Of a DNA stretch of 46,139 nucleotides, positions 1 to 46,139 are shown in pieces (the stretch's first letter is position 1; the number at the start of each line of letters is the position of its first letter). The DNA comes from Candidatus Methanoperedens sp. (GTDB lineage: Archaea; Halobacteriota; Methanosarcinia; Methanosarcinales; Methanoperedenaceae). The notes beneath the pieces are model-generated. The model was given only the letters and a program-made list of their open reading frames with translations, had not been told where the DNA came from and searched no databases. Location: assembly GCA_027460585.1 (NCBI GenBank), contig JAPZAP010000123.1, positions 1 through 46,139 of the forward strand, read 5' to 3'. A program made the translations under genes and the position numbers.

Positions 1-199
1 AGCATCGAATTTAGGTGAACGTAAAATCTTTTGGTTTTACAATATTATAAATCGTAAATACGCTATCATAAATCTGCGTTCATCAGCGTGCATCTGCGGT
101 TTTTTATTTTCAAATATTTTATGATAGCCCCCCAACACCAAACTTTTTGACAGCCTCGAATTTTGAAAAAGCAACAAAACCAAACAACCAAAATCTGAA
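1..199. other. Intergenic region downstream of the signalling operon
   Basis: No gene is supported here. Positions about 70-101 hold a run of ATCTGCG/CATC words (aatctgcgttcatcagcg, then catctgcggtt) of the sort that recurs between genes elsewhere in this window, for example the AATCCGTG words near 45.94-45.99 kb. I see no clear hairpin terminator after the histidine kinase stop at 200. Confidence 0.4.
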
Positions 200-3100
200 T
201 CATTCCTTATTCACATTAAGCGGCAAAGTGAACGTAAAAGTAGTTCCCTCGCCGTATTTGCTTTCCGCCCATATCTTCCCTCCATGCTGCTCCACATGTT
301 GTCTTGTGATCGCAAGCCCAAGACCTGTCCCCCCGTATTTTCGGGTTGTCCCTGTGTCCAGTTGGGTAAATTCCTGGAAGAGTTTACCCACATTTTCTTT
401 TCTGATGCCTATGCCTCTATCCGAGACCGAGAACTTTGCCATGTCGCCTTCCTTTTTCCCGGTTATGGTAACGGTTCCCCCTTCCTCCTTGCTGAATTTC
501 ACGGCGTTATCAAGTAGATTGAAGAATATCTGCCTGAATTTCTGTTTATCTGCTTCTATGTATTCCAGTTCCGGGTCAAGGTTTTTCTCAATAAGCACAT
601 TTTTTATTGCTGCTTTTTCCTTAATAAGGCCGATGAATTCGTCCACAGTTTCAGGAACAGGAATCTTCTCAATGTGCAGTTCAATTGTTCCTGCATCCAT
701 CTGAACTATGTCAAGTATCTGACCGATGATATTGTGCAGGTTATTGCCACTTGTAATAATATTGTCTATGAAATGCTCCTGTTTTTCATTCAATTCCCCG
801 GGTGTTTTCTGCTTCAAAATTTCGGAGAAACCAAGTATTGCATTCAAAGGAGTCCGAAGTTCGTGGCTCATTGTTTGCAGGAAATTGGTTTTTGCCATAT
901 TGGCGCGCTCAGCCTCTTCCTTTGCGTGCCTCACCTCATTTGTGCGTTCATTAACCAGTTCTTCAAGATGATCGCGGTGTTTCTTCAATTCCTCTTCTGC
1001 CAGCTTGCGATCGGTAATGTCGCGCGTAATACCCATAACAGCATCCACTTCACCTGCTGTATCCTTAATGGGCATCAACCATGTATCCTCCCAATGCTTG
1101 CGATTTTGGTACGTTAACGTGTCTTCGATAGACAGCGGCTCTCCCGTTTGAAAAACCTTTTGCAGGTTGTTCTTCATTCGTTCAAATTGCTCTATCGGGA
1201 AAAACTCTATAAGTCGTCTACCCATGATTTCTTCAGGCATGAGTCCAAGTTGTTTAGCCCCAAAACTGTTTAAATATCGAATGCGATTGTTCCGCTCAAT
1301 AATAAAGATGGAATCATGCGCCCCTTCAGCCAGAATACGATAGCGTTGTTCGCTCTTTTTCTGTGCTTCCTCCGCACGCTTTCGCTGGGTGATATCCTGT
1401 AGCGTGCCGCGAAGCATCACTACCTGTCCCGCCGCATCACGAACTGCTTCACCTCTTGCGATCATGAATCTTTGCGAGCCATCCGGATGAAGAAGTTCCA
1501 GGTCAAGCTCATAAGCGGTTCCGTTCTTCAGGGCATCTGATACCGCAGCCTCCAGCCGGCCTGCGCTCTCTTCAGTGTACATTTTCAGGTGTTCTTTATA
1601 GTTGGGGGGAGGCAATGCCAGATCCCGGCCGATAATACGGTAGTACCCGGGAGACCAGGTAATGGTGTCGGAAGCTATTATCCACTGCCAACTGCCCACC
1701 TGTGCCACACGCTGGGATTCCTTTAAATCCCTTTCGCTTCGGCGCAGGGCATCTTCTGCCTGCTTACGTTCTGTGATATCCATGAAAACGCCGTACATCG
1801 CCAGTTTGCCCTTATAGGTAAAAGGAATTGCAGCAAGCTCAACGTCCACGAAAGTGCCATCGAGCCTGATGAACTTTTCCTCTATAAGGGGCGCTGCTTT
1901 CCCTTCTTCTTGCATGCGAATTCGTTCTTTAACGAGGTCACGGTAATCCTGGTGAATAATTTGGAGTACGGGTATTCCAAAGAGTTCTTCGGGGTTTGCA
2001 GCGCCAAGGATTTTTGCTCCGGCCTGGTTCACAAACACTAATTTCCCCTCACTGTGGATAGCGATTCCGTAGGGAGAGAAATCCACAAGACGCCGGTGCC
2101 GTTCCTCGCTTTCTTTTACCATCTCCTCAGCACGGTTGCGCTCTGTGATGTCACGGCCAACGGAAATTACATACTTTGGTTCTCCGTTTTCGTCGCGTAT
2201 TAATGAAGCTTCATATTCGGTAAGTATCGTGTGCCCGTTTTTGCAAATTAAGGAAAGTTCAACTCTCGCCTTTCCAATACGCATTAAATATTCTTTAGCG
2301 AAAGCCGCTTTTTCTAAATCCTGCGGACTATAATATGAATCCGGGGCTTTTAATGAGGCAATTTCTTCGTCTGTATATCCTGTAATATCCCTGAAAGTCT
2401 TATTCCAGCGGATCGCTTTATGGTTAAAAGGATCAAAAACAAAAAAAGTGTCAAGCTGGGAATCAAGGGCGATTTCAGTGAATTCCTTTTCTTTGATCAA
2501 TGCCTTCTCTGCCAGTTTGCGCTCTGTGATGTCGTGGAATATTCCCTGCATTATTGGCTTTCTTCTCACCGTTGTCACGGACGCCGAGATTTGGACATGC
2601 TTTATTTTCCCTGATTTGGTTAAGACCTCTGCGTCATCATCCAAACTCCCTCTCTCCTGGAAATGTCTTTTGAACTGGTCAGCATAAAATTGCGCTTTAT
2701 CAGGTGAATGCACCGTGGATTGATGATGCCCGACAATTTCCCGGTTTTCTTTCTCCAGCAGATTTTCAGCGGCTTTATTACACCTGAGAATCAAACCCGT
2801 CTCAGGATCAGACCAGAAGATAGCATCCCTGGCATTCTCAAAGACCAGCCGGAATTTTTCTTCGCTTTCTCTTACCACGGTCTCAACATTATTTAGCTCC
2901 TCGATGTCATGCTCCAGCCTCTGTGCCATCTGGTTAAAGCAGGCGGCTAAAATACCAACCTCATCACTGTTTTTTATATCCACTCTTGTATCCAGCTTAC
3001 CCTTCCCGATGTCTATAGCCGCATTCTTCAGTTTGATTATCGGGTTTGAAATGGATTTTGAAATAATTACACCAAGAGCGATCGCTGTAATAAAAGTCAG

Positions 3101-3700
3101 CAAACCAACTATCAGGATATAGGTTAGAGATGTTGCGATCGTTTGTGCTACAGCCTGGTTCCTGTCTGCAAATTCCTTATCTTCAAATGCAATGGCATCG
3201 TTTATAGCCTTCAGGAACTCTTGCTCGGCCGCTTCGAATTCGTCCTGCTTTTCCAGGACTATTGACCCTGATGCGCCCTGTTCTTTTAATATTATTAGTT
3301 CATTACTTGCATTTTTAAGCTTTTTGCCGCTGTTTTTTATATTCGCTAAAAAACCCTTCTCCTGGGGAAAGAATTTATTTACCAGGTCTTCGTAGTTCGA
3401 AATTGCTGCATCGTATTGTTTTATCCCTGATAGAACACGCTCCTTTTCAACAACTCCAATGGCTGTTTCATTGACTCCACTTTCTGCTTTCAGGGAAACA
3501 AATTCGCTTGTTGAAACTACAATCCTGAGACTTGCTTCCTTTACATCATCAAGCGATTTAATAGTGGGTTGAGTTTCCCCGGTAATCTCATTAAATGCCA
3601 GGTTAATACTATTAATTGCATTGATTCCAACAAGTGCAACAACTATGACAAGCAGACCTACAGTTAAATGCCCCAGGGTTAATTTATCAATTATCTTCAA
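200..3700 (-). CDS. Membrane-bound multi-PAS sensor histidine kinase
   Basis: This is a two-transmembrane sensor kinase of 1166 residues. Helix 1 spans about residues 9-31, then comes an extracytoplasmic helical region to about 188, helix 2 at about 190-214 and a HAMP domain at about 215-267. Five PAS/PAC units follow, between about 280 and 910, each ending in a DITERK/DITQRK-type motif. The HisKA box MSHELRTPLN has the phospho-acceptor His at about 946. The HATPase follows, with N box FNLLDNAVKF, G1 DRGIGI and G2 GGTGLGLAI. The start is a TTG, with GGGGG just upstream inside the preceding kinase gene, and the two genes overlap by 14 bp. No receiver or output domain is fused, so the partner must be elsewhere. 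It is the last gene of the operon. Function as kinase is well supported; the signal is unknown. Confidence 0.95.
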   Translation of the reverse strand: MKIIDKLTLGHLTVGLLVIVVALVGINAINSINLAFNEITGETQPTIKSLDDVKEASLRIVVSTSEFVSLKAESGVNETAIGVVEKERVLSGIKQYDAAISNYEDLVNKFFPQEKGFLANIKNSGKKLKNASNELIILKEQGASGSIVLEKQDEFEAAEQEFLKAINDAIAFEDKEFADRNQAVAQTIATSLTYILIVGLLTFITAIALGVIISKSISNPIIKLKNAAIDIGKGKLDTRVDIKNSDEVGILAACFNQMAQRLEHDIEELNNVETVVRESEEKFRLVFENARDAIFWSDPETGLILRCNKAAENLLEKENREIVGHHQSTVHSPDKAQFYADQFKRHFQERGSLDDDAEVLTKSGKIKHVQISASVTTVRRKPIMQGIFHDITERKLAEKALIKEKEFTEIALDSQLDTFFVFDPFNHKAIRWNKTFRDITGYTDEEIASLKAPDSYYSPQDLEKAAFAKEYLMRIGKARVELSLICKNGHTILTEYEASLIRDENGEPKYVISVGRDITERNRAEEMVKESEERHRRLVDFSPYGIAIHSEGKLVFVNQAGAKILGAANPEELFGIPVLQIIHQDYRDLVKERIRMQEEGKAAPLIEEKFIRLDGTFVDVELAAIPFTYKGKLAMYGVFMDITERKQAEDALRRSERDLKESQRVAQVGSWQWIIASDTITWSPGYYRIIGRDLALPPPNYKEHLKMYTEESAGRLEAAVSDALKNGTAYELDLELLHPDGSQRFMIARGEAVRDAAGQVVMLRGTLQDITQRKRAEEAQKKSEQRYRILAEGAHDSIFIIERNNRIRYLNSFGAKQLGLMPEEIMGRRLIEFFPIEQFERMKNNLQKVFQTGEPLSIEDTLTYQNRKHWEDTWLMPIKDTAGEVDAVMGITRDITDRKLAEEELKKHRDHLEELVNERTNEVRHAKEEAERANMAKTNFLQTMSHELRTPLNAILGFSEILKQKTPGELNEKQEHFIDNIITSGNNLHNIIGQILDIVQMDAGTIELHIEKIPVPETVDEFIGLIKEKAAIKNVLIEKNLDPELEYIEADKQKFRQIFFNLLDNAVKFSKEEGGTVTITGKKEGDMAKFSVSDRGIGIRKENVGKLFQEFTQLDTGTTRKYGGTGLGLAITRQHVEQHGGKIWAESKYGEGTTFTFTLPLNVNKE

Positions 3701-6587
3701 TCTTTACCCCCTTTTTAACTTCTATCGGCAGTAAAAATGTAAATGTGCTTCCCTCGCCATACCTGCTCTCTACCCATATCCTGCCCCCGTGCAGTTCCAC
3801 AAGATGTTTCGTGATGTCAAGACCCAAACCTGTGCCGCCGTATTTCTCAGAAATCCCTTTCTCAAGCTGTTCGAACTTATGGAAAAGCCTGCCAATATTT
3901 TCTTCTTTGATTCCGATGCCTGTATCAGAGACAGAAATCTGCGCCATTTCCCCTTCTTTTTTCGCTGTTATGGTTAAAGTTCCTCCCTCATCCTTGCTGA
4001 ACTTTACTGCATTGCTGAGTAAATTAAAAAGAATCTGCTTGAATCTCTGCTTGTCCGCTTCTATAAACTCAAGTTCCGGGTCAAATTCCGTTTTCAGGAG
4101 CACTTTATGCTTCATTGCCTTTTCTTTTATGAGAGATAGCGTCTCTTTAATGATTTCAGGCACTGACATCTTATCGGGCACAAGTTCTATTTTCCCTGCT
4201 TCTATCCTGGAAAGGTCGAGAATATCATTGATAAGGGTTAGCAGGAATTGATTGCTTGTAAGAATATTATCCACATAATGTTTCTGTTTGTCGCTTAATT
4301 CTCCAGTCAAACCCATTTTAAGAAGTTCGGAAAAACCGATGGATGCATTCAGGGGTGTGCGAAGTTCATGGCTCATATTGGCTAAAAACTCGCTCTTGGC
4401 TTTGTCTGCAGATTCAAGGCGCAGGTTTTCAATGCGTATCTCTTCTGCCTTCTTGCGCTCTGTAATATCGGTGTGGATAGAAATCCAGACCTTTCCATAC
4501 TCGGAGCGTTCAAAAGTCGAAACATGTGCACTACACCAGAATTTTGTGCCATCTTTCTTGATATTTTGAACCTCCCCGCTCCATTCACCGTTATTGTCCA
4601 GGACTTTGCTGATTTCTTTTGCGGTTTCCTCAGGGCTCTTCTCTGTGGGAGCATTGACAACAGAAACAGGTTTACCAATCAGCTCGTCTTTTTCATAACC
4701 AAACATTTTCTCAAATTTCGGATTAGCATAGACAATTATGCCATCATCAGCACGAATAAGATATACTCCCTCAGATATGTTTTCAATAATTTGACCCTGG
4801 AATAGCAGCCGGTTTTCAGCACGCTTATGTTCATCGCGCGTACGCAGCGACATGATACCATACGCTATGTCGCCAGCCAGTTCGTTCAGCAGCGTTATTT
4901 CTTCAGAATCAAATGCATCCTGCTCCTTTGCGCATATATTCAAAACTCCAAAGGGCTTACCGTTGGCAACCAGGGGAAGCGCAATGGCTGAATTATAGCT
5001 TCGCTTTATTGCCTCGTCGAGCCACGGTGCATAATTCGGGTCGGTCTCTATATTTTTTACAACGCTGGCCTTGCCTGTTCTAATAGCTGTGCCTATGTGA
5101 CCTCTGCCGCGTTCGTTGTCCGCCCATGTCATGCCCGGAGTTTCGGGAGAAACTTCATCGTAGCCAGCCTGTGCTACCAGGCGAATGGTTTTTTCTTCAT
5201 CCTCCTCTGCAATGCCGATCCACGCCAATGGATACCCCCCGGCTTCCACGATTCTCTTGCATATCTCGTATAATAATTCTGGCTCATTCGTGGCTCGAAT
5301 GAGTGTTTGATTGCATTGGCTGAGTGTCCTGTAAGCTCGATTGACCTTGCGCAATTCCTCCTCTGCCCGCTTGCGTTTGGTGATATCCAGGCTATATTCT
5401 ATCATCTTGATGACATTGCCTTTTTTATCAAGAATGGGAAAACCGTGAACCTCAACATTCCTGGCATTACCGTCTTTATCATAATGAATATGCTCTACAG
5501 TTGCAGGTTTTTTTGTAATCTTAACTTCTTCAAGCGGACATATGTGTTCGCCTGAACATGGTTTGTCGAGCATGTGTGTAAGTGCATGACACTTTGAACT
5601 TTCGGTGAGCTTACCCAGGCGGGCAGCGGAATTTGCCATTAATATGGAGTAATCGTTGGCATCTATGACATAAAAAGGATGCGTGAGCGATTCAAAAATA
5701 CTGTTCAGGAATTCTCTTTGCTGTATGATTTGTTCCTCGGCTTTTTTACGTTCTGTGATATCACGGACGATAGCCCACATACCTATGTTTTCACCTTTTT
5801 CATTTTTTATCAGGAATGTCCTGAGTTCCACAGGGAAAATAGTCCCGTCTTTTTTGCAGTATTCTTTTTCATATACCTCTGAGTATCCATTTTGAAGGAT
5901 TTGTGTTTCCAAAATTTTTTGTTCAAAGGAATGCCATTTCTTAGGGGTAATATCCTCATAATTTAACGAAGTAAGCTCTTCTGAACCATATCCAAGAATA
6001 TTTTGATATGATCTGTTGTATTCTTTGATTTTGCCTTCCATATCCACAAATACGAATCCATCCATCATGCTTTCGTGCAGTTTGCGATATTTGCTCTCCG
6101 AATCTCGAAGCGCCTCTTCTGCCTGCTTGCGTTCAGTGATATTGTCAAATACGGCGACAAAGTGTTCTTTTTGCACTCCGTAGACTGAAATAAGGAACCA
6201 TATCCCGATAGACTCCAAATATGTCTCAAATCTTTCGGGCTGACCAGTCAAAGCAACCTTACCATAAATCTTAAACAATTCCGGATTTGATTCTTTTATA
6301 CCCGGAATTACTTCTGTCACTTTCTTCCCAACAACATTCTTCAAACCAGTCAATCTTTCAAACGCTTCATTTACGTCGAGATAAATGAAATCATAAGGCT
6401 CTCCGTTTTCAAAAAACATCCTGCAATAGGCAAAACCTTCCTGCATATTTTCGAATAAATTTCTATAACGCTCTTCGCTTTCTCGAAGTGTTTCCTCCGC
6501 ACGATCCATATCTTTGCCAATTACCTGTGCTATTTTCAGGTCGCCGATTTTCCTATTCATCTTCCCGCTCCTTGCCTCATTATTCAC
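3687..6587 (-). CDS. Soluble PAS-GAF sensor histidine kinase
   Basis: This 966-residue kinase has no transmembrane segment. Three PAS/PAC units cover about residues 30-410. The third carries a Cys/His-rich stretch (PCSGEHICPLEE) that could bind a metal or cofactor, though this is inference. A GAF domain follows at about 415-585, then a fourth PAS at about 590-715, the HisKA box MSHELRTPLN with His at about 740, and a HATPase with FNLLSNAVKF and GGTGLGLDI. The kinase core closely resembles the two neighbouring kinases, suggesting local duplication. Its stop overlaps the start of the downstream kinase. Directly upstream lies a decayed receiver gene, the likely former partner or link to the rest of the operon. 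Confidence 0.95.
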   Translation of the reverse strand: MNNEARSGKMNRKIGDLKIAQVIGKDMDRAEETLRESEERYRNLFENMQEGFAYCRMFFENGEPYDFIYLDVNEAFERLTGLKNVVGKKVTEVIPGIKESNPELFKIYGKVALTGQPERFETYLESIGIWFLISVYGVQKEHFVAVFDNITERKQAEEALRDSESKYRKLHESMMDGFVFVDMEGKIKEYNRSYQNILGYGSEELTSLNYEDITPKKWHSFEQKILETQILQNGYSEVYEKEYCKKDGTIFPVELRTFLIKNEKGENIGMWAIVRDITERKKAEEQIIQQREFLNSIFESLTHPFYVIDANDYSILMANSAARLGKLTESSKCHALTHMLDKPCSGEHICPLEEVKITKKPATVEHIHYDKDGNARNVEVHGFPILDKKGNVIKMIEYSLDITKRKRAEEELRKVNRAYRTLSQCNQTLIRATNEPELLYEICKRIVEAGGYPLAWIGIAEEDEEKTIRLVAQAGYDEVSPETPGMTWADNERGRGHIGTAIRTGKASVVKNIETDPNYAPWLDEAIKRSYNSAIALPLVANGKPFGVLNICAKEQDAFDSEEITLLNELAGDIAYGIMSLRTRDEHKRAENRLLFQGQIIENISEGVYLIRADDGIIVYANPKFEKMFGYEKDELIGKPVSVVNAPTEKSPEETAKEISKVLDNNGEWSGEVQNIKKDGTKFWCSAHVSTFERSEYGKVWISIHTDITERKKAEEIRIENLRLESADKAKSEFLANMSHELRTPLNASIGFSELLKMGLTGELSDKQKHYVDNILTSNQFLLTLINDILDLSRIEAGKIELVPDKMSVPEIIKETLSLIKEKAMKHKVLLKTEFDPELEFIEADKQRFKQILFNLLSNAVKFSKDEGGTLTITAKKEGEMAQISVSDTGIGIKEENIGRLFHKFEQLEKGISEKYGGTGLGLDITKHLVELHGGRIWVESRYGEGSTFTFLLPIEVKKGVKIEDN

Positions 6588-6595
6588 CTCACTTC

Positions 6596-6941
6596 CTATA
6601 TTTCCACTCTTCCCAGGAATTCCGGTACGTCAATGGGTTTCAGTAATCATCAAAACCCTCTTCAATGATTCTTTCCCTGTCCCCTTTCATGGCATATGCA
6701 GTCAAGGTTATTAAGGCGTTTTCTCATTCCCCGGCTCACTTTTTATTATTCTGTTTGTTTCTATGCCGCCCATTCCTGTTATCATTATATCCAAGACAAT
6801 CAAACCATATGATTCTTTCACTGTTTTCTCACTGCTTATTTTCGTTTTAGTTCATGGGCAGTAAATCCGTTTGCCCTTTAGTATTTCACATACAAGTTCC
6901 GTGTTCAGCAGGTCGTCCCCACCCACCAGTACTTTAGTCAT
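6596..6941 (-). pseudogene. Decayed CheY-like receiver gene
   Basis: An ATG at 6941-6939 overlaps the stop of the upstream kinase in the usual ATGA manner and reads MTKVLVGGDDLLNTELVCEI, then stops within 30 codons. Further along the same strand the frames break repeatedly. They still spell out receiver-domain pieces: LIVLDIMITGMGGIETN (the phospho-acceptor Asp and following loop), LITLTAYAMKGDRERII, and after a frameshift KPIDVPEFLGRVEI, where the Lys-Pro pair is the conserved receiver lysine. At least two stops and one frameshift separate these pieces. An intact gene here would have been a free receiver protein between two histidine kinases. Confidence 0.8.
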
Positions 6942-9900
6942 TTTATTTCACCTTCCTTTTTCGCTTCAAGAGGTATTAAAAATGTAAATTCGCTCCCTTC
7001 CCCATACTTGCTTTCCGCCCATATCCTGCCTCCATGCAGTTCCACAAGCTGCTTTGAAATAGCAAGTCCAAGACCGGTTCCCCCGTATTTCTGCGAAATT
7101 CCTTTATCGAGCTGCTCGAATTTCTGGAAAAGCTTTTCCATATTTTCAGGCTTGATACCTATGCCTGTATCACGGACCGATATCTGCGCATTTTCATCCA
7201 CTTTTCTTGTAGTTATTGTTACAGTTCCCCCCTCTTCTTTGCTGAACTTTATCGCATTTGAGAGAAGATTGAAAAGTATCTGCTTTACTCTTTGCTTATC
7301 CGCGTCTATAAGACCAAGGCCCGGATCATATTCTTTTTTAATGATTATCCTGTGCTTCATGGCTTTTTCTTTTATGAGAGTGATCGTCTCTTCTACAGTA
7401 GCCTGGAGAGGTATACTCTCAATGTTCAGGTCGATTTTTCCCGCCTCTATTTTACTCAGGTCGAGAATATCGTTGATCAGGTTGAGCAGGAAATTTCCGC
7501 TATTATGAATATTTTCAATAAAGTGCCTGTGCTTTTCATTCAACTCCCCTGCCATCCCATCGATCAAAAGCTGTGAAAAACCCAGGATAGAGTTCAATGG
7601 AGTCCTCAATTCATGGCTCATGCTCGCAAGGAACTCACTCTTGGCTTGGCTTGCATATTCCAGGCGCTCTTTCTCGATTCGAATCTCCTCTGCTTTCTTT
7701 CGCTCCGTTATGTCGCTGAATACACCATACTTATAGATTTTACCTCTGAAATTAACAGGGATAGCCACTATCTCCACGTCCACAGGCGAGCCATCCATTC
7801 TGAGGAACTTTTCTTCGATCAGGGGCGCTATTTTTCCTTCTTCTTCCATCAGGATTCGTTCTTTTGCTATGTTGTAATAATCAGGGTGTATAATATCCAA
7901 TATTGGTTTTCCAATCAGCTCTTCAACATTTGTTGCTCCAAGGATTTTTGCAGCTTGCGGATTTACGAATATGATTTTTCCATCGGTGTGGGTGAGTAGG
8001 CCATAGGGAGAATATTCGATAAGCAATCGGTTCCTCTCCTCACTTTCCCTTAGCGTTTCTTCTGCTTTTTTGCGCTCTGAAATATCCCGGCCAAAGCTGA
8101 CTGTACCGATCATCTCTCCTTTTGAATAAATCGGCGCAGTATTTATCGAAAGGATCAAAGCTGTTCCATCTCGCTTCTTGATGGTTGCTTCATATTGCTG
8201 AGGCTTGCCTTTTAATACCTTGCCGAAAATTCCCATCAGGTTAGGAAGTTCCTCTTTCATAATAAGGGGAGTATATACTTCATTGCGCCATTCTTCCAGC
8301 GAATAGCCGCTTACCTCTTCGGTTTGCCTGTTGCAAAACTGGAAACGGCCTTCCAGATCTGCAGTCCATATCATATCATTGGAAAATTCAATCATAGTGC
8401 GATACTTTTCCTCGCTTTCTGTCAATGATTCCTCTGCCCGCTTGCGCTCTGTAATGTCTTTCATTATGGATGCATACTCGGTGAAATTTTGTTTTTCATC
8501 CTTGAGCGCCACTCCTGTGATTTCGACAGGTATTATTTTCCCATCTTTTGTGAGCCTCACCGATTCATAATCTGTAAAAACTCCTTTTTCATTTAAGATC
8601 CTAAGACAGTGTTCAAGCTCTTTCTGAGCCCGGTCTTCCGGAATAATGATGGTAATGGGCTTTCCTATGATTTCTTTCTTCCTGTAACCCAACATCTTTT
8701 CTGCGCCATCATTCCACGAGAGTATGTTGTTATTTAAATCCATTGTGCATACAGACTCTGGAATATTTTTAATTATGGAAGCCTGCCTGTTGATTTCAAT
8801 CTCAGCCTTCTCATGTTCAGCACGCATACGCAGCGCCTTGATGCCAAATGCCAGGTCGTCTGCCATCTCAACCAGAAGCTTTACTTCTTCTTCATAAAAA
8901 GCATCCGGCTCCTGTGCATAGATATTCAACACTCCGGATTGCTCGCTGTCAATGGCAAAAGGAATAGATATGGAAGAAGCATAGCCCCGCCTGATCGCCT
9001 CAGCACGAAGTTTAGTGTGACCTGGATCGGTCAGGATATTCAGGATGCATGGTTTGCCTGTAAGGCTGGCTTGGGCTTCGCACGTCTTCATATCAGCCAG
9101 CGAACTTTCCACTCCTTCAATATTCTCATTCTCGTACCCGTACCGGGCCATTACATGTAAACCATTCTTTCCTTCCCTTTGTGCAAAGCCGATCCATGCA
9201 AGGTGGTATCCGCCTGATTCAACAATTATTCTGCATGAATCTTGAAGCAGCATTGATTCATCTGATGAGCGCACCAGCGCCCGGTTGCTTTCGCCCAGCG
9301 TTTTGAGGGCGCGGTTGACTTTGTATAACTCTTCTTCAGCAAGTCTTCTCACATCCATCTCAGCCCTGAGGGACGCTGTTCTTGCTTCCACCTTTTTCTC
9401 AAGCTGTTCATTCAACGTTTCCAATTCATCCTGGACTTTCTGAAGTTCGATATTTTTCTGGATTGCGGTTTCGTATGTGGAAATGAGAAGATCGAGAATC
9501 TGCTGGCGGGCTGCAGTAATATAATATTCCTGGCCCCCAAAGAACATTTTGATGCCAATCTCTAGTTTTTCGTTCTCACGGATCTGTCTGTTTGCAAGTA
9601 TGTACTGTACTCTTGAGAGAATATATTTTTCATCATATGGCTTTGTAATGAAGTTATCCGCTCCGCATTCCAGGCCTTTGAGAACATCCTTCGATTCTGA
9701 AAGAGAGGTTAAAAGAATAACCGGTATATTTTTCAGGTTCTTTTCTTCCTTGATGCGGCGGCACAGCTCATAGCCATCCATTTCAGGCATAATGATATCG
9801 CTAATAATAAGTGCGGGTATACCCTTTTTCGTTATGATATCAAGGGCTTCCCTGCCAGTATATGCAACCCACACCCGATAGTCATTCTTCTCAAGCAGGA

Positions 9901-9976
9901 ATTTCAACATCTCAGCCTGTGTGAGGCTATCCTCCACAATGAGAATTTCTTCATCGTGATTTTTATCAGGGTTCAT
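6938..9976 (-). CDS. Receiver-GAF-PAS hybrid histidine kinase
   Basis: This 1012-residue soluble protein begins with a receiver domain (acidic pair in IVEDS, phospho-acceptor Asp about 60 in LIISDIIMPEMDG, Lys about 112 in ITKPY). A coiled-coil linker (about 135-215), a GAF domain (about 215-390) and three PAS/PAC units (about 395-765) follow. It ends in HisKA (His about 788) and HATPase (FNLLSNAIKF, DTGIGI, GGTGLGLAI). The receiver-first layout suits a relay in which CheA phosphorylates the receiver and so controls the kinase. It lies directly after cheB with an ATGA overlap, so it is a good candidate for the pathway output. Its first 200 residues are close to the separate receiver protein at 11057-11803. 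Confidence 0.95.
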   Translation of the reverse strand: MNPDKNHDEEILIVEDSLTQAEMLKFLLEKNDYRVWVAYTGREALDIITKKGIPALIISDIIMPEMDGYELCRRIKEEKNLKNIPVILLTSLSESKDVLKGLECGADNFITKPYDEKYILSRVQYILANRQIRENEKLEIGIKMFFGGQEYYITAARQQILDLLISTYETAIQKNIELQKVQDELETLNEQLEKKVEARTASLRAEMDVRRLAEEELYKVNRALKTLGESNRALVRSSDESMLLQDSCRIIVESGGYHLAWIGFAQREGKNGLHVMARYGYENENIEGVESSLADMKTCEAQASLTGKPCILNILTDPGHTKLRAEAIRRGYASSISIPFAIDSEQSGVLNIYAQEPDAFYEEEVKLLVEMADDLAFGIKALRMRAEHEKAEIEINRQASIIKNIPESVCTMDLNNNILSWNDGAEKMLGYRKKEIIGKPITIIIPEDRAQKELEHCLRILNEKGVFTDYESVRLTKDGKIIPVEITGVALKDEKQNFTEYASIMKDITERKRAEESLTESEEKYRTMIEFSNDMIWTADLEGRFQFCNRQTEEVSGYSLEEWRNEVYTPLIMKEELPNLMGIFGKVLKGKPQQYEATIKKRDGTALILSINTAPIYSKGEMIGTVSFGRDISERKKAEETLRESEERNRLLIEYSPYGLLTHTDGKIIFVNPQAAKILGATNVEELIGKPILDIIHPDYYNIAKERILMEEEGKIAPLIEEKFLRMDGSPVDVEIVAIPVNFRGKIYKYGVFSDITERKKAEEIRIEKERLEYASQAKSEFLASMSHELRTPLNSILGFSQLLIDGMAGELNEKHRHFIENIHNSGNFLLNLINDILDLSKIEAGKIDLNIESIPLQATVEETITLIKEKAMKHRIIIKKEYDPGLGLIDADKQRVKQILFNLLSNAIKFSKEEGGTVTITTRKVDENAQISVRDTGIGIKPENMEKLFQKFEQLDKGISQKYGGTGLGLAISKQLVELHGGRIWAESKYGEGSEFTFLIPLEAKKEGEIK

Positions 9977-11055
9977 AAATTAACCACCCTCATTTCTAAC
10001 TTATTATTTACTAAACCTGATAATACTGCCGCAATCTTTTCCGGCGAAAGTACATACATTGCTGCATCAAGGTTAATCGCCTCGCCCGGCATTCCATGAA
10101 CAACTGAACTTTCCTTATCCTGTGCTATTGTAATGGCTCCTTTTTCCTTCATCAACTTCAACTCTTCCGCGCCGTCTTTTCCCATGCCTGTGAGCAATAT
10201 ACCAACAGCGTTTTTCCCAAAAACTTCTGCGACAGAACGGAAAAGATATGAAACCGAAGGACAAAGGCCATTCTCTATTTCACCTCTGGCAAGGGATATT
10301 CTTCCATACCTGTCAGGCTTCATTGCAAATCCATCCGGCGCAAGATAAACATGTCCGGGAAGAATAAACTCCCCGTGAGTAGCAACATGAACAGGCAACG
10401 AAGAAGTTTGTCCCAGCCACTCCATAAACCCTTGTATAAAACCTGCTGCCATATGCTGAACTATTAACACAGGAACAGGAAAATTTCCTGGAAGTTTTGA
10501 TAAAATTGTTTGAAGGACTGGAGGACCACCTGTAGAAGCGCCGATAGCTACAAGCTGGATTTCTGGTTGTCGTTCAAGTTTCACTTCAACCGTTTGATTT
10601 GTTTCCCGCCTGGGAAAAGCCCTGCGTCTTACCACTTTCACTTCGGACATCAACTTCACCGTTTGGATAAACCTGGATACATCATCCTGATAATCCGGAT
10701 GGCCAATACCCCTGGGTTTTTGTACAAAAGCAAGGGCACCTGCCTCGATCACGCGCATTGCCATGGATACTTCTTGAGCGCCTGTGCTTCCTGTCACAAT
10801 GACTATAGGAACTGGACATGTTTCCATAATCCTTCTGGTTGCCTCATACCCATCCATTTTTGGCATGTGGATATCCATTGTAATAACATCCGGGGAAAGG
10901 TGTTTAGTTTCTTTTATGGCATCCTCCCCATTGCTTGCAGTTCCAATAATCTCTATTCCAGGATCGGAACTAAGAATATGAATTAATAATTCCTGCGCAA
11001 CCGGGGAATCATCGACAACCAGGACTTTTATCTTTGCTTTCGTTGATTCATTCAT
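9973..11055 (-). CDS. cheB: CheB receptor methylesterase / glutamine deamidase
   Basis: CheB removes methyl groups from the glutamates of chemoreceptors and is activated by phosphorylation from CheA. The 360-residue protein has an N-terminal receiver (VLVVDDSP, Asp about 61 in DIHMPKMDG, Lys about 113) and a C-terminal esterase domain. The catalytic triad is visible: Ser about 174 in IGASTGGP, His about 201 in VQHMAAGF and Asp about 294 in TGMGKDG. The linker is basic and variable as usual. It starts 1 bp after the stop of the receiver gene upstream and overlaps the following hybrid kinase by 4 bp, so the three are probably translated together. With CheR at 16.6-18.1 kb it forms the adaptation pair. 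Confidence 0.97.
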   Translation of the reverse strand: MNESTKAKIKVLVVDDSPVAQELLIHILSSDPGIEIIGTASNGEDAIKETKHLSPDVITMDIHMPKMDGYEATRRIMETCPVPIVIVTGSTGAQEVSMAMRVIEAGALAFVQKPRGIGHPDYQDDVSRFIQTVKLMSEVKVVRRRAFPRRETNQTVEVKLERQPEIQLVAIGASTGGPPVLQTILSKLPGNFPVPVLIVQHMAAGFIQGFMEWLGQTSSLPVHVATHGEFILPGHVYLAPDGFAMKPDRYGRISLARGEIENGLCPSVSYLFRSVAEVFGKNAVGILLTGMGKDGAEELKLMKEKGAITIAQDKESSVVHGMPGEAINLDAAMYVLSPEKIAAVLSGLVNNKLEMRVVNL

Positions 11056-11056
11056 A

Positions 11057-11803
11057 TTACTTACCTCCGGACAACCGGGGTCGTATCATGATTTTCATAT
11101 CGGTAGTTTCTTTTTCAAGTTCTGCAATTCTCTTTTTAAGTTCCATGATGCGCAGTTCCCGCCCTACAAACAACCTGTTCATGCGCTCAAGCTCAGAAAT
11201 CTTTTTTTCAAATTCTTCATTCAACGTCTTCAATTCATCCCTTGCTTTTCCCAGTTCAGCATTTTTCAAGGCCGCTGTTTCATATGTTGAAATAAAAAGA
11301 TTCAGGATTTGCTGGCGCTGGGCCGTTATAAAATATTTCTGGCCGCCAAATGACACCTCGATTCCCATTGTCAATTTTTCTTTACTACGGATTACTTTAC
11401 CTGCAAGCACGAATTGAATTCTCGATAGCAGGTATTTTTCACTAAATGGCTTCAAAATGAAGTTGTCTGCTCCACACTCCAGGCCCTTCAGGACATCCTT
11501 CGCATCTGACAAGACGGTCAAAAGAATGATGGGAATATCCCTCAGGTTTTCATCATTCCTGATATGCCGGCATAGTTCATAACCATCCATTTGGGGCATA
11601 ACAATATCGCTGATGACCATAACCGGTTTGCTTTGTCTCATTTTGTCAACAGCTTCTTGACCGTTTTTCGCCACAAGAGCGCGATAGTTATTTTTCTCAA
11701 GAAGGAATTTGAGCATCTCTGCCTGTGTAGGGCTGTCTTCCACAACGAGAATTTCACCCTTATCTTCCAAATATGTATCCACTTGGTTTCCCGTGTCGCT
11801 CAT
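11057..11803 (-). CDS. Receiver protein with long coiled-coil tail
   Basis: The 248-residue protein has a complete receiver domain (LVVEDSP, Asp about 66 in ISDIVMPQMDG, Lys about 118 in ILKPF). A charged helical tail from about residue 140 to the end looks like a coiled coil. There is no DNA-binding or enzymatic output domain. The receiver and the first part of the tail are near-copies of the N terminus of the hybrid kinase at 6938-9976, including shared blocks LKFLLEKN, GLECGADNFI and ISTYETA. It could be a phosphate sink, a competitor, or a dimerisation partner for that kinase (inference). The start has a GGAGG ribosome site, and the ATG overlaps the cheA stop by 4 bp. Confidence 0.93.
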   Translation of the reverse strand: MSDTGNQVDTYLEDKGEILVVEDSPTQAEMLKFLLEKNNYRALVAKNGQEAVDKMRQSKPVMVISDIVMPQMDGYELCRHIRNDENLRDIPIILLTVLSDAKDVLKGLECGADNFILKPFSEKYLLSRIQFVLAGKVIRSKEKLTMGIEVSFGGQKYFITAQRQQILNLFISTYETAALKNAELGKARDELKTLNEEFEKKISELERMNRLFVGRELRIMELKKRIAELEKETTDMKIMIRPRLSGGK

Positions 11804-14115
11804 ATCAACCTCCGGATAACCTCAAGCAAATTGCTCTGGTCAAAACTGCTCTTCACTATATACGCGTTGGCTCCGACCTCGATCCCTCGTTCTTTAGACT
11901 CGCGGGATTCAAGCGCCGTGACAAGCACGACCGGCATCCGGGAAAGTTTCTTATCCGCGCGAATCTTTACCGTGAGGTCAAATCCATTCATTCTTGGCAT
12001 ATCCACATCCGATACCACTAAATCAAACTCCCGGGTTTTTAATGCCGTAAAAGCGTCCACCCCGTCTATTGCGGTGATAACATTGTAACCTGCAGTCTCC
12101 AGGATATTCTTAAGCAGTGTCCTTGCCGTAATTGAATCCTCCACAACCAGAAGGGAATTCCTTTTAGCTTTTGCTTCAATTCCGGACTGCGCTTTTACAG
12201 GCGTTGCAGTAACCTTTACGGCAGACTTAATCAAATCGTTGACATTCAGGATCGGCGCCACCCTGCCGCTTCCGAGCACTGTCGCACCTGAAACGTTTCG
12301 AACGCGTAAAAGTTGCCTTCCAAGGCTTTTCACCAGCACTTCCTGCTCGTGAAGAACCTCATCTACCATGAATGCGATGCGTTTTTCTGCGAAACCTATA
12401 ACAACGATTTGCACATTCTCATCAGGGATGCTTCTGGTTTTTTCCGGAAGTTCCAGGACATCTGCCAGCCTTACCAGGGAAACGATCTGCCCGTTAATTG
12501 AAATAGTCTGGCGATTCTCGACAGTCTTGATCTCTTCTTTTCTAATCCTCAATGCCCTCTCTGCATTTGTGGCAGGAAGAACAAAAAGGCTTCCGTTTGT
12601 TTGAACCAGCAGCCCCCGAAACGTTGCAAGCGTCAGCGGAACAACTATCCGAAACGTAGTTCCTCTATCTGACTGTGTTTCGAATGAAACAATTCCGTTA
12701 AGTTTTTCCACTTTCTCCCGTACAATCGCAAGACCAAGACCCCTGCCTGAAACCTCGGTAATAATCGGGCTTGTGGAAACCCCCGATAAGAAAATGAGAG
12801 ACAGAGCATCCTGTTCGCCCAGTTTGCCTGCTTCTTCCTGCGATATGACGCCGCGCTTTACCGCAGCGGACTTTATCCTGGATGCCTCGATCCCCGCCCC
12901 GTCATCGGAAACGATAATCTCAATCTTGCCCCCCTCCTTTGCGCTCATGGCGAGCTTCAAAGTCCCGCGTGGCGGTTTGTGCTTCTGCTGTCGCTCATCA
13001 GGCTTCTCAATTCCATGATCTATACAGTTTCTCAATAAGTGAATGAGCGGGTCTTTCATTTCCTCCAGTATCCGCCTGTCAATTTCAATCTCTTCTCCCT
13101 CGGCCACAAGCTCCACATCCTTGCCCTGGTCATGCGAGAGGTCGCGCACAAGCTTTGGGAATATGGCCGAAAGCGATGAGAAGGGAAGCATCAGCACCTT
13201 TTTCATATCATCAAGCAGGGAATCCACCATCCCCCCGAATTGCCTGTTGTCGTATTCGGCATTCTTTGTAAGTGCCATTAACCTGTTGTCGAGTGATTTA
13301 ATGAAGGCTTCGTTCATCTCAAGAAAATCAACGAGTTTCGAAGAAACACAGGTATGTGCATCTTCGGTTCTTACAAGGCTGCGTACCTCTGGCTGCACTT
13401 TTGCCCATTCCTTTTTCCATGCTGCAAAAGAAACCTCAATCTCCTGCAGCTCTAAGGTGCGCTGGCCTGCCGCAAGTTTCACGGAAAGCATCTCTTCTGC
13501 CTGGAATAAGAGCGAATCCAGCTTTGTGGTGGAAATCCGGACTGTTTCCGCAGACGAAGAGGGCTGCATTGTTTCTATCGACCTGGGTTTGTCTTCTGTC
13601 CGGGACGTTTGCGGTTTAAGGACCTTATTGGTTTCTGGCGTCGCTGGTGGCGTCCCTGGTTTTTCTTCTGTCAAAGGAGGCGAGGAAACAATTTGTGGCT
13701 GGGGCGCTTCGCCTTTTACGGCGCTTTGAAGGTTCTGGATGATTTCTTTAATTTTCGCGTTTTCTGAAATATCCGGTTCCGCTTCCCCGAATATTAGTTT
13801 GCCGGCATAATCAGCAGCATGATGAAGCTCATCAAACAGATGCGGCGTTGCGGCAATCTCTTTGCGTTTCAATGATGCAAAAACGTTTTCCATGGATTGG
13901 CACAGTGACTCTATATCTTTCAGGTTTACGGTACGCGCTGCACCTTTCAGGCTGTGGGCTTCCCTGAAGATTGTCTCGATAAGCCCTGTTTGTTTTTCGG
14001 GAGGCGATTTCTCAAGCTCGATAAGACCTTCGGTGATCGCACTGAGATGCTCTTTCGCTTCGGTTTTGAACATTGAAAGAAGTTTATTTAGGAACTCTTC
14101 CTCCTTTTTATCCAT
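11800..14115 (-). CDS. cheA: CheA-receiver hybrid chemosensory histidine kinase
   Basis: This is the central kinase of the pathway. The order is an N-terminal Hpt domain (phospho-acceptor His about 54 in EAHSLKGAAR), a Pro/Thr-rich linker (about 130-190), and a P3-like dimerisation region. Then come the HATPase (LLRNCIDHGIE, DDGAGI, GRGLGLAIV), a CheW-like P5 domain and a C-terminal receiver (VVEDSITA, Asp about 703 in VVSDVDMPRMNG). A fused receiver is typical of WspE- and FrzE-type kinases rather than flagellar CheA. An upstream TTG at 14130 would add five residues, but GGAG lies between it and the ATG at 14115, so I take the ATG (771 residues). The receptor stop is 48 bp upstream. Confidence 0.95.
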   Translation of the reverse strand: MDKKEEEFLNKLLSMFKTEAKEHLSAITEGLIELEKSPPEKQTGLIETIFREAHSLKGAARTVNLKDIESLCQSMENVFASLKRKEIAATPHLFDELHHAADYAGKLIFGEAEPDISENAKIKEIIQNLQSAVKGEAPQPQIVSSPPLTEEKPGTPPATPETNKVLKPQTSRTEDKPRSIETMQPSSSAETVRISTTKLDSLLFQAEEMLSVKLAAGQRTLELQEIEVSFAAWKKEWAKVQPEVRSLVRTEDAHTCVSSKLVDFLEMNEAFIKSLDNRLMALTKNAEYDNRQFGGMVDSLLDDMKKVLMLPFSSLSAIFPKLVRDLSHDQGKDVELVAEGEEIEIDRRILEEMKDPLIHLLRNCIDHGIEKPDERQQKHKPPRGTLKLAMSAKEGGKIEIIVSDDGAGIEASRIKSAAVKRGVISQEEAGKLGEQDALSLIFLSGVSTSPIITEVSGRGLGLAIVREKVEKLNGIVSFETQSDRGTTFRIVVPLTLATFRGLLVQTNGSLFVLPATNAERALRIRKEEIKTVENRQTISINGQIVSLVRLADVLELPEKTRSIPDENVQIVVIGFAEKRIAFMVDEVLHEQEVLVKSLGRQLLRVRNVSGATVLGSGRVAPILNVNDLIKSAVKVTATPVKAQSGIEAKAKRNSLLVVEDSITARTLLKNILETAGYNVITAIDGVDAFTALKTREFDLVVSDVDMPRMNGFDLTVKIRADKKLSRMPVVLVTALESRESKERGIEVGANAYIVKSSFDQSNLLEVIRRLI

Positions 14116-14163
14116 GATTGCTCCTTTCAATGTTTATCAGGCGGGTGGGTCTGTAAATTCCTT

Positions 14164-16071
14164 TCAAATTTTTCTCTCCTCCACCATCGCTTTCAACTTC
14201 TGTCCCAGCTCGTTAATGTCTCGCGCAGCTCTTTCTGCCTGCTTTGCCCCTGCTTCGTTTTGCTGGGCTGCCTGCTTGATATTTTCCATGGCTGAAACTA
14301 TCTGATTGATTCCAACAGACTGCTGCTGGCTTGATGCCACGATCTGGGTACCAGCCTGTGCAGCTTCGGAAATACTATCTGCAAGTTTTACAATAGACTC
14401 GCCTGCTTCATTTGATTGTTTCACCCCGGCATCCACCGCTTTGCTTACCTGCTCAGTTGCCATAACTGCGCTGCCGGTGGCTTTCTGTATATCGCTAAGT
14501 ATCAACCTTACCTGTGCTGTAGCATGTTTTGATTGTTCTGCAAGGTTTTTAATTTCCTGTGCAACCACCGTAAATCCTTTACCCTGCTCTCCTGCTTTCG
14601 CAGCCTCTATTGCTGCGTTCACTGCTAATAGATTGGACTGCTCTGCAAGGTCGTTAACGGTTGTGATGATTTCCCCGATCGCCTGGTTCTTCTCGCTAAG
14701 CTTTTCAATACTTTGGGCAACCGAATCCGTCTGTATTTTGATCCTGTTCATTCCCTCGATAGTCTGTCCAACAGCGGTTTTTCCCGGTTGGGCTATGGAA
14801 GCAGCTTTCTTTGCACTTTCAGAAACCGATAGTGCTTTTTCGCTGGAAAGCAGGGCAGTTCTTTTGAGCTCTTCAGCGGTTGAACTGGTTTCACTTACTG
14901 CTGTAGCTGTTTCAGACGCGGTGGACGCCAGTTGGGTAGTCGTAGCCAGGATTTCACTGGCTGAGGAAGCAAGGACATTTGACGCTTCCATAATTTCATG
15001 AACCTGCTCTTTAAGCCTCTCGTTAATTTTTTTGTTTTCAGTGATATCACGGGCTGCCGCAAACACTCCCTGCACTTCCCCGGCTTCATTTTTGTAAACA
15101 ACAGCATTATAGAGTACCTCGGTCACTTTACCCGAACTATTCCTGATCGCAAGTGGATAATCCTTAACAAATCCTTTCGAAAACACCTGCTTGTACCCTT
15201 CCCTGGCATTTTCAGGTTCGGTAAAGTAATCCGAGAAATCGCTCCCGACAAGATGTTCACGATTAACCCCTGTAACCTGTTCTGTAGCTTTGTTCACATC
15301 CGTAATCTTGCCTTCTTTACTGATTGTAACAAGAGGATCAAGACTTGCCTCTATGAGACCACGAGCATAAAATGAAGCAGAACTCAATCTCTTTTCAGCA
15401 TGGTCGCGTTCAGTCTCACGGTCACGAAGTTGTCGTGTAACAGAACGAGTGATATAAAACCCGATTGCAAGTCCAGCTATCAGAGCCGCGATTGAAACAG
15501 CGATCATCACAAGCAAAGGATTTTTGGATGTGGTGCTAACATCAGCACGTTTCTGAGCATCTAATTTAAGTTGCATATCATAAAATTGACTGATTTTGAC
15601 TTCTAACTCTTTCCTGACAGGGCGAACTTCTTTGATGGTCACAGCGATAGCTTCTGTGCGATTCATCTCATCTGAAATTGAGATAACTTTCTTTTGGCCC
15701 TGTTCATAATTGGCTTGAAGATTAACAATGTCATCCAAAAGACTGATGCTTTCCAGGGAACCACCACCTGATGATATAGACTTTCGCAGCCTGTCAGCAG
15801 TTTCATTGAACATGCGATATTCTTCATGCAAGGCGTCTAAATGTAGTTGGGATTCATCCGGAAAAAGTAAAAATCCGCGGTATTCAGCGACTTCTGATTC
15901 CACGATAAAGTTGAGTTCCTTAACATCTTCCATTTGCCTGTCATTTATGTCAATGAATCCACTGTATTTATCCTGCACGAGATTTATAGTATAATAACCG
16001 GTTGCTACTGCAATTAACAAAAGCGCCAGTACAATGATATATCCACCGATAATTTTTTTACCTATACTCAT
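14164..16071 (-). CDS. Methyl-accepting receptor with extracytoplasmic and PAS sensors
   Basis: This is the receptor of the operon (635 residues). Transmembrane helix 1 is at about 8-29, an extracytoplasmic helical bundle follows to about 187, and helix 2 lies at about 188-210. A short charged helical linker then leads directly into a cytoplasmic PAS domain (about 240-345, ending AARDITENK). The signalling domain runs from about 360 to the end. It contains the conserved hairpin tip ([18 protein letters not shown]) and Ala/Glu/Gln-rich flanks where CheR and CheB would act. I see no typical HAMP domain. It sits 45 bp after the second cheW. Confidence 0.95.
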
Positions 16072-16116
16072 ACCAATTTTTCCTCCACCTTACTAATTTT
16101 ATTGTTACGCTTCATA

Positions 16117-16650
16117 TTAAACCTCTTCATGAACGATAATCTTCTTATCGGACAGAATCTTCTCTGCATCGAGAACCACAACCCCTTCCTTAGTCACTCC
16201 TTTCAGATACTCGGCGCGGATTCCTGAAAGCGTGGGAAGGGATGCCTGTATATCCCGGGGAATTTGCCCTGCGCCCAGAACGGCGTCCGCCAGAATGCCG
16301 AATTCCATCAAACCATTGTGAATAATTATAACTTTATTAAGGTCAGTTATTCCTTTTCCAGGAAGCTCAAAAAATTTCTTGATGTCAATGACGGAGAGAA
16401 TTTTGCCGCGAACGTTAATAATTCCGGCAACAAACTGTGGTGTGCACGGCACAGGTGTGAGTTCCTTTAGCGGATATACCTCGCGTATATAGTTTGACTG
16501 TATTGCGTATTTTTCATGGGCAAGCTGGAATTCCACGACTTCGATATATTCATCGGCTTCCTTCTTTTCCGGTTTCTTAGCCAGGGCAATGGCTCTTGCT
16601 TTGAGGAGCTTTCTTTTATCATCAGCATCGGCTTTAGTAAAATTATTCAT
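16117..16650 (-). CDS. cheW: CheW-like coupling protein (second copy)
   Basis: This 177-residue protein couples receptors to CheA. The CheW fold starts at about residue 38 (VVEFQLAHEKYAI). Hallmark segments are visible: VYPLKELTPVPCTPQFVAGI, NVRGKILSVIDIKKFF and, near the end, a KGVTKEGVVVLDAEKIL-type strand. The first 35 residues are a charged extension. The ATG overlaps the cheR stop by 4 bp. Two CheW genes flanking a CheR-TPR gene is the arrangement known from the bacterial Wsp operon (WspB, WspC, WspD). Confidence 0.95.
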   Translation of the reverse strand: MNNFTKADADDKRKLLKARAIALAKKPEKKEADEYIEVVEFQLAHEKYAIQSNYIREVYPLKELTPVPCTPQFVAGIINVRGKILSVIDIKKFFELPGKGITDLNKVIIIHNGLMEFGILADAVLGAGQIPRDIQASLPTLSGIRAEYLKGVTKEGVVVLDAEKILSDKKIIVHEEV

Positions 16651-18146
16651 GCCAGCATCACCTTTCCTTTTATTGATGTAATTATTTCAGAGAGCCTGCC
16701 TGCTGTAATCCCCTCGGATTCGGGCAGGATTTCATCATTTTTAAATCTTCCCAAAAGCCCAAGTGCGATCTCAAAATGCCTGTCCGATTCTTTGATCTTC
16801 CCCTGCTGTTTGCATAGATTTCCCAGGGCAAAATGAGCAAGAGTAAAATCCTGGTCAAGATAAAGCGCACGCTGAAGCGACTTTACGGCTTCTTCAACCT
16901 GCCCCCGCTCCTGCAATATCATGGCATGGAGGTAATGGCAGCCCGGATTCAACCTTTCAATAGCAATGGCTTTTTCGCACCATTCAAGTGCTGCGGCTGT
17001 TTTTCCATAATTGGCATATGCTCTTGCAACAAGAACCATAACTTTTGTATCGTGATCGTGTGATGCCGGATCAATTAGTTTGTCAATCACCTGCGCATAC
17101 ATACCCTGCTGGTAAAGCGTCAAAGCTTCCTTATATGCATCCGGTTCTGATGCTGTTTGTTCCTCTATGACGATCTTTATTTTTTCCCGGGGAGAAGGAA
17201 TCTCCGGTATAGGAATATGCTCTATCGGCATCGGTATAACCCGGATTTCTTCAGGAGGATGGTAAATATTCTGTGGAATAAATTCTTCTATCCTTTGAGA
17301 CTTTGCGATATCTTTCCTGTAGAAAATTGCGCCTGGAAAATTGACAGCTATAAACTGTGAAAATAGAACCTGGGACGTTTCAACCGGGCTTACCACAAGC
17401 CACCCGCCATCCACGAGGCATAAATAAAGAGCCGGAACAACCTGCTTTACACGCACCTGCGAAAAATACATCAGCACATTGCGGCAAAAAATAATATCCA
17501 TTGCGCTGGTATTGTTCATGAGCGAGGGATAGGTGTCTTCTGCCAGATTATGGTAGGAAAAAGTCACCATTTTCTTTATGTCAGGGATAATCTCAAAACC
17601 GTGTTTTGTCTTATTGAAATAATTTCTTGTCCAGGCCGGCACATCCCGGAACGACCATTCGCTGTACAAACCTTTTTGTGCCTTCCTGAGAAAAACCGGG
17701 TTAATGTCGGTGGCCAGTATGGTAATGTTCCAGTCTTTTAAATCGGGAATCAGCCTGCTCAACAAAATCGCTATAGAATATGGTTCTTCACCTGTGGCGC
17801 AGCCTGCGCTCCATATCCTGAGATGCCTTTCATTTTCCATGCGGGAGCGAATAAGCCCAGGTAGAATATGCTTTTCAAGAACCTCAAAACTTTTTTTCTC
17901 CCGAAAGAAGTATGTTTCACCAATAGTAAGATGGCTTGCAAGAATCTCGACTTCCTGCTTCATTAACTGTGAAGAAACCAGCCATTTAATGCAGGTTTCA
18001 GTATCCCTAAAACCAAACTCTGCGGCGGCAGAGGTAATGCCATGTTCGAGATCGTGCCAGCGTTCTGCAGGAAAATGCAGGCCCATCCGGGTAGCCACAA
18101 ATTCGCTAAGTTCTGAAAGTAAGGTTTCAGGAATCCCGGATGTCAT
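16647..18146 (-). CDS. cheR: CheR methyltransferase with C-terminal TPR domain
   Basis: CheR methylates receptor glutamates using S-adenosylmethionine. The 499-residue protein has the CheR N-terminal helical domain and then the SAM-binding core: IWSAGCATGEEPYSIA (motif I), ATDINPVFL and FCRNVLMYF. After the catalytic domain (to about 280) comes a Pro/Glu-rich linker and about four TPR-like helical pairs (about 335-475). TPR-tailed CheR proteins (WspC, FrzF) are typical of chemosensory pathways with functions other than swimming, where the TPR region controls access to the receptor. The gene overlaps both flanking cheW genes by 4 bp. Confidence 0.96.
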   Translation of the reverse strand: MTSGIPETLLSELSEFVATRMGLHFPAERWHDLEHGITSAAAEFGFRDTETCIKWLVSSQLMKQEVEILASHLTIGETYFFREKKSFEVLEKHILPGLIRSRMENERHLRIWSAGCATGEEPYSIAILLSRLIPDLKDWNITILATDINPVFLRKAQKGLYSEWSFRDVPAWTRNYFNKTKHGFEIIPDIKKMVTFSYHNLAEDTYPSLMNNTSAMDIIFCRNVLMYFSQVRVKQVVPALYLCLVDGGWLVVSPVETSQVLFSQFIAVNFPGAIFYRKDIAKSQRIEEFIPQNIYHPPEEIRVIPMPIEHIPIPEIPSPREKIKIVIEEQTASEPDAYKEALTLYQQGMYAQVIDKLIDPASHDHDTKVMVLVARAYANYGKTAAALEWCEKAIAIERLNPGCHYLHAMILQERGQVEEAVKSLQRALYLDQDFTLAHFALGNLCKQQGKIKESDRHFEIALGLLGRFKNDEILPESEGITAGRLSEIITSIKGKVMLA

Positions 18147-18613
18147 TTATTGCCTCCCATCTCTTCTTTCATGGCGTCGTCCAGCGATTTTATGTCCGCA
18201 AAAGACAGAATTGAATCGATATCGAGAATATGAATCATACCGTCATCCTGTTTTACTATTCCTTTGACATATTCCATCCCCGGAAGGATTTCTTCTGCCG
18301 GAATAATTTCCTGGCCATGGATCCCGATCACGCCGCTGACACTATCAGCTACAAGCGCAATACTTCGTTTTGATGTATATGCAATAACCAGCTGGTCATT
18401 CAGGTCAATTTCCCGCTCTCGTAACCCGAAGCGTCTTCGGATATCCACAACAGGAATTATCCTTCCCTGCACATTGACCACGCCCAGGACTATATCCGGC
18501 GCCTTTGGCAGGACAGTGACTTCAACAGCGCGGACAACCCGTTCTACGCTCGAAAGAGGAAATGCATATCGCTGTTCATATATAGAAAAAACAATAAGTT
18601 GATTCATTTTCAT
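18143..18613 (-). CDS. cheW: CheW-like coupling protein (first gene of operon)
   Basis: This is a CheW protein of about 156 residues, starting MKMNQLIVFSIYEQRYAFPL. It contains the hallmark strands VERVVRAVEVTVLPKAP, GVVNVQGRIIPVVDIRRRFG and YVKGIVKQDDGMIHILDID. A TTG at 18634 extends the frame by seven codons, but the ATG at 18613 has AGGGG about 9 bp upstream and is preferred; the ATG at 18607 is also possible. It is the promoter-proximal gene of the chemosensory operon. Confidence 0.94.
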   Translation of the reverse strand: MKMNQLIVFSIYEQRYAFPLSSVERVVRAVEVTVLPKAPDIVLGVVNVQGRIIPVVDIRRRFGLREREIDLNDQLVIAYTSKRSIALVADSVSGVIGIHGQEIIPAEEILPGMEYVKGIVKQDDGMIHILDIDSILSFADIKSLDDAMKEEMGGNK

Positions 18614-18704
18614 AGACCATATACCCCTACTCAATGATTGTCATTAGCGAATCAATGGTATCGAATTTGCATTTACACTCCACCATCAATCAGATTATGA
18701 TGAT

Positions 18705-18745
18705 TATGAGATGTAATTAGTTCTTTATATTATATATTTATTCCG
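18705..18745 (-). promoter_or_regulatory. Probable promoter of the chemosensory operon
   Basis: On the minus strand an A/T-rich box, aaatatataatataaag (18723-18739), is preceded by ccggaata, which fits a BRE plus TATA element. It lies about 110 bp before the first cheW start, implying a leader of roughly 85-90 nt. On the plus strand two 9-bp direct repeats, gattatgat and gattatgag, sit at about 18693-18710, near the expected start site, and could bind a regulator. Confidence 0.5.
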
Positions 18746-18854
18746 GCTTTGTTTTACCAAAACTCCGGCCTGTAATTTTCTATCTGCAAAAATCTGCGCA
18801 ATATGTGGATGAAAATTCGAGAAGAATCCTCAGATTTCGCAGATAAATGCATAT

Positions 18855-18992
18855 TATAGTCAAGAATCTAATTTATTTCACAAAATGCCAAACACTTTGC
18901 GCTCTTTGCGTCCTTTGCGGTGCACGATTTTTTTCACCACAAAGAGCGCAAAGGACGCAAAGATAGTTTTAATTGTTTGGTATTCAACTATA
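18855..18992 (+). mobile_element. 138-bp MITE-like repeat, copy A
   Basis: The element runs from tatagtcaagaa to ttcaactata, whose outer bases form imperfect terminal inverted repeats (TATAGT/ACTATA). The middle is a long palindrome of TTTGCG words with 3-nt spacers. The left arm starts ctttgcgctctttgcgtcc and the right arm ends gcaaaggacgcaaag, around a loop of about 12 nt containing cacgattttttt. A second copy of exactly the same length lies in inverted orientation at 46002-46139 and differs at only scattered bases. It has no coding capacity. Confidence 0.75.
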
Positions 18993-19202
18993 ATCGGCTC
19001 TGTAATATTTTCTGATTTTTTGCCGGTATTTGATTTTAATACGAACAGGAATATTGGATGAAATTCAGGTAATAAAACTTACATGGCACGTTTATTAGCA
19101 TACAAACTTAAATTTTAGTACAAACCAGAATAAAAGAGTGTTATTTACGAATGGCAGGAAGCGAATCATGACGATATTGGCTAAATGATGGCTTCTAACC
19201 TG

Positions 19203-20462
19203 TCATATCTTCCTGATCCTGACCGCATTTGCATGAGCCCAAAGCCCTTCAGCCTCAGCCAATCCGATGATTGTCTCACCAATACTGTCAAGCCCGTTCT
19301 TTTCAATTACCTGGACGCTTGATTTTTTTACGAAATGGTCAGTATTCAAACCGGATAATGCCTTTGCATACCCGGCCGTAGGAAGAACATGATTTGTTCC
19401 CGAAGCATAATCACCCGCCGATACCGGTGCATATGAACCGATGAATATTGAGCCTGCATGCTTTATCTTCCCAAGAATATCCTCATGCGTCATGATCTCA
19501 AGATGCTCTGGTGCATACATATTTGAGAACTCAATGCATTCATCAAGAGAACCGATAAGTATAGCTGCATTTTCAAGAGATTTGCGAATAATTTCGTTTC
19601 TAGTTGCTGCCTTTGACTGCACCTCTATTTCCTGCATTACTTTTTCAGCCAGTTCATCCGATGGCGTGACAAGTATGGAAACTGCATTCGGGTCATGCTC
19701 CGCCTGTGCGATCATATCTGATGCGATAAAATCAGCTCTTGCGGAAGCATCTGCTATTATCAGGACTTCACTTGGACCGGCAGGAAAATCAATAGCTACG
19801 CCGCAATACATCTTTGCCGCAGTCACATATACGTTGCCCGGCCCGACAATTTTATCAACCTTCGGGATAGTTTCTGTCCCGTAAGCCATCGCTGCTATCG
19901 CCTGCACGCCCCCGACACGGAAAACCCGGTCAGCGCCTGCAATATGCGCCGCCGCAAGAGTTAGCGGATCTACACTCCCGTCCGGCTTTGGTGGTGTACA
20001 TATTATTACGTTTTTCACTCCAGCAACTTTTGCTGGTATTACTGTCATAAGAGCCGTGCTTGGATAAGTTGCCCTGCCGCCAGGGACGTAAGCGCCTGCT
20101 GTTCCAAGAGGTGTAATGCGCTGCCCCAGCTTTATTCCGGGTGAGAATTCTTTCATCCAGTCCTTTTGAAGCTGTGCTTCGTGGAACGCTCTTATATTCA
20201 AAGAGGCATTTTTTAGATATGTTAAAAGTTTCTTATCAAGTGAAAAAACAGCTTGGTGTATCTCTTTATGGGATACCTCAATTTCACCAATACTGGCTTT
20301 GTCAAATTGCAAGGTATATTTACGAAGCGCAGCGTCGCCATTTTCTTTGACCTCATTGAGTATTGAAGTAACAGGCGCTAAAACATCCTTAAGGGCAGTT
20401 TCGCGCGTAAGCAGGCGTTCTTGTTCGATGGGAGTGAGTTGAGAAATGGGTTTGAATAGCAT
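19203..20462 (-). CDS. hisD: Histidinol dehydrogenase
   Basis: HisD catalyses the last two oxidations of histidine synthesis (histidinol to histidinal to histidine, using NAD and zinc). The 419-residue length fits the family. Signature segments are present: [36 protein letters not shown] (zinc-ligand and catalytic His region), MYAPEHLEI and [15 protein letters not shown]. It is not in a his cluster; the upstream neighbour is glnK, 50 bp away, so co-transcription with glnK is possible but not shown. Confidence 0.97.
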
Positions 20463-20512
20463 TATACGCTGATTTCAGGGCAAAGAGAGATAAATGTTTT
20501 TATTACCATAAA

Positions 20513-21333
<821 letters not shown>

Positions 21334-21351
21334 CTTGTAATTTTACTAATG

Positions 21352-21378
21352 CACAATTAATATCACCTTAATATTGTG
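21352..21378. promoter_or_regulatory. Inverted repeat upstream of GNAT-glnK
   Basis: CACAAT at 21352-21357 is matched by ATTGTG at 21373-21378 with 15 bp between, and the inner part is also near-symmetric (ttaatat / atatta). It sits just upstream of the long GNAT start and could be an operator for the GNAT-glnK pair. The rest of 21334-21627 is A/T-rich, with the toxin-antitoxin promoter at its right end. Confidence 0.35.
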
Positions 21379-21588
21379 TGTTTCTTATAGGTATACGGTA
21401 AGTTAGTGTATATTTAATAGTATTTAAATTTACCTATTAGATTTTTATTGTATGACTACAATAATTTCATCCATCTTTCAATTCCCTGAAATCAATTACT
21501 GTAGAAATTGGTATGTTAGCCAACTTAATAACAATTTTACGAAATACTGCCTGTAAGGATTATATTCCTACAGTTCGACAGAAGAATA

Positions 21589-21628
21589 AGCGTAAAAAAT
21601 ATACCTATGTAATACGTAGTAATACGTA
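21589..21628 (+). promoter_or_regulatory. Promoter/operator of the toxin-antitoxin pair
   Basis: A TATA-like box (aaaaaatatacc, 21594-21605) lies about 27 bp before the antitoxin ATG at 21628, so transcription would begin at or next to the start codon (leaderless). Between them are two exact 10-bp direct repeats, GTAATACGTA GTAATACGTA (21609-21628), each with a TACGTA palindrome and the second running into the start codon. This is a natural site for autorepression by the ribbon-helix-helix antitoxin. Confidence 0.6.
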
Positions 21629-21915
21629 TGACTCAGATGCTAACTTTCAGAGAAGAAGAAGATATTATAGAAAAATTGGACGAATTGGCAAGGCAAAAAA
21701 TGAGATCGAGATCAGATATAGTCAGAGGTGCTGTAAGGGAATATGTTACCCACAAACTGGAACTGATCGAGATTCAGAAACTTGCAGCAAAACGATATAC
21801 AGAGGGGAAACTTTCATTTGATGAACTTGTCAATATCCTGGGTTATGAAGAAGCAAAGAAAGTGGCATATTATAAAGATATTGCGGAGGACTCCTTCGCC
21901 CAGGGTCTTTCATGA
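21628..21915 (+). CDS. Ribbon-helix-helix antitoxin
   Basis: This 95-residue protein starts MTQMLTFREEEDIIEKLDEL and continues RQKMRSRSDIVRGAVREYV. That is the strand-helix-helix pattern of CopG/MetJ-type DNA-binding antitoxins, covering residues 1-45. The C-terminal half (KRYTEGKLSFDELVNILGY) resembles UPF0175-type antitoxin helices that would bind the toxin. Its stop overlaps the ATG of the PIN-domain gene by 4 bp. The promoter carries tandem operator-like repeats. Confidence 0.88.
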   Translation: MTQMLTFREEEDIIEKLDELARQKMRSRSDIVRGAVREYVTHKLELIEIQKLAAKRYTEGKLSFDELVNILGYEEAKKVAYYKDIAEDSFAQGLS

Positions 21916-22439
21916 AAATTGTTGTAGATACAAGTTCTCTACTTTCTCTCGAATTTATGGAGATTCTGGAGGACTCGTTTGAAATTACAGAAGTCTATAT
22001 TACAAATACTGTCGAGGCTGAATTAAAAGAGATTGCAAGTTTTAAAGATGAAAAATCCCGCCTGGCAAAAAATGTCCTGAAACTTGTAAGTGAGGGTAAG
22101 ATCAAATATATTTATATTAAGAAAGAAGAATTTTCAAAATATCTCTCAAGAAATGTGGATGCAGGTGAAGCGTCCTGCCTTGCTTTATGCATCATGGAAA
22201 ACATTTCCCTTCTGATAACAGATGATGCCGATGCCGCATATTCTCTCGGAAGAATTGCAATGCATGAAAGGATAAAAATCCGTATTTGCGTAGCTGTTCT
22301 AAAGGAATTGATAAAAGCAGGAAAAATAACCAAACTTGAAGCAACAAAAAAGATGAAGAACTTGATAAAACAACGCAGCTGGGAAGGTGGGGTTCTGGAA
22401 GTGCTGGTTATGAAATACATTGAAGAAAATGATATGTGA
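21912..22439 (+). CDS. PIN-domain toxin (VapC-like ribonuclease)
   Basis: This 175-residue PIN-like protein is a probable RNA-cutting toxin. The expected acidic residues are visible: Asp6 (KIVVDTSSL), Glu35/37 (NTVEAELKEI), Asp83 with Glu86 (VDAGEASCLAL), and Asp104/105/107 (LLITDDADAAY). The C-terminal region AVLKELIKAGKITKLEATKK is typical of the DUF3368-like PIN branch. It is longer than usual VapC proteins (about 130). The catalytic acids all look intact, so I expect it to be active and held by the upstream antitoxin. Confidence 0.88.
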   Translation: MKIVVDTSSLLSLEFMEILEDSFEITEVYITNTVEAELKEIASFKDEKSRLAKNVLKLVSEGKIKYIYIKKEEFSKYLSRNVDAGEASCLALCIMENISLLITDDADAAYSLGRIAMHERIKIRICVAVLKELIKAGKITKLEATKKMKNLIKQRSWEGGVLEVLVMKYIEENDM

Positions 22440-22595
22440 CTAAATATGAGATGAAAAGAAAAAGACATCAAGCCAAAAAAGAGATAGAGTCCATCATAAA
22501 CGCCCCTAGGATTATGGAACGTGATTTCGAGGCGCGCTTTTAAATATTGGAAGACGAAATTTTTCAAGCGAAAGCTTTTATTACATTAATGCGTT

Positions 22596-22643
22596 TAAGC
22601 GGAAAAATAATTATTCTATAATTTAAGATATACGAGGATTATT
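22596..22643 (+). promoter_or_regulatory. Promoter and ribosome site of rps8e
   Basis: The A/T-rich run gcggaaaaataattattcta at about 22602-22619 has the look of a BRE plus TATA box. A GAGG ribosome site at 22634-22637 stands 6 bp before the ATG. Confidence 0.5.
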
Positions 22644-23024
22644 ATGAAGTTTCAGGGAAAATCAACACGAAAATATACAGGCGGAAGATTAATACAGGCC
22701 AGAGGCAAGAGAAAATACGAACTTGGCGGAGAGCAGGCAAATACCCATATTGGTGAAACAATTCGAAAGACAGTAAAAACACTGGGCGGTCAGTTAAAAG
22801 TCCGGCTATTAAGACAGCAAACGGCAGTAGTAATAGACCCTGCGACAAAGATATCAAAGACTGTAAAGATCGAAACTGTTACTGGAAATCCGGCAAATAA
22901 AAACTATATAAGGCGAAACATAATGACAAAAGGCTCCATAATCAAAACTGAAATTGGAAGCGCTCGCATCACAAACAGGCCAGGACAGGAAGGCAGCATC
23001 AACGCGATCCTTATTTCAACATAA
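22644..23024 (+). CDS. rps8e: Small ribosomal subunit protein eS8
   Basis: This is the archaeal/eukaryotic ribosomal protein eS8, 126 residues, the normal length for archaea. The N terminus FQGKSTRKYTGGRLI and segments such as KRKYELGGE, NPANKNYIRRNIMTKGSII and TNRPGQEGSINAIL are diagnostic. It is a single gene with its own promoter and a T-run after the stop. It shows that the DNA is archaeal. Confidence 0.98.
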   Translation: MKFQGKSTRKYTGGRLIQARGKRKYELGGEQANTHIGETIRKTVKTLGGQLKVRLLRQQTAVVIDPATKISKTVKIETVTGNPANKNYIRRNIMTKGSIIKTEIGSARITNRPGQEGSINAILIST

Positions 23025-23031
23025 GGATAAC

Positions 23032-23038
23032 TTTTTTT
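23032..23038 (+). terminator. Poly-T terminator after rps8e
   Basis: Seven consecutive T residues begin 8 bp after the rps8e stop, followed by the small palindrome cttaaattaag. This fits the T-tract terminators used by archaeal RNA polymerase. Confidence 0.5.
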
Positions 23039-23118
23039 AATCTTAAATTAAGAATTACAGATTTATTTATTTTACTTCCTTGCCGGGAGTGCTTTACAAT
23101 TCAGTTGGTACAGGATTT

Positions 23119-24144
23119 TTATTTACTAAGTGCTTTTGGATTTTCATTCACTAATGCATGGGTTTTTTCGTTTTCATTCACTAATGCATGAGTATTTTCG
23201 ATTTCATTCACTAGTGCATGAGTATTTTCATTTTCATTAATTAGAGCATGAGTGTTTTCGTTTTCATTCACCAATGCATTGGTATTTTCATTTACTATTG
23301 TTTGCGCTTTTTTCTTTGTGCTCACTTCTTTGCCTGGTTTTTTCCGATCTTTCTCGCTCTTTTTCCGGACTTGTGTTTTCAGTGCCTTTTTTTCAGGAGT
23401 TCTTTTCGTTCTGGCTTTCTTTGTTGTTTTTTCATCCTGTATTTCGATAAGAATATCTTCAAGCTTGAGTTTTTCATTTTCTTCACTCGATAGAACAACA
23501 GGTTGAGATAATGTTATTTCTTTTATTGGCTCAGTCGATCCTTTCAGAGTTTCTTCTTTTTTCTCTTTCAAGATTTGCGCTGTTTCGTTTATGGGTATGA
23601 TTGTTTTTTCAGGCTCGATTGAAGATTTCTCTTCTTTCTTCTCTTTCGGGATTTGCACTGTTTCGTTTAGGGGTATGATTGTTTTTTCAGGCTCGATTGA
23701 AGATTTCTCTTCTTTCTTCTCTTTCGGGATTTGCATTGTTTCGTTTATGGGTATGATTGTTTTTTCAGGCTCGATTGAAGATTTCTCTTCTTTCTTCTCT
23801 TTCGGGATTTGCGCTCTTTCGTTCAAGAGTACAATTGTTCTTTCAGGCCCGATTGAAGATTTCTCTTCTTTCTGTTCCCCCATTATTTTTATCACAGATT
23901 CCTTTTTTTGAAGTTCATGCGCTGGCTGGAACTCTTTTTTTAATCCTTCAATTTTCTGTGTTCTTATCCCAAATTTTTCAGGCTGGAATTCACGTGGTTC
24001 TTTTTTATTGATATCGGGTAATGCCGTCTCAGTACGTTTGGGTTTCTTCTTTTTTCCAAATATCTTTAATAAGATAAACAAAAAAATTGCTATTATTATT
24101 AGAACGCCACTAACCATTGCAATCGCGAAATCTGTTTGATCCAT
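23119..24144 (-). CDS. Membrane-anchored protein with two families of tandem repeats
   Basis: I do not recognise this 341-residue protein. It has one transmembrane helix near the N terminus (about 9-29), followed by KKKKPKR, which suggests that the long C-terminal part is cytoplasmic. Residues about 90-205 are four copies of a 26-residue unit of the type KEEKSSIEPEKTIIPINET. Residues about 235-275 are very Lys/Arg-rich, with a histone-H1-like look (KKARTKRTPEKKALKTQ). The last 55 residues are five to six copies of a 10-residue unit NENENTHALV. The composition suggests a disordered tether that might bind nucleic acid or an acidic partner (inference). A TATA-like gattatataaaa lies about 15-25 bp before the start. 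Confidence 0.75.
   Translation of the reverse strand: MDQTDFAIAMVSGVLIIIAIFLFILLKIFGKKKKPKRTETALPDINKKEPREFQPEKFGIRTQKIEGLKKEFQPAHELQKKESVIKIMGEQKEEKSSIGPERTIVLLNERAQIPKEKKEEKSSIEPEKTIIPINETMQIPKEKKEEKSSIEPEKTIIPLNETVQIPKEKKEEKSSIEPEKTIIPINETAQILKEKKEETLKGSTEPIKEITLSQPVVLSSEENEKLKLEDILIEIQDEKTTKKARTKRTPEKKALKTQVRKKSEKDRKKPGKEVSTKKKAQTIVNENTNALVNENENTHALINENENTHALVNEIENTHALVNENEKTHALVNENPKALSK
23126..23290 (-). repeat. 30-bp tandem coding repeats (NENENTHALV)
   Basis: A unit like ttcattcactaatgcatga is repeated every 30 bp, encoding the 10-residue NENENTHALV motif at the C terminus of the membrane-anchored protein. The copies diverge slightly. The 30-bp period is in frame, so copy number can change without loss of frame. 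Confidence 0.8.
23565..23875 (-). repeat. 78-bp tandem coding repeats
   Basis: Four consecutive 78-bp units encode the 26-residue KEEKSSIEPEKTIIPINET-type repeat. Neighbouring units are nearly identical at the DNA level (for example ggctcgattgaagatttctc recurs every 78 bp), which suggests recent expansion. The unit nearest the N terminus is the most diverged. Confidence 0.85.
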
Positions 24145-24181
24145 GAGTTACTTCAATTTTATATAATCATGATAATCATAT

Positions 24182-25144
24182 TTAATACTTTTGATTGAAC
24201 GCTTTACTTTTAACATTGGAATTAATATCTTCTAAACTATACCCCAGATGCTCCTTGATAATAATATACGACATTTCAGGGGGTATCGCTCCAACCTCAG
24301 TGCAGATCAGATCGATATATTCGCGTGGCGTAACATCAAATGCCGGGTTTTTCACAGAAACATGCCCGTACCCTTTCAATATTTCATCGGATATCACTTC
24401 TGAACTGCTTCGCTCTTCTATTTCAATAAGATCACCCAATAATGATCTTGGGCTGAATTTGTAAGTCTCAGCCGCGATTATCACGTTTTTTCTTGCTTCA
24501 TGGGCACAAAGCGCAAGCTGGGATGTCCCGATTTTATTGATAACAGAGCCGTTTGCCGTAACTGCATCTGCACCCATGATAACAATGTCAACTTCTTTCA
24601 TGAAATATCTTACTGCTGAATCCACTATTAATGACGTTTTTATTCCTTCATCATCAAGCTGTTTAATTGTCAGGTGCCCCTGCCACCTCGGTCTGGATTC
24701 CGTAGCTAAAACCTTGATATTTTTCCCGTCTTTATGGGCTTTTGCAATTATTGAAATCGCTGCTGATGAATTGCAGTGCGTCATTATCGTATCACCGTCA
24801 CGCACCCTCTTTGCGCCTATTTCCCCTATTTTTCGCACTGCATTTTCGGAGTCTTCAATAAAATCGTTTGCCCGTTTATTGATATCAGCTTTTGCCTCTT
24901 CAACGGTTTCACCAACATATCGCATCACGGTGTGAACAGCATTTGGCAAAGATACTGCCGTGGGGCGCGTACTGATCAGAAGTTCGGCGGCGATTTTCAT
25001 CTTATCGTTAAACTGTGAAATATCACCTGTATTCAGGCTCTCACTATAATTGTGAAGTTGCGCCGCCACAGTCCGCGCAATTTTTCCCGCGCCCCGTATC
25101 TCCATACTTTTTATCTTTTGAGCTGTATCTAAAAGCTGTTTCAT
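24182..25144 (-). CDS. Ribose-1,5-bisphosphate isomerase
   Basis: This enzyme converts ribose-1,5-bisphosphate to ribulose-1,5-bisphosphate in the archaeal AMP pathway that feeds type III RuBisCO. The 320-residue protein belongs to the eIF2B-alpha/MtnA fold family. Features specific to the isomerase are IRGAGKIA near the N terminus, a catalytic Cys at about 124 in MTHCNSSA and the catalytic Asp at about 193 in IMGADAV, followed by NGSVINKIGTSQ. Its ATG overlaps the stop of the cobyric acid synthase gene by 4 bp, so it is in the gfcR operon. The step before it, AMP phosphorylase, is encoded at 29.8-31.3 kb. Confidence 0.93.
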   Translation of the reverse strand: MKQLLDTAQKIKSMEIRGAGKIARTVAAQLHNYSESLNTGDISQFNDKMKIAAELLISTRPTAVSLPNAVHTVMRYVGETVEEAKADINKRANDFIEDSENAVRKIGEIGAKRVRDGDTIMTHCNSSAAISIIAKAHKDGKNIKVLATESRPRWQGHLTIKQLDDEGIKTSLIVDSAVRYFMKEVDIVIMGADAVTANGSVINKIGTSQLALCAHEARKNVIIAAETYKFSPRSLLGDLIEIEERSSSEVISDEILKGYGHVSVKNPAFDVTPREYIDLICTEVGAIPPEMSYIIIKEHLGYSLEDINSNVKSKAFNQKY

Positions 25145-26589
25145 GTTTCCTCCAGCATCCCGTATATTAATTCCATATTCAAATGAGATCCAATAAATAC
25201 TGCAAGCTCCTCAATGTCATCGCTTACAGTCTTATTTTGATATATTAATCCTTTTTTATCATATAAATATCCAAGGAATGAGTTCCTGAAATTGTCATTA
25301 TCAAAAAGCCCGTGAAGATATGTGCCAATAACAAGCCCGTTCTCACTAACGCTCCCATCATCCCCGAAAGCCGGCACTTCTGCCTGCGTTTCACCCATAT
25401 GGATCTCATATCCTGTTACTGATTGTCCCTTGATGGCACCCAGGATTTTTCCATCACCTGTAACAGGTTTTTCAACCTGTCGTGTTTTTTTCTCATATTC
25501 TGCAAACCTGGTGGAAACATCAAGAAGCCCAAGACCGTTTATTGTGCTTGCTCCACCCGTACCTTCTATACCGCTATCGATTATTTCAGTTCCAAGCATC
25601 TGGTAGCCTCCGCATATCCCGATAACAGGAATACCTTTCCCGGCTTGCTTTATAATCTTTGGTCCAATTCCACTTGAAACAAGTACTTTCATATCATCCA
25701 TGGTGTTTTTCGTTCCAGGCAGTATGATCGCATCGGATTCGGGAAGTTCATCATTCAGTTCAACATATTCAATATCAGCGTAATGTTCAAGAGGCTCAAA
25801 ATCAGTAAAATTGGATATGTGGGGCAACCTTATAACAGAAATTTTAACCGGATTACTGTTGCCTGTTTTATCATTTATGGATACAGAATCCTCTGAAGGG
25901 ATACGCAGATCAGTATATGGTATAACACCGATCACGGGAATTCCTGTGATTTCTTCAAGCTGTCTTATTCCCGGTTCGAGCAATTTCATATCTCCCCTGA
26001 ATTTGTTTATTACTAACCCTCTGACAAGACCTCTTATATCATCGGGAAGCAACTGCAGGGTACCATAAATACTTGCGAAAACGCCGCCGCGCTCAATATC
26101 CCCCACAAGGATCATTGGCGGCCTGACAAGCCTTGCCATGCCTGTATTTACGATATCCCTGTGGTACAGGTTTATTTCAGCAGCTCCTCCTGCGCCTTCA
26201 ATTATTATCAACTCATATAGATCACTAAGCCGGTCATAAGCACCCGCAACAGTTGACATTACCTCATCGATTGAATCATAATAATCCCCGGCTTCCTTAT
26301 CAGCTATTGGTTTTCCAAGAATTATGACCTGTGACATATGATCACCTTTGGGTTTTAGCAATACCGGATTCATATCGCATGTGGGTTCTATTCCCGCCGC
26401 TTTCGCCTGTATCGCCTGGGCTATCCCTATTTCGCCGCCTTCATTCGTTACCCATGAGTTCAGGCTCATGTTCTGCGCCTTAAATGGCGCGACCGAATAT
26501 TTTTTGGAAAGTATCCTGCAAAGTGCGGTCACGATTATGCTTTTTCCCACATGCGAACCTGTTCCCACGACCATGAGGTTTTTCTTCAT
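25141..26589 (-). CDS. cbiP: Cobyric acid synthase
   Basis: CbiP/CobQ amidates four side chains of adenosylcobyrinic diamide in cobamide synthesis, using glutamine and ATP. The 482-residue protein has the N-terminal nucleotide-binding loop VVGTGSHVGKSIIVTALCR and the segment FKAQNMSLNSWVT. It ends in a class I glutaminase-like domain with the nucleophile Cys in GICGGYQMLG and the catalytic His in YLHGLFDN. Both ends overlap neighbouring genes by 4 bp. Cobamides are essential for methyltransferases of methanogens and methanotrophic archaea. Confidence 0.96.
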   Translation of the reverse strand: MKKNLMVVGTGSHVGKSIIVTALCRILSKKYSVAPFKAQNMSLNSWVTNEGGEIGIAQAIQAKAAGIEPTCDMNPVLLKPKGDHMSQVIILGKPIADKEAGDYYDSIDEVMSTVAGAYDRLSDLYELIIIEGAGGAAEINLYHRDIVNTGMARLVRPPMILVGDIERGGVFASIYGTLQLLPDDIRGLVRGLVINKFRGDMKLLEPGIRQLEEITGIPVIGVIPYTDLRIPSEDSVSINDKTGNSNPVKISVIRLPHISNFTDFEPLEHYADIEYVELNDELPESDAIILPGTKNTMDDMKVLVSSGIGPKIIKQAGKGIPVIGICGGYQMLGTEIIDSGIEGTGGASTINGLGLLDVSTRFAEYEKKTRQVEKPVTGDGKILGAIKGQSVTGYEIHMGETQAEVPAFGDDGSVSENGLVIGTYLHGLFDNDNFRNSFLGYLYDKKGLIYQNKTVSDDIEELAVFIGSHLNMELIYGMLEET

Positions 26590-27098
26590 TTATTCCTCCA
26601 CGCTGATAATCTGTATCTTGCTGCCCAGACTCCTGCCGCGAATACAAGCGCAAGGGAACCGGTGCCAACACTGTCAGAAATATAACCCTGCGCCAGTTTC
26701 CATCTATCACCATACGCGGTGAAGCCATAATCGAATGTCCATAATAATGCATTGGTTTTACTGATTTCAATGCTTGCATCAATATAGGCCATTTCATTGA
26801 AAAACGGATAGAAAAGAACGACGCCACCACCGAACATATCCAGGAAGACATGAGAGGCAACATAAAAAGCGGCTATAAAGAATATCGTCCTGAATTTTTT
26901 TAATGATATTCCTATTAAAACAAGAACAAGGGGGATAAAGACGTTATGCAAAAGTGCCCTGTGCTGGGTCGCAAAAGTATCGATATCAGGTAATATTGCA
27001 AATGGCAATAGCAAAAGTATGTATTTGTGTTCCTCTTTCCTGACCACTATCAGGAGAACAAGAAGAGGAACAATTAAATGTATCGCCCAATCTGGCAT
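26586..27098 (-). CDS. YdjM-like membrane protein (predicted membrane-bound metal-dependent hydrolase)
   Basis: This is an integral membrane protein of 170 residues with about four helices. The pattern IHLIVPLL, ILPDIDTF, HRALLHNVFI and ASHVFLDMFGGG gives spaced His and Asp residues, as in the YdjM/DUF457 family, which is annotated as membrane-bound metal-dependent hydrolases. No substrate is known. It is 10 bp after gfcR and overlaps cbiP by 4 bp, so it is part of that operon. Confidence 0.75.
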   Translation of the reverse strand: MPDWAIHLIVPLLVLLIVVRKEEHKYILLLLPFAILPDIDTFATQHRALLHNVFIPLVLVLIGISLKKFRTIFFIAAFYVASHVFLDMFGGGVVLFYPFFNEMAYIDASIEISKTNALLWTFDYGFTAYGDRWKLAQGYISDSVGTGSLALVFAAGVWAARYRLSAWRNK

Positions 27099-27108
27099 TT
27101 TGTATTGA

Positions 27109-27741
27109 TTATTCCTGCTCTATTTTATCTACTCTTGTTACCCTGAGCAGTGCATTAAGAGGAACACCCGCGATGTCATCTATCCCTTTCTTATCGATCA
27201 GGACAGCTATGGCTACGGGTTTTGCACCCAGTGTCAGAAGAACGGATATCGCTTCTGTAAGAGTTGTTCCTGAAGTTACAACATCATCTATCAGGACACA
27301 ATGTTTTCCGGAAACATTTGCAAAGTTCTGGCTGATCGTTCCTTTTGCGCCATTCAGGTCAGGTTCCAGTTTTTGTTTGTTGGGATGATAAGTAGCAAAT
27401 TCCACACCAAGTTCTTCTGCTATCATGTTCGCAAGAGGAATTCCGGAAAGTGCAACCCCGACGATTACATCAATATCGGTTTCTGTATTGCTCAGGCATT
27501 CGATCACCATGTCTGTCAATGAACTGGCGATGAGCCTCTGCCTGGTTGAGCTTCGCCCGATGTTGCTCCAGTCTATATAAATATCCTTGGGGGCGGCAGT
27601 GGCGTCGCCTTTTTTTGAATGGACCAGAAGCCATGTAGCAGTTTCGCGGGAAACATTTAATTCGTCTGCGATCTGCCCGGTCAAAAGCCCGCCGGCCTGG
27701 AGTTCAACAGCTTTTTGAATTAATTCATCAATTGTTTTCAT
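27109..27741 (-). CDS. gfcR: GfcR-type regulator with HTH and phosphoribosyltransferase-like domain
   Basis: The 210-residue protein has an N-terminal helix-turn-helix ([20 protein letters not shown], residues about 18-37). A type I phosphoribosyltransferase fold follows, with the PRPP-binding motif [18 protein letters not shown]. Such proteins are often labelled orotate phosphoribosyltransferase-like; in haloarchaea the homologue GfcR is a transcription regulator of sugar metabolism. The HTH makes a regulator more likely than a PyrE enzyme. It is the first gene of an operon containing R15P isomerase, so a phosphorylated pentose ligand is a reasonable guess (inference). A TATA-like taaatac lies about 40 bp upstream. 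Confidence 0.85.
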
Positions 27742-28048
27742 ATTAAATTCACCGGTTATGATATTACTTATTTTTCCTTGTATTTAACAGGTTGTCTGAA
27801 AATTCATAAAGGCGGTTACCAAAGCCACCCTAAAACAATTGGTATATTTTTTTTCACCACCTTATGTGAGATAAGCAACTGAAGGTATATTTTCCTTTTT
27901 TCCATGCTGCAATCCCCAGATACAGGAAGGATTAACGTGCCTAACTCGTCAATAACTATTTATATGAAAACTACATAATACCACATTAAACCACAATAAG
28001 CTACAAGAAGCTACAATTATATAAAATTAAAAGACTTGATGTGATGTT
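27742..28048. other. Divergent intergenic region gfcR / 28049 gene
   Basis: The 307 bp hold the gfcR promoter on the minus strand (near 27.78 kb) and the promoter plus decamer array of the 28049 gene on the plus strand (27.95-28.02 kb). The middle (27.80-27.95 kb) shows nothing recognisable. Confidence 0.5.
27956..28020 (+). promoter_or_regulatory. TATA box plus five-decamer operator-like array
   Basis: A TATA-like ctatttatatgaa (27956-27968) is followed at once by five consecutive 10-bp units: ctacataata, ccacattaaa, ccacaataag, ctacaagaag, ctacaattat (27971-28020). Each begins CYACA and the rest is A/T-rich. A 10-bp period puts every CYACA on nearly the same face of the helix and across the expected transcription start. 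Confidence 0.6.
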
Positions 28049-28582
28049 ATGAATGAGAATATTGAAATAGACACAAAACAAAAATCAATCCGTATCAAAG
28101 AACAGACATATAATAGGCTAGGCGAGCTTGCAACAGCAAAAGAAACAGTTAACGAGTTAATAGAAATGCTTTTAAATTTCTACGATGCACAAAGTGTGCA
28201 CTATTCCTCGATACAAGTGCTAAAGGATTATGTGGACTTTCCATTGAATGAGGAAGTAAAACAGGTTGCATTGCAACTCTTCGAAGGAATTTTAAGTTTA
28301 GGAAACGAAGTTTCATTTCTCCTCCGAACCAACCTTAAAGAGATACCCCTTATTGAAAGCCGAAAGAATAAGGTTGTTTTTTATAAAGGTTATAAGGAAT
28401 TGTGTCTTATAGTGACTGGGAGAGAGAAGGTATGGCTTTATCTCCCAACAAAGAAACATGATTCAGAAATCCATGGCTGGAAATGGGTGGGGAAAATTTA
28501 CGATGAATATAGTTTGGAAAGTAATATGAAAGTCGTAAAAAGCGTGTATGCGGATATGCAAATATCAAAAGAACTATTATAA
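28049..28582 (+). CDS. Uncharacterised protein with RHH-like N terminus and DUF5655-like C terminus
   Basis: The 177-residue protein has a short N-terminal strand-helix-helix pattern (KSIRIKEQTYNRLGELA, then ETVNELIEMLLNFY) like a ribbon-helix-helix DNA-binding domain. The C-terminal 110 residues (ILSLGNEVSFLLRTNLKEI, VVFYKGYKELCLIV, VWLYLPTK, VKSVYADMQISKELL) resemble the DUF5655 domain found with restriction and DNA-associated proteins. The function is unknown. The decamer array in its promoter suggests that it binds its own operator (inference). Confidence 0.7.
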   Translation: MNENIEIDTKQKSIRIKEQTYNRLGELATAKETVNELIEMLLNFYDAQSVHYSSIQVLKDYVDFPLNEEVKQVALQLFEGILSLGNEVSFLLRTNLKEIPLIESRKNKVVFYKGYKELCLIVTGREKVWLYLPTKKHDSEIHGWKWVGKIYDEYSLESNMKVVKSVYADMQISKELL

Positions 28583-28645
28583 GTTTAAAATTATTTAATA
28601 AAATTCTTACTAATAACATATACGCAAATATGAGAAGAGAAGAAT

Positions 28646-28711
28646 ATGGTCAAAGAATCTAAAATGCATAAAGAGTTATTTGATAGGCTCAGAGAGAAAA
28701 ATCTTCTATGA
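28646..28711 (+). CDS. Possible 21-residue leader peptide
   Basis: An ATG at 28646 reads MVKESKMHKELFDRLREKNL and stops at 28711, eight bases before the start of the next gene. A purine-rich gagaagagaag run stands upstream. It could be a coupled small ORF; nothing else supports it. Confidence 0.25.
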   Translation: MVKESKMHKELFDRLREKNLL

Positions 28712-28718
28712 GGTTGGC

Positions 28719-29000
28719 ATGTCTCACAAAACAAAAGCTATAAAAATACCGATACAGCTTGAAGAACTTGTACGTGAAAATGAGAAAGAAGATAGGCCAA
28801 TAGGAGAGGTACTTCTCGAAGCGTATAAGGATTACCTTAAAATAAAAGAACTTGCTGGAATATTATCTAAAGTGGAAGGTATAAAAGAAGGCTCATCAGT
28901 CTCAAGTATATTTGCATCGCACATAGAAAATGATCTCAAAAGGCACACAGAACTTGAGACCTACGTTCTGGAATTAAGGAATCGTTTTGTTGAGCAATGA
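28719..29000 (+). CDS. Small RHH-like uncharacterised protein
   Basis: From the ATG at 28719 (GAGG about 5 bp upstream) the product is 93 residues. The N terminus HKTKAIKIPIQLEELVREN followed by PIGEVLLEAYKDYL fits a ribbon-helix-helix fold, and the rest is helical and charged. The frame is open back to a TTG at 28680, but the ATG has the ribosome site. It may be an antitoxin-type or small DNA-binding protein; no toxin is adjacent. It shares orientation and a similar N-terminal plan with the 28049 gene. Confidence 0.6.
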   Translation: MSHKTKAIKIPIQLEELVRENEKEDRPIGEVLLEAYKDYLKIKELAGILSKVEGIKEGSSVSSIFASHIENDLKRHTELETYVLELRNRFVEQ

Positions 29001-29134
29001 TTTTAGCTAAGTTGCGACAACTTACAATTACTGACAGTTTTGAGTGGCTTTGATAAGACACCTTCACCGCAACCGTATTAAAAACAGTTAAACTTATAAG
29101 GCAAACTTATGAATTGGTAACCACCATAAAATTA

Positions 29135-29710
29135 TCAGGTCCTGATCTTTTGCAGCAGCCATGCCATATTTTTGCCGAGATTTTTCATTGTGCGTATGCC
29201 TTCTTCGTCATTTTCCACTTCCCCTATTTCCCTTCCCAGACCCATATTCCAGTAGCTTGAACCCGGAACTATCATCTGGTTGATAAGGAAGAAATGATTA
29301 ATCGAGTCAAATGCATGTATCGCACCACCTCTTCGTACTGCGATCACTGCGGCGCCCACCTTGTGTTTGAACATGACATCGTTTGCCAGGTTCGTCATTC
29401 CTGATCTTTCGATGAGAGCCTTCATCCCTGCGCTTATATCGGCAAAATACGTCGGTGAGCCAAGGATAATCCCGTCTGCTTCCACCATTTTGTCAATACA
29501 GTCATTCACAATATCATTCTTGACCGCACAATGCCTGTCCTTGTTTTCGAAGCATTTGTAGCAGGCGATGCAGCCCTGTATTTTTTCACCTGCAAGTTCT
29601 ATGAGTTCAGTTTCGATCCCTTCTTTTTCCAGTTCTTTGAAGAGATGTTCGATGAGAATGGCTGTGTTTCCCTGTTTGCGGGCGGATCCGTTGAATGCGA
29701 CTACTTTCAT
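29135..29710 (-). CDS. NADPH-dependent FMN reductase / iron-sulfur flavoprotein family
   Basis: This 191-residue flavodoxin-fold protein has the FMN phosphate loop FNGSARKQGNTAIL and the segment GSPTYFADISAGMKALIERS. A cysteine cluster, CIACYKCFENKDRHC, in the N-terminal half matches the compact Cys motif of archaeal iron-sulfur flavoproteins, where it holds a 4Fe-4S cluster; here the last cysteine is slightly further away than in many members. It probably passes electrons between FMN and a redox partner in the cytoplasm. It is convergent with the small gene on its left and divergent from AMP phosphorylase. Confidence 0.88.
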   Translation of the reverse strand: MKVVAFNGSARKQGNTAILIEHLFKELEKEGIETELIELAGEKIQGCIACYKCFENKDRHCAVKNDIVNDCIDKMVEADGIILGSPTYFADISAGMKALIERSGMTNLANDVMFKHKVGAAVIAVRRGGAIHAFDSINHFFLINQMIVPGSSYWNMGLGREIGEVENDEEGIRTMKNLGKNMAWLLQKIRT

Positions 29711-29820
29711 TTATGATACTCCTGTTCGATATTATGTTTAATATTATTATGTTCTCTTATAAAATGTCCGATAAAACTAAGTATCGCTAATACAAAGTTG
29801 ATGTGACGAGGGTAAAACAA

Positions 29821-31338
29821 ATGGAATTTAAAGTACAATCACTTAAGATCAAGGCAGGAAAGTATAAAGTAGTCCTGAATAATCATGATGCCATAGAATT
29901 GGGAGTACGAGGCGGAGACCGTGTCCTGCTAAAAGACCACATGTTTCTTACAGCGATCGTTGAAACAGGCGACATGATCCCGATCGGCACTGTGGGCGTA
30001 TACCAGGAATGCTGTGAAAAGCTTGGGGATCAATGCCCGCTTACGATCGAACTTATACCGACATCAAAACCGAATTCCGTAGGTTTTATTAAGAAAATGA
30101 TGGATCACCAGAAATTGACACAGGAAGAGATCCGCCAGATCGTCCAGGATATCGTCAGGGAAAATCTTACCGAAGTTGAGATGTCAGCATTTGTGACAAG
30201 CTCATATATTTACGGCATGACTTCGGATGAGATCGAATGGCTGACACGCGCCATGATCGATAGCGGTGAGAAAATCGAATTCAATACTCACCCCATCATG
30301 GACAAGCATAGCATAGGAGGAGTTCCCGGAAATAAGATTTCCCTGCTTGTTGTCCCGATCATCGCTGCAAATGGTCTTCTTATACCAAAGACAAGTTCGC
30401 GTGCTATCACAGGTGCAGCAGGAACAGCAGACCTTATGGAAGTCCTTGCCCCCGTAGAATTTACGGCAGATGAAATAAAGAACATCACAGAGAAAGTCGG
30501 CGGGGTCATTGCCTGGGGCGGGGCTACAAATATTGCGCCGGCGGATGATAAGTTGATACGTGTGGAATATCCGCTTTCGATAGACCCGCGCTGCCAGCTC
30601 CTTGCATCAATTATGGCAAAAAAAGGCGCCGTGGGAGCTGATTGCGTTGTTATTGACATCCCTGTGGGCATAGGAACAAAAGTTCCCACTCTTGATGATG
30701 GAAAAAAACTCGCACGCGACCTGATCGAACTTGGAGAGCGCCTGGGGATGAAAGTAGAATGCGCGATGACCTATGGGGCTTCGCCTGTGGGAAGGACCAT
30801 CGGCCCGGCAATAGAAGTAAGGGAAGCGCTAAAAGTGCTTGAAACCATGCAGGGACCGAACAGTCTTATTGAAAAGAGTACCGGGCTTGCGGGAATACTT
30901 CTGGAGATGGGAGGCGTAGCGACCAGAGGGCACGGGAAGGATATCGCAATGGAGACGCTTCGTTCAGGAAAAGCATTCAGGAAACTCCAGGAGATCATAG
31001 AAGCACAGGGTGGAAACCCGAATGTTTCGCATACTGATATTGTGACAGGTGAACACAGGGGAGAATTATCATCCCCGGCAGATGGGTACGTAATTGAATT
31101 CGATAACAAGCGCATAGTGGAAATAGCACGGATGGCAGGCGCCCCAACAGATAAAGGGGCAGGTGTATGGATTCACAGGAAAAAGGGCGAAACCGTCAAA
31201 AAGGGAGAGCCTTTGATTACGATATTTGCAGATAAGAGCTGGAAATTGACCCAGGCTTTAAAAAGCGCAGAAAAGGAATATCCGATCATAGTTGAAGGTA
31301 TGCTTCTTGAGAGGGTGCAGACTTTCAAATCAATTTGA
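29821..31338 (+). CDS. deoA: AMP phosphorylase
   Basis: AMP phosphorylase splits nucleoside 5'-monophosphates with phosphate, giving ribose-1,5-bisphosphate and free base. This is the first step of the archaeal AMP/RuBisCO route. The protein is 505 residues from the ATG at 29821, which has GAGGG about 9 bp upstream; a GTG at 29803 would add six residues. It has the extra N-terminal domain of about 85 residues typical of the archaeal enzyme, then thymidine phosphorylase signatures: DKHSIGGVPGNKISLLVVPI, SSRAITGAAGTADLMEVL, YPLSIDPRCQLLASIMAKK. The R15P isomerase that uses its product is encoded at 24.2-25.1 kb on the other strand. Confidence 0.95.
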   Translation: MEFKVQSLKIKAGKYKVVLNNHDAIELGVRGGDRVLLKDHMFLTAIVETGDMIPIGTVGVYQECCEKLGDQCPLTIELIPTSKPNSVGFIKKMMDHQKLTQEEIRQIVQDIVRENLTEVEMSAFVTSSYIYGMTSDEIEWLTRAMIDSGEKIEFNTHPIMDKHSIGGVPGNKISLLVVPIIAANGLLIPKTSSRAITGAAGTADLMEVLAPVEFTADEIKNITEKVGGVIAWGGATNIAPADDKLIRVEYPLSIDPRCQLLASIMAKKGAVGADCVVIDIPVGIGTKVPTLDDGKKLARDLIELGERLGMKVECAMTYGASPVGRTIGPAIEVREALKVLETMQGPNSLIEKSTGLAGILLEMGGVATRGHGKDIAMETLRSGKAFRKLQEIIEAQGGNPNVSHTDIVTGEHRGELSSPADGYVIEFDNKRIVEIARMAGAPTDKGAGVWIHRKKGETVKKGEPLITIFADKSWKLTQALKSAEKEYPIIVEGMLLERVQTFKSI

Positions 31339-31360
31339 TATGTATATATATATTGAAAGT

Positions 31361-31501
31361 ATGACAATTTTCCTTGCAATAATCCTGGCTATTATAATAA
31401 TTACAGGGCAAACCGGAAGGATGATAAATAGTCCTTCCCAGGCTAACGATATTCTGGATAAAACAAATTACGCGCCGGAAAACGATGAAATTCAACATTA
31501 A
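31361..31501 (+). CDS. Possible small membrane peptide
   Basis: A 46-residue frame, MTIFLAIILAIIIITGQTGR followed by a polar tail, contains one hydrophobic helix. An in-frame ATG at 31340 would extend it. It lies between deoA and the BrkB-like gene and overlaps the latter by 17 bp. There is no clear ribosome site, so it may be chance, but hydrophobic leader-like peptides of this form do occur. Confidence 0.35.
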   Translation: MTIFLAIILAIIIITGQTGRMINSPSQANDILDKTNYAPENDEIQH

Positions 31502-32444
31502 ACAATACATACTTAACTCAAGACCATTTCTGTCACTTATAGAATGGTCAAAAAAGATCAATTTCCCCGGATTTGATCGTTTACCGCTGTATTACGTCGT
31601 TAGCTTTTTTCTAAAAGCCATTCGAAAAGAAGAGATCACTATGCGTGCCTCTTCCTTAGCTTTTAACTATTTGATGGCGATTTTTCCTACGATCATTTTT
31701 TTATTTACCCTTATTCCTTACATCCCTATCGAAAACTTCCAGGATGAAATTTTTAAATTGCTACAGGATGTATTGCCCTATAACGCTTTTGAAGCAACTA
31801 AATCAACTATTGAAGATATTTTGAAGCAACAACGCGGTGGTTTACTTTCATTAGGTTTTGCTTTATCCATTTATTATTCTACCAATGCTATTATTGCCAT
31901 GATGACGTCTTTTAACAACTCTTACTCCAGCACAGAAACCCGAAGCGAATGGCAAAAAAGATTGATTGCGCTTATTATCTTTGCTATTTTAAGCACCCTT
32001 GTTCTTGCTGCAGTCTCACTAATTATTTTTGGCGGAACTGCCATAAACATGCTTGTTGGGTATGGCTGGCTTAAAGGACCATTTACGGTTATCCTGATCC
32101 AGATCGGAGTATGGCTGATTATTTTTTTGCTTTTCTTTTTTGCTTATTCATTACTCTATTATTACGGGCCAAGCAAGCGAATGAAATACCGTTTTATTTC
32201 CGCAGGCTCTACCCTGGCAACATTACTTACCATTATTTCATCATTAGGATTTGCATATTATATAAATAACTTTGATCAATACAACAAATTATACGGTTCT
32301 ATTGGAACATTGATAGTGGTTATGCTCTGGTTATATATCACCTCCCTTGTGTTGCTGATAGGCTTTGAATTAAACGCCAGCGTTATCCGCGCTCGCGACA
32401 GTTACGAGAACATTGATCTCAAAATATTAGACGATCATACATAA
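31485..32444 (+). CDS. YihY/BrkB-family membrane protein
   Basis: This is an integral membrane protein of 319 residues with about six helices, typical of the YihY/BrkB family (wrongly called ribonuclease BN in older annotation). Family marks include TMRASSLAFNYLMAIFPTIIFL, YYYGPSKRMKYRFISAGSTL and a final helix pair ending LIGFELNASVIRAR. The molecular function is not established. It ends 18 bp before the stop of the convergent protease-like gene. Confidence 0.9.
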   Translation: MKFNIKQYILNSRPFLSLIEWSKKINFPGFDRLPLYYVVSFFLKAIRKEEITMRASSLAFNYLMAIFPTIIFLFTLIPYIPIENFQDEIFKLLQDVLPYNAFEATKSTIEDILKQQRGGLLSLGFALSIYYSTNAIIAMMTSFNNSYSSTETRSEWQKRLIALIIFAILSTLVLAAVSLIIFGGTAINMLVGYGWLKGPFTVILIQIGVWLIIFLLFFFAYSLLYYYGPSKRMKYRFISAGSTLATLLTIISSLGFAYYINNFDQYNKLYGSIGTLIVVMLWLYITSLVLLIGFELNASVIRARDSYENIDLKILDDHT

Positions 32445-32462
32445 AGATGTAAAAGACGAAAA

Positions 32463-33143
32463 CTACTTTACAGCAGCTATCAACTTTAACATCGCAACCA
32501 TGACCGTTACAGCCAGTAAAGGAATTATCGCAATTGTAAGAGCTGCACTTAACCAGGAAAATACATTATTTACATATCCGATGTTGAAACCAAAATAGTT
32601 CAATGCATAGATCGCCGCAAAAATTATAATCAGGCCAGGAAGCATGCTGATGATATCGGTTTTGCTGGGTGCTGCGCCTGCCCCCAGCGTCAATGCGAGG
32701 TAAATAAAAACATATGTTTTCCAGTTCAAATAATCCAGGCCAGTAATAAAAGAAAAAGCGCCATCTATTATAAATCGCAATTCTGCAAGGATGTCAATAG
32801 AACCTGGTGGAAGATCAAAATGAGCTCCAAAGTAGCCGCTGATAATCAGTAGTATTGCCGGACATCCGATCAATGGAGCGATCGATATGGCAGTATTTCC
32901 GATGAGAGGTATCTTTGGAGCAGTATATTCTACATGTCCTAACGTATCCCCTGACGGGATGACGCTGAACTTTGTTATGCGCGCACCCATGAGCAAGGCC
33001 ACAAATGCGTGACTTAGTTCGTGTGCAATCGTCCCTGGCAGCATTAGAATTACATACAAAGTCTTCGATCCATATGACAGGGAACGATGCAGGTATTCTG
33101 AAATTAAATAGAGCACAATTGCCTGGAGTGGTATGATAAACAT
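32463..33143 (-). CDS. Site-2-protease-like membrane metallopeptidase
   Basis: From the ATG at 33143 the product is 226 residues with about six hydrophobic segments. A zinc-binding HELSH motif (His41, Glu42, His45) lies inside a transmembrane helix (PGTIAHELSHAFVALLMGA), as in intramembrane proteases of the M50 type. The third ligand is not obvious. The frame continues to 33305, but that would overlap the divergent zinc-ribbon gene. A TATA-like ttttatatattc (about 33174-33186) with a ggtaaattaaac leader supports 33143. The target is unknown. Confidence 0.75.
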   Translation of the reverse strand: MFIIPLQAIVLYLISEYLHRSLSYGSKTLYVILMLPGTIAHELSHAFVALLMGARITKFSVIPSGDTLGHVEYTAPKIPLIGNTAISIAPLIGCPAILLIISGYFGAHFDLPPGSIDILAELRFIIDGAFSFITGLDYLNWKTYVFIYLALTLGAGAAPSKTDIISMLPGLIIIFAAIYALNYFGFNIGYVNNVFSWLSAALTIAIIPLLAVTVMVAMLKLIAAVK

Positions 33144-33245
33144 GTTTAATTTACCTGAAGAAGCATATGTATTGAATATATAAAAATGGAACGTAGCAAA
33201 TAAAACTGGAGAAAATAAATGGTTTGGGGGAGGGAATAAAATAAC

Positions 33246-33467
33246 ATGGCGATAACATTCACGGATGAAGAGTTGATGTATCTTGATAAAGATCGTGATA
33301 TGCAATTACATTCCATCAGGCAAGATATTGATACTTTGAAAGTTAAGGGAAATACAGCATTCTGTAAAAAATGCGGCCACATGATGCACTATTTCACAAT
33401 AGGAAATGCAAAGCTTCTCGAATGTGTTTTCTGCAGGAATAGAGTTGCCCGGATGATCGAGTTATGA
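33246..33467 (+). CDS. Small zinc-ribbon protein
   Basis: This 73-residue protein has an acidic helical N terminus (FTDEELMYLDKDRDMQLHS) and a C-terminal zinc ribbon with two CxxC knuckles (Cys40/43 in FCKKCG, Cys60/63 in ECVFCRN). Such small proteins often bind nucleic acid or modulate transcription. A strong GGGGGAGGG run precedes the ATG by about 11 bp. It is divergent from the protease-like gene. Confidence 0.8.
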   Translation: MAITFTDEELMYLDKDRDMQLHSIRQDIDTLKVKGNTAFCKKCGHMMHYFTIGNAKLLECVFCRNRVARMIEL

Positions 33468-33493
33468 CCCTTGACTTGCACTAATTCCTTTCG

Positions 33494-33994
33494 CTATCTT
33501 TGGCGCTCAACTACCATCTCACAATATTCATCGCCGCTGCACATGTTCTTTGTATCCTTCTTGAGGGTGTAGTCTGGATTCAGGCTCTCAACAACAGATC
33601 TCATCATGGTCCGGCATGCCGTCATAGCAGCGATCTTTGGATCAAGCCCCATCTGTATTGCACTGTTTCGTATCGCACACTCAGTCATCTTCCCCATCGC
33701 ACCATGCTCTGTTTCCACAACAGGTTCGTATTTGTTTTCAGGTCCAAAGGAGATGGTACTGAGAATCCCAACGGTCTCTACGATCTGCCTGGCATTCCCC
33801 GAAGGCAGGCCAAGAGCCATTGCAATGTCCTTCATTTCCTTACCGGCTTCTATTAAGATAGGACGCTTCATCTCATCATATTTCTCACCAAGAGCCTTCC
33901 TGAAGACCTTGTCATACAATAAAGGCATCATGCCTGCTGATTTTGCTGCAATGATCCATCTCCCTTCAATAGGAATAGCTTCTATATTTACCAT
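33494..33994 (-). CDS. Uncharacterised protein resembling the ATC-hydrolase-like family
   Basis: This 166-residue soluble protein has an N-terminal helical region (LLYDKVFRKALGEKYDEM) and a C-terminal part with conserved-looking Cys residues in MTECAIRNSA, MTACRTMMRSV and MCSGDEYCEMVVE. The overall pattern resembles the L-2-amino-thiazoline-4-carboxylate hydrolase-like family, whose archaeal members are mostly of unknown function. I would not assign that reaction. A strong AAGGAGG site precedes the ATG, and the gene is monocistronic with its own promoter and operator-like repeat. Confidence 0.65.
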   Translation of the reverse strand: MVNIEAIPIEGRWIIAAKSAGMMPLLYDKVFRKALGEKYDEMKRPILIEAGKEMKDIAMALGLPSGNARQIVETVGILSTISFGPENKYEPVVETEHGAMGKMTECAIRNSAIQMGLDPKIAAMTACRTMMRSVVESLNPDYTLKKDTKNMCSGDEYCEMVVERQR

Positions 33995-34303
33995 AAATTC
34001 TAACCTCCTTGTGATAATGAGGCAAATAACCTCAAAGAAGTATGAGGTTTAATGGTATAAATATTTTACAGTGCCATAACGCCGACAGATTAAAGAACTG
34101 TATTATTTCCTGCAATGTACCAAATCTCCATGCAATGGATGCCCGGTTCCAGAAGATGATGGGCGAGTTTTAGGATTGAATTAATTTGTATATAATTATG
34201 GAATAACTTTATACGACAGATATGTATATCCAATCAGTGGGCTGTTGACAATTTTGAAAGCCTATTATGTGGTATCATCTAAAAATAATAAAACAGAGGA
34301 TAT
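33995..34303. other. Intergenic region before the surface-protein cluster
   Basis: Besides the promoter at 34.03-34.07 kb, positions about 34114-34173 on the plus strand read in one frame as VPNLHAMDARFQKMMGEF followed by a stop. This looks like the tail of a lost gene but is too short to identify. A/T-rich boxes near 34.19-34.24 kb (gtatataattatgg) may be the promoter of the next gene. Confidence 0.35.
34028..34066 (-). promoter_or_regulatory. Promoter with overlapping inverted repeat
   Basis: On the minus strand a TATA-like aaatatttatacc (34053-34066) stands before the 33994 start. Just downstream is a perfect inverted repeat, AACCTC and GAGGTT separated by 10 bp (34028-34049). The repeat would cover the transcription start and so could be a repressor site. 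Confidence 0.5.
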
Positions 34304-35986
34304 ATGTCAAAAACGATGAGTGGACTATTCGGAATATCTAAAAATGTTAGAGGGCGTGCCCTCAGGATAGCGGTGGGAATAACAGTTATGGCAATTATAT
34401 TGCTAGCGGAAAGCACAGGTGCAGCAACGGAAATAAGCTCCTGCACAACGATTTCCTCCCCTGGTACTTATGTGCTCAATCAGAATATAATAGACAGCTC
34501 TGCATCTAACTGCATAGAAATAACTTCAAATGATGTTGTTTTTGATGGCGCAGGTCACATAATTGATGGTGTAGATATCTATAGCACATATGGTGTTTAT
34601 TTTTTGGGATTAACAAATGTTACTGTAAAAAACGTCATAGTAACGGATTGGGATACCGGTATATACTATAAATATGCACTAAAAAGTAACATAATCAATA
34701 ACACTGCAAATTCAAATAGAGTCTTGGGCATTTTCATGCAAAATAGTAACAACAATATACTAATTGGCAACATTGCCTCAAATAATGGTGAAGGCATCGA
34801 ACTGGTTGAATCCGCAAACAATACTTTGAGTGGTAATAATGCCTCAAACAACGATTATAATGGAATCAGACTGTCATTTTCTGGCAACACAAATAACACT
34901 TTCATTGATAACATTGTAAATTCGAATCAAGTTGGTTTCGTATTGGGTTCTGGAATTGATGGTGGTTCTACCAATAACTTCTTGAGTAGAAACATTGTTT
35001 CGAACAATAGTATCGGTATCCAACTGTCATCTTTCAGCAACAATAACACTGTTTATGACAACTATTTTAACAATGCGAACAACGTTTATGATGTAGGAAA
35101 CAACATCTGGAATCTCACAAAAACTGCCGGAGTTAATATCATCGGCGACCCCTACCTCGCCGGCAATGTCTGGGCTAATCCAAGCGGCTCAGGCTTCAGC
35201 CAGACCTGCGCAGACAGCAATAGCGATGGAATATGCGATTCACCTTATACGCTTGATAGTAGCAATATCGATTACCTGCCGCTTGTGTACAAGCCAGGAG
35301 AAACAGTTGGCTCTGATACCGTTGGTATCTATCGTAATGGTTCGTTCTATCTCAGGAACAGCAACAGTGCCGGAAGTGCTGACCTTTCCTTCATATACGG
35401 AGTGGACGGCGATATACCACTCGTAGGTGACTGGAATGGCGATGGCGTTGATACAGTTGGTATCTATCGCCACGGTGCTTTCTATCTGCATAACAGCAAC
35501 AGCGCCGGTAGTGCCGACATATCCTTCATATATGGAGTGGACGGCGACATACCGCTCGTAGGTGACTGGAACGGCGATGGCATTGATACCGTTGGTATCT
35601 ATCGTGCTGGTGCTTTCTATCTACGTAACAGCAACAGCGCCGGTAATGCTGACCTTTCCTTCATATATGGAGTAGACGGCGATACGCCTCTCGTGGGTGA
35701 CTGGAACGGTGATGGCACCGATACAGTTGGTATCTATCGTCATGGTTCGTACTATCTCAGAAACAGTAACACTGCGGGAAATGCTGACCTGTCCTTCATA
35801 TATGGAGTGGACGGCGATACACCTCTCGTAGGTGACTGGACAGGCTCTGGCACTGATACCGTTGGTATCTATCGTGCTGGTGCGTTCTATCTCAGGAACA
35901 GCAACAGCGCCGGTAATGCTGACATGTCCTTCATATATGGGATATCCACCGATACACCTCTGGTGGGCGACTGGAACGGAAGTTAA
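34304..35986 (+). CDS. Secreted beta-helix protein with C-terminal DTVGIYR repeats
   Basis: This 560-residue exported protein has a signal peptide whose hydrophobic core is at about residues 22-37 (AVGITVMAIILLAESTG). Residues about 45-290 form Asn-rich repeats (NSNNNILIGNIASNNGEGIE type) of the right-handed parallel beta-helix family (NosD/PbH1). It ends in five 45-residue repeats (about 338-560) of the form DTVGIYRHGAFYLRNSNSAG ... GDWNGDG. The DWNGDG loops look like calcium-binding loops of FG-GAP/VCBS-type propellers. No C-terminal anchor is visible. GAGGA lies 5-10 bp before the ATG. First of three tandem paralogues sharing the C-terminal block. Confidence 0.9.
   Translation: MSKTMSGLFGISKNVRGRALRIAVGITVMAIILLAESTGAATEISSCTTISSPGTYVLNQNIIDSSASNCIEITSNDVVFDGAGHIIDGVDIYSTYGVYFLGLTNVTVKNVIVTDWDTGIYYKYALKSNIINNTANSNRVLGIFMQNSNNNILIGNIASNNGEGIELVESANNTLSGNNASNNDYNGIRLSFSGNTNNTFIDNIVNSNQVGFVLGSGIDGGSTNNFLSRNIVSNNSIGIQLSSFSNNNTVYDNYFNNANNVYDVGNNIWNLTKTAGVNIIGDPYLAGNVWANPSGSGFSQTCADSNSDGICDSPYTLDSSNIDYLPLVYKPGETVGSDTVGIYRNGSFYLRNSNSAGSADLSFIYGVDGDIPLVGDWNGDGVDTVGIYRHGAFYLHNSNSAGSADISFIYGVDGDIPLVGDWNGDGIDTVGIYRAGAFYLRNSNSAGNADLSFIYGVDGDTPLVGDWNGDGTDTVGIYRHGSYYLRNSNTAGNADLSFIYGVDGDTPLVGDWTGSGTDTVGIYRAGAFYLRNSNSAGNADMSFIYGISTDTPLVGDWNGS
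35315..35983 (+). repeat. 669-bp five-repeat block, copy 1
   Basis: Four 135-bp units and a final 129-bp unit encode the DTVGIYR repeats. Two further blocks of exactly 669 bp end the next two genes. Unit 1 always has NGSFYL, unit 4 HGSYYL and unit 5 AGAFYL, so each block was copied whole rather than grown separately. Confidence 0.9.
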
Positions 35987-35997
35987 AAAAAATGAAT

Positions 35998-36024
35998 GTG
36001 GGTTGAAAAACTCACTTTTTTTTT
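35998..36024 (+). terminator. Hairpin terminator
   Basis: GTGGGTT, loop GAAA, AACTCAC (one G-T wobble), followed by nine T residues, 12 bp after the stop. The terminator after the third surface-protein gene has the same flanking sequence (aaaaaaaatgaat) and a perfect stem. Confidence 0.75.
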
Positions 36025-36367
36025 ATAAAAAAACATCTAAGATCACTGTGCAATAGTGTAAAATTTTATAACTAGTGTGGTTTGGAGTTGCCCTCCACAA
36101 AGTATACTGAAGAACCTGGACTCTACATTCTGGAAATCTATACCGAAAAGCATAATTGAGGCAAAATTCACGTGTACTGGCAAAAACGGCAACAAGCCCA
36201 TTGACATCTTGGACTTTACAGGTAAAAATAAGAATCGGAGCGATTCTCTTTAACCCTATGGGAATTGTAGGATAAATTTCGCAATGTTTTTATAGTTTCA
36301 AGGTTCAACCTCATAATATTGCTCAAAAACGCATCGTTGAGATTCATTTATAGGACGGTGGAGAAAA
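36025..36367. other. Intergenic region between surface genes 1 and 2
   Basis: No intact gene is supported. Plus-strand positions about 36093-36251 stay open (SIPKSIIEAKFTCTGKNG and so on) without a start, and may be a relic. A TATA-like tttttatagttt (about 36283-36294) and GGTGGAG just before the ATG at 36368 form the promoter and ribosome site of the next gene. Confidence 0.35.
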
Positions 36368-38047
36368 ATGGTATCAAATAATATTTATGGAGGGCGTACC
36401 CTCAGTATCGCTATTAGCTTAATAATGCTGGAATTGCTGCTGGCGGGCGGGGCGGGGGCGTCGCCGTTTGCATATATCACGAACCATGACAGCAATAACG
36501 TTTCTGTAATTGATACTGCCACAAACACGGTTACAGCCACTGTGAATGTAGGAAGCAGTCCTGGAGGAGTTGCAGTTAATCCGGCGGGAACAAAGGTATA
36601 TGTGGCGAATATAAACAGCAACACAGTTTCTGTGATTGATACAAGCACGAACACAGTTACAGCCACCGTACCTGTAGGAAGCCGTCCTGGTGGAGTGGCA
36701 GTTAATCCGGCGGGAACAAAGGTGTACGTGGCGAACGACGCTGGCATCGTCTCTGTTATTGATTCCGCCACGAACACTGTTACAGCCACCGTGAATGTAG
36801 GTGGAAACAATGGTGGGGGAGTTGCAGTTAATCCGGCGGGAACAAAGGTATATGTGGCATACAATGACACCGTTTCTGTGATTGACACAGCCACAAACAC
36901 ATTTACAGGCATCCTCTCGAATCTTGGAACCGGTCCTGGCGGAATTGTAGTCAATCCGGCGGGAACAAAGGTATATATGGTAAGCGATATCGAGGATGGA
37001 AGCGACATTGTCTCTGTGATTGATACTTCCACAAACACAGTTACAGCTACCGTGAATGTAGGAAGTGTTCCTCGTGGAGTTGCTGTAAATCCAGAAGGTA
37101 CGAAGATATATGTGACGAACAGCAATAGCAACAACGTCTCTGTGATTGATACAGCAACAAACACTGTTACAGCTACTGTTAATGTAGGAAATTATCCTGC
37201 TGGGGTTGCAGTTAATCCGGCGGGAAAAAAGGTTTACGTGGCGAACCGGGACAGCAACACTGTCTCTGTAATTGATACTGCCACGAACACTGTAACAACC
37301 ACCGTGAATGTGGGAAGCGGTCCTCGTTCTTTCGGTCAGTTTATAGGTCCTGAGGCACAACCGGTACTCGGTACTGATACTGTTGGTATCTATCGTAATG
37401 GTTCGTTCTATCTCAGGAACAGCAACAGTGCCGGAAATGCTGACATGTCCTTCATATATGGAGTGGACGGCGATATACCACTAGTGGGCGACTGGAATGG
37501 CGATGACATTGATACTGTTGGTATCTATCGTCACGGTGCGTTCTATCTCAGGAACAACAACACTGCCGGGAGTGCTGACCTCTCCTTCATATATGGAGTG
37601 GACAGCGATATTCCGCTTGTAGGTGACTGGAACGGCGATGGCATTGATACAGTTGGTATCTATCGCCACGGTGCTTTCTATCTACGTAACAGCAACAGCG
37701 CAGGGAATGCTGACCTTTCCTTCATATATGGAGTAGACGGCGATATTCCACTCGTGGGCGACTGGAACAGCGATGGCACCGATACCGTTGGTATTTACCG
37801 TCATGGTTCGTACTATCTTAGGAACAGCAACACTGCGGGAAATGCTGACCTCTCCTTCATATATGGAGTTGACGGCGATACACCTCTCGTGGGTGACTGG
37901 ACCGGCTCTGGCACTGATACCGTTGGTATTTATCGTGCTGGTGCATTCTATCTCAGGAACAGCAACAGTGCCGGGAATGCTGAAATGGCATTCGTATATG
38001 GAATATCCACCGATACACCCCTCGTGGGTGACTGGAACGGACCTTAG
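36368..38047 (+). CDS. Secreted YVTN beta-propeller protein with C-terminal DTVGIYR repeats
   Basis: This is a 559-residue exported protein. The signal peptide (ISLIMLELLLAGGAGAS) is followed by about seven YVTN repeats of some 42 residues (VSVIDTATNTVTATVNVG ... GVAVNPAGTKVYVAN), which would close a seven-bladed propeller over about residues 30-325. The C-terminal five-repeat block is nearly identical to that of the preceding gene. The segment around the signal peptide also resembles gene 1 at DNA level (agggcgt-ccctcag), so the genes share both ends and differ in the middle. Beta-propeller surface proteins with YVTN repeats are common in Methanosarcinales. Confidence 0.93.
   Translation: MVSNNIYGGRTLSIAISLIMLELLLAGGAGASPFAYITNHDSNNVSVIDTATNTVTATVNVGSSPGGVAVNPAGTKVYVANINSNTVSVIDTSTNTVTATVPVGSRPGGVAVNPAGTKVYVANDAGIVSVIDSATNTVTATVNVGGNNGGGVAVNPAGTKVYVAYNDTVSVIDTATNTFTGILSNLGTGPGGIVVNPAGTKVYMVSDIEDGSDIVSVIDTSTNTVTATVNVGSVPRGVAVNPEGTKIYVTNSNSNNVSVIDTATNTVTATVNVGNYPAGVAVNPAGKKVYVANRDSNTVSVIDTATNTVTTTVNVGSGPRSFGQFIGPEAQPVLGTDTVGIYRNGSFYLRNSNSAGNADMSFIYGVDGDIPLVGDWNGDDIDTVGIYRHGAFYLRNNNTAGSADLSFIYGVDSDIPLVGDWNGDGIDTVGIYRHGAFYLRNSNSAGNADLSFIYGVDGDIPLVGDWNSDGTDTVGIYRHGSYYLRNSNTAGNADLSFIYGVDGDTPLVGDWTGSGTDTVGIYRAGAFYLRNSNSAGNAEMAFVYGISTDTPLVGDWNGP
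37376..38044 (+). repeat. 669-bp five-repeat block, copy 2
   Basis: Same length and unit order as copies 1 and 3. The last two units are the best conserved among the copies; the final unit here reads AEMAFVYGISTDTPLVGDW, a small divergence. Confidence 0.9.
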
Positions 38048-38059
38048 AAAATAACAATA

Positions 38060-38086
38060 TGTGGGGATTTTATCCCACAATTTTTT
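38060..38086 (+). terminator. Hairpin terminator
   Basis: TGTGGG and CCCACA flank a short A/T loop (38060-38079), followed by six T residues, 12 bp after the stop. The stem differs from those after surface genes 1 and 3. Confidence 0.7.
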
Positions 38087-38232
38087 ATAATAGTTTGTTA
38101 GTTTAATAGGATAATTCAGCATAATAGACACAGGCGATGCAATGCTTATATTAAGAGATCAAGTCGGTCTAGACGGACCTGAGTGTTGAGAATGAACACA
38201 GTATGAAATAAATAAAGCAGAGGGTAAGAAAT

Positions 38233-39843
38233 ATGAGAAATTATCACTTGGTATGGTCAATCATTTCAATAGGATTGATTTTTAGTTTTATTCAGGAAGC
38301 ACAAGGCGATTATGGGATGGCGAATTTTCAAATTCAAGGAGATGAGTGGGCAAGTTCAGACAATGATTCAATATCGAGTGGCATTCACCTTGCGCAGGGT
38401 TTTTATGGAATAAGTGTATTTAACCAGGGAGGTTCAGTTCTGGGTAATATTACGTATACGCTGGACGCTGACAATATAGTGTGGATGGCTGATGAAGAAT
38501 ATGCTAAACGAAATGGCTCTTTTATACATTGGGTTTACCCCACAGACAGAGTAATAGTTCCGGGAGATTGGATTTATACAACAGTAAATTCTGGTTATTA
38601 TTATTCAAAATACGTTCCCATGAACATTAACAGGTGGACTAATAAGAGCATATTTAATTCTGATGGGTACCAGCTTGCACAATTTAACGTAACATTTGAA
38701 AATTCAAACTGTGATTTCATATATGGAGCAATACGAATTAATGAACATACTTTAGCAAATGCAACTTTCAGTGCAACTATCCTGAACGATACATTCAGAA
38801 CAGATGCGCCAATCGAAAATTTTTCAGAAAATAACACACATGCGATTGCATTTGATTTGGATAGAACTCTTAATCATACAAATAAGACGTATAATTTCTC
38901 TGTCGTTATAAAATTGAATTCAACGATAAATGATTCTTCCACTATTTCAGCAATCGAATATAAACCATATTTTTCGATGTCTTTAGTAAACGAGCGTCAT
39001 GATGCAGGAGAAACAGGTTTTACAGTAACGATGCCGGTGGATATGTTGACTGACCATGTTAATTACGCTTCAGCATCGACAAACATTAGTACTACTTGGA
39101 CTTACTCTAACAATTTCATGAGGGGAATGGTTTTGAATGAGTTTTTCAACGTTATTAATTCTACAGGCTCCGATACCGTTGGTATCTATCGTAATGGTTC
39201 ATTCTATTTACGTAATGCCAACAGTGCCGGGAGCGCCGATATGTCCTTCATATATGGAATGGACGGCGATATACCGCTCGTAGGTGACTGGAATGGCGAT
39301 GGCATTGATACCGTTGGTATCTATCGTCACGGTGCGTTCTATCTCAGGAACAACAATAGTGCCGGGAGTGCTGACCTGTCCTTCATATATGGAATGGACG
39401 GCGATATTCCACTCATAGGTGATTGGAACGGCGATGGCGTTGATACCGTTGGTATCTACCGTCACGGTGCGTTCTATCTACGTAACAGCAATAGTGCCGG
39501 GAGTGCTGACCTTTCCTTCGTATATGGAATGGACGGCGATATACCATTAGTAGGTGACTGGAATGGCGATGACACTGATACCGTTGGTATCTATCGTCAT
39601 GGTTCGTACTATCTCAGGAACAGCAACACTGCGGGGAATGCTGACCTGTCCTTCATATATGGAGTGGACGGCGATACACCTCTCGTAGGTGACTGGACCG
39701 GCTCTGGCACAGATACCGTTGGTATCTATCGTGCTGGTGCGTTCTATCTCAGGAACAGCAACAGCGCCGGGAATGCTGACCTCTCCTTCATATATGGAAT
39801 AGACAGCGATACACCACTTGTGGGTGACTGGAACGGAAGTTAA
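38233..39843 (+). CDS. Secreted sequon-rich protein with C-terminal DTVGIYR repeats
   Basis: This is a 536-residue exported protein. The signal peptide (LVWSIISIGLIFSFIQEAQG) is followed by an unrecognised domain (about 25-312). That domain has roughly 16 N-x-S/T sequons (NIT, NGS, NKS, NVT, NAT, NDT, NHT, NKT and others) and alternating beta-type sequence. The final 223 residues are the shared five-repeat block. The sequon density suggests heavy N-glycosylation on the cell surface. A GAGGG site lies about 8 bp before the ATG. The N-terminal domain is not related by eye to those of the two genes before it. Confidence 0.88.
   Translation: MRNYHLVWSIISIGLIFSFIQEAQGDYGMANFQIQGDEWASSDNDSISSGIHLAQGFYGISVFNQGGSVLGNITYTLDADNIVWMADEEYAKRNGSFIHWVYPTDRVIVPGDWIYTTVNSGYYYSKYVPMNINRWTNKSIFNSDGYQLAQFNVTFENSNCDFIYGAIRINEHTLANATFSATILNDTFRTDAPIENFSENNTHAIAFDLDRTLNHTNKTYNFSVVIKLNSTINDSSTISAIEYKPYFSMSLVNERHDAGETGFTVTMPVDMLTDHVNYASASTNISTTWTYSNNFMRGMVLNEFFNVINSTGSDTVGIYRNGSFYLRNANSAGSADMSFIYGMDGDIPLVGDWNGDGIDTVGIYRHGAFYLRNNNSAGSADLSFIYGMDGDIPLIGDWNGDGVDTVGIYRHGAFYLRNSNSAGSADLSFVYGMDGDIPLVGDWNGDDTDTVGIYRHGSYYLRNSNTAGNADLSFIYGVDGDTPLVGDWTGSGTDTVGIYRAGAFYLRNSNSAGNADLSFIYGIDSDTPLVGDWNGS
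39172..39840 (+). repeat. 669-bp five-repeat block, copy 3
   Basis: Third block of exactly the same length. Some units here have YGMDGD where copies 1 and 2 have YGVDGD, showing limited spread of changes between neighbouring units inside this copy. Confidence 0.9.
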
Positions 39844-39854
39844 AAAAAATGAAT

Positions 39855-39877
39855 GTGGGTTGAAAAACCCACTTTTT
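39855..39877 (+). terminator. Hairpin terminator
   Basis: Perfect stem GTGGGTT/AACCCAC with loop GAAA followed by five T residues, 11 bp after the stop. Confidence 0.8.
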
Positions 39878-39948
39878 CTTATACAAAAACTTTTAGGGAT
39901 TACGAAAAACGTCTTGAAGAATCGTTTTTGAAATTAGTTCGGTTGCTC

Positions 39949-40875
39949 TTATTTTTCCAAAAAATTTCTCTTATAATTTACAACGCCTTTATTATAATAA
40001 TAACCCATTACCAAATCGTAAAAACCGGGAAAACTCATTGGAAGAAACTTATCAGCAAATAAACAAAACATCTCTGCTATTTTTACATTTAGCTTGACTA
40101 AAGGATTCTCATTCTTAGATGAGTTTATTGCCAAAAAATCTCTTAGCTCAGGATGTTTATTATAAAATATATGGGCTGAATAACCACATAGTTCCTGGCG
40201 TTTTCTAAATGAAGCAAAATATATATTATGATGGTGGTAACCAATAGCATTTTTGTTGTATATAATCTGTAATCCCCGTTTTTTCAAACGATAACCTAAT
40301 TCAATATCTTCCCAGACTGCATAGGGAAACTCCGTATCAAAAAGTTTGTCCTCTAATAAAAAATTACGTTGAAGTGAGATATTCGAGGTATAAAAAAAAT
40401 TGAACTGAACATCGTTTTCATCGGTTATGATCGAGTATCCAAATTGTAATCCCATCTCTTGAATGTACGCCATGAAAGGCGTAACTTTCTTATCAATTGG
40501 CCATATGGTTTTCCCTAAACAACTAATATTTGAATTAAAGTCATGCTTCTTATGGGTAAGATAATGTTCTTCGACCAGCCTGGGATCTGGAACGACATCA
40601 TCACCTGTTATTAACAGTATGTCCCCCGAAGCAGCATAAATAGCTTTATTCCTGGCTTGCGCAGGACCTTTATTCTCCTGGTAAAAATATAATATCTGGA
40701 TGGGGGATTTTTCGCAAAAATCATTAACCACAGATCGAGTTTCATCCGTTGATCCGTCATCGACGATGATTATCTCTTTGATATGATCTAAAAATGTTTG
40801 TTTAAGATATGCATTCAGGGTTAATTTCAAGACGTTGCATCTGTTATATGTTGGGATGATTATGCTGAATTTCAA
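39949..40875 (-). CDS. Family 2 glycosyltransferase
   Basis: This GT-A fold glycosyltransferase of 308 residues starts FSIIIPTYNRCNVLKLTL. It has the nucleotide-sugar segment IIVDDGSTDETRSVV and a DxD-like metal site in LLITGDDVVPDP. An acceptor-side motif DTEFPYAVWEDIELGYRLKK corresponds to the conserved ED region of the family. The sugar and acceptor are unknown. There is no transmembrane helix. The ATG overlaps the stop of the large fusion gene upstream by 4 bp, so the two probably work on the same glycan. Confidence 0.92.
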   Translation of the reverse strand: MKFSIIIPTYNRCNVLKLTLNAYLKQTFLDHIKEIIIVDDGSTDETRSVVNDFCEKSPIQILYFYQENKGPAQARNKAIYAASGDILLITGDDVVPDPRLVEEHYLTHKKHDFNSNISCLGKTIWPIDKKVTPFMAYIQEMGLQFGYSIITDENDVQFNFFYTSNISLQRNFLLEDKLFDTEFPYAVWEDIELGYRLKKRGLQIIYNKNAIGYHHHNIYFASFRKRQELCGYSAHIFYNKHPELRDFLAINSSKNENPLVKLNVKIAEMFCLFADKFLPMSFPGFYDLVMGYYYNKGVVNYKRNFLEK

Positions 40876-43800
40876 ATATTCACCTCACAATAATATGTTC
40901 TCAACGATAGATTAGAATTATAATAACTATCCGAACGTAGATTATCTCCCCATCTTTTCAACATATAATCAGCTTCATGTGCAAATACTTTATGACCTCT
41001 GGAAACAGACTCATGATGGTATAATTCAGCATATGGGGTATAAACAATTAAATACCCTTTTTCTCTTAACCTCAAACAAAAATCAACATCATTATAACAC
41101 ACGGCAAGATCTTCATTAAAACCATCCATTTCTTTAAAAAATGTTGTACGAACCATCATTGCAGCTGCTGTTACCGCTGAATAATTCCTTATTGTATTCA
41201 ATAATCCAAAATATCCATTATAATCGTAATGTAACCGATTGAACACATGACCTGCAATTCCAGTGACAGCATCAGGACTTAATCCCAATATGACACCCGC
41301 ATGTTGAATGGATTTATCAGGATACAGAAGTTTACAACCTACTGCGCCGACTTCGGGCCGCTGCGCATGTTCTAACATAGTTTGAATCCAATCAGGCGAG
41401 ATCACTTCAATATCGTTATTTAGAAAAAGTAAATATTCACCCTTTGCATGATTTGCTGCAAAATTATTAATTTTAGAGAAATTAAATTGTTTATTATATT
41501 TAAGTACGCAAACATCTAAATTATTTAGATAATCCAAAGTTTCAATGTCAGTACTGTTATTATCAACTACGATTACTTCATAATTATTATACGTTGTTTT
41601 TTCATTAATGCTCTGTATGCATTTTTTTAAAAACGGGAGCTGGTCTTTAGTGGGAATAATAATAGTTACCAGTGGTTCTCCTTTGATCGACCTCTTTACC
41701 CTGTACGAACTTGGCCATTTTCCGTCCGATACAGTACCGTCTATTTTTCTTCTATCAAGTGCGTCTTTTAGAGCCTTTTTAGCAGCCGTAACAACCAGTC
41801 CGTCCTTTGCATACGGATCTCTTGCAGTGGATCCAGGGATTTGACGCCAGTGATACAAAATTTTTGGTATATGTCCAATGTTTTTTTCATCAATGACTTC
41901 TGTGAAACGCAGGAGCATATCATAATCCTGTGATCCTTCAAATCTTTCCCTGAGCATACCTATTTGTTCCAAAATCTTATGACGGTATATTCCAAGATGA
42001 TTGGTATAACCACACGATAATAATAGATCTGGAGACCAATCCGGTTTAAAAAAAGGATTAAATCTGTTGTCTTCCTCATCAATTTTATCTTCGTCAGAAT
42101 AAATAAAATCAAGATGTGGATTTTTGTTTAGCATTTTTATTACTTCATATAGGGTAAAAGGTGCAAGCGTATCATCGTGATCCATAAAGGCAATAAATTC
42201 CCCTGTTGCCATAGAGATTGCTTCATTGGAATTTAGGGCAATTCCTTTATTATGTGATAGGAACTTGATCTTAATTCTTTTATCCACTTTGGCATATTCC
42301 TGAAGAACCTTTTTTACATGGGGTATTGTGGATCCTCCTTCGGCGATACAAAGTTCCCAATTATGATAACTTTGATTTATTACTGATTGAATAAACCTCC
42401 TCAACCATCGTTCATCTGTGTTCCATACTGCTGTAATAATACTTATCTTAGGTTTATACTCAAAATTCTTACATTCCTTAGAAATTAGTTTCAACTCTTC
42501 TTTCGTTGGTTCATTTTTTTGAATCCAGATGTCATAATCATTTTTGTTGTTTTTTTTTTCTACCACGTGCTGTCTGGATTTGCGCCAAAAACTCTTCCAA
42601 CCTTCATTTTTGATAATACGAATGCTTAATAATCCTAAATCGTAAACATTTCGCCTTTTTGTCTCATGAGGTAATAAATAGTTGATGATTTTTCGATATC
42701 TTGTTAGAGCTTTCCATCCAATACTCTGTTGAATGATACGGGATTCATTTTCTAAATTTCGTATCTTTCCATCCTTTTCCAGGATGATTGTGTTGAGTTC
42801 ATTGATCTGCTGCTGTTTTTCATTTAGTTGACATGAAATCGCAGAGATCTGTCCATCCTTTTCCTGGATTATTGTGTTTAACTCATTGATCTGCTGCAGT
42901 TTTTCATTCAGTTGACCTGAAATAGCAGCGATTTGTCCATTCTTTTCCAGGATGATTGTGTTGAGTTTATTGATCTGCTGTTGTTTTTCATTTAGTTGAC
43001 CTGAAATGGCAGCGATTTGTCCTTCCTTTTCCTGGATTATTGTGTTTAACTCATTGATCTGCTGCAGTTTTTCATTTAGTTGACCTGAAATAGAAGCTAT
43101 TTGTCTATCTTTATTCTGAATGATTGTGTTGAGTTCATTGATCTGCTGCAGTTTTTCATTTAATTGACTTGAAATCGCAGAGATTTGTCCATCCTTTTCC
43201 TGGATGTGTTTGTTTAACTCGTTGATCTGCTGCAGTTTTTCATTTAGTTGACCTGAAATAGCAGCGATTTGTCCGTCTTTTTCATTTAGTTGACCTGTAA
43301 TCGCAACGATTTGTCCATCTTTATTCTGAATAGCTGTGGTGAGTTCATTGAATTGTGCACTCATGCTTTGTAGTTTGTGATAAAGTGTTATTTTATCACC
43401 TAAATATGAATACAATTTAGTCGTTGTAACTATTTCCTGTTCTTCCATATTCAAGAAAGACAGTACTTCTTCAGAGACTTGCGCCCCAACTGCAAGCACA
43501 CCCAAACCATGTCCATGTTTAAATTCGAAAGATGGATAGTGCTCCTTAACTTCTTCCCAAAACTTCCAAACTCCAAACTTCTTCTCATGCACATTTATAT
43601 CATGAAATAAAACAACACCATGCAGGCTCATTTTTGGCAACCAGGTCTCAAAATCATTTTTTACTGCATCATAAGTATGGTATCCATCAATATGGATAAG
43701 ATCTATACTGCCATCTGAAAAATAATCCAATGCTTCTTCAAATCTGCTCTGGATCAATTGAGAAAAACCCCTATATAATGAATCATTATATGTTTTTAAC

Positions 43801-44075
43801 TCATCCAGTACTTCAGAACCATAAAATCCTGCATGCTCGTCACCTTCCCAGGTATCAATCGCATAACAGGCAGTATCCAATCCCAGTACATCAACAGCCT
43901 GGCAAAAAGCACAATACGAATCACCCCTGAGTGTTCCCAGTTCCACGAAGATTTTTGGCTTTTGCATTTGCACAATGGTAAAGGCAAAAGGAATGTGCTC
44001 ATGCCAGGAATTGACATCGGTAAGTCTTCGAGGTTTATCGAAGCATAGAGGGTAGTTAAAGGGATTAAATGACAT
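40872..44075 (-). CDS. Methyltransferase - coiled coil - tandem glycosyltransferase fusion
   Basis: This 1067-residue cytoplasmic multidomain protein begins with a class I SAM-dependent methyltransferase-like domain (about 1-200: FVELGTLRGDSYCAFCQAV, AIDTWEGDEHAG, DLIHIDGYHTYDAV). A long coiled coil follows at about 230-455, with six 28-residue repeats. Two GT-A family 2 glycosyltransferase domains then follow. GT-1 (about 545-790) has ISIITAVWNTDERWLRRFI and the metal site MDHDDT. GT-2 (about 805-1060) has VTIIIPTKDQLPFLKKCIQ, VVDNNSTD and LLFLNNDIEV. It may polymerise and methyl-cap a surface polysaccharide, the coiled coil acting as a spacer or ruler (inference). A TATA-like gaatttatatgcc stands about 40 bp before the ATG, with aaggaa as ribosome site. 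Confidence 0.92.
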   Translation of the reverse strand: MSFNPFNYPLCFDKPRRLTDVNSWHEHIPFAFTIVQMQKPKIFVELGTLRGDSYCAFCQAVDVLGLDTACYAIDTWEGDEHAGFYGSEVLDELKTYNDSLYRGFSQLIQSRFEEALDYFSDGSIDLIHIDGYHTYDAVKNDFETWLPKMSLHGVVLFHDINVHEKKFGVWKFWEEVKEHYPSFEFKHGHGLGVLAVGAQVSEEVLSFLNMEEQEIVTTTKLYSYLGDKITLYHKLQSMSAQFNELTTAIQNKDGQIVAITGQLNEKDGQIAAISGQLNEKLQQINELNKHIQEKDGQISAISSQLNEKLQQINELNTIIQNKDRQIASISGQLNEKLQQINELNTIIQEKEGQIAAISGQLNEKQQQINKLNTIILEKNGQIAAISGQLNEKLQQINELNTIIQEKDGQISAISCQLNEKQQQINELNTIILEKDGKIRNLENESRIIQQSIGWKALTRYRKIINYLLPHETKRRNVYDLGLLSIRIIKNEGWKSFWRKSRQHVVEKKNNKNDYDIWIQKNEPTKEELKLISKECKNFEYKPKISIITAVWNTDERWLRRFIQSVINQSYHNWELCIAEGGSTIPHVKKVLQEYAKVDKRIKIKFLSHNKGIALNSNEAISMATGEFIAFMDHDDTLAPFTLYEVIKMLNKNPHLDFIYSDEDKIDEEDNRFNPFFKPDWSPDLLLSCGYTNHLGIYRHKILEQIGMLRERFEGSQDYDMLLRFTEVIDEKNIGHIPKILYHWRQIPGSTARDPYAKDGLVVTAAKKALKDALDRRKIDGTVSDGKWPSSYRVKRSIKGEPLVTIIIPTKDQLPFLKKCIQSINEKTTYNNYEVIVVDNNSTDIETLDYLNNLDVCVLKYNKQFNFSKINNFAANHAKGEYLLFLNNDIEVISPDWIQTMLEHAQRPEVGAVGCKLLYPDKSIQHAGVILGLSPDAVTGIAGHVFNRLHYDYNGYFGLLNTIRNYSAVTAAAMMVRTTFFKEMDGFNEDLAVCYNDVDFCLRLREKGYLIVYTPYAELYHHESVSRGHKVFAHEADYMLKRWGDNLRSDSYYNSNLSLRTYYCEVNI
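42775..43325 (-). repeat. 84-bp tandem repeats encoding the coiled coil
   Basis: Six full units of 84 bp plus a half unit encode the 28-residue (four-heptad) sequence KDGQIAAISGQLNEKLQQIN ELNTIIQE. Units differ at a few residues (KDR, KEG, KNG variants; LQQ or QQQ). The period keeps both the reading frame and the heptad register, so copy-number change would lengthen or shorten the rod without breaking it. Confidence 0.9.
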
Positions 44076-44185
44076 TTGGATTCCTTAAATAATTTCTTAT
44101 TGAGTTTATGGCATATAAATTCTATTCTTTGTTAGGCTTTTGGACAAAATTGTTAAATAACTCCAAAATATAACCAACCTCAGTC

Positions 44186-44345
44186 TTTCAACACAATCAC
44201 ATAGACTCTTTTCCGATGTATTTTTTCTGAGCGTCAATTTTAGCACCATTTCCATAAGGTGTTATTCGCTTCTCATAAATTTCTTCAACGTCATCCTTAA
44301 TTGTAATTTTCTCGTGGAAAATTGCATTAATTTCAACAGCAATTA
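44186..44345 (-). pseudogene. Relic of a DUF2080-type transposon-associated protein
   Basis: On the minus strand one frame reads VEINAIFHEKITIKDDVEEI, then YEKRITPYGNGAKID and KKYIGK. A 1-nt frameshift follows, after which the next frame reads RVYVIVLKD and stops. This matches the layout of the short archaeal DUF2080 proteins found beside insertion sequences (TPxGNxxKI ... YIGKRVYV). No good start codon is visible and the frame is broken, so it is a relic. Confidence 0.6.
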
Positions 44346-44583
44346 ATGAAACGGGTCAAAGGAGCAATCCGCAACCTCGAGCCTCTAATAAATGAAGCAA
44401 CAAATATTGAAATCCATAGAGGTCCTGGAAGACCGCCAGAGCTTGATCTTAAACAGAGCGTCATAATCCTACTAATCAAGGAATTGCTTGGAATAAGCAA
44501 CAGAAGTATGGCTTCAATGCTTGATTTATATTCTCTCCTTTCAGGAATCAATGTAAGCTATAAAAAAGTGGAAAGATTATATT
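44346..44583 (+). pseudogene. Truncated transposase (N-terminal fragment)
   Basis: The frame MKRVKGAIRNLEPLINEATN continues with GRPPELDLKQSVIILLIKEL, NRSMASMLDL and VSYKKVERLYS. This is the typical N-terminal region of an archaeal DDE transposase. Similarity stops at VERLYS (about 44583); the remaining codons to 44639 merely read through the antisense of the antitoxin gene. The catalytic part is absent. The breakpoint falls right at the antitoxin stop codon. Confidence 0.75.
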
Positions 44584-44808
44584 CTAATTATGATGTAATA
44601 TTTCATACCCATGTTTTTTTAAGAAATCTTCAAATTTAATGACTCTGCCATTCTTGATATCCTGTAAACCTTCTTCTATAGCTTTCAATGTTTCATTGTC
44701 ATTCATGATTTCAAGAGTTTCTATCGCAGATTCAATCTCTGTATCCACTCTTTTCAGGGTTTCAATAAAAACCTGTGTCTGAGTTTGCGATTCTGCTATT
44801 GTGTTCAT
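44584..44808 (-). CDS. Orphan RelB-like antitoxin
   Basis: This is a 74-residue acidic helical protein with the C-terminal signature LQDIKNGRVIKFEDFLKKHG, which is common in archaeal and bacterial antitoxins paired with RelE/YoeB-type toxins. The toxin would be expected directly downstream (below 44584), but that position is occupied by the truncated transposase. A TATA-like gataatatatc about 20-30 bp upstream and a weak aggt site support expression. It may now be a solitary antitoxin able to neutralise toxins encoded elsewhere (inference). Confidence 0.7.
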   Translation of the reverse strand: MNTIAESQTQTQVFIETLKRVDTEIESAIETLEIMNDNETLKAIEEGLQDIKNGRVIKFEDFLKKHGYEILHHN

Positions 44809-45166
44809 GTTATACCTATTTAGTTTATTGATATATTATCTTCTCGGCTTCCCATATAGCCCCCTTTCTTCGTAACTTTCATATCACAATCTTTTTTTGA
44901 TTTCATGAACCGAGAAGATGCGATGGATTTGATGCTACAAATCCGCTTTCATCGATGCTGAAACCCCGCGGGTTCTCGACTCCGGGCGATTTCATCCAAC
45001 CTCCCCAATTCTCTGGGCACGCTATTGATTTATATAGATTATATACCTGCCTGACGTGGTACAGCGAGAAGCTGATGGAGGCGGCGGCTGTGGGGAGGAT
45101 GTTGCAGAGTAACAGGAAAAGGATTTAAATAATATGAATCTTTATACTTGACCTGCAAGGATAATA
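44809..45166. other. Intergenic scar region with possible short ORF
   Basis: It contains the antitoxin promoter at its left end and a small hairpin (GATTTG and CAAATC, about 44926-44943). A G/C-rich open frame (44955-45128) and a TATA-like atttaaataatatg (about 45123-45136) for the next small gene follow. Base composition differs from the A/T-rich surroundings. Confidence 0.4.
44955..45128 (+). CDS. Doubtful 57-residue ORF, possible gene relic
   Basis: The frame starts MLKPRGFSTPGDFIQPPQFS and ends EKLMEAAAVGRMLQSNRKRI. The second half looks like an amphipathic protein C terminus. The part QPPQFSGHA has a counterpart QPPRFTGHT in one frame near 45840-45870. No ribosome site is visible. It may be the tail of a destroyed gene or part of a dispersed repeat. 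Confidence 0.2.
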   Translation: MLKPRGFSTPGDFIQPPQFSGHAIDLYRLYTCLTWYSEKLMEAAAVGRMLQSNRKRI

Positions 45167-45298
45167 ATGAAAAAGCATCAAAAGAATAATACTCAACCTG
45201 TAGTATCAAAAAACAAGAATATCGATAGAGATTTCGAGTTGAAAGCAATAAATCGTATTCTTGACCGCAGATATGAAGTTTTAATAGAATTAAGTTGA
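45167..45298 (+). CDS. Small basic protein, uncharacterised
   Basis: This 43-residue frame (MKKHQKNNTQPVVSKNKNID ... RDFELKAINRILDRRYEVLI) has a TATA-like box about 40 bp upstream and aagga before the ATG. The C-terminal half could form one amphipathic helix. It ends 2 bp before the stop of the convergent Doc-like gene. I do not recognise a family. Confidence 0.4.
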   Translation: MKKHQKNNTQPVVSKNKNIDRDFELKAINRILDRRYEVLIELS

Positions 45299-45299
45299 T

Positions 45300-45764
45300 C
45301 TATCTGACATGTGCCTTGACAAACTTCAGGCATAATGTAAATACACTATTCCCTTCCTGATTATCATCATCTTTTAAGACTTTTGTGGGCATTTCTTCAT
45401 ATGTTTTATAGACCATTAATCTACAGTTATAAAGCTTTTTTCTAAAATCAAAAGCTTCCACAGTCGTATAATCTAAATTTAAACCATTATCTTCCAGGAA
45501 TATTTCTATTGCGGTCAATGCAGTCCTATGGTTTGCATCAGGAAAAGCCTGTAGAAGTATTATATTTTTCAAATAATACGCAGCTACTTCAAGGACATCC
45601 CGGTTCTTTGGGGCATATTCGATTAATTTTTTTATTTCATGCACCTTGATAGGATAATCTTCACTTCCGGAATATTCTATCCGGGGGTCTTTTGAGGCAC
45701 GAATTTTTATTTGCTCATTGATATCCGGTAATGTTTCCAGTGTAAGAAGATTGATGTGACTCAA
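45300..45764 (-). CDS. Fic/Doc-family protein with altered active site
   Basis: This is a 154-residue helical protein of the Fic/Doc fold. The signature loop reads LQAFPDANHRTALTAIEIFL. Phage P1 Doc has HxFxDANKRTA at the same spacing. Here the catalytic His is Gln (about 72), while Asp76, Asn78 and Arg80 are kept and the Doc Lys is His79. Doc phosphorylates EF-Tu and most Fic proteins transfer AMP, both needing that His, so this copy may be inactive or have changed chemistry. The start appears to be a TTG; a TATA-like catattataac lies about 40 bp upstream. No Phd antitoxin is adjacent on this strand. Confidence 0.8.
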   Translation of the reverse strand: MSHINLLTLETLPDINEQIKIRASKDPRIEYSGSEDYPIKVHEIKKLIEYAPKNRDVLEVAAYYLKNIILLQAFPDANHRTALTAIEIFLEDNGLNLDYTTVEAFDFRKKLYNCRLMVYKTYEEMPTKVLKDDDNQEGNSVFTLCLKFVKAHVR

Positions 45765-46001
45765 TGTTTTCTACCAGACTACTTAAAGCGATCCACGGTT
45801 ATAATATGAACGGAAAAACGTGACTCTGCGCAGTGTCGCCCAACCTCCCCGATTCACCGGGCACACCGAGAATAAAACCGTTCGGTACGCGCCGATGCCT
45901 CAGCAAAAAAAGAGTCGTGGCAAATTAAATCCGTGGATTTATGCCAATGCTACCGTAATCCGTGAAATCTGTGTTAATCCGTGTCTAAAAAAAACTTGAA
46001 T
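45765..46001. other. Intergenic region before the right-hand MITE-like copy
   Basis: It holds the Doc-like promoter (about 45801-45811), a ccaacctccccgattcaccg motif at about 45841-45860 that resembles 44997-45016, and a run of AATCCGTG-type words (about 45929-45984). No gene is supported. Confidence 0.4.
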
Positions 46002-46139
46002 TATAGTTGAATACCAAACAATTGAAACTATCTTTGCGTCCTTTGCGCCCTTTGCGGTGAAAAAAATCATGCACCGCAAAGAACGCAAAGAGCGCAAAGT
46101 TTTAGCATATAAGTAAAATAAATTATGTTCTTGACTATA
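46002..46139 (-). mobile_element. 138-bp MITE-like repeat, copy B
   Basis: The reverse complement matches copy A (18855-18992) from tatagtcaagaa to ttcaactata over the same 138 bp, with the same TTTGCG palindrome and scattered base changes. It ends exactly at the window edge, so flanking sequence on that side cannot be seen. The two copies are inverted relative to each other and enclose about 27 kb. Confidence 0.75.

Follow-up and report, generated by a model that had tools for sequence, protein, structure and literature searches.

β-Propellers of the VCBS class have been described before, including highly repetitive members and FG-GAP-type members from archaea (PMC8023676, PMC9218822). Among five-bladed propellers, tachylectin-2 represents the Velcro frame and the other frame has been built in the laboratory (PMC4735018), and the tachylectin-like propellers are devoid of an aspartate-rich loop (PMC8023676). 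For ANME archaea, PEF-CTERM together with archaeosortase C has been found in ANME-2d (PMC5244752), and proteins with cohesin and dockerin domains are abundant in ANME genomes (PMC9012536). The present analysis concerns a stretch of 46,139 bp (the window) from the genome of a Candidatus Methanoperedens species, in which three adjacent genes end in the same repetitive tail, predicted to fold into a five-bladed propeller.

Anatomy of the three-gene array

The ORF list of the window contains three tandem plus-strand frames (34304–35986, 36368–38047 and 38233–39843), whose subdivision into heads, tails and 3' flanks is given in Table 1. As the sequence-only reading had proposed, a β-helix, a YVTN and a sequon-rich head are joined to one type of tail, with DNA identities of 90.3, 88.5 and 88.8 % among the three copies. 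The equal block length is likewise borne out, each tail comprising 223 codons (669 bp and stop) arranged as five units with a spacing of 45 residues, the last unit being two residues shorter than the others. An identical unit order, also claimed, is fully supported for the 3' part alone: in a tree of the units, units 4 and 5 group with their counterparts from the other genes, and units 1–3 are mixed.

Table 1. Features of the three-gene array. Positions refer to the window; C3, C16 and C97 are contigs of this genome, and C97a, C97b and C97c are tailed genes on contig 97.
Feature	Position	Strand	Match or measure
Gene 1 head: signal peptide-like N-terminus and NosD-type right-handed β-helix, 337 aa	34304..35314	+	Pfam PF05048 E 2.3e-33, PF13229 E 1.6e-14
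Gene 1 tail: five 45-residue units (223 aa) and stop; five-bladed propeller predicted by AlphaFold	35315..35986	+	
Gene 1 3' flank: terminator-like hairpin and T-run, common to gene 3	35987..36039	+	89 % over 56 bp, counted from stop codon
Gene 2 head (336 aa): signal peptide-like N-terminus followed by a propeller of seven YVTN repeats	36368..37375	+	NCBIfam TIGR02276 E 3.5e-93, 7 stretches
Gene 2 tail: five units (223 aa) and stop	37376..38047	+	
Gene 2 3' flank: second hairpin type, also in other genes of this genome	38048..38116	+	C3 89 % over 73 bp; C97c 83 % over 72 bp; also C97a, C16
Gene 3 head: signal peptide-like N-terminus and sequon-rich domain, 313 aa	38233..39171	+	no Pfam or NCBIfam match
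Gene 3 tail: five units (223 aa) and stop	39172..39843	+	
Gene 3 3' flank: hairpin and T-run, gene 1 type	39844..39895	+	

The tailed proteins are presumably secreted. The DNA encoding the N-termini of genes 1 and 2, reported as shared, is indeed similar (68 % over 78 bp); the likeness is modest, however, and genes on contig 97 match equally well or better. The terminator proposed to be common to genes 1 and 3 is confirmed, the flank of gene 2 being of another type. The head of gene 3 contains 16 N-X-S/T sequons as compared to 6.2 in shuffled sequences, and a search of all other genomes of the genus did not find this head.

Directly downstream of the array, two glycosyltransferase genes are located on the opposite strand (39949–44075). 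Their GC3 is low (0.30–0.32), and one of them encodes a protein of 1067 residues that combines methyltransferase, coiled and GT2 regions. At the other end of the window (200–11055, minus strand) lies a cluster of three large PAS/GAF histidine kinases and a CheB-type response regulator.

Fold and blade number of the tail

The window tails have no credible match in Pfam or NCBIfam, and neither collection holds a model of its own for this five-bladed family; Suc_Porlyase_C and other weak matches stayed under their cut-offs and were dismissed. An AlphaFold model of the tail, calculated with 87 homologues, displays 20 strands forming five four-stranded blades (pLDDT 97.9, pTM 0.92), in agreement with the five-bladed propeller suggested earlier. 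The blades are predicted to close into a ring, as in the VCBS/FG-GAP superfamily. Judging by the DSSP string and the position of the D-x-N-x-D-G loop rather than by coordinates, the strand order of a unit would be B-C-D-A in the nomenclature of the VCBS class, so that the last A strand would have to pair with the first B-C-D strands in a Velcro closure.

The best Foldseek match of the model is the PVL lectin 2bwr (E 2.8e-5), a GlcNAc lectin of the PVL type, followed by the propellers of KICSTOR and BBS with TM-scores of about 0.5, a value expected when five blades are compared with seven. No tachylectin was found among the sequence matches in the PDB or among the 50 Foldseek matches listed. 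On the sequence level, FG-GAP_3 (PF13517) matches 36 of the 87 homologues at E ≤ 0.01 (best 1.3e-10), the tail of gene 1 itself remaining without a match, and a profile of the tail detects one solved protein, the secreted esterase 9oee of Streptomyces griseus (E 2.9e-4). Moreover, the D-x-[DN]-x-D-G loop AB of the VCBS/FG-GAP superfamily is present: over 584 units its positions are occupied by D (91 %), W (95 %), N or D (59 and 34 %), G (87 %), D or N (74 and 17 %) and G (96 %). Each window tail contains five Ca2+-type loops, which are near canonical in units 1–3, degenerate in unit 4 (DWTGSG) and, in the case of the fifth, split by the chain ends. Loops of the D-x-N-G-D-G type are expected to bind Ca2+.

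Relatives of the tail are encoded at 435 loci in GTDB genomes, where they form part of numerous presumably secreted proteins from other archaea and from bacteria. Units were counted in 112 countable proteins, comprising the 79 best loci together with the viral contigs and the relatives of this genome, and 98 of these proteins, distributed over many phyla, possess five units. Among the apparent six-unit proteins, seven turned out to have five as well: their first 11–19 residues correspond to the end of a unit, four whole units follow, and the array closes with the start of another. An eighth protein combines a five-unit array with one built of a half, four whole units and a half. Such arrays represent the same five-blade ring opened half a blade later, i.e. 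circular permutants, and AlphaFold again gave 20 strands for one of them (pLDDT 95.7). That the total stays at five even in the permutants is, on the sequence level, the strongest argument for the predicted closed ring. True deviations are few, with four units detected in C97b, L051 and L063, nine in L091 and six in L114; in L032 the units were detected only in part. A search artefact was considered as the origin of the constant number and rejected, since a five-unit query disfavours fewer units but not more. In addition, most of the weaker relatives found by a separate search in the genus and its order have five units.

Distribution, copying and upkeep of the tail

This genome encodes eight tails on four contigs, all of them C-terminal and one with four units. 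Outside the window they are attached to two β-helices, a multicopper oxidase, an Ig-like domain and a cohesin; the search for further heads proposed in the sequence-only reading was thus successful. One tail on contig 97 (L024:3011-4864) has four units and ends in VVGHW-stop, which could be a truncated or a genuine four-unit form. On the same contig (13890–20767), a second multicopper-oxidase-like protein is found in pieces beside the tailed one, with a frame of 2223 residues. The cohesin is fused to a five-blade tail on contig 3 (L026:6628-7797), and a β-helix protein with a C-terminal dockerin is encoded on contig 122 (L175); the two could form a docking pair, their meeting being a guess.

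Only four of 30 congeners show a match to the tail, one of them in fragments only, and the module is thus dispensable in the genus. Across the phylum it occurs in 15 of 295 genomes, this genome included. In one congener (G028, contig 183), a multiheme cytochrome with MtrC/MtrF-like and c7 matches ends in a five-unit tail (L029:5333-8812). The gene mcrA is present in 22 of the 30 genomes of the genus and was not found in this bin, which is 84 % complete. In bacteria, many of the heads belong to proteases or peptidoglycan hydrolases, and amidases are also common as heads elsewhere. Three IMG/VR contigs classed as viral encode propeller proteins (L112 and L113 with five units, L114 with six). The tail was not found in phage records, a viral structure library contained no match to the model at E ≤ 0.001, and plasmids gave only distant matches.

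Seven tails of this genome form a single clade (support 100/100). In eight multi-copy genomes (from Chloroflexota, Acidobacteriota and Actinomycetota, together with this one), the median identity of the tails is 51–78 % within a genome and 45 % between genomes, and most pairs of heads are unrelated. Accordingly, genome-local spread onto many heads has occurred repeatedly. Homology between the tailed genes reaches roughly 50–75 bp beyond the stop codon, indicating that the copied piece consists of tail, stop and terminator. GC3 amounts to 0.48–0.50 in the seven full tails, irrespective of the GC3 of their heads.

At the protein level, the tails of genes 2 and 3 are 93 and 91 % identical to that of gene 1. 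Among the three, dS amounts to 0.36–0.41 and dN/dS to 0.11–0.14, and unit 4, which is identical in all three proteins, differs by 6–10 synonymous substitutions. These values imply that purifying selection does most of the work. They do not support recent gene conversion as the main source of the uniformity, which had been put down to probable conversion. The divergence is intermediate and does not fully reach the level at which the cassette idea would fail, that between unrelated genes; nor are the three combinations of head and tail old, fixed orthologues. Uniformity therefore appears to result mainly from purifying selection acting on a lineage-specific expansion, with limited mosaicism. Short exchanges between tails are likely to a limited extent. 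Within the C3 tail, units 2 and 3 show 96 % identity, and a stretch without differences between the tails of gene 1 and C3 is unusually long according to a permutation test, in which variation of rates among sites was disregarded. Moreover, tail similarity does not predict which of the two terminator types a gene has. Recombination between blocks might also give rise to surface variants, as the sequence-only reading supposed.

Possible function and comparison with known systems

Comparison with congeners (G020, G021, G024, G027 and G028, this genome being G000) supports the suggestion that the tail stands in the place of another C-terminal module. A full-length homologue of the multicopper-oxidase head in G027 (61 %) stops where the tail would start, and in G020 a homologous head runs on into Ig and CBM4_9 domains. 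Homologues of the gene 1 head end in PEF-CTERM in G024 (20.0 bits, just below the cut-off of 23) and in a short stretch without an assigned domain in G027, and heads similar to that of gene 2 end in a dockerin in G020 and in a PxKF domain in G021. These heads are related by sequence and not proven one-to-one orthologues, since β-helix and YVTN proteins are numerous. Head swapping, as proposed in the sequence-only reading, thus holds: on the same type of head, the tail is exchangeable with other C-terminal modules, and it most likely fills a "choice-of-anchor" slot, where it may serve in retention or binding.

The tail is probably, though by no means certainly, a closed five-bladed Ca2+-loop propeller that serves as a shared attachment module, spread by 3' duplication and kept by purifying selection. 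Anatomy, sharing of the tail, exchange of C-terminal modules between genomes and constraint can be read from the sequences, and the anatomy suggests attachment and a common partner. In such a mechanism, a VCBS/FG-GAP-class ring with Ca2+ expected in its D-x-N-G-D-G loops would recognize one and the same partner, either glycan or protein, belonging to the cell surface, the S-layer or the matrix. Seated in the C-terminal slot that other anchors and binding modules use in related proteins, it would keep the secreted protein on the cell or close to it, leaving the actual activity to the head. Within the lineage, duplication would have placed tail, stop and terminator, the 3' end of the gene, onto unrelated heads, and purifying selection would mainly account for the uniformity of the copies since then. 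In 33 of the 112 sampled proteins the propeller has an N-terminal or internal position and hence is not strictly a C-terminal device, which favours a binding domain over a sorting signal processed at the C-terminus. This variable position and the dispensability of the module in the genus count against the attachment reading.

The main rival to attachment is substrate targeting, in which a lectin-like tail would direct the enzymes or adhesins that bear it to targets outside, such as a polymer, a mineral or a partner cell, and not hold them on their own cell. GlcNAc-binding lectins as nearest folds, CBM4_9, a carbohydrate-binding domain, in the place of the tail in one congener, the tailed cytochrome of another, and the protease and amidase heads common elsewhere all speak for this possibility, which the protease and peptidoglycan-hydrolase heads of bacteria also fit. 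However, very different heads carry one type of tail within a genome, and PEF-CTERM or dockerin occupies the same place on related heads, making targeting to an external partner rather unlikely.

Considerably less probable is a repeat, neutral or selfish, whose spread is due to recombination and which has no shared task but is tolerated at the 3' end of genes for secreted proteins. Its patchy distribution, the genome-local expansions on unrelated heads and the inclusion of the terminator in the copied piece would be in line with such a repeat, but the low dN/dS speaks strongly against it, as do the protein-identical unit 4 and the retention of five units across phyla. A further rival is separate amplification of each tail from a single blade, with likeness arising by convergence or homogenization. 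For similar propellers, independent amplification is documented (PMC9218822), and the mixing of units 1–3 in the unit tree as well as the nearly identical units 2 and 3 of C3 could be explained in this way. Yet the positional pairing of units 4 and 5, the single clade of the seven tails and the homology extending past the stop into the terminators indicate that the block was copied as a whole, so that separate amplification is hardly credible.

Beyond this genome, the shared attachment module might, as is tentatively proposed, be one case of an unnamed, widespread five-bladed domain by which archaea and bacteria generally retain secreted proteins. Each genome would use one variant, matched to one local partner, on a set of unrelated proteins, in place of PEF-CTERM, dockerin and comparable devices. 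If so, the tail would provide a sequence tag for surface proteins in a probably methane-oxidising archaeal genus, including the congener multiheme cytochrome, and in many uncultured bacteria. With its constant five blades, its naturally occurring permutants and its expansions in parallel in separate genomes, it would also lend itself well to studying closure and spread of propellers.

Within an open-access library, no description of this five-bladed family, of natural permutants or of the use as an exchangeable module was found, nor a paper containing strings of the GDWNGDG type or dealing with such anchoring. Among known C-terminal modules, PEF-CTERM (TIGR03024), dockerin (PF00404) and the choice-of-anchor families of NCBIfam are found on related congener heads where the tail sits here; in contrast to these, the tail is a predicted folded propeller without transmembrane segment or sorting motif, and its role in anchoring is a suggested one. 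In predicted fold, secreted setting and weak profile matches the tail resembles VCBS/FG-GAP_3 propellers (PF13517), which include fungal PVL lectins and the propellers of α-integrins; in both, two strands of each blade are connected by a D-x-[DN]-x-D-G loop. However, PVL and integrin propellers have seven blades and the tail has five of about 45 residues, and the PF13517 model misses the window tails themselves. Tachylectin-2, a secreted lectin with five blades of 47 residues, agrees in blade number and size, but the aspartate-rich AB loop of the tail is absent from tachylectin-like propellers, which places the tail outside that family. The highly repetitive propellers described by Pereira and Lupas in 2022 (PMC9218822) are similar in the high identity of their blades, in having FG-GAP-type members in archaea and bacteria and in their frequent position at protein ends. 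In these propellers, however, blade number varies within lineages (median of six for VCBS), whereas the tail keeps five blades across phyla.
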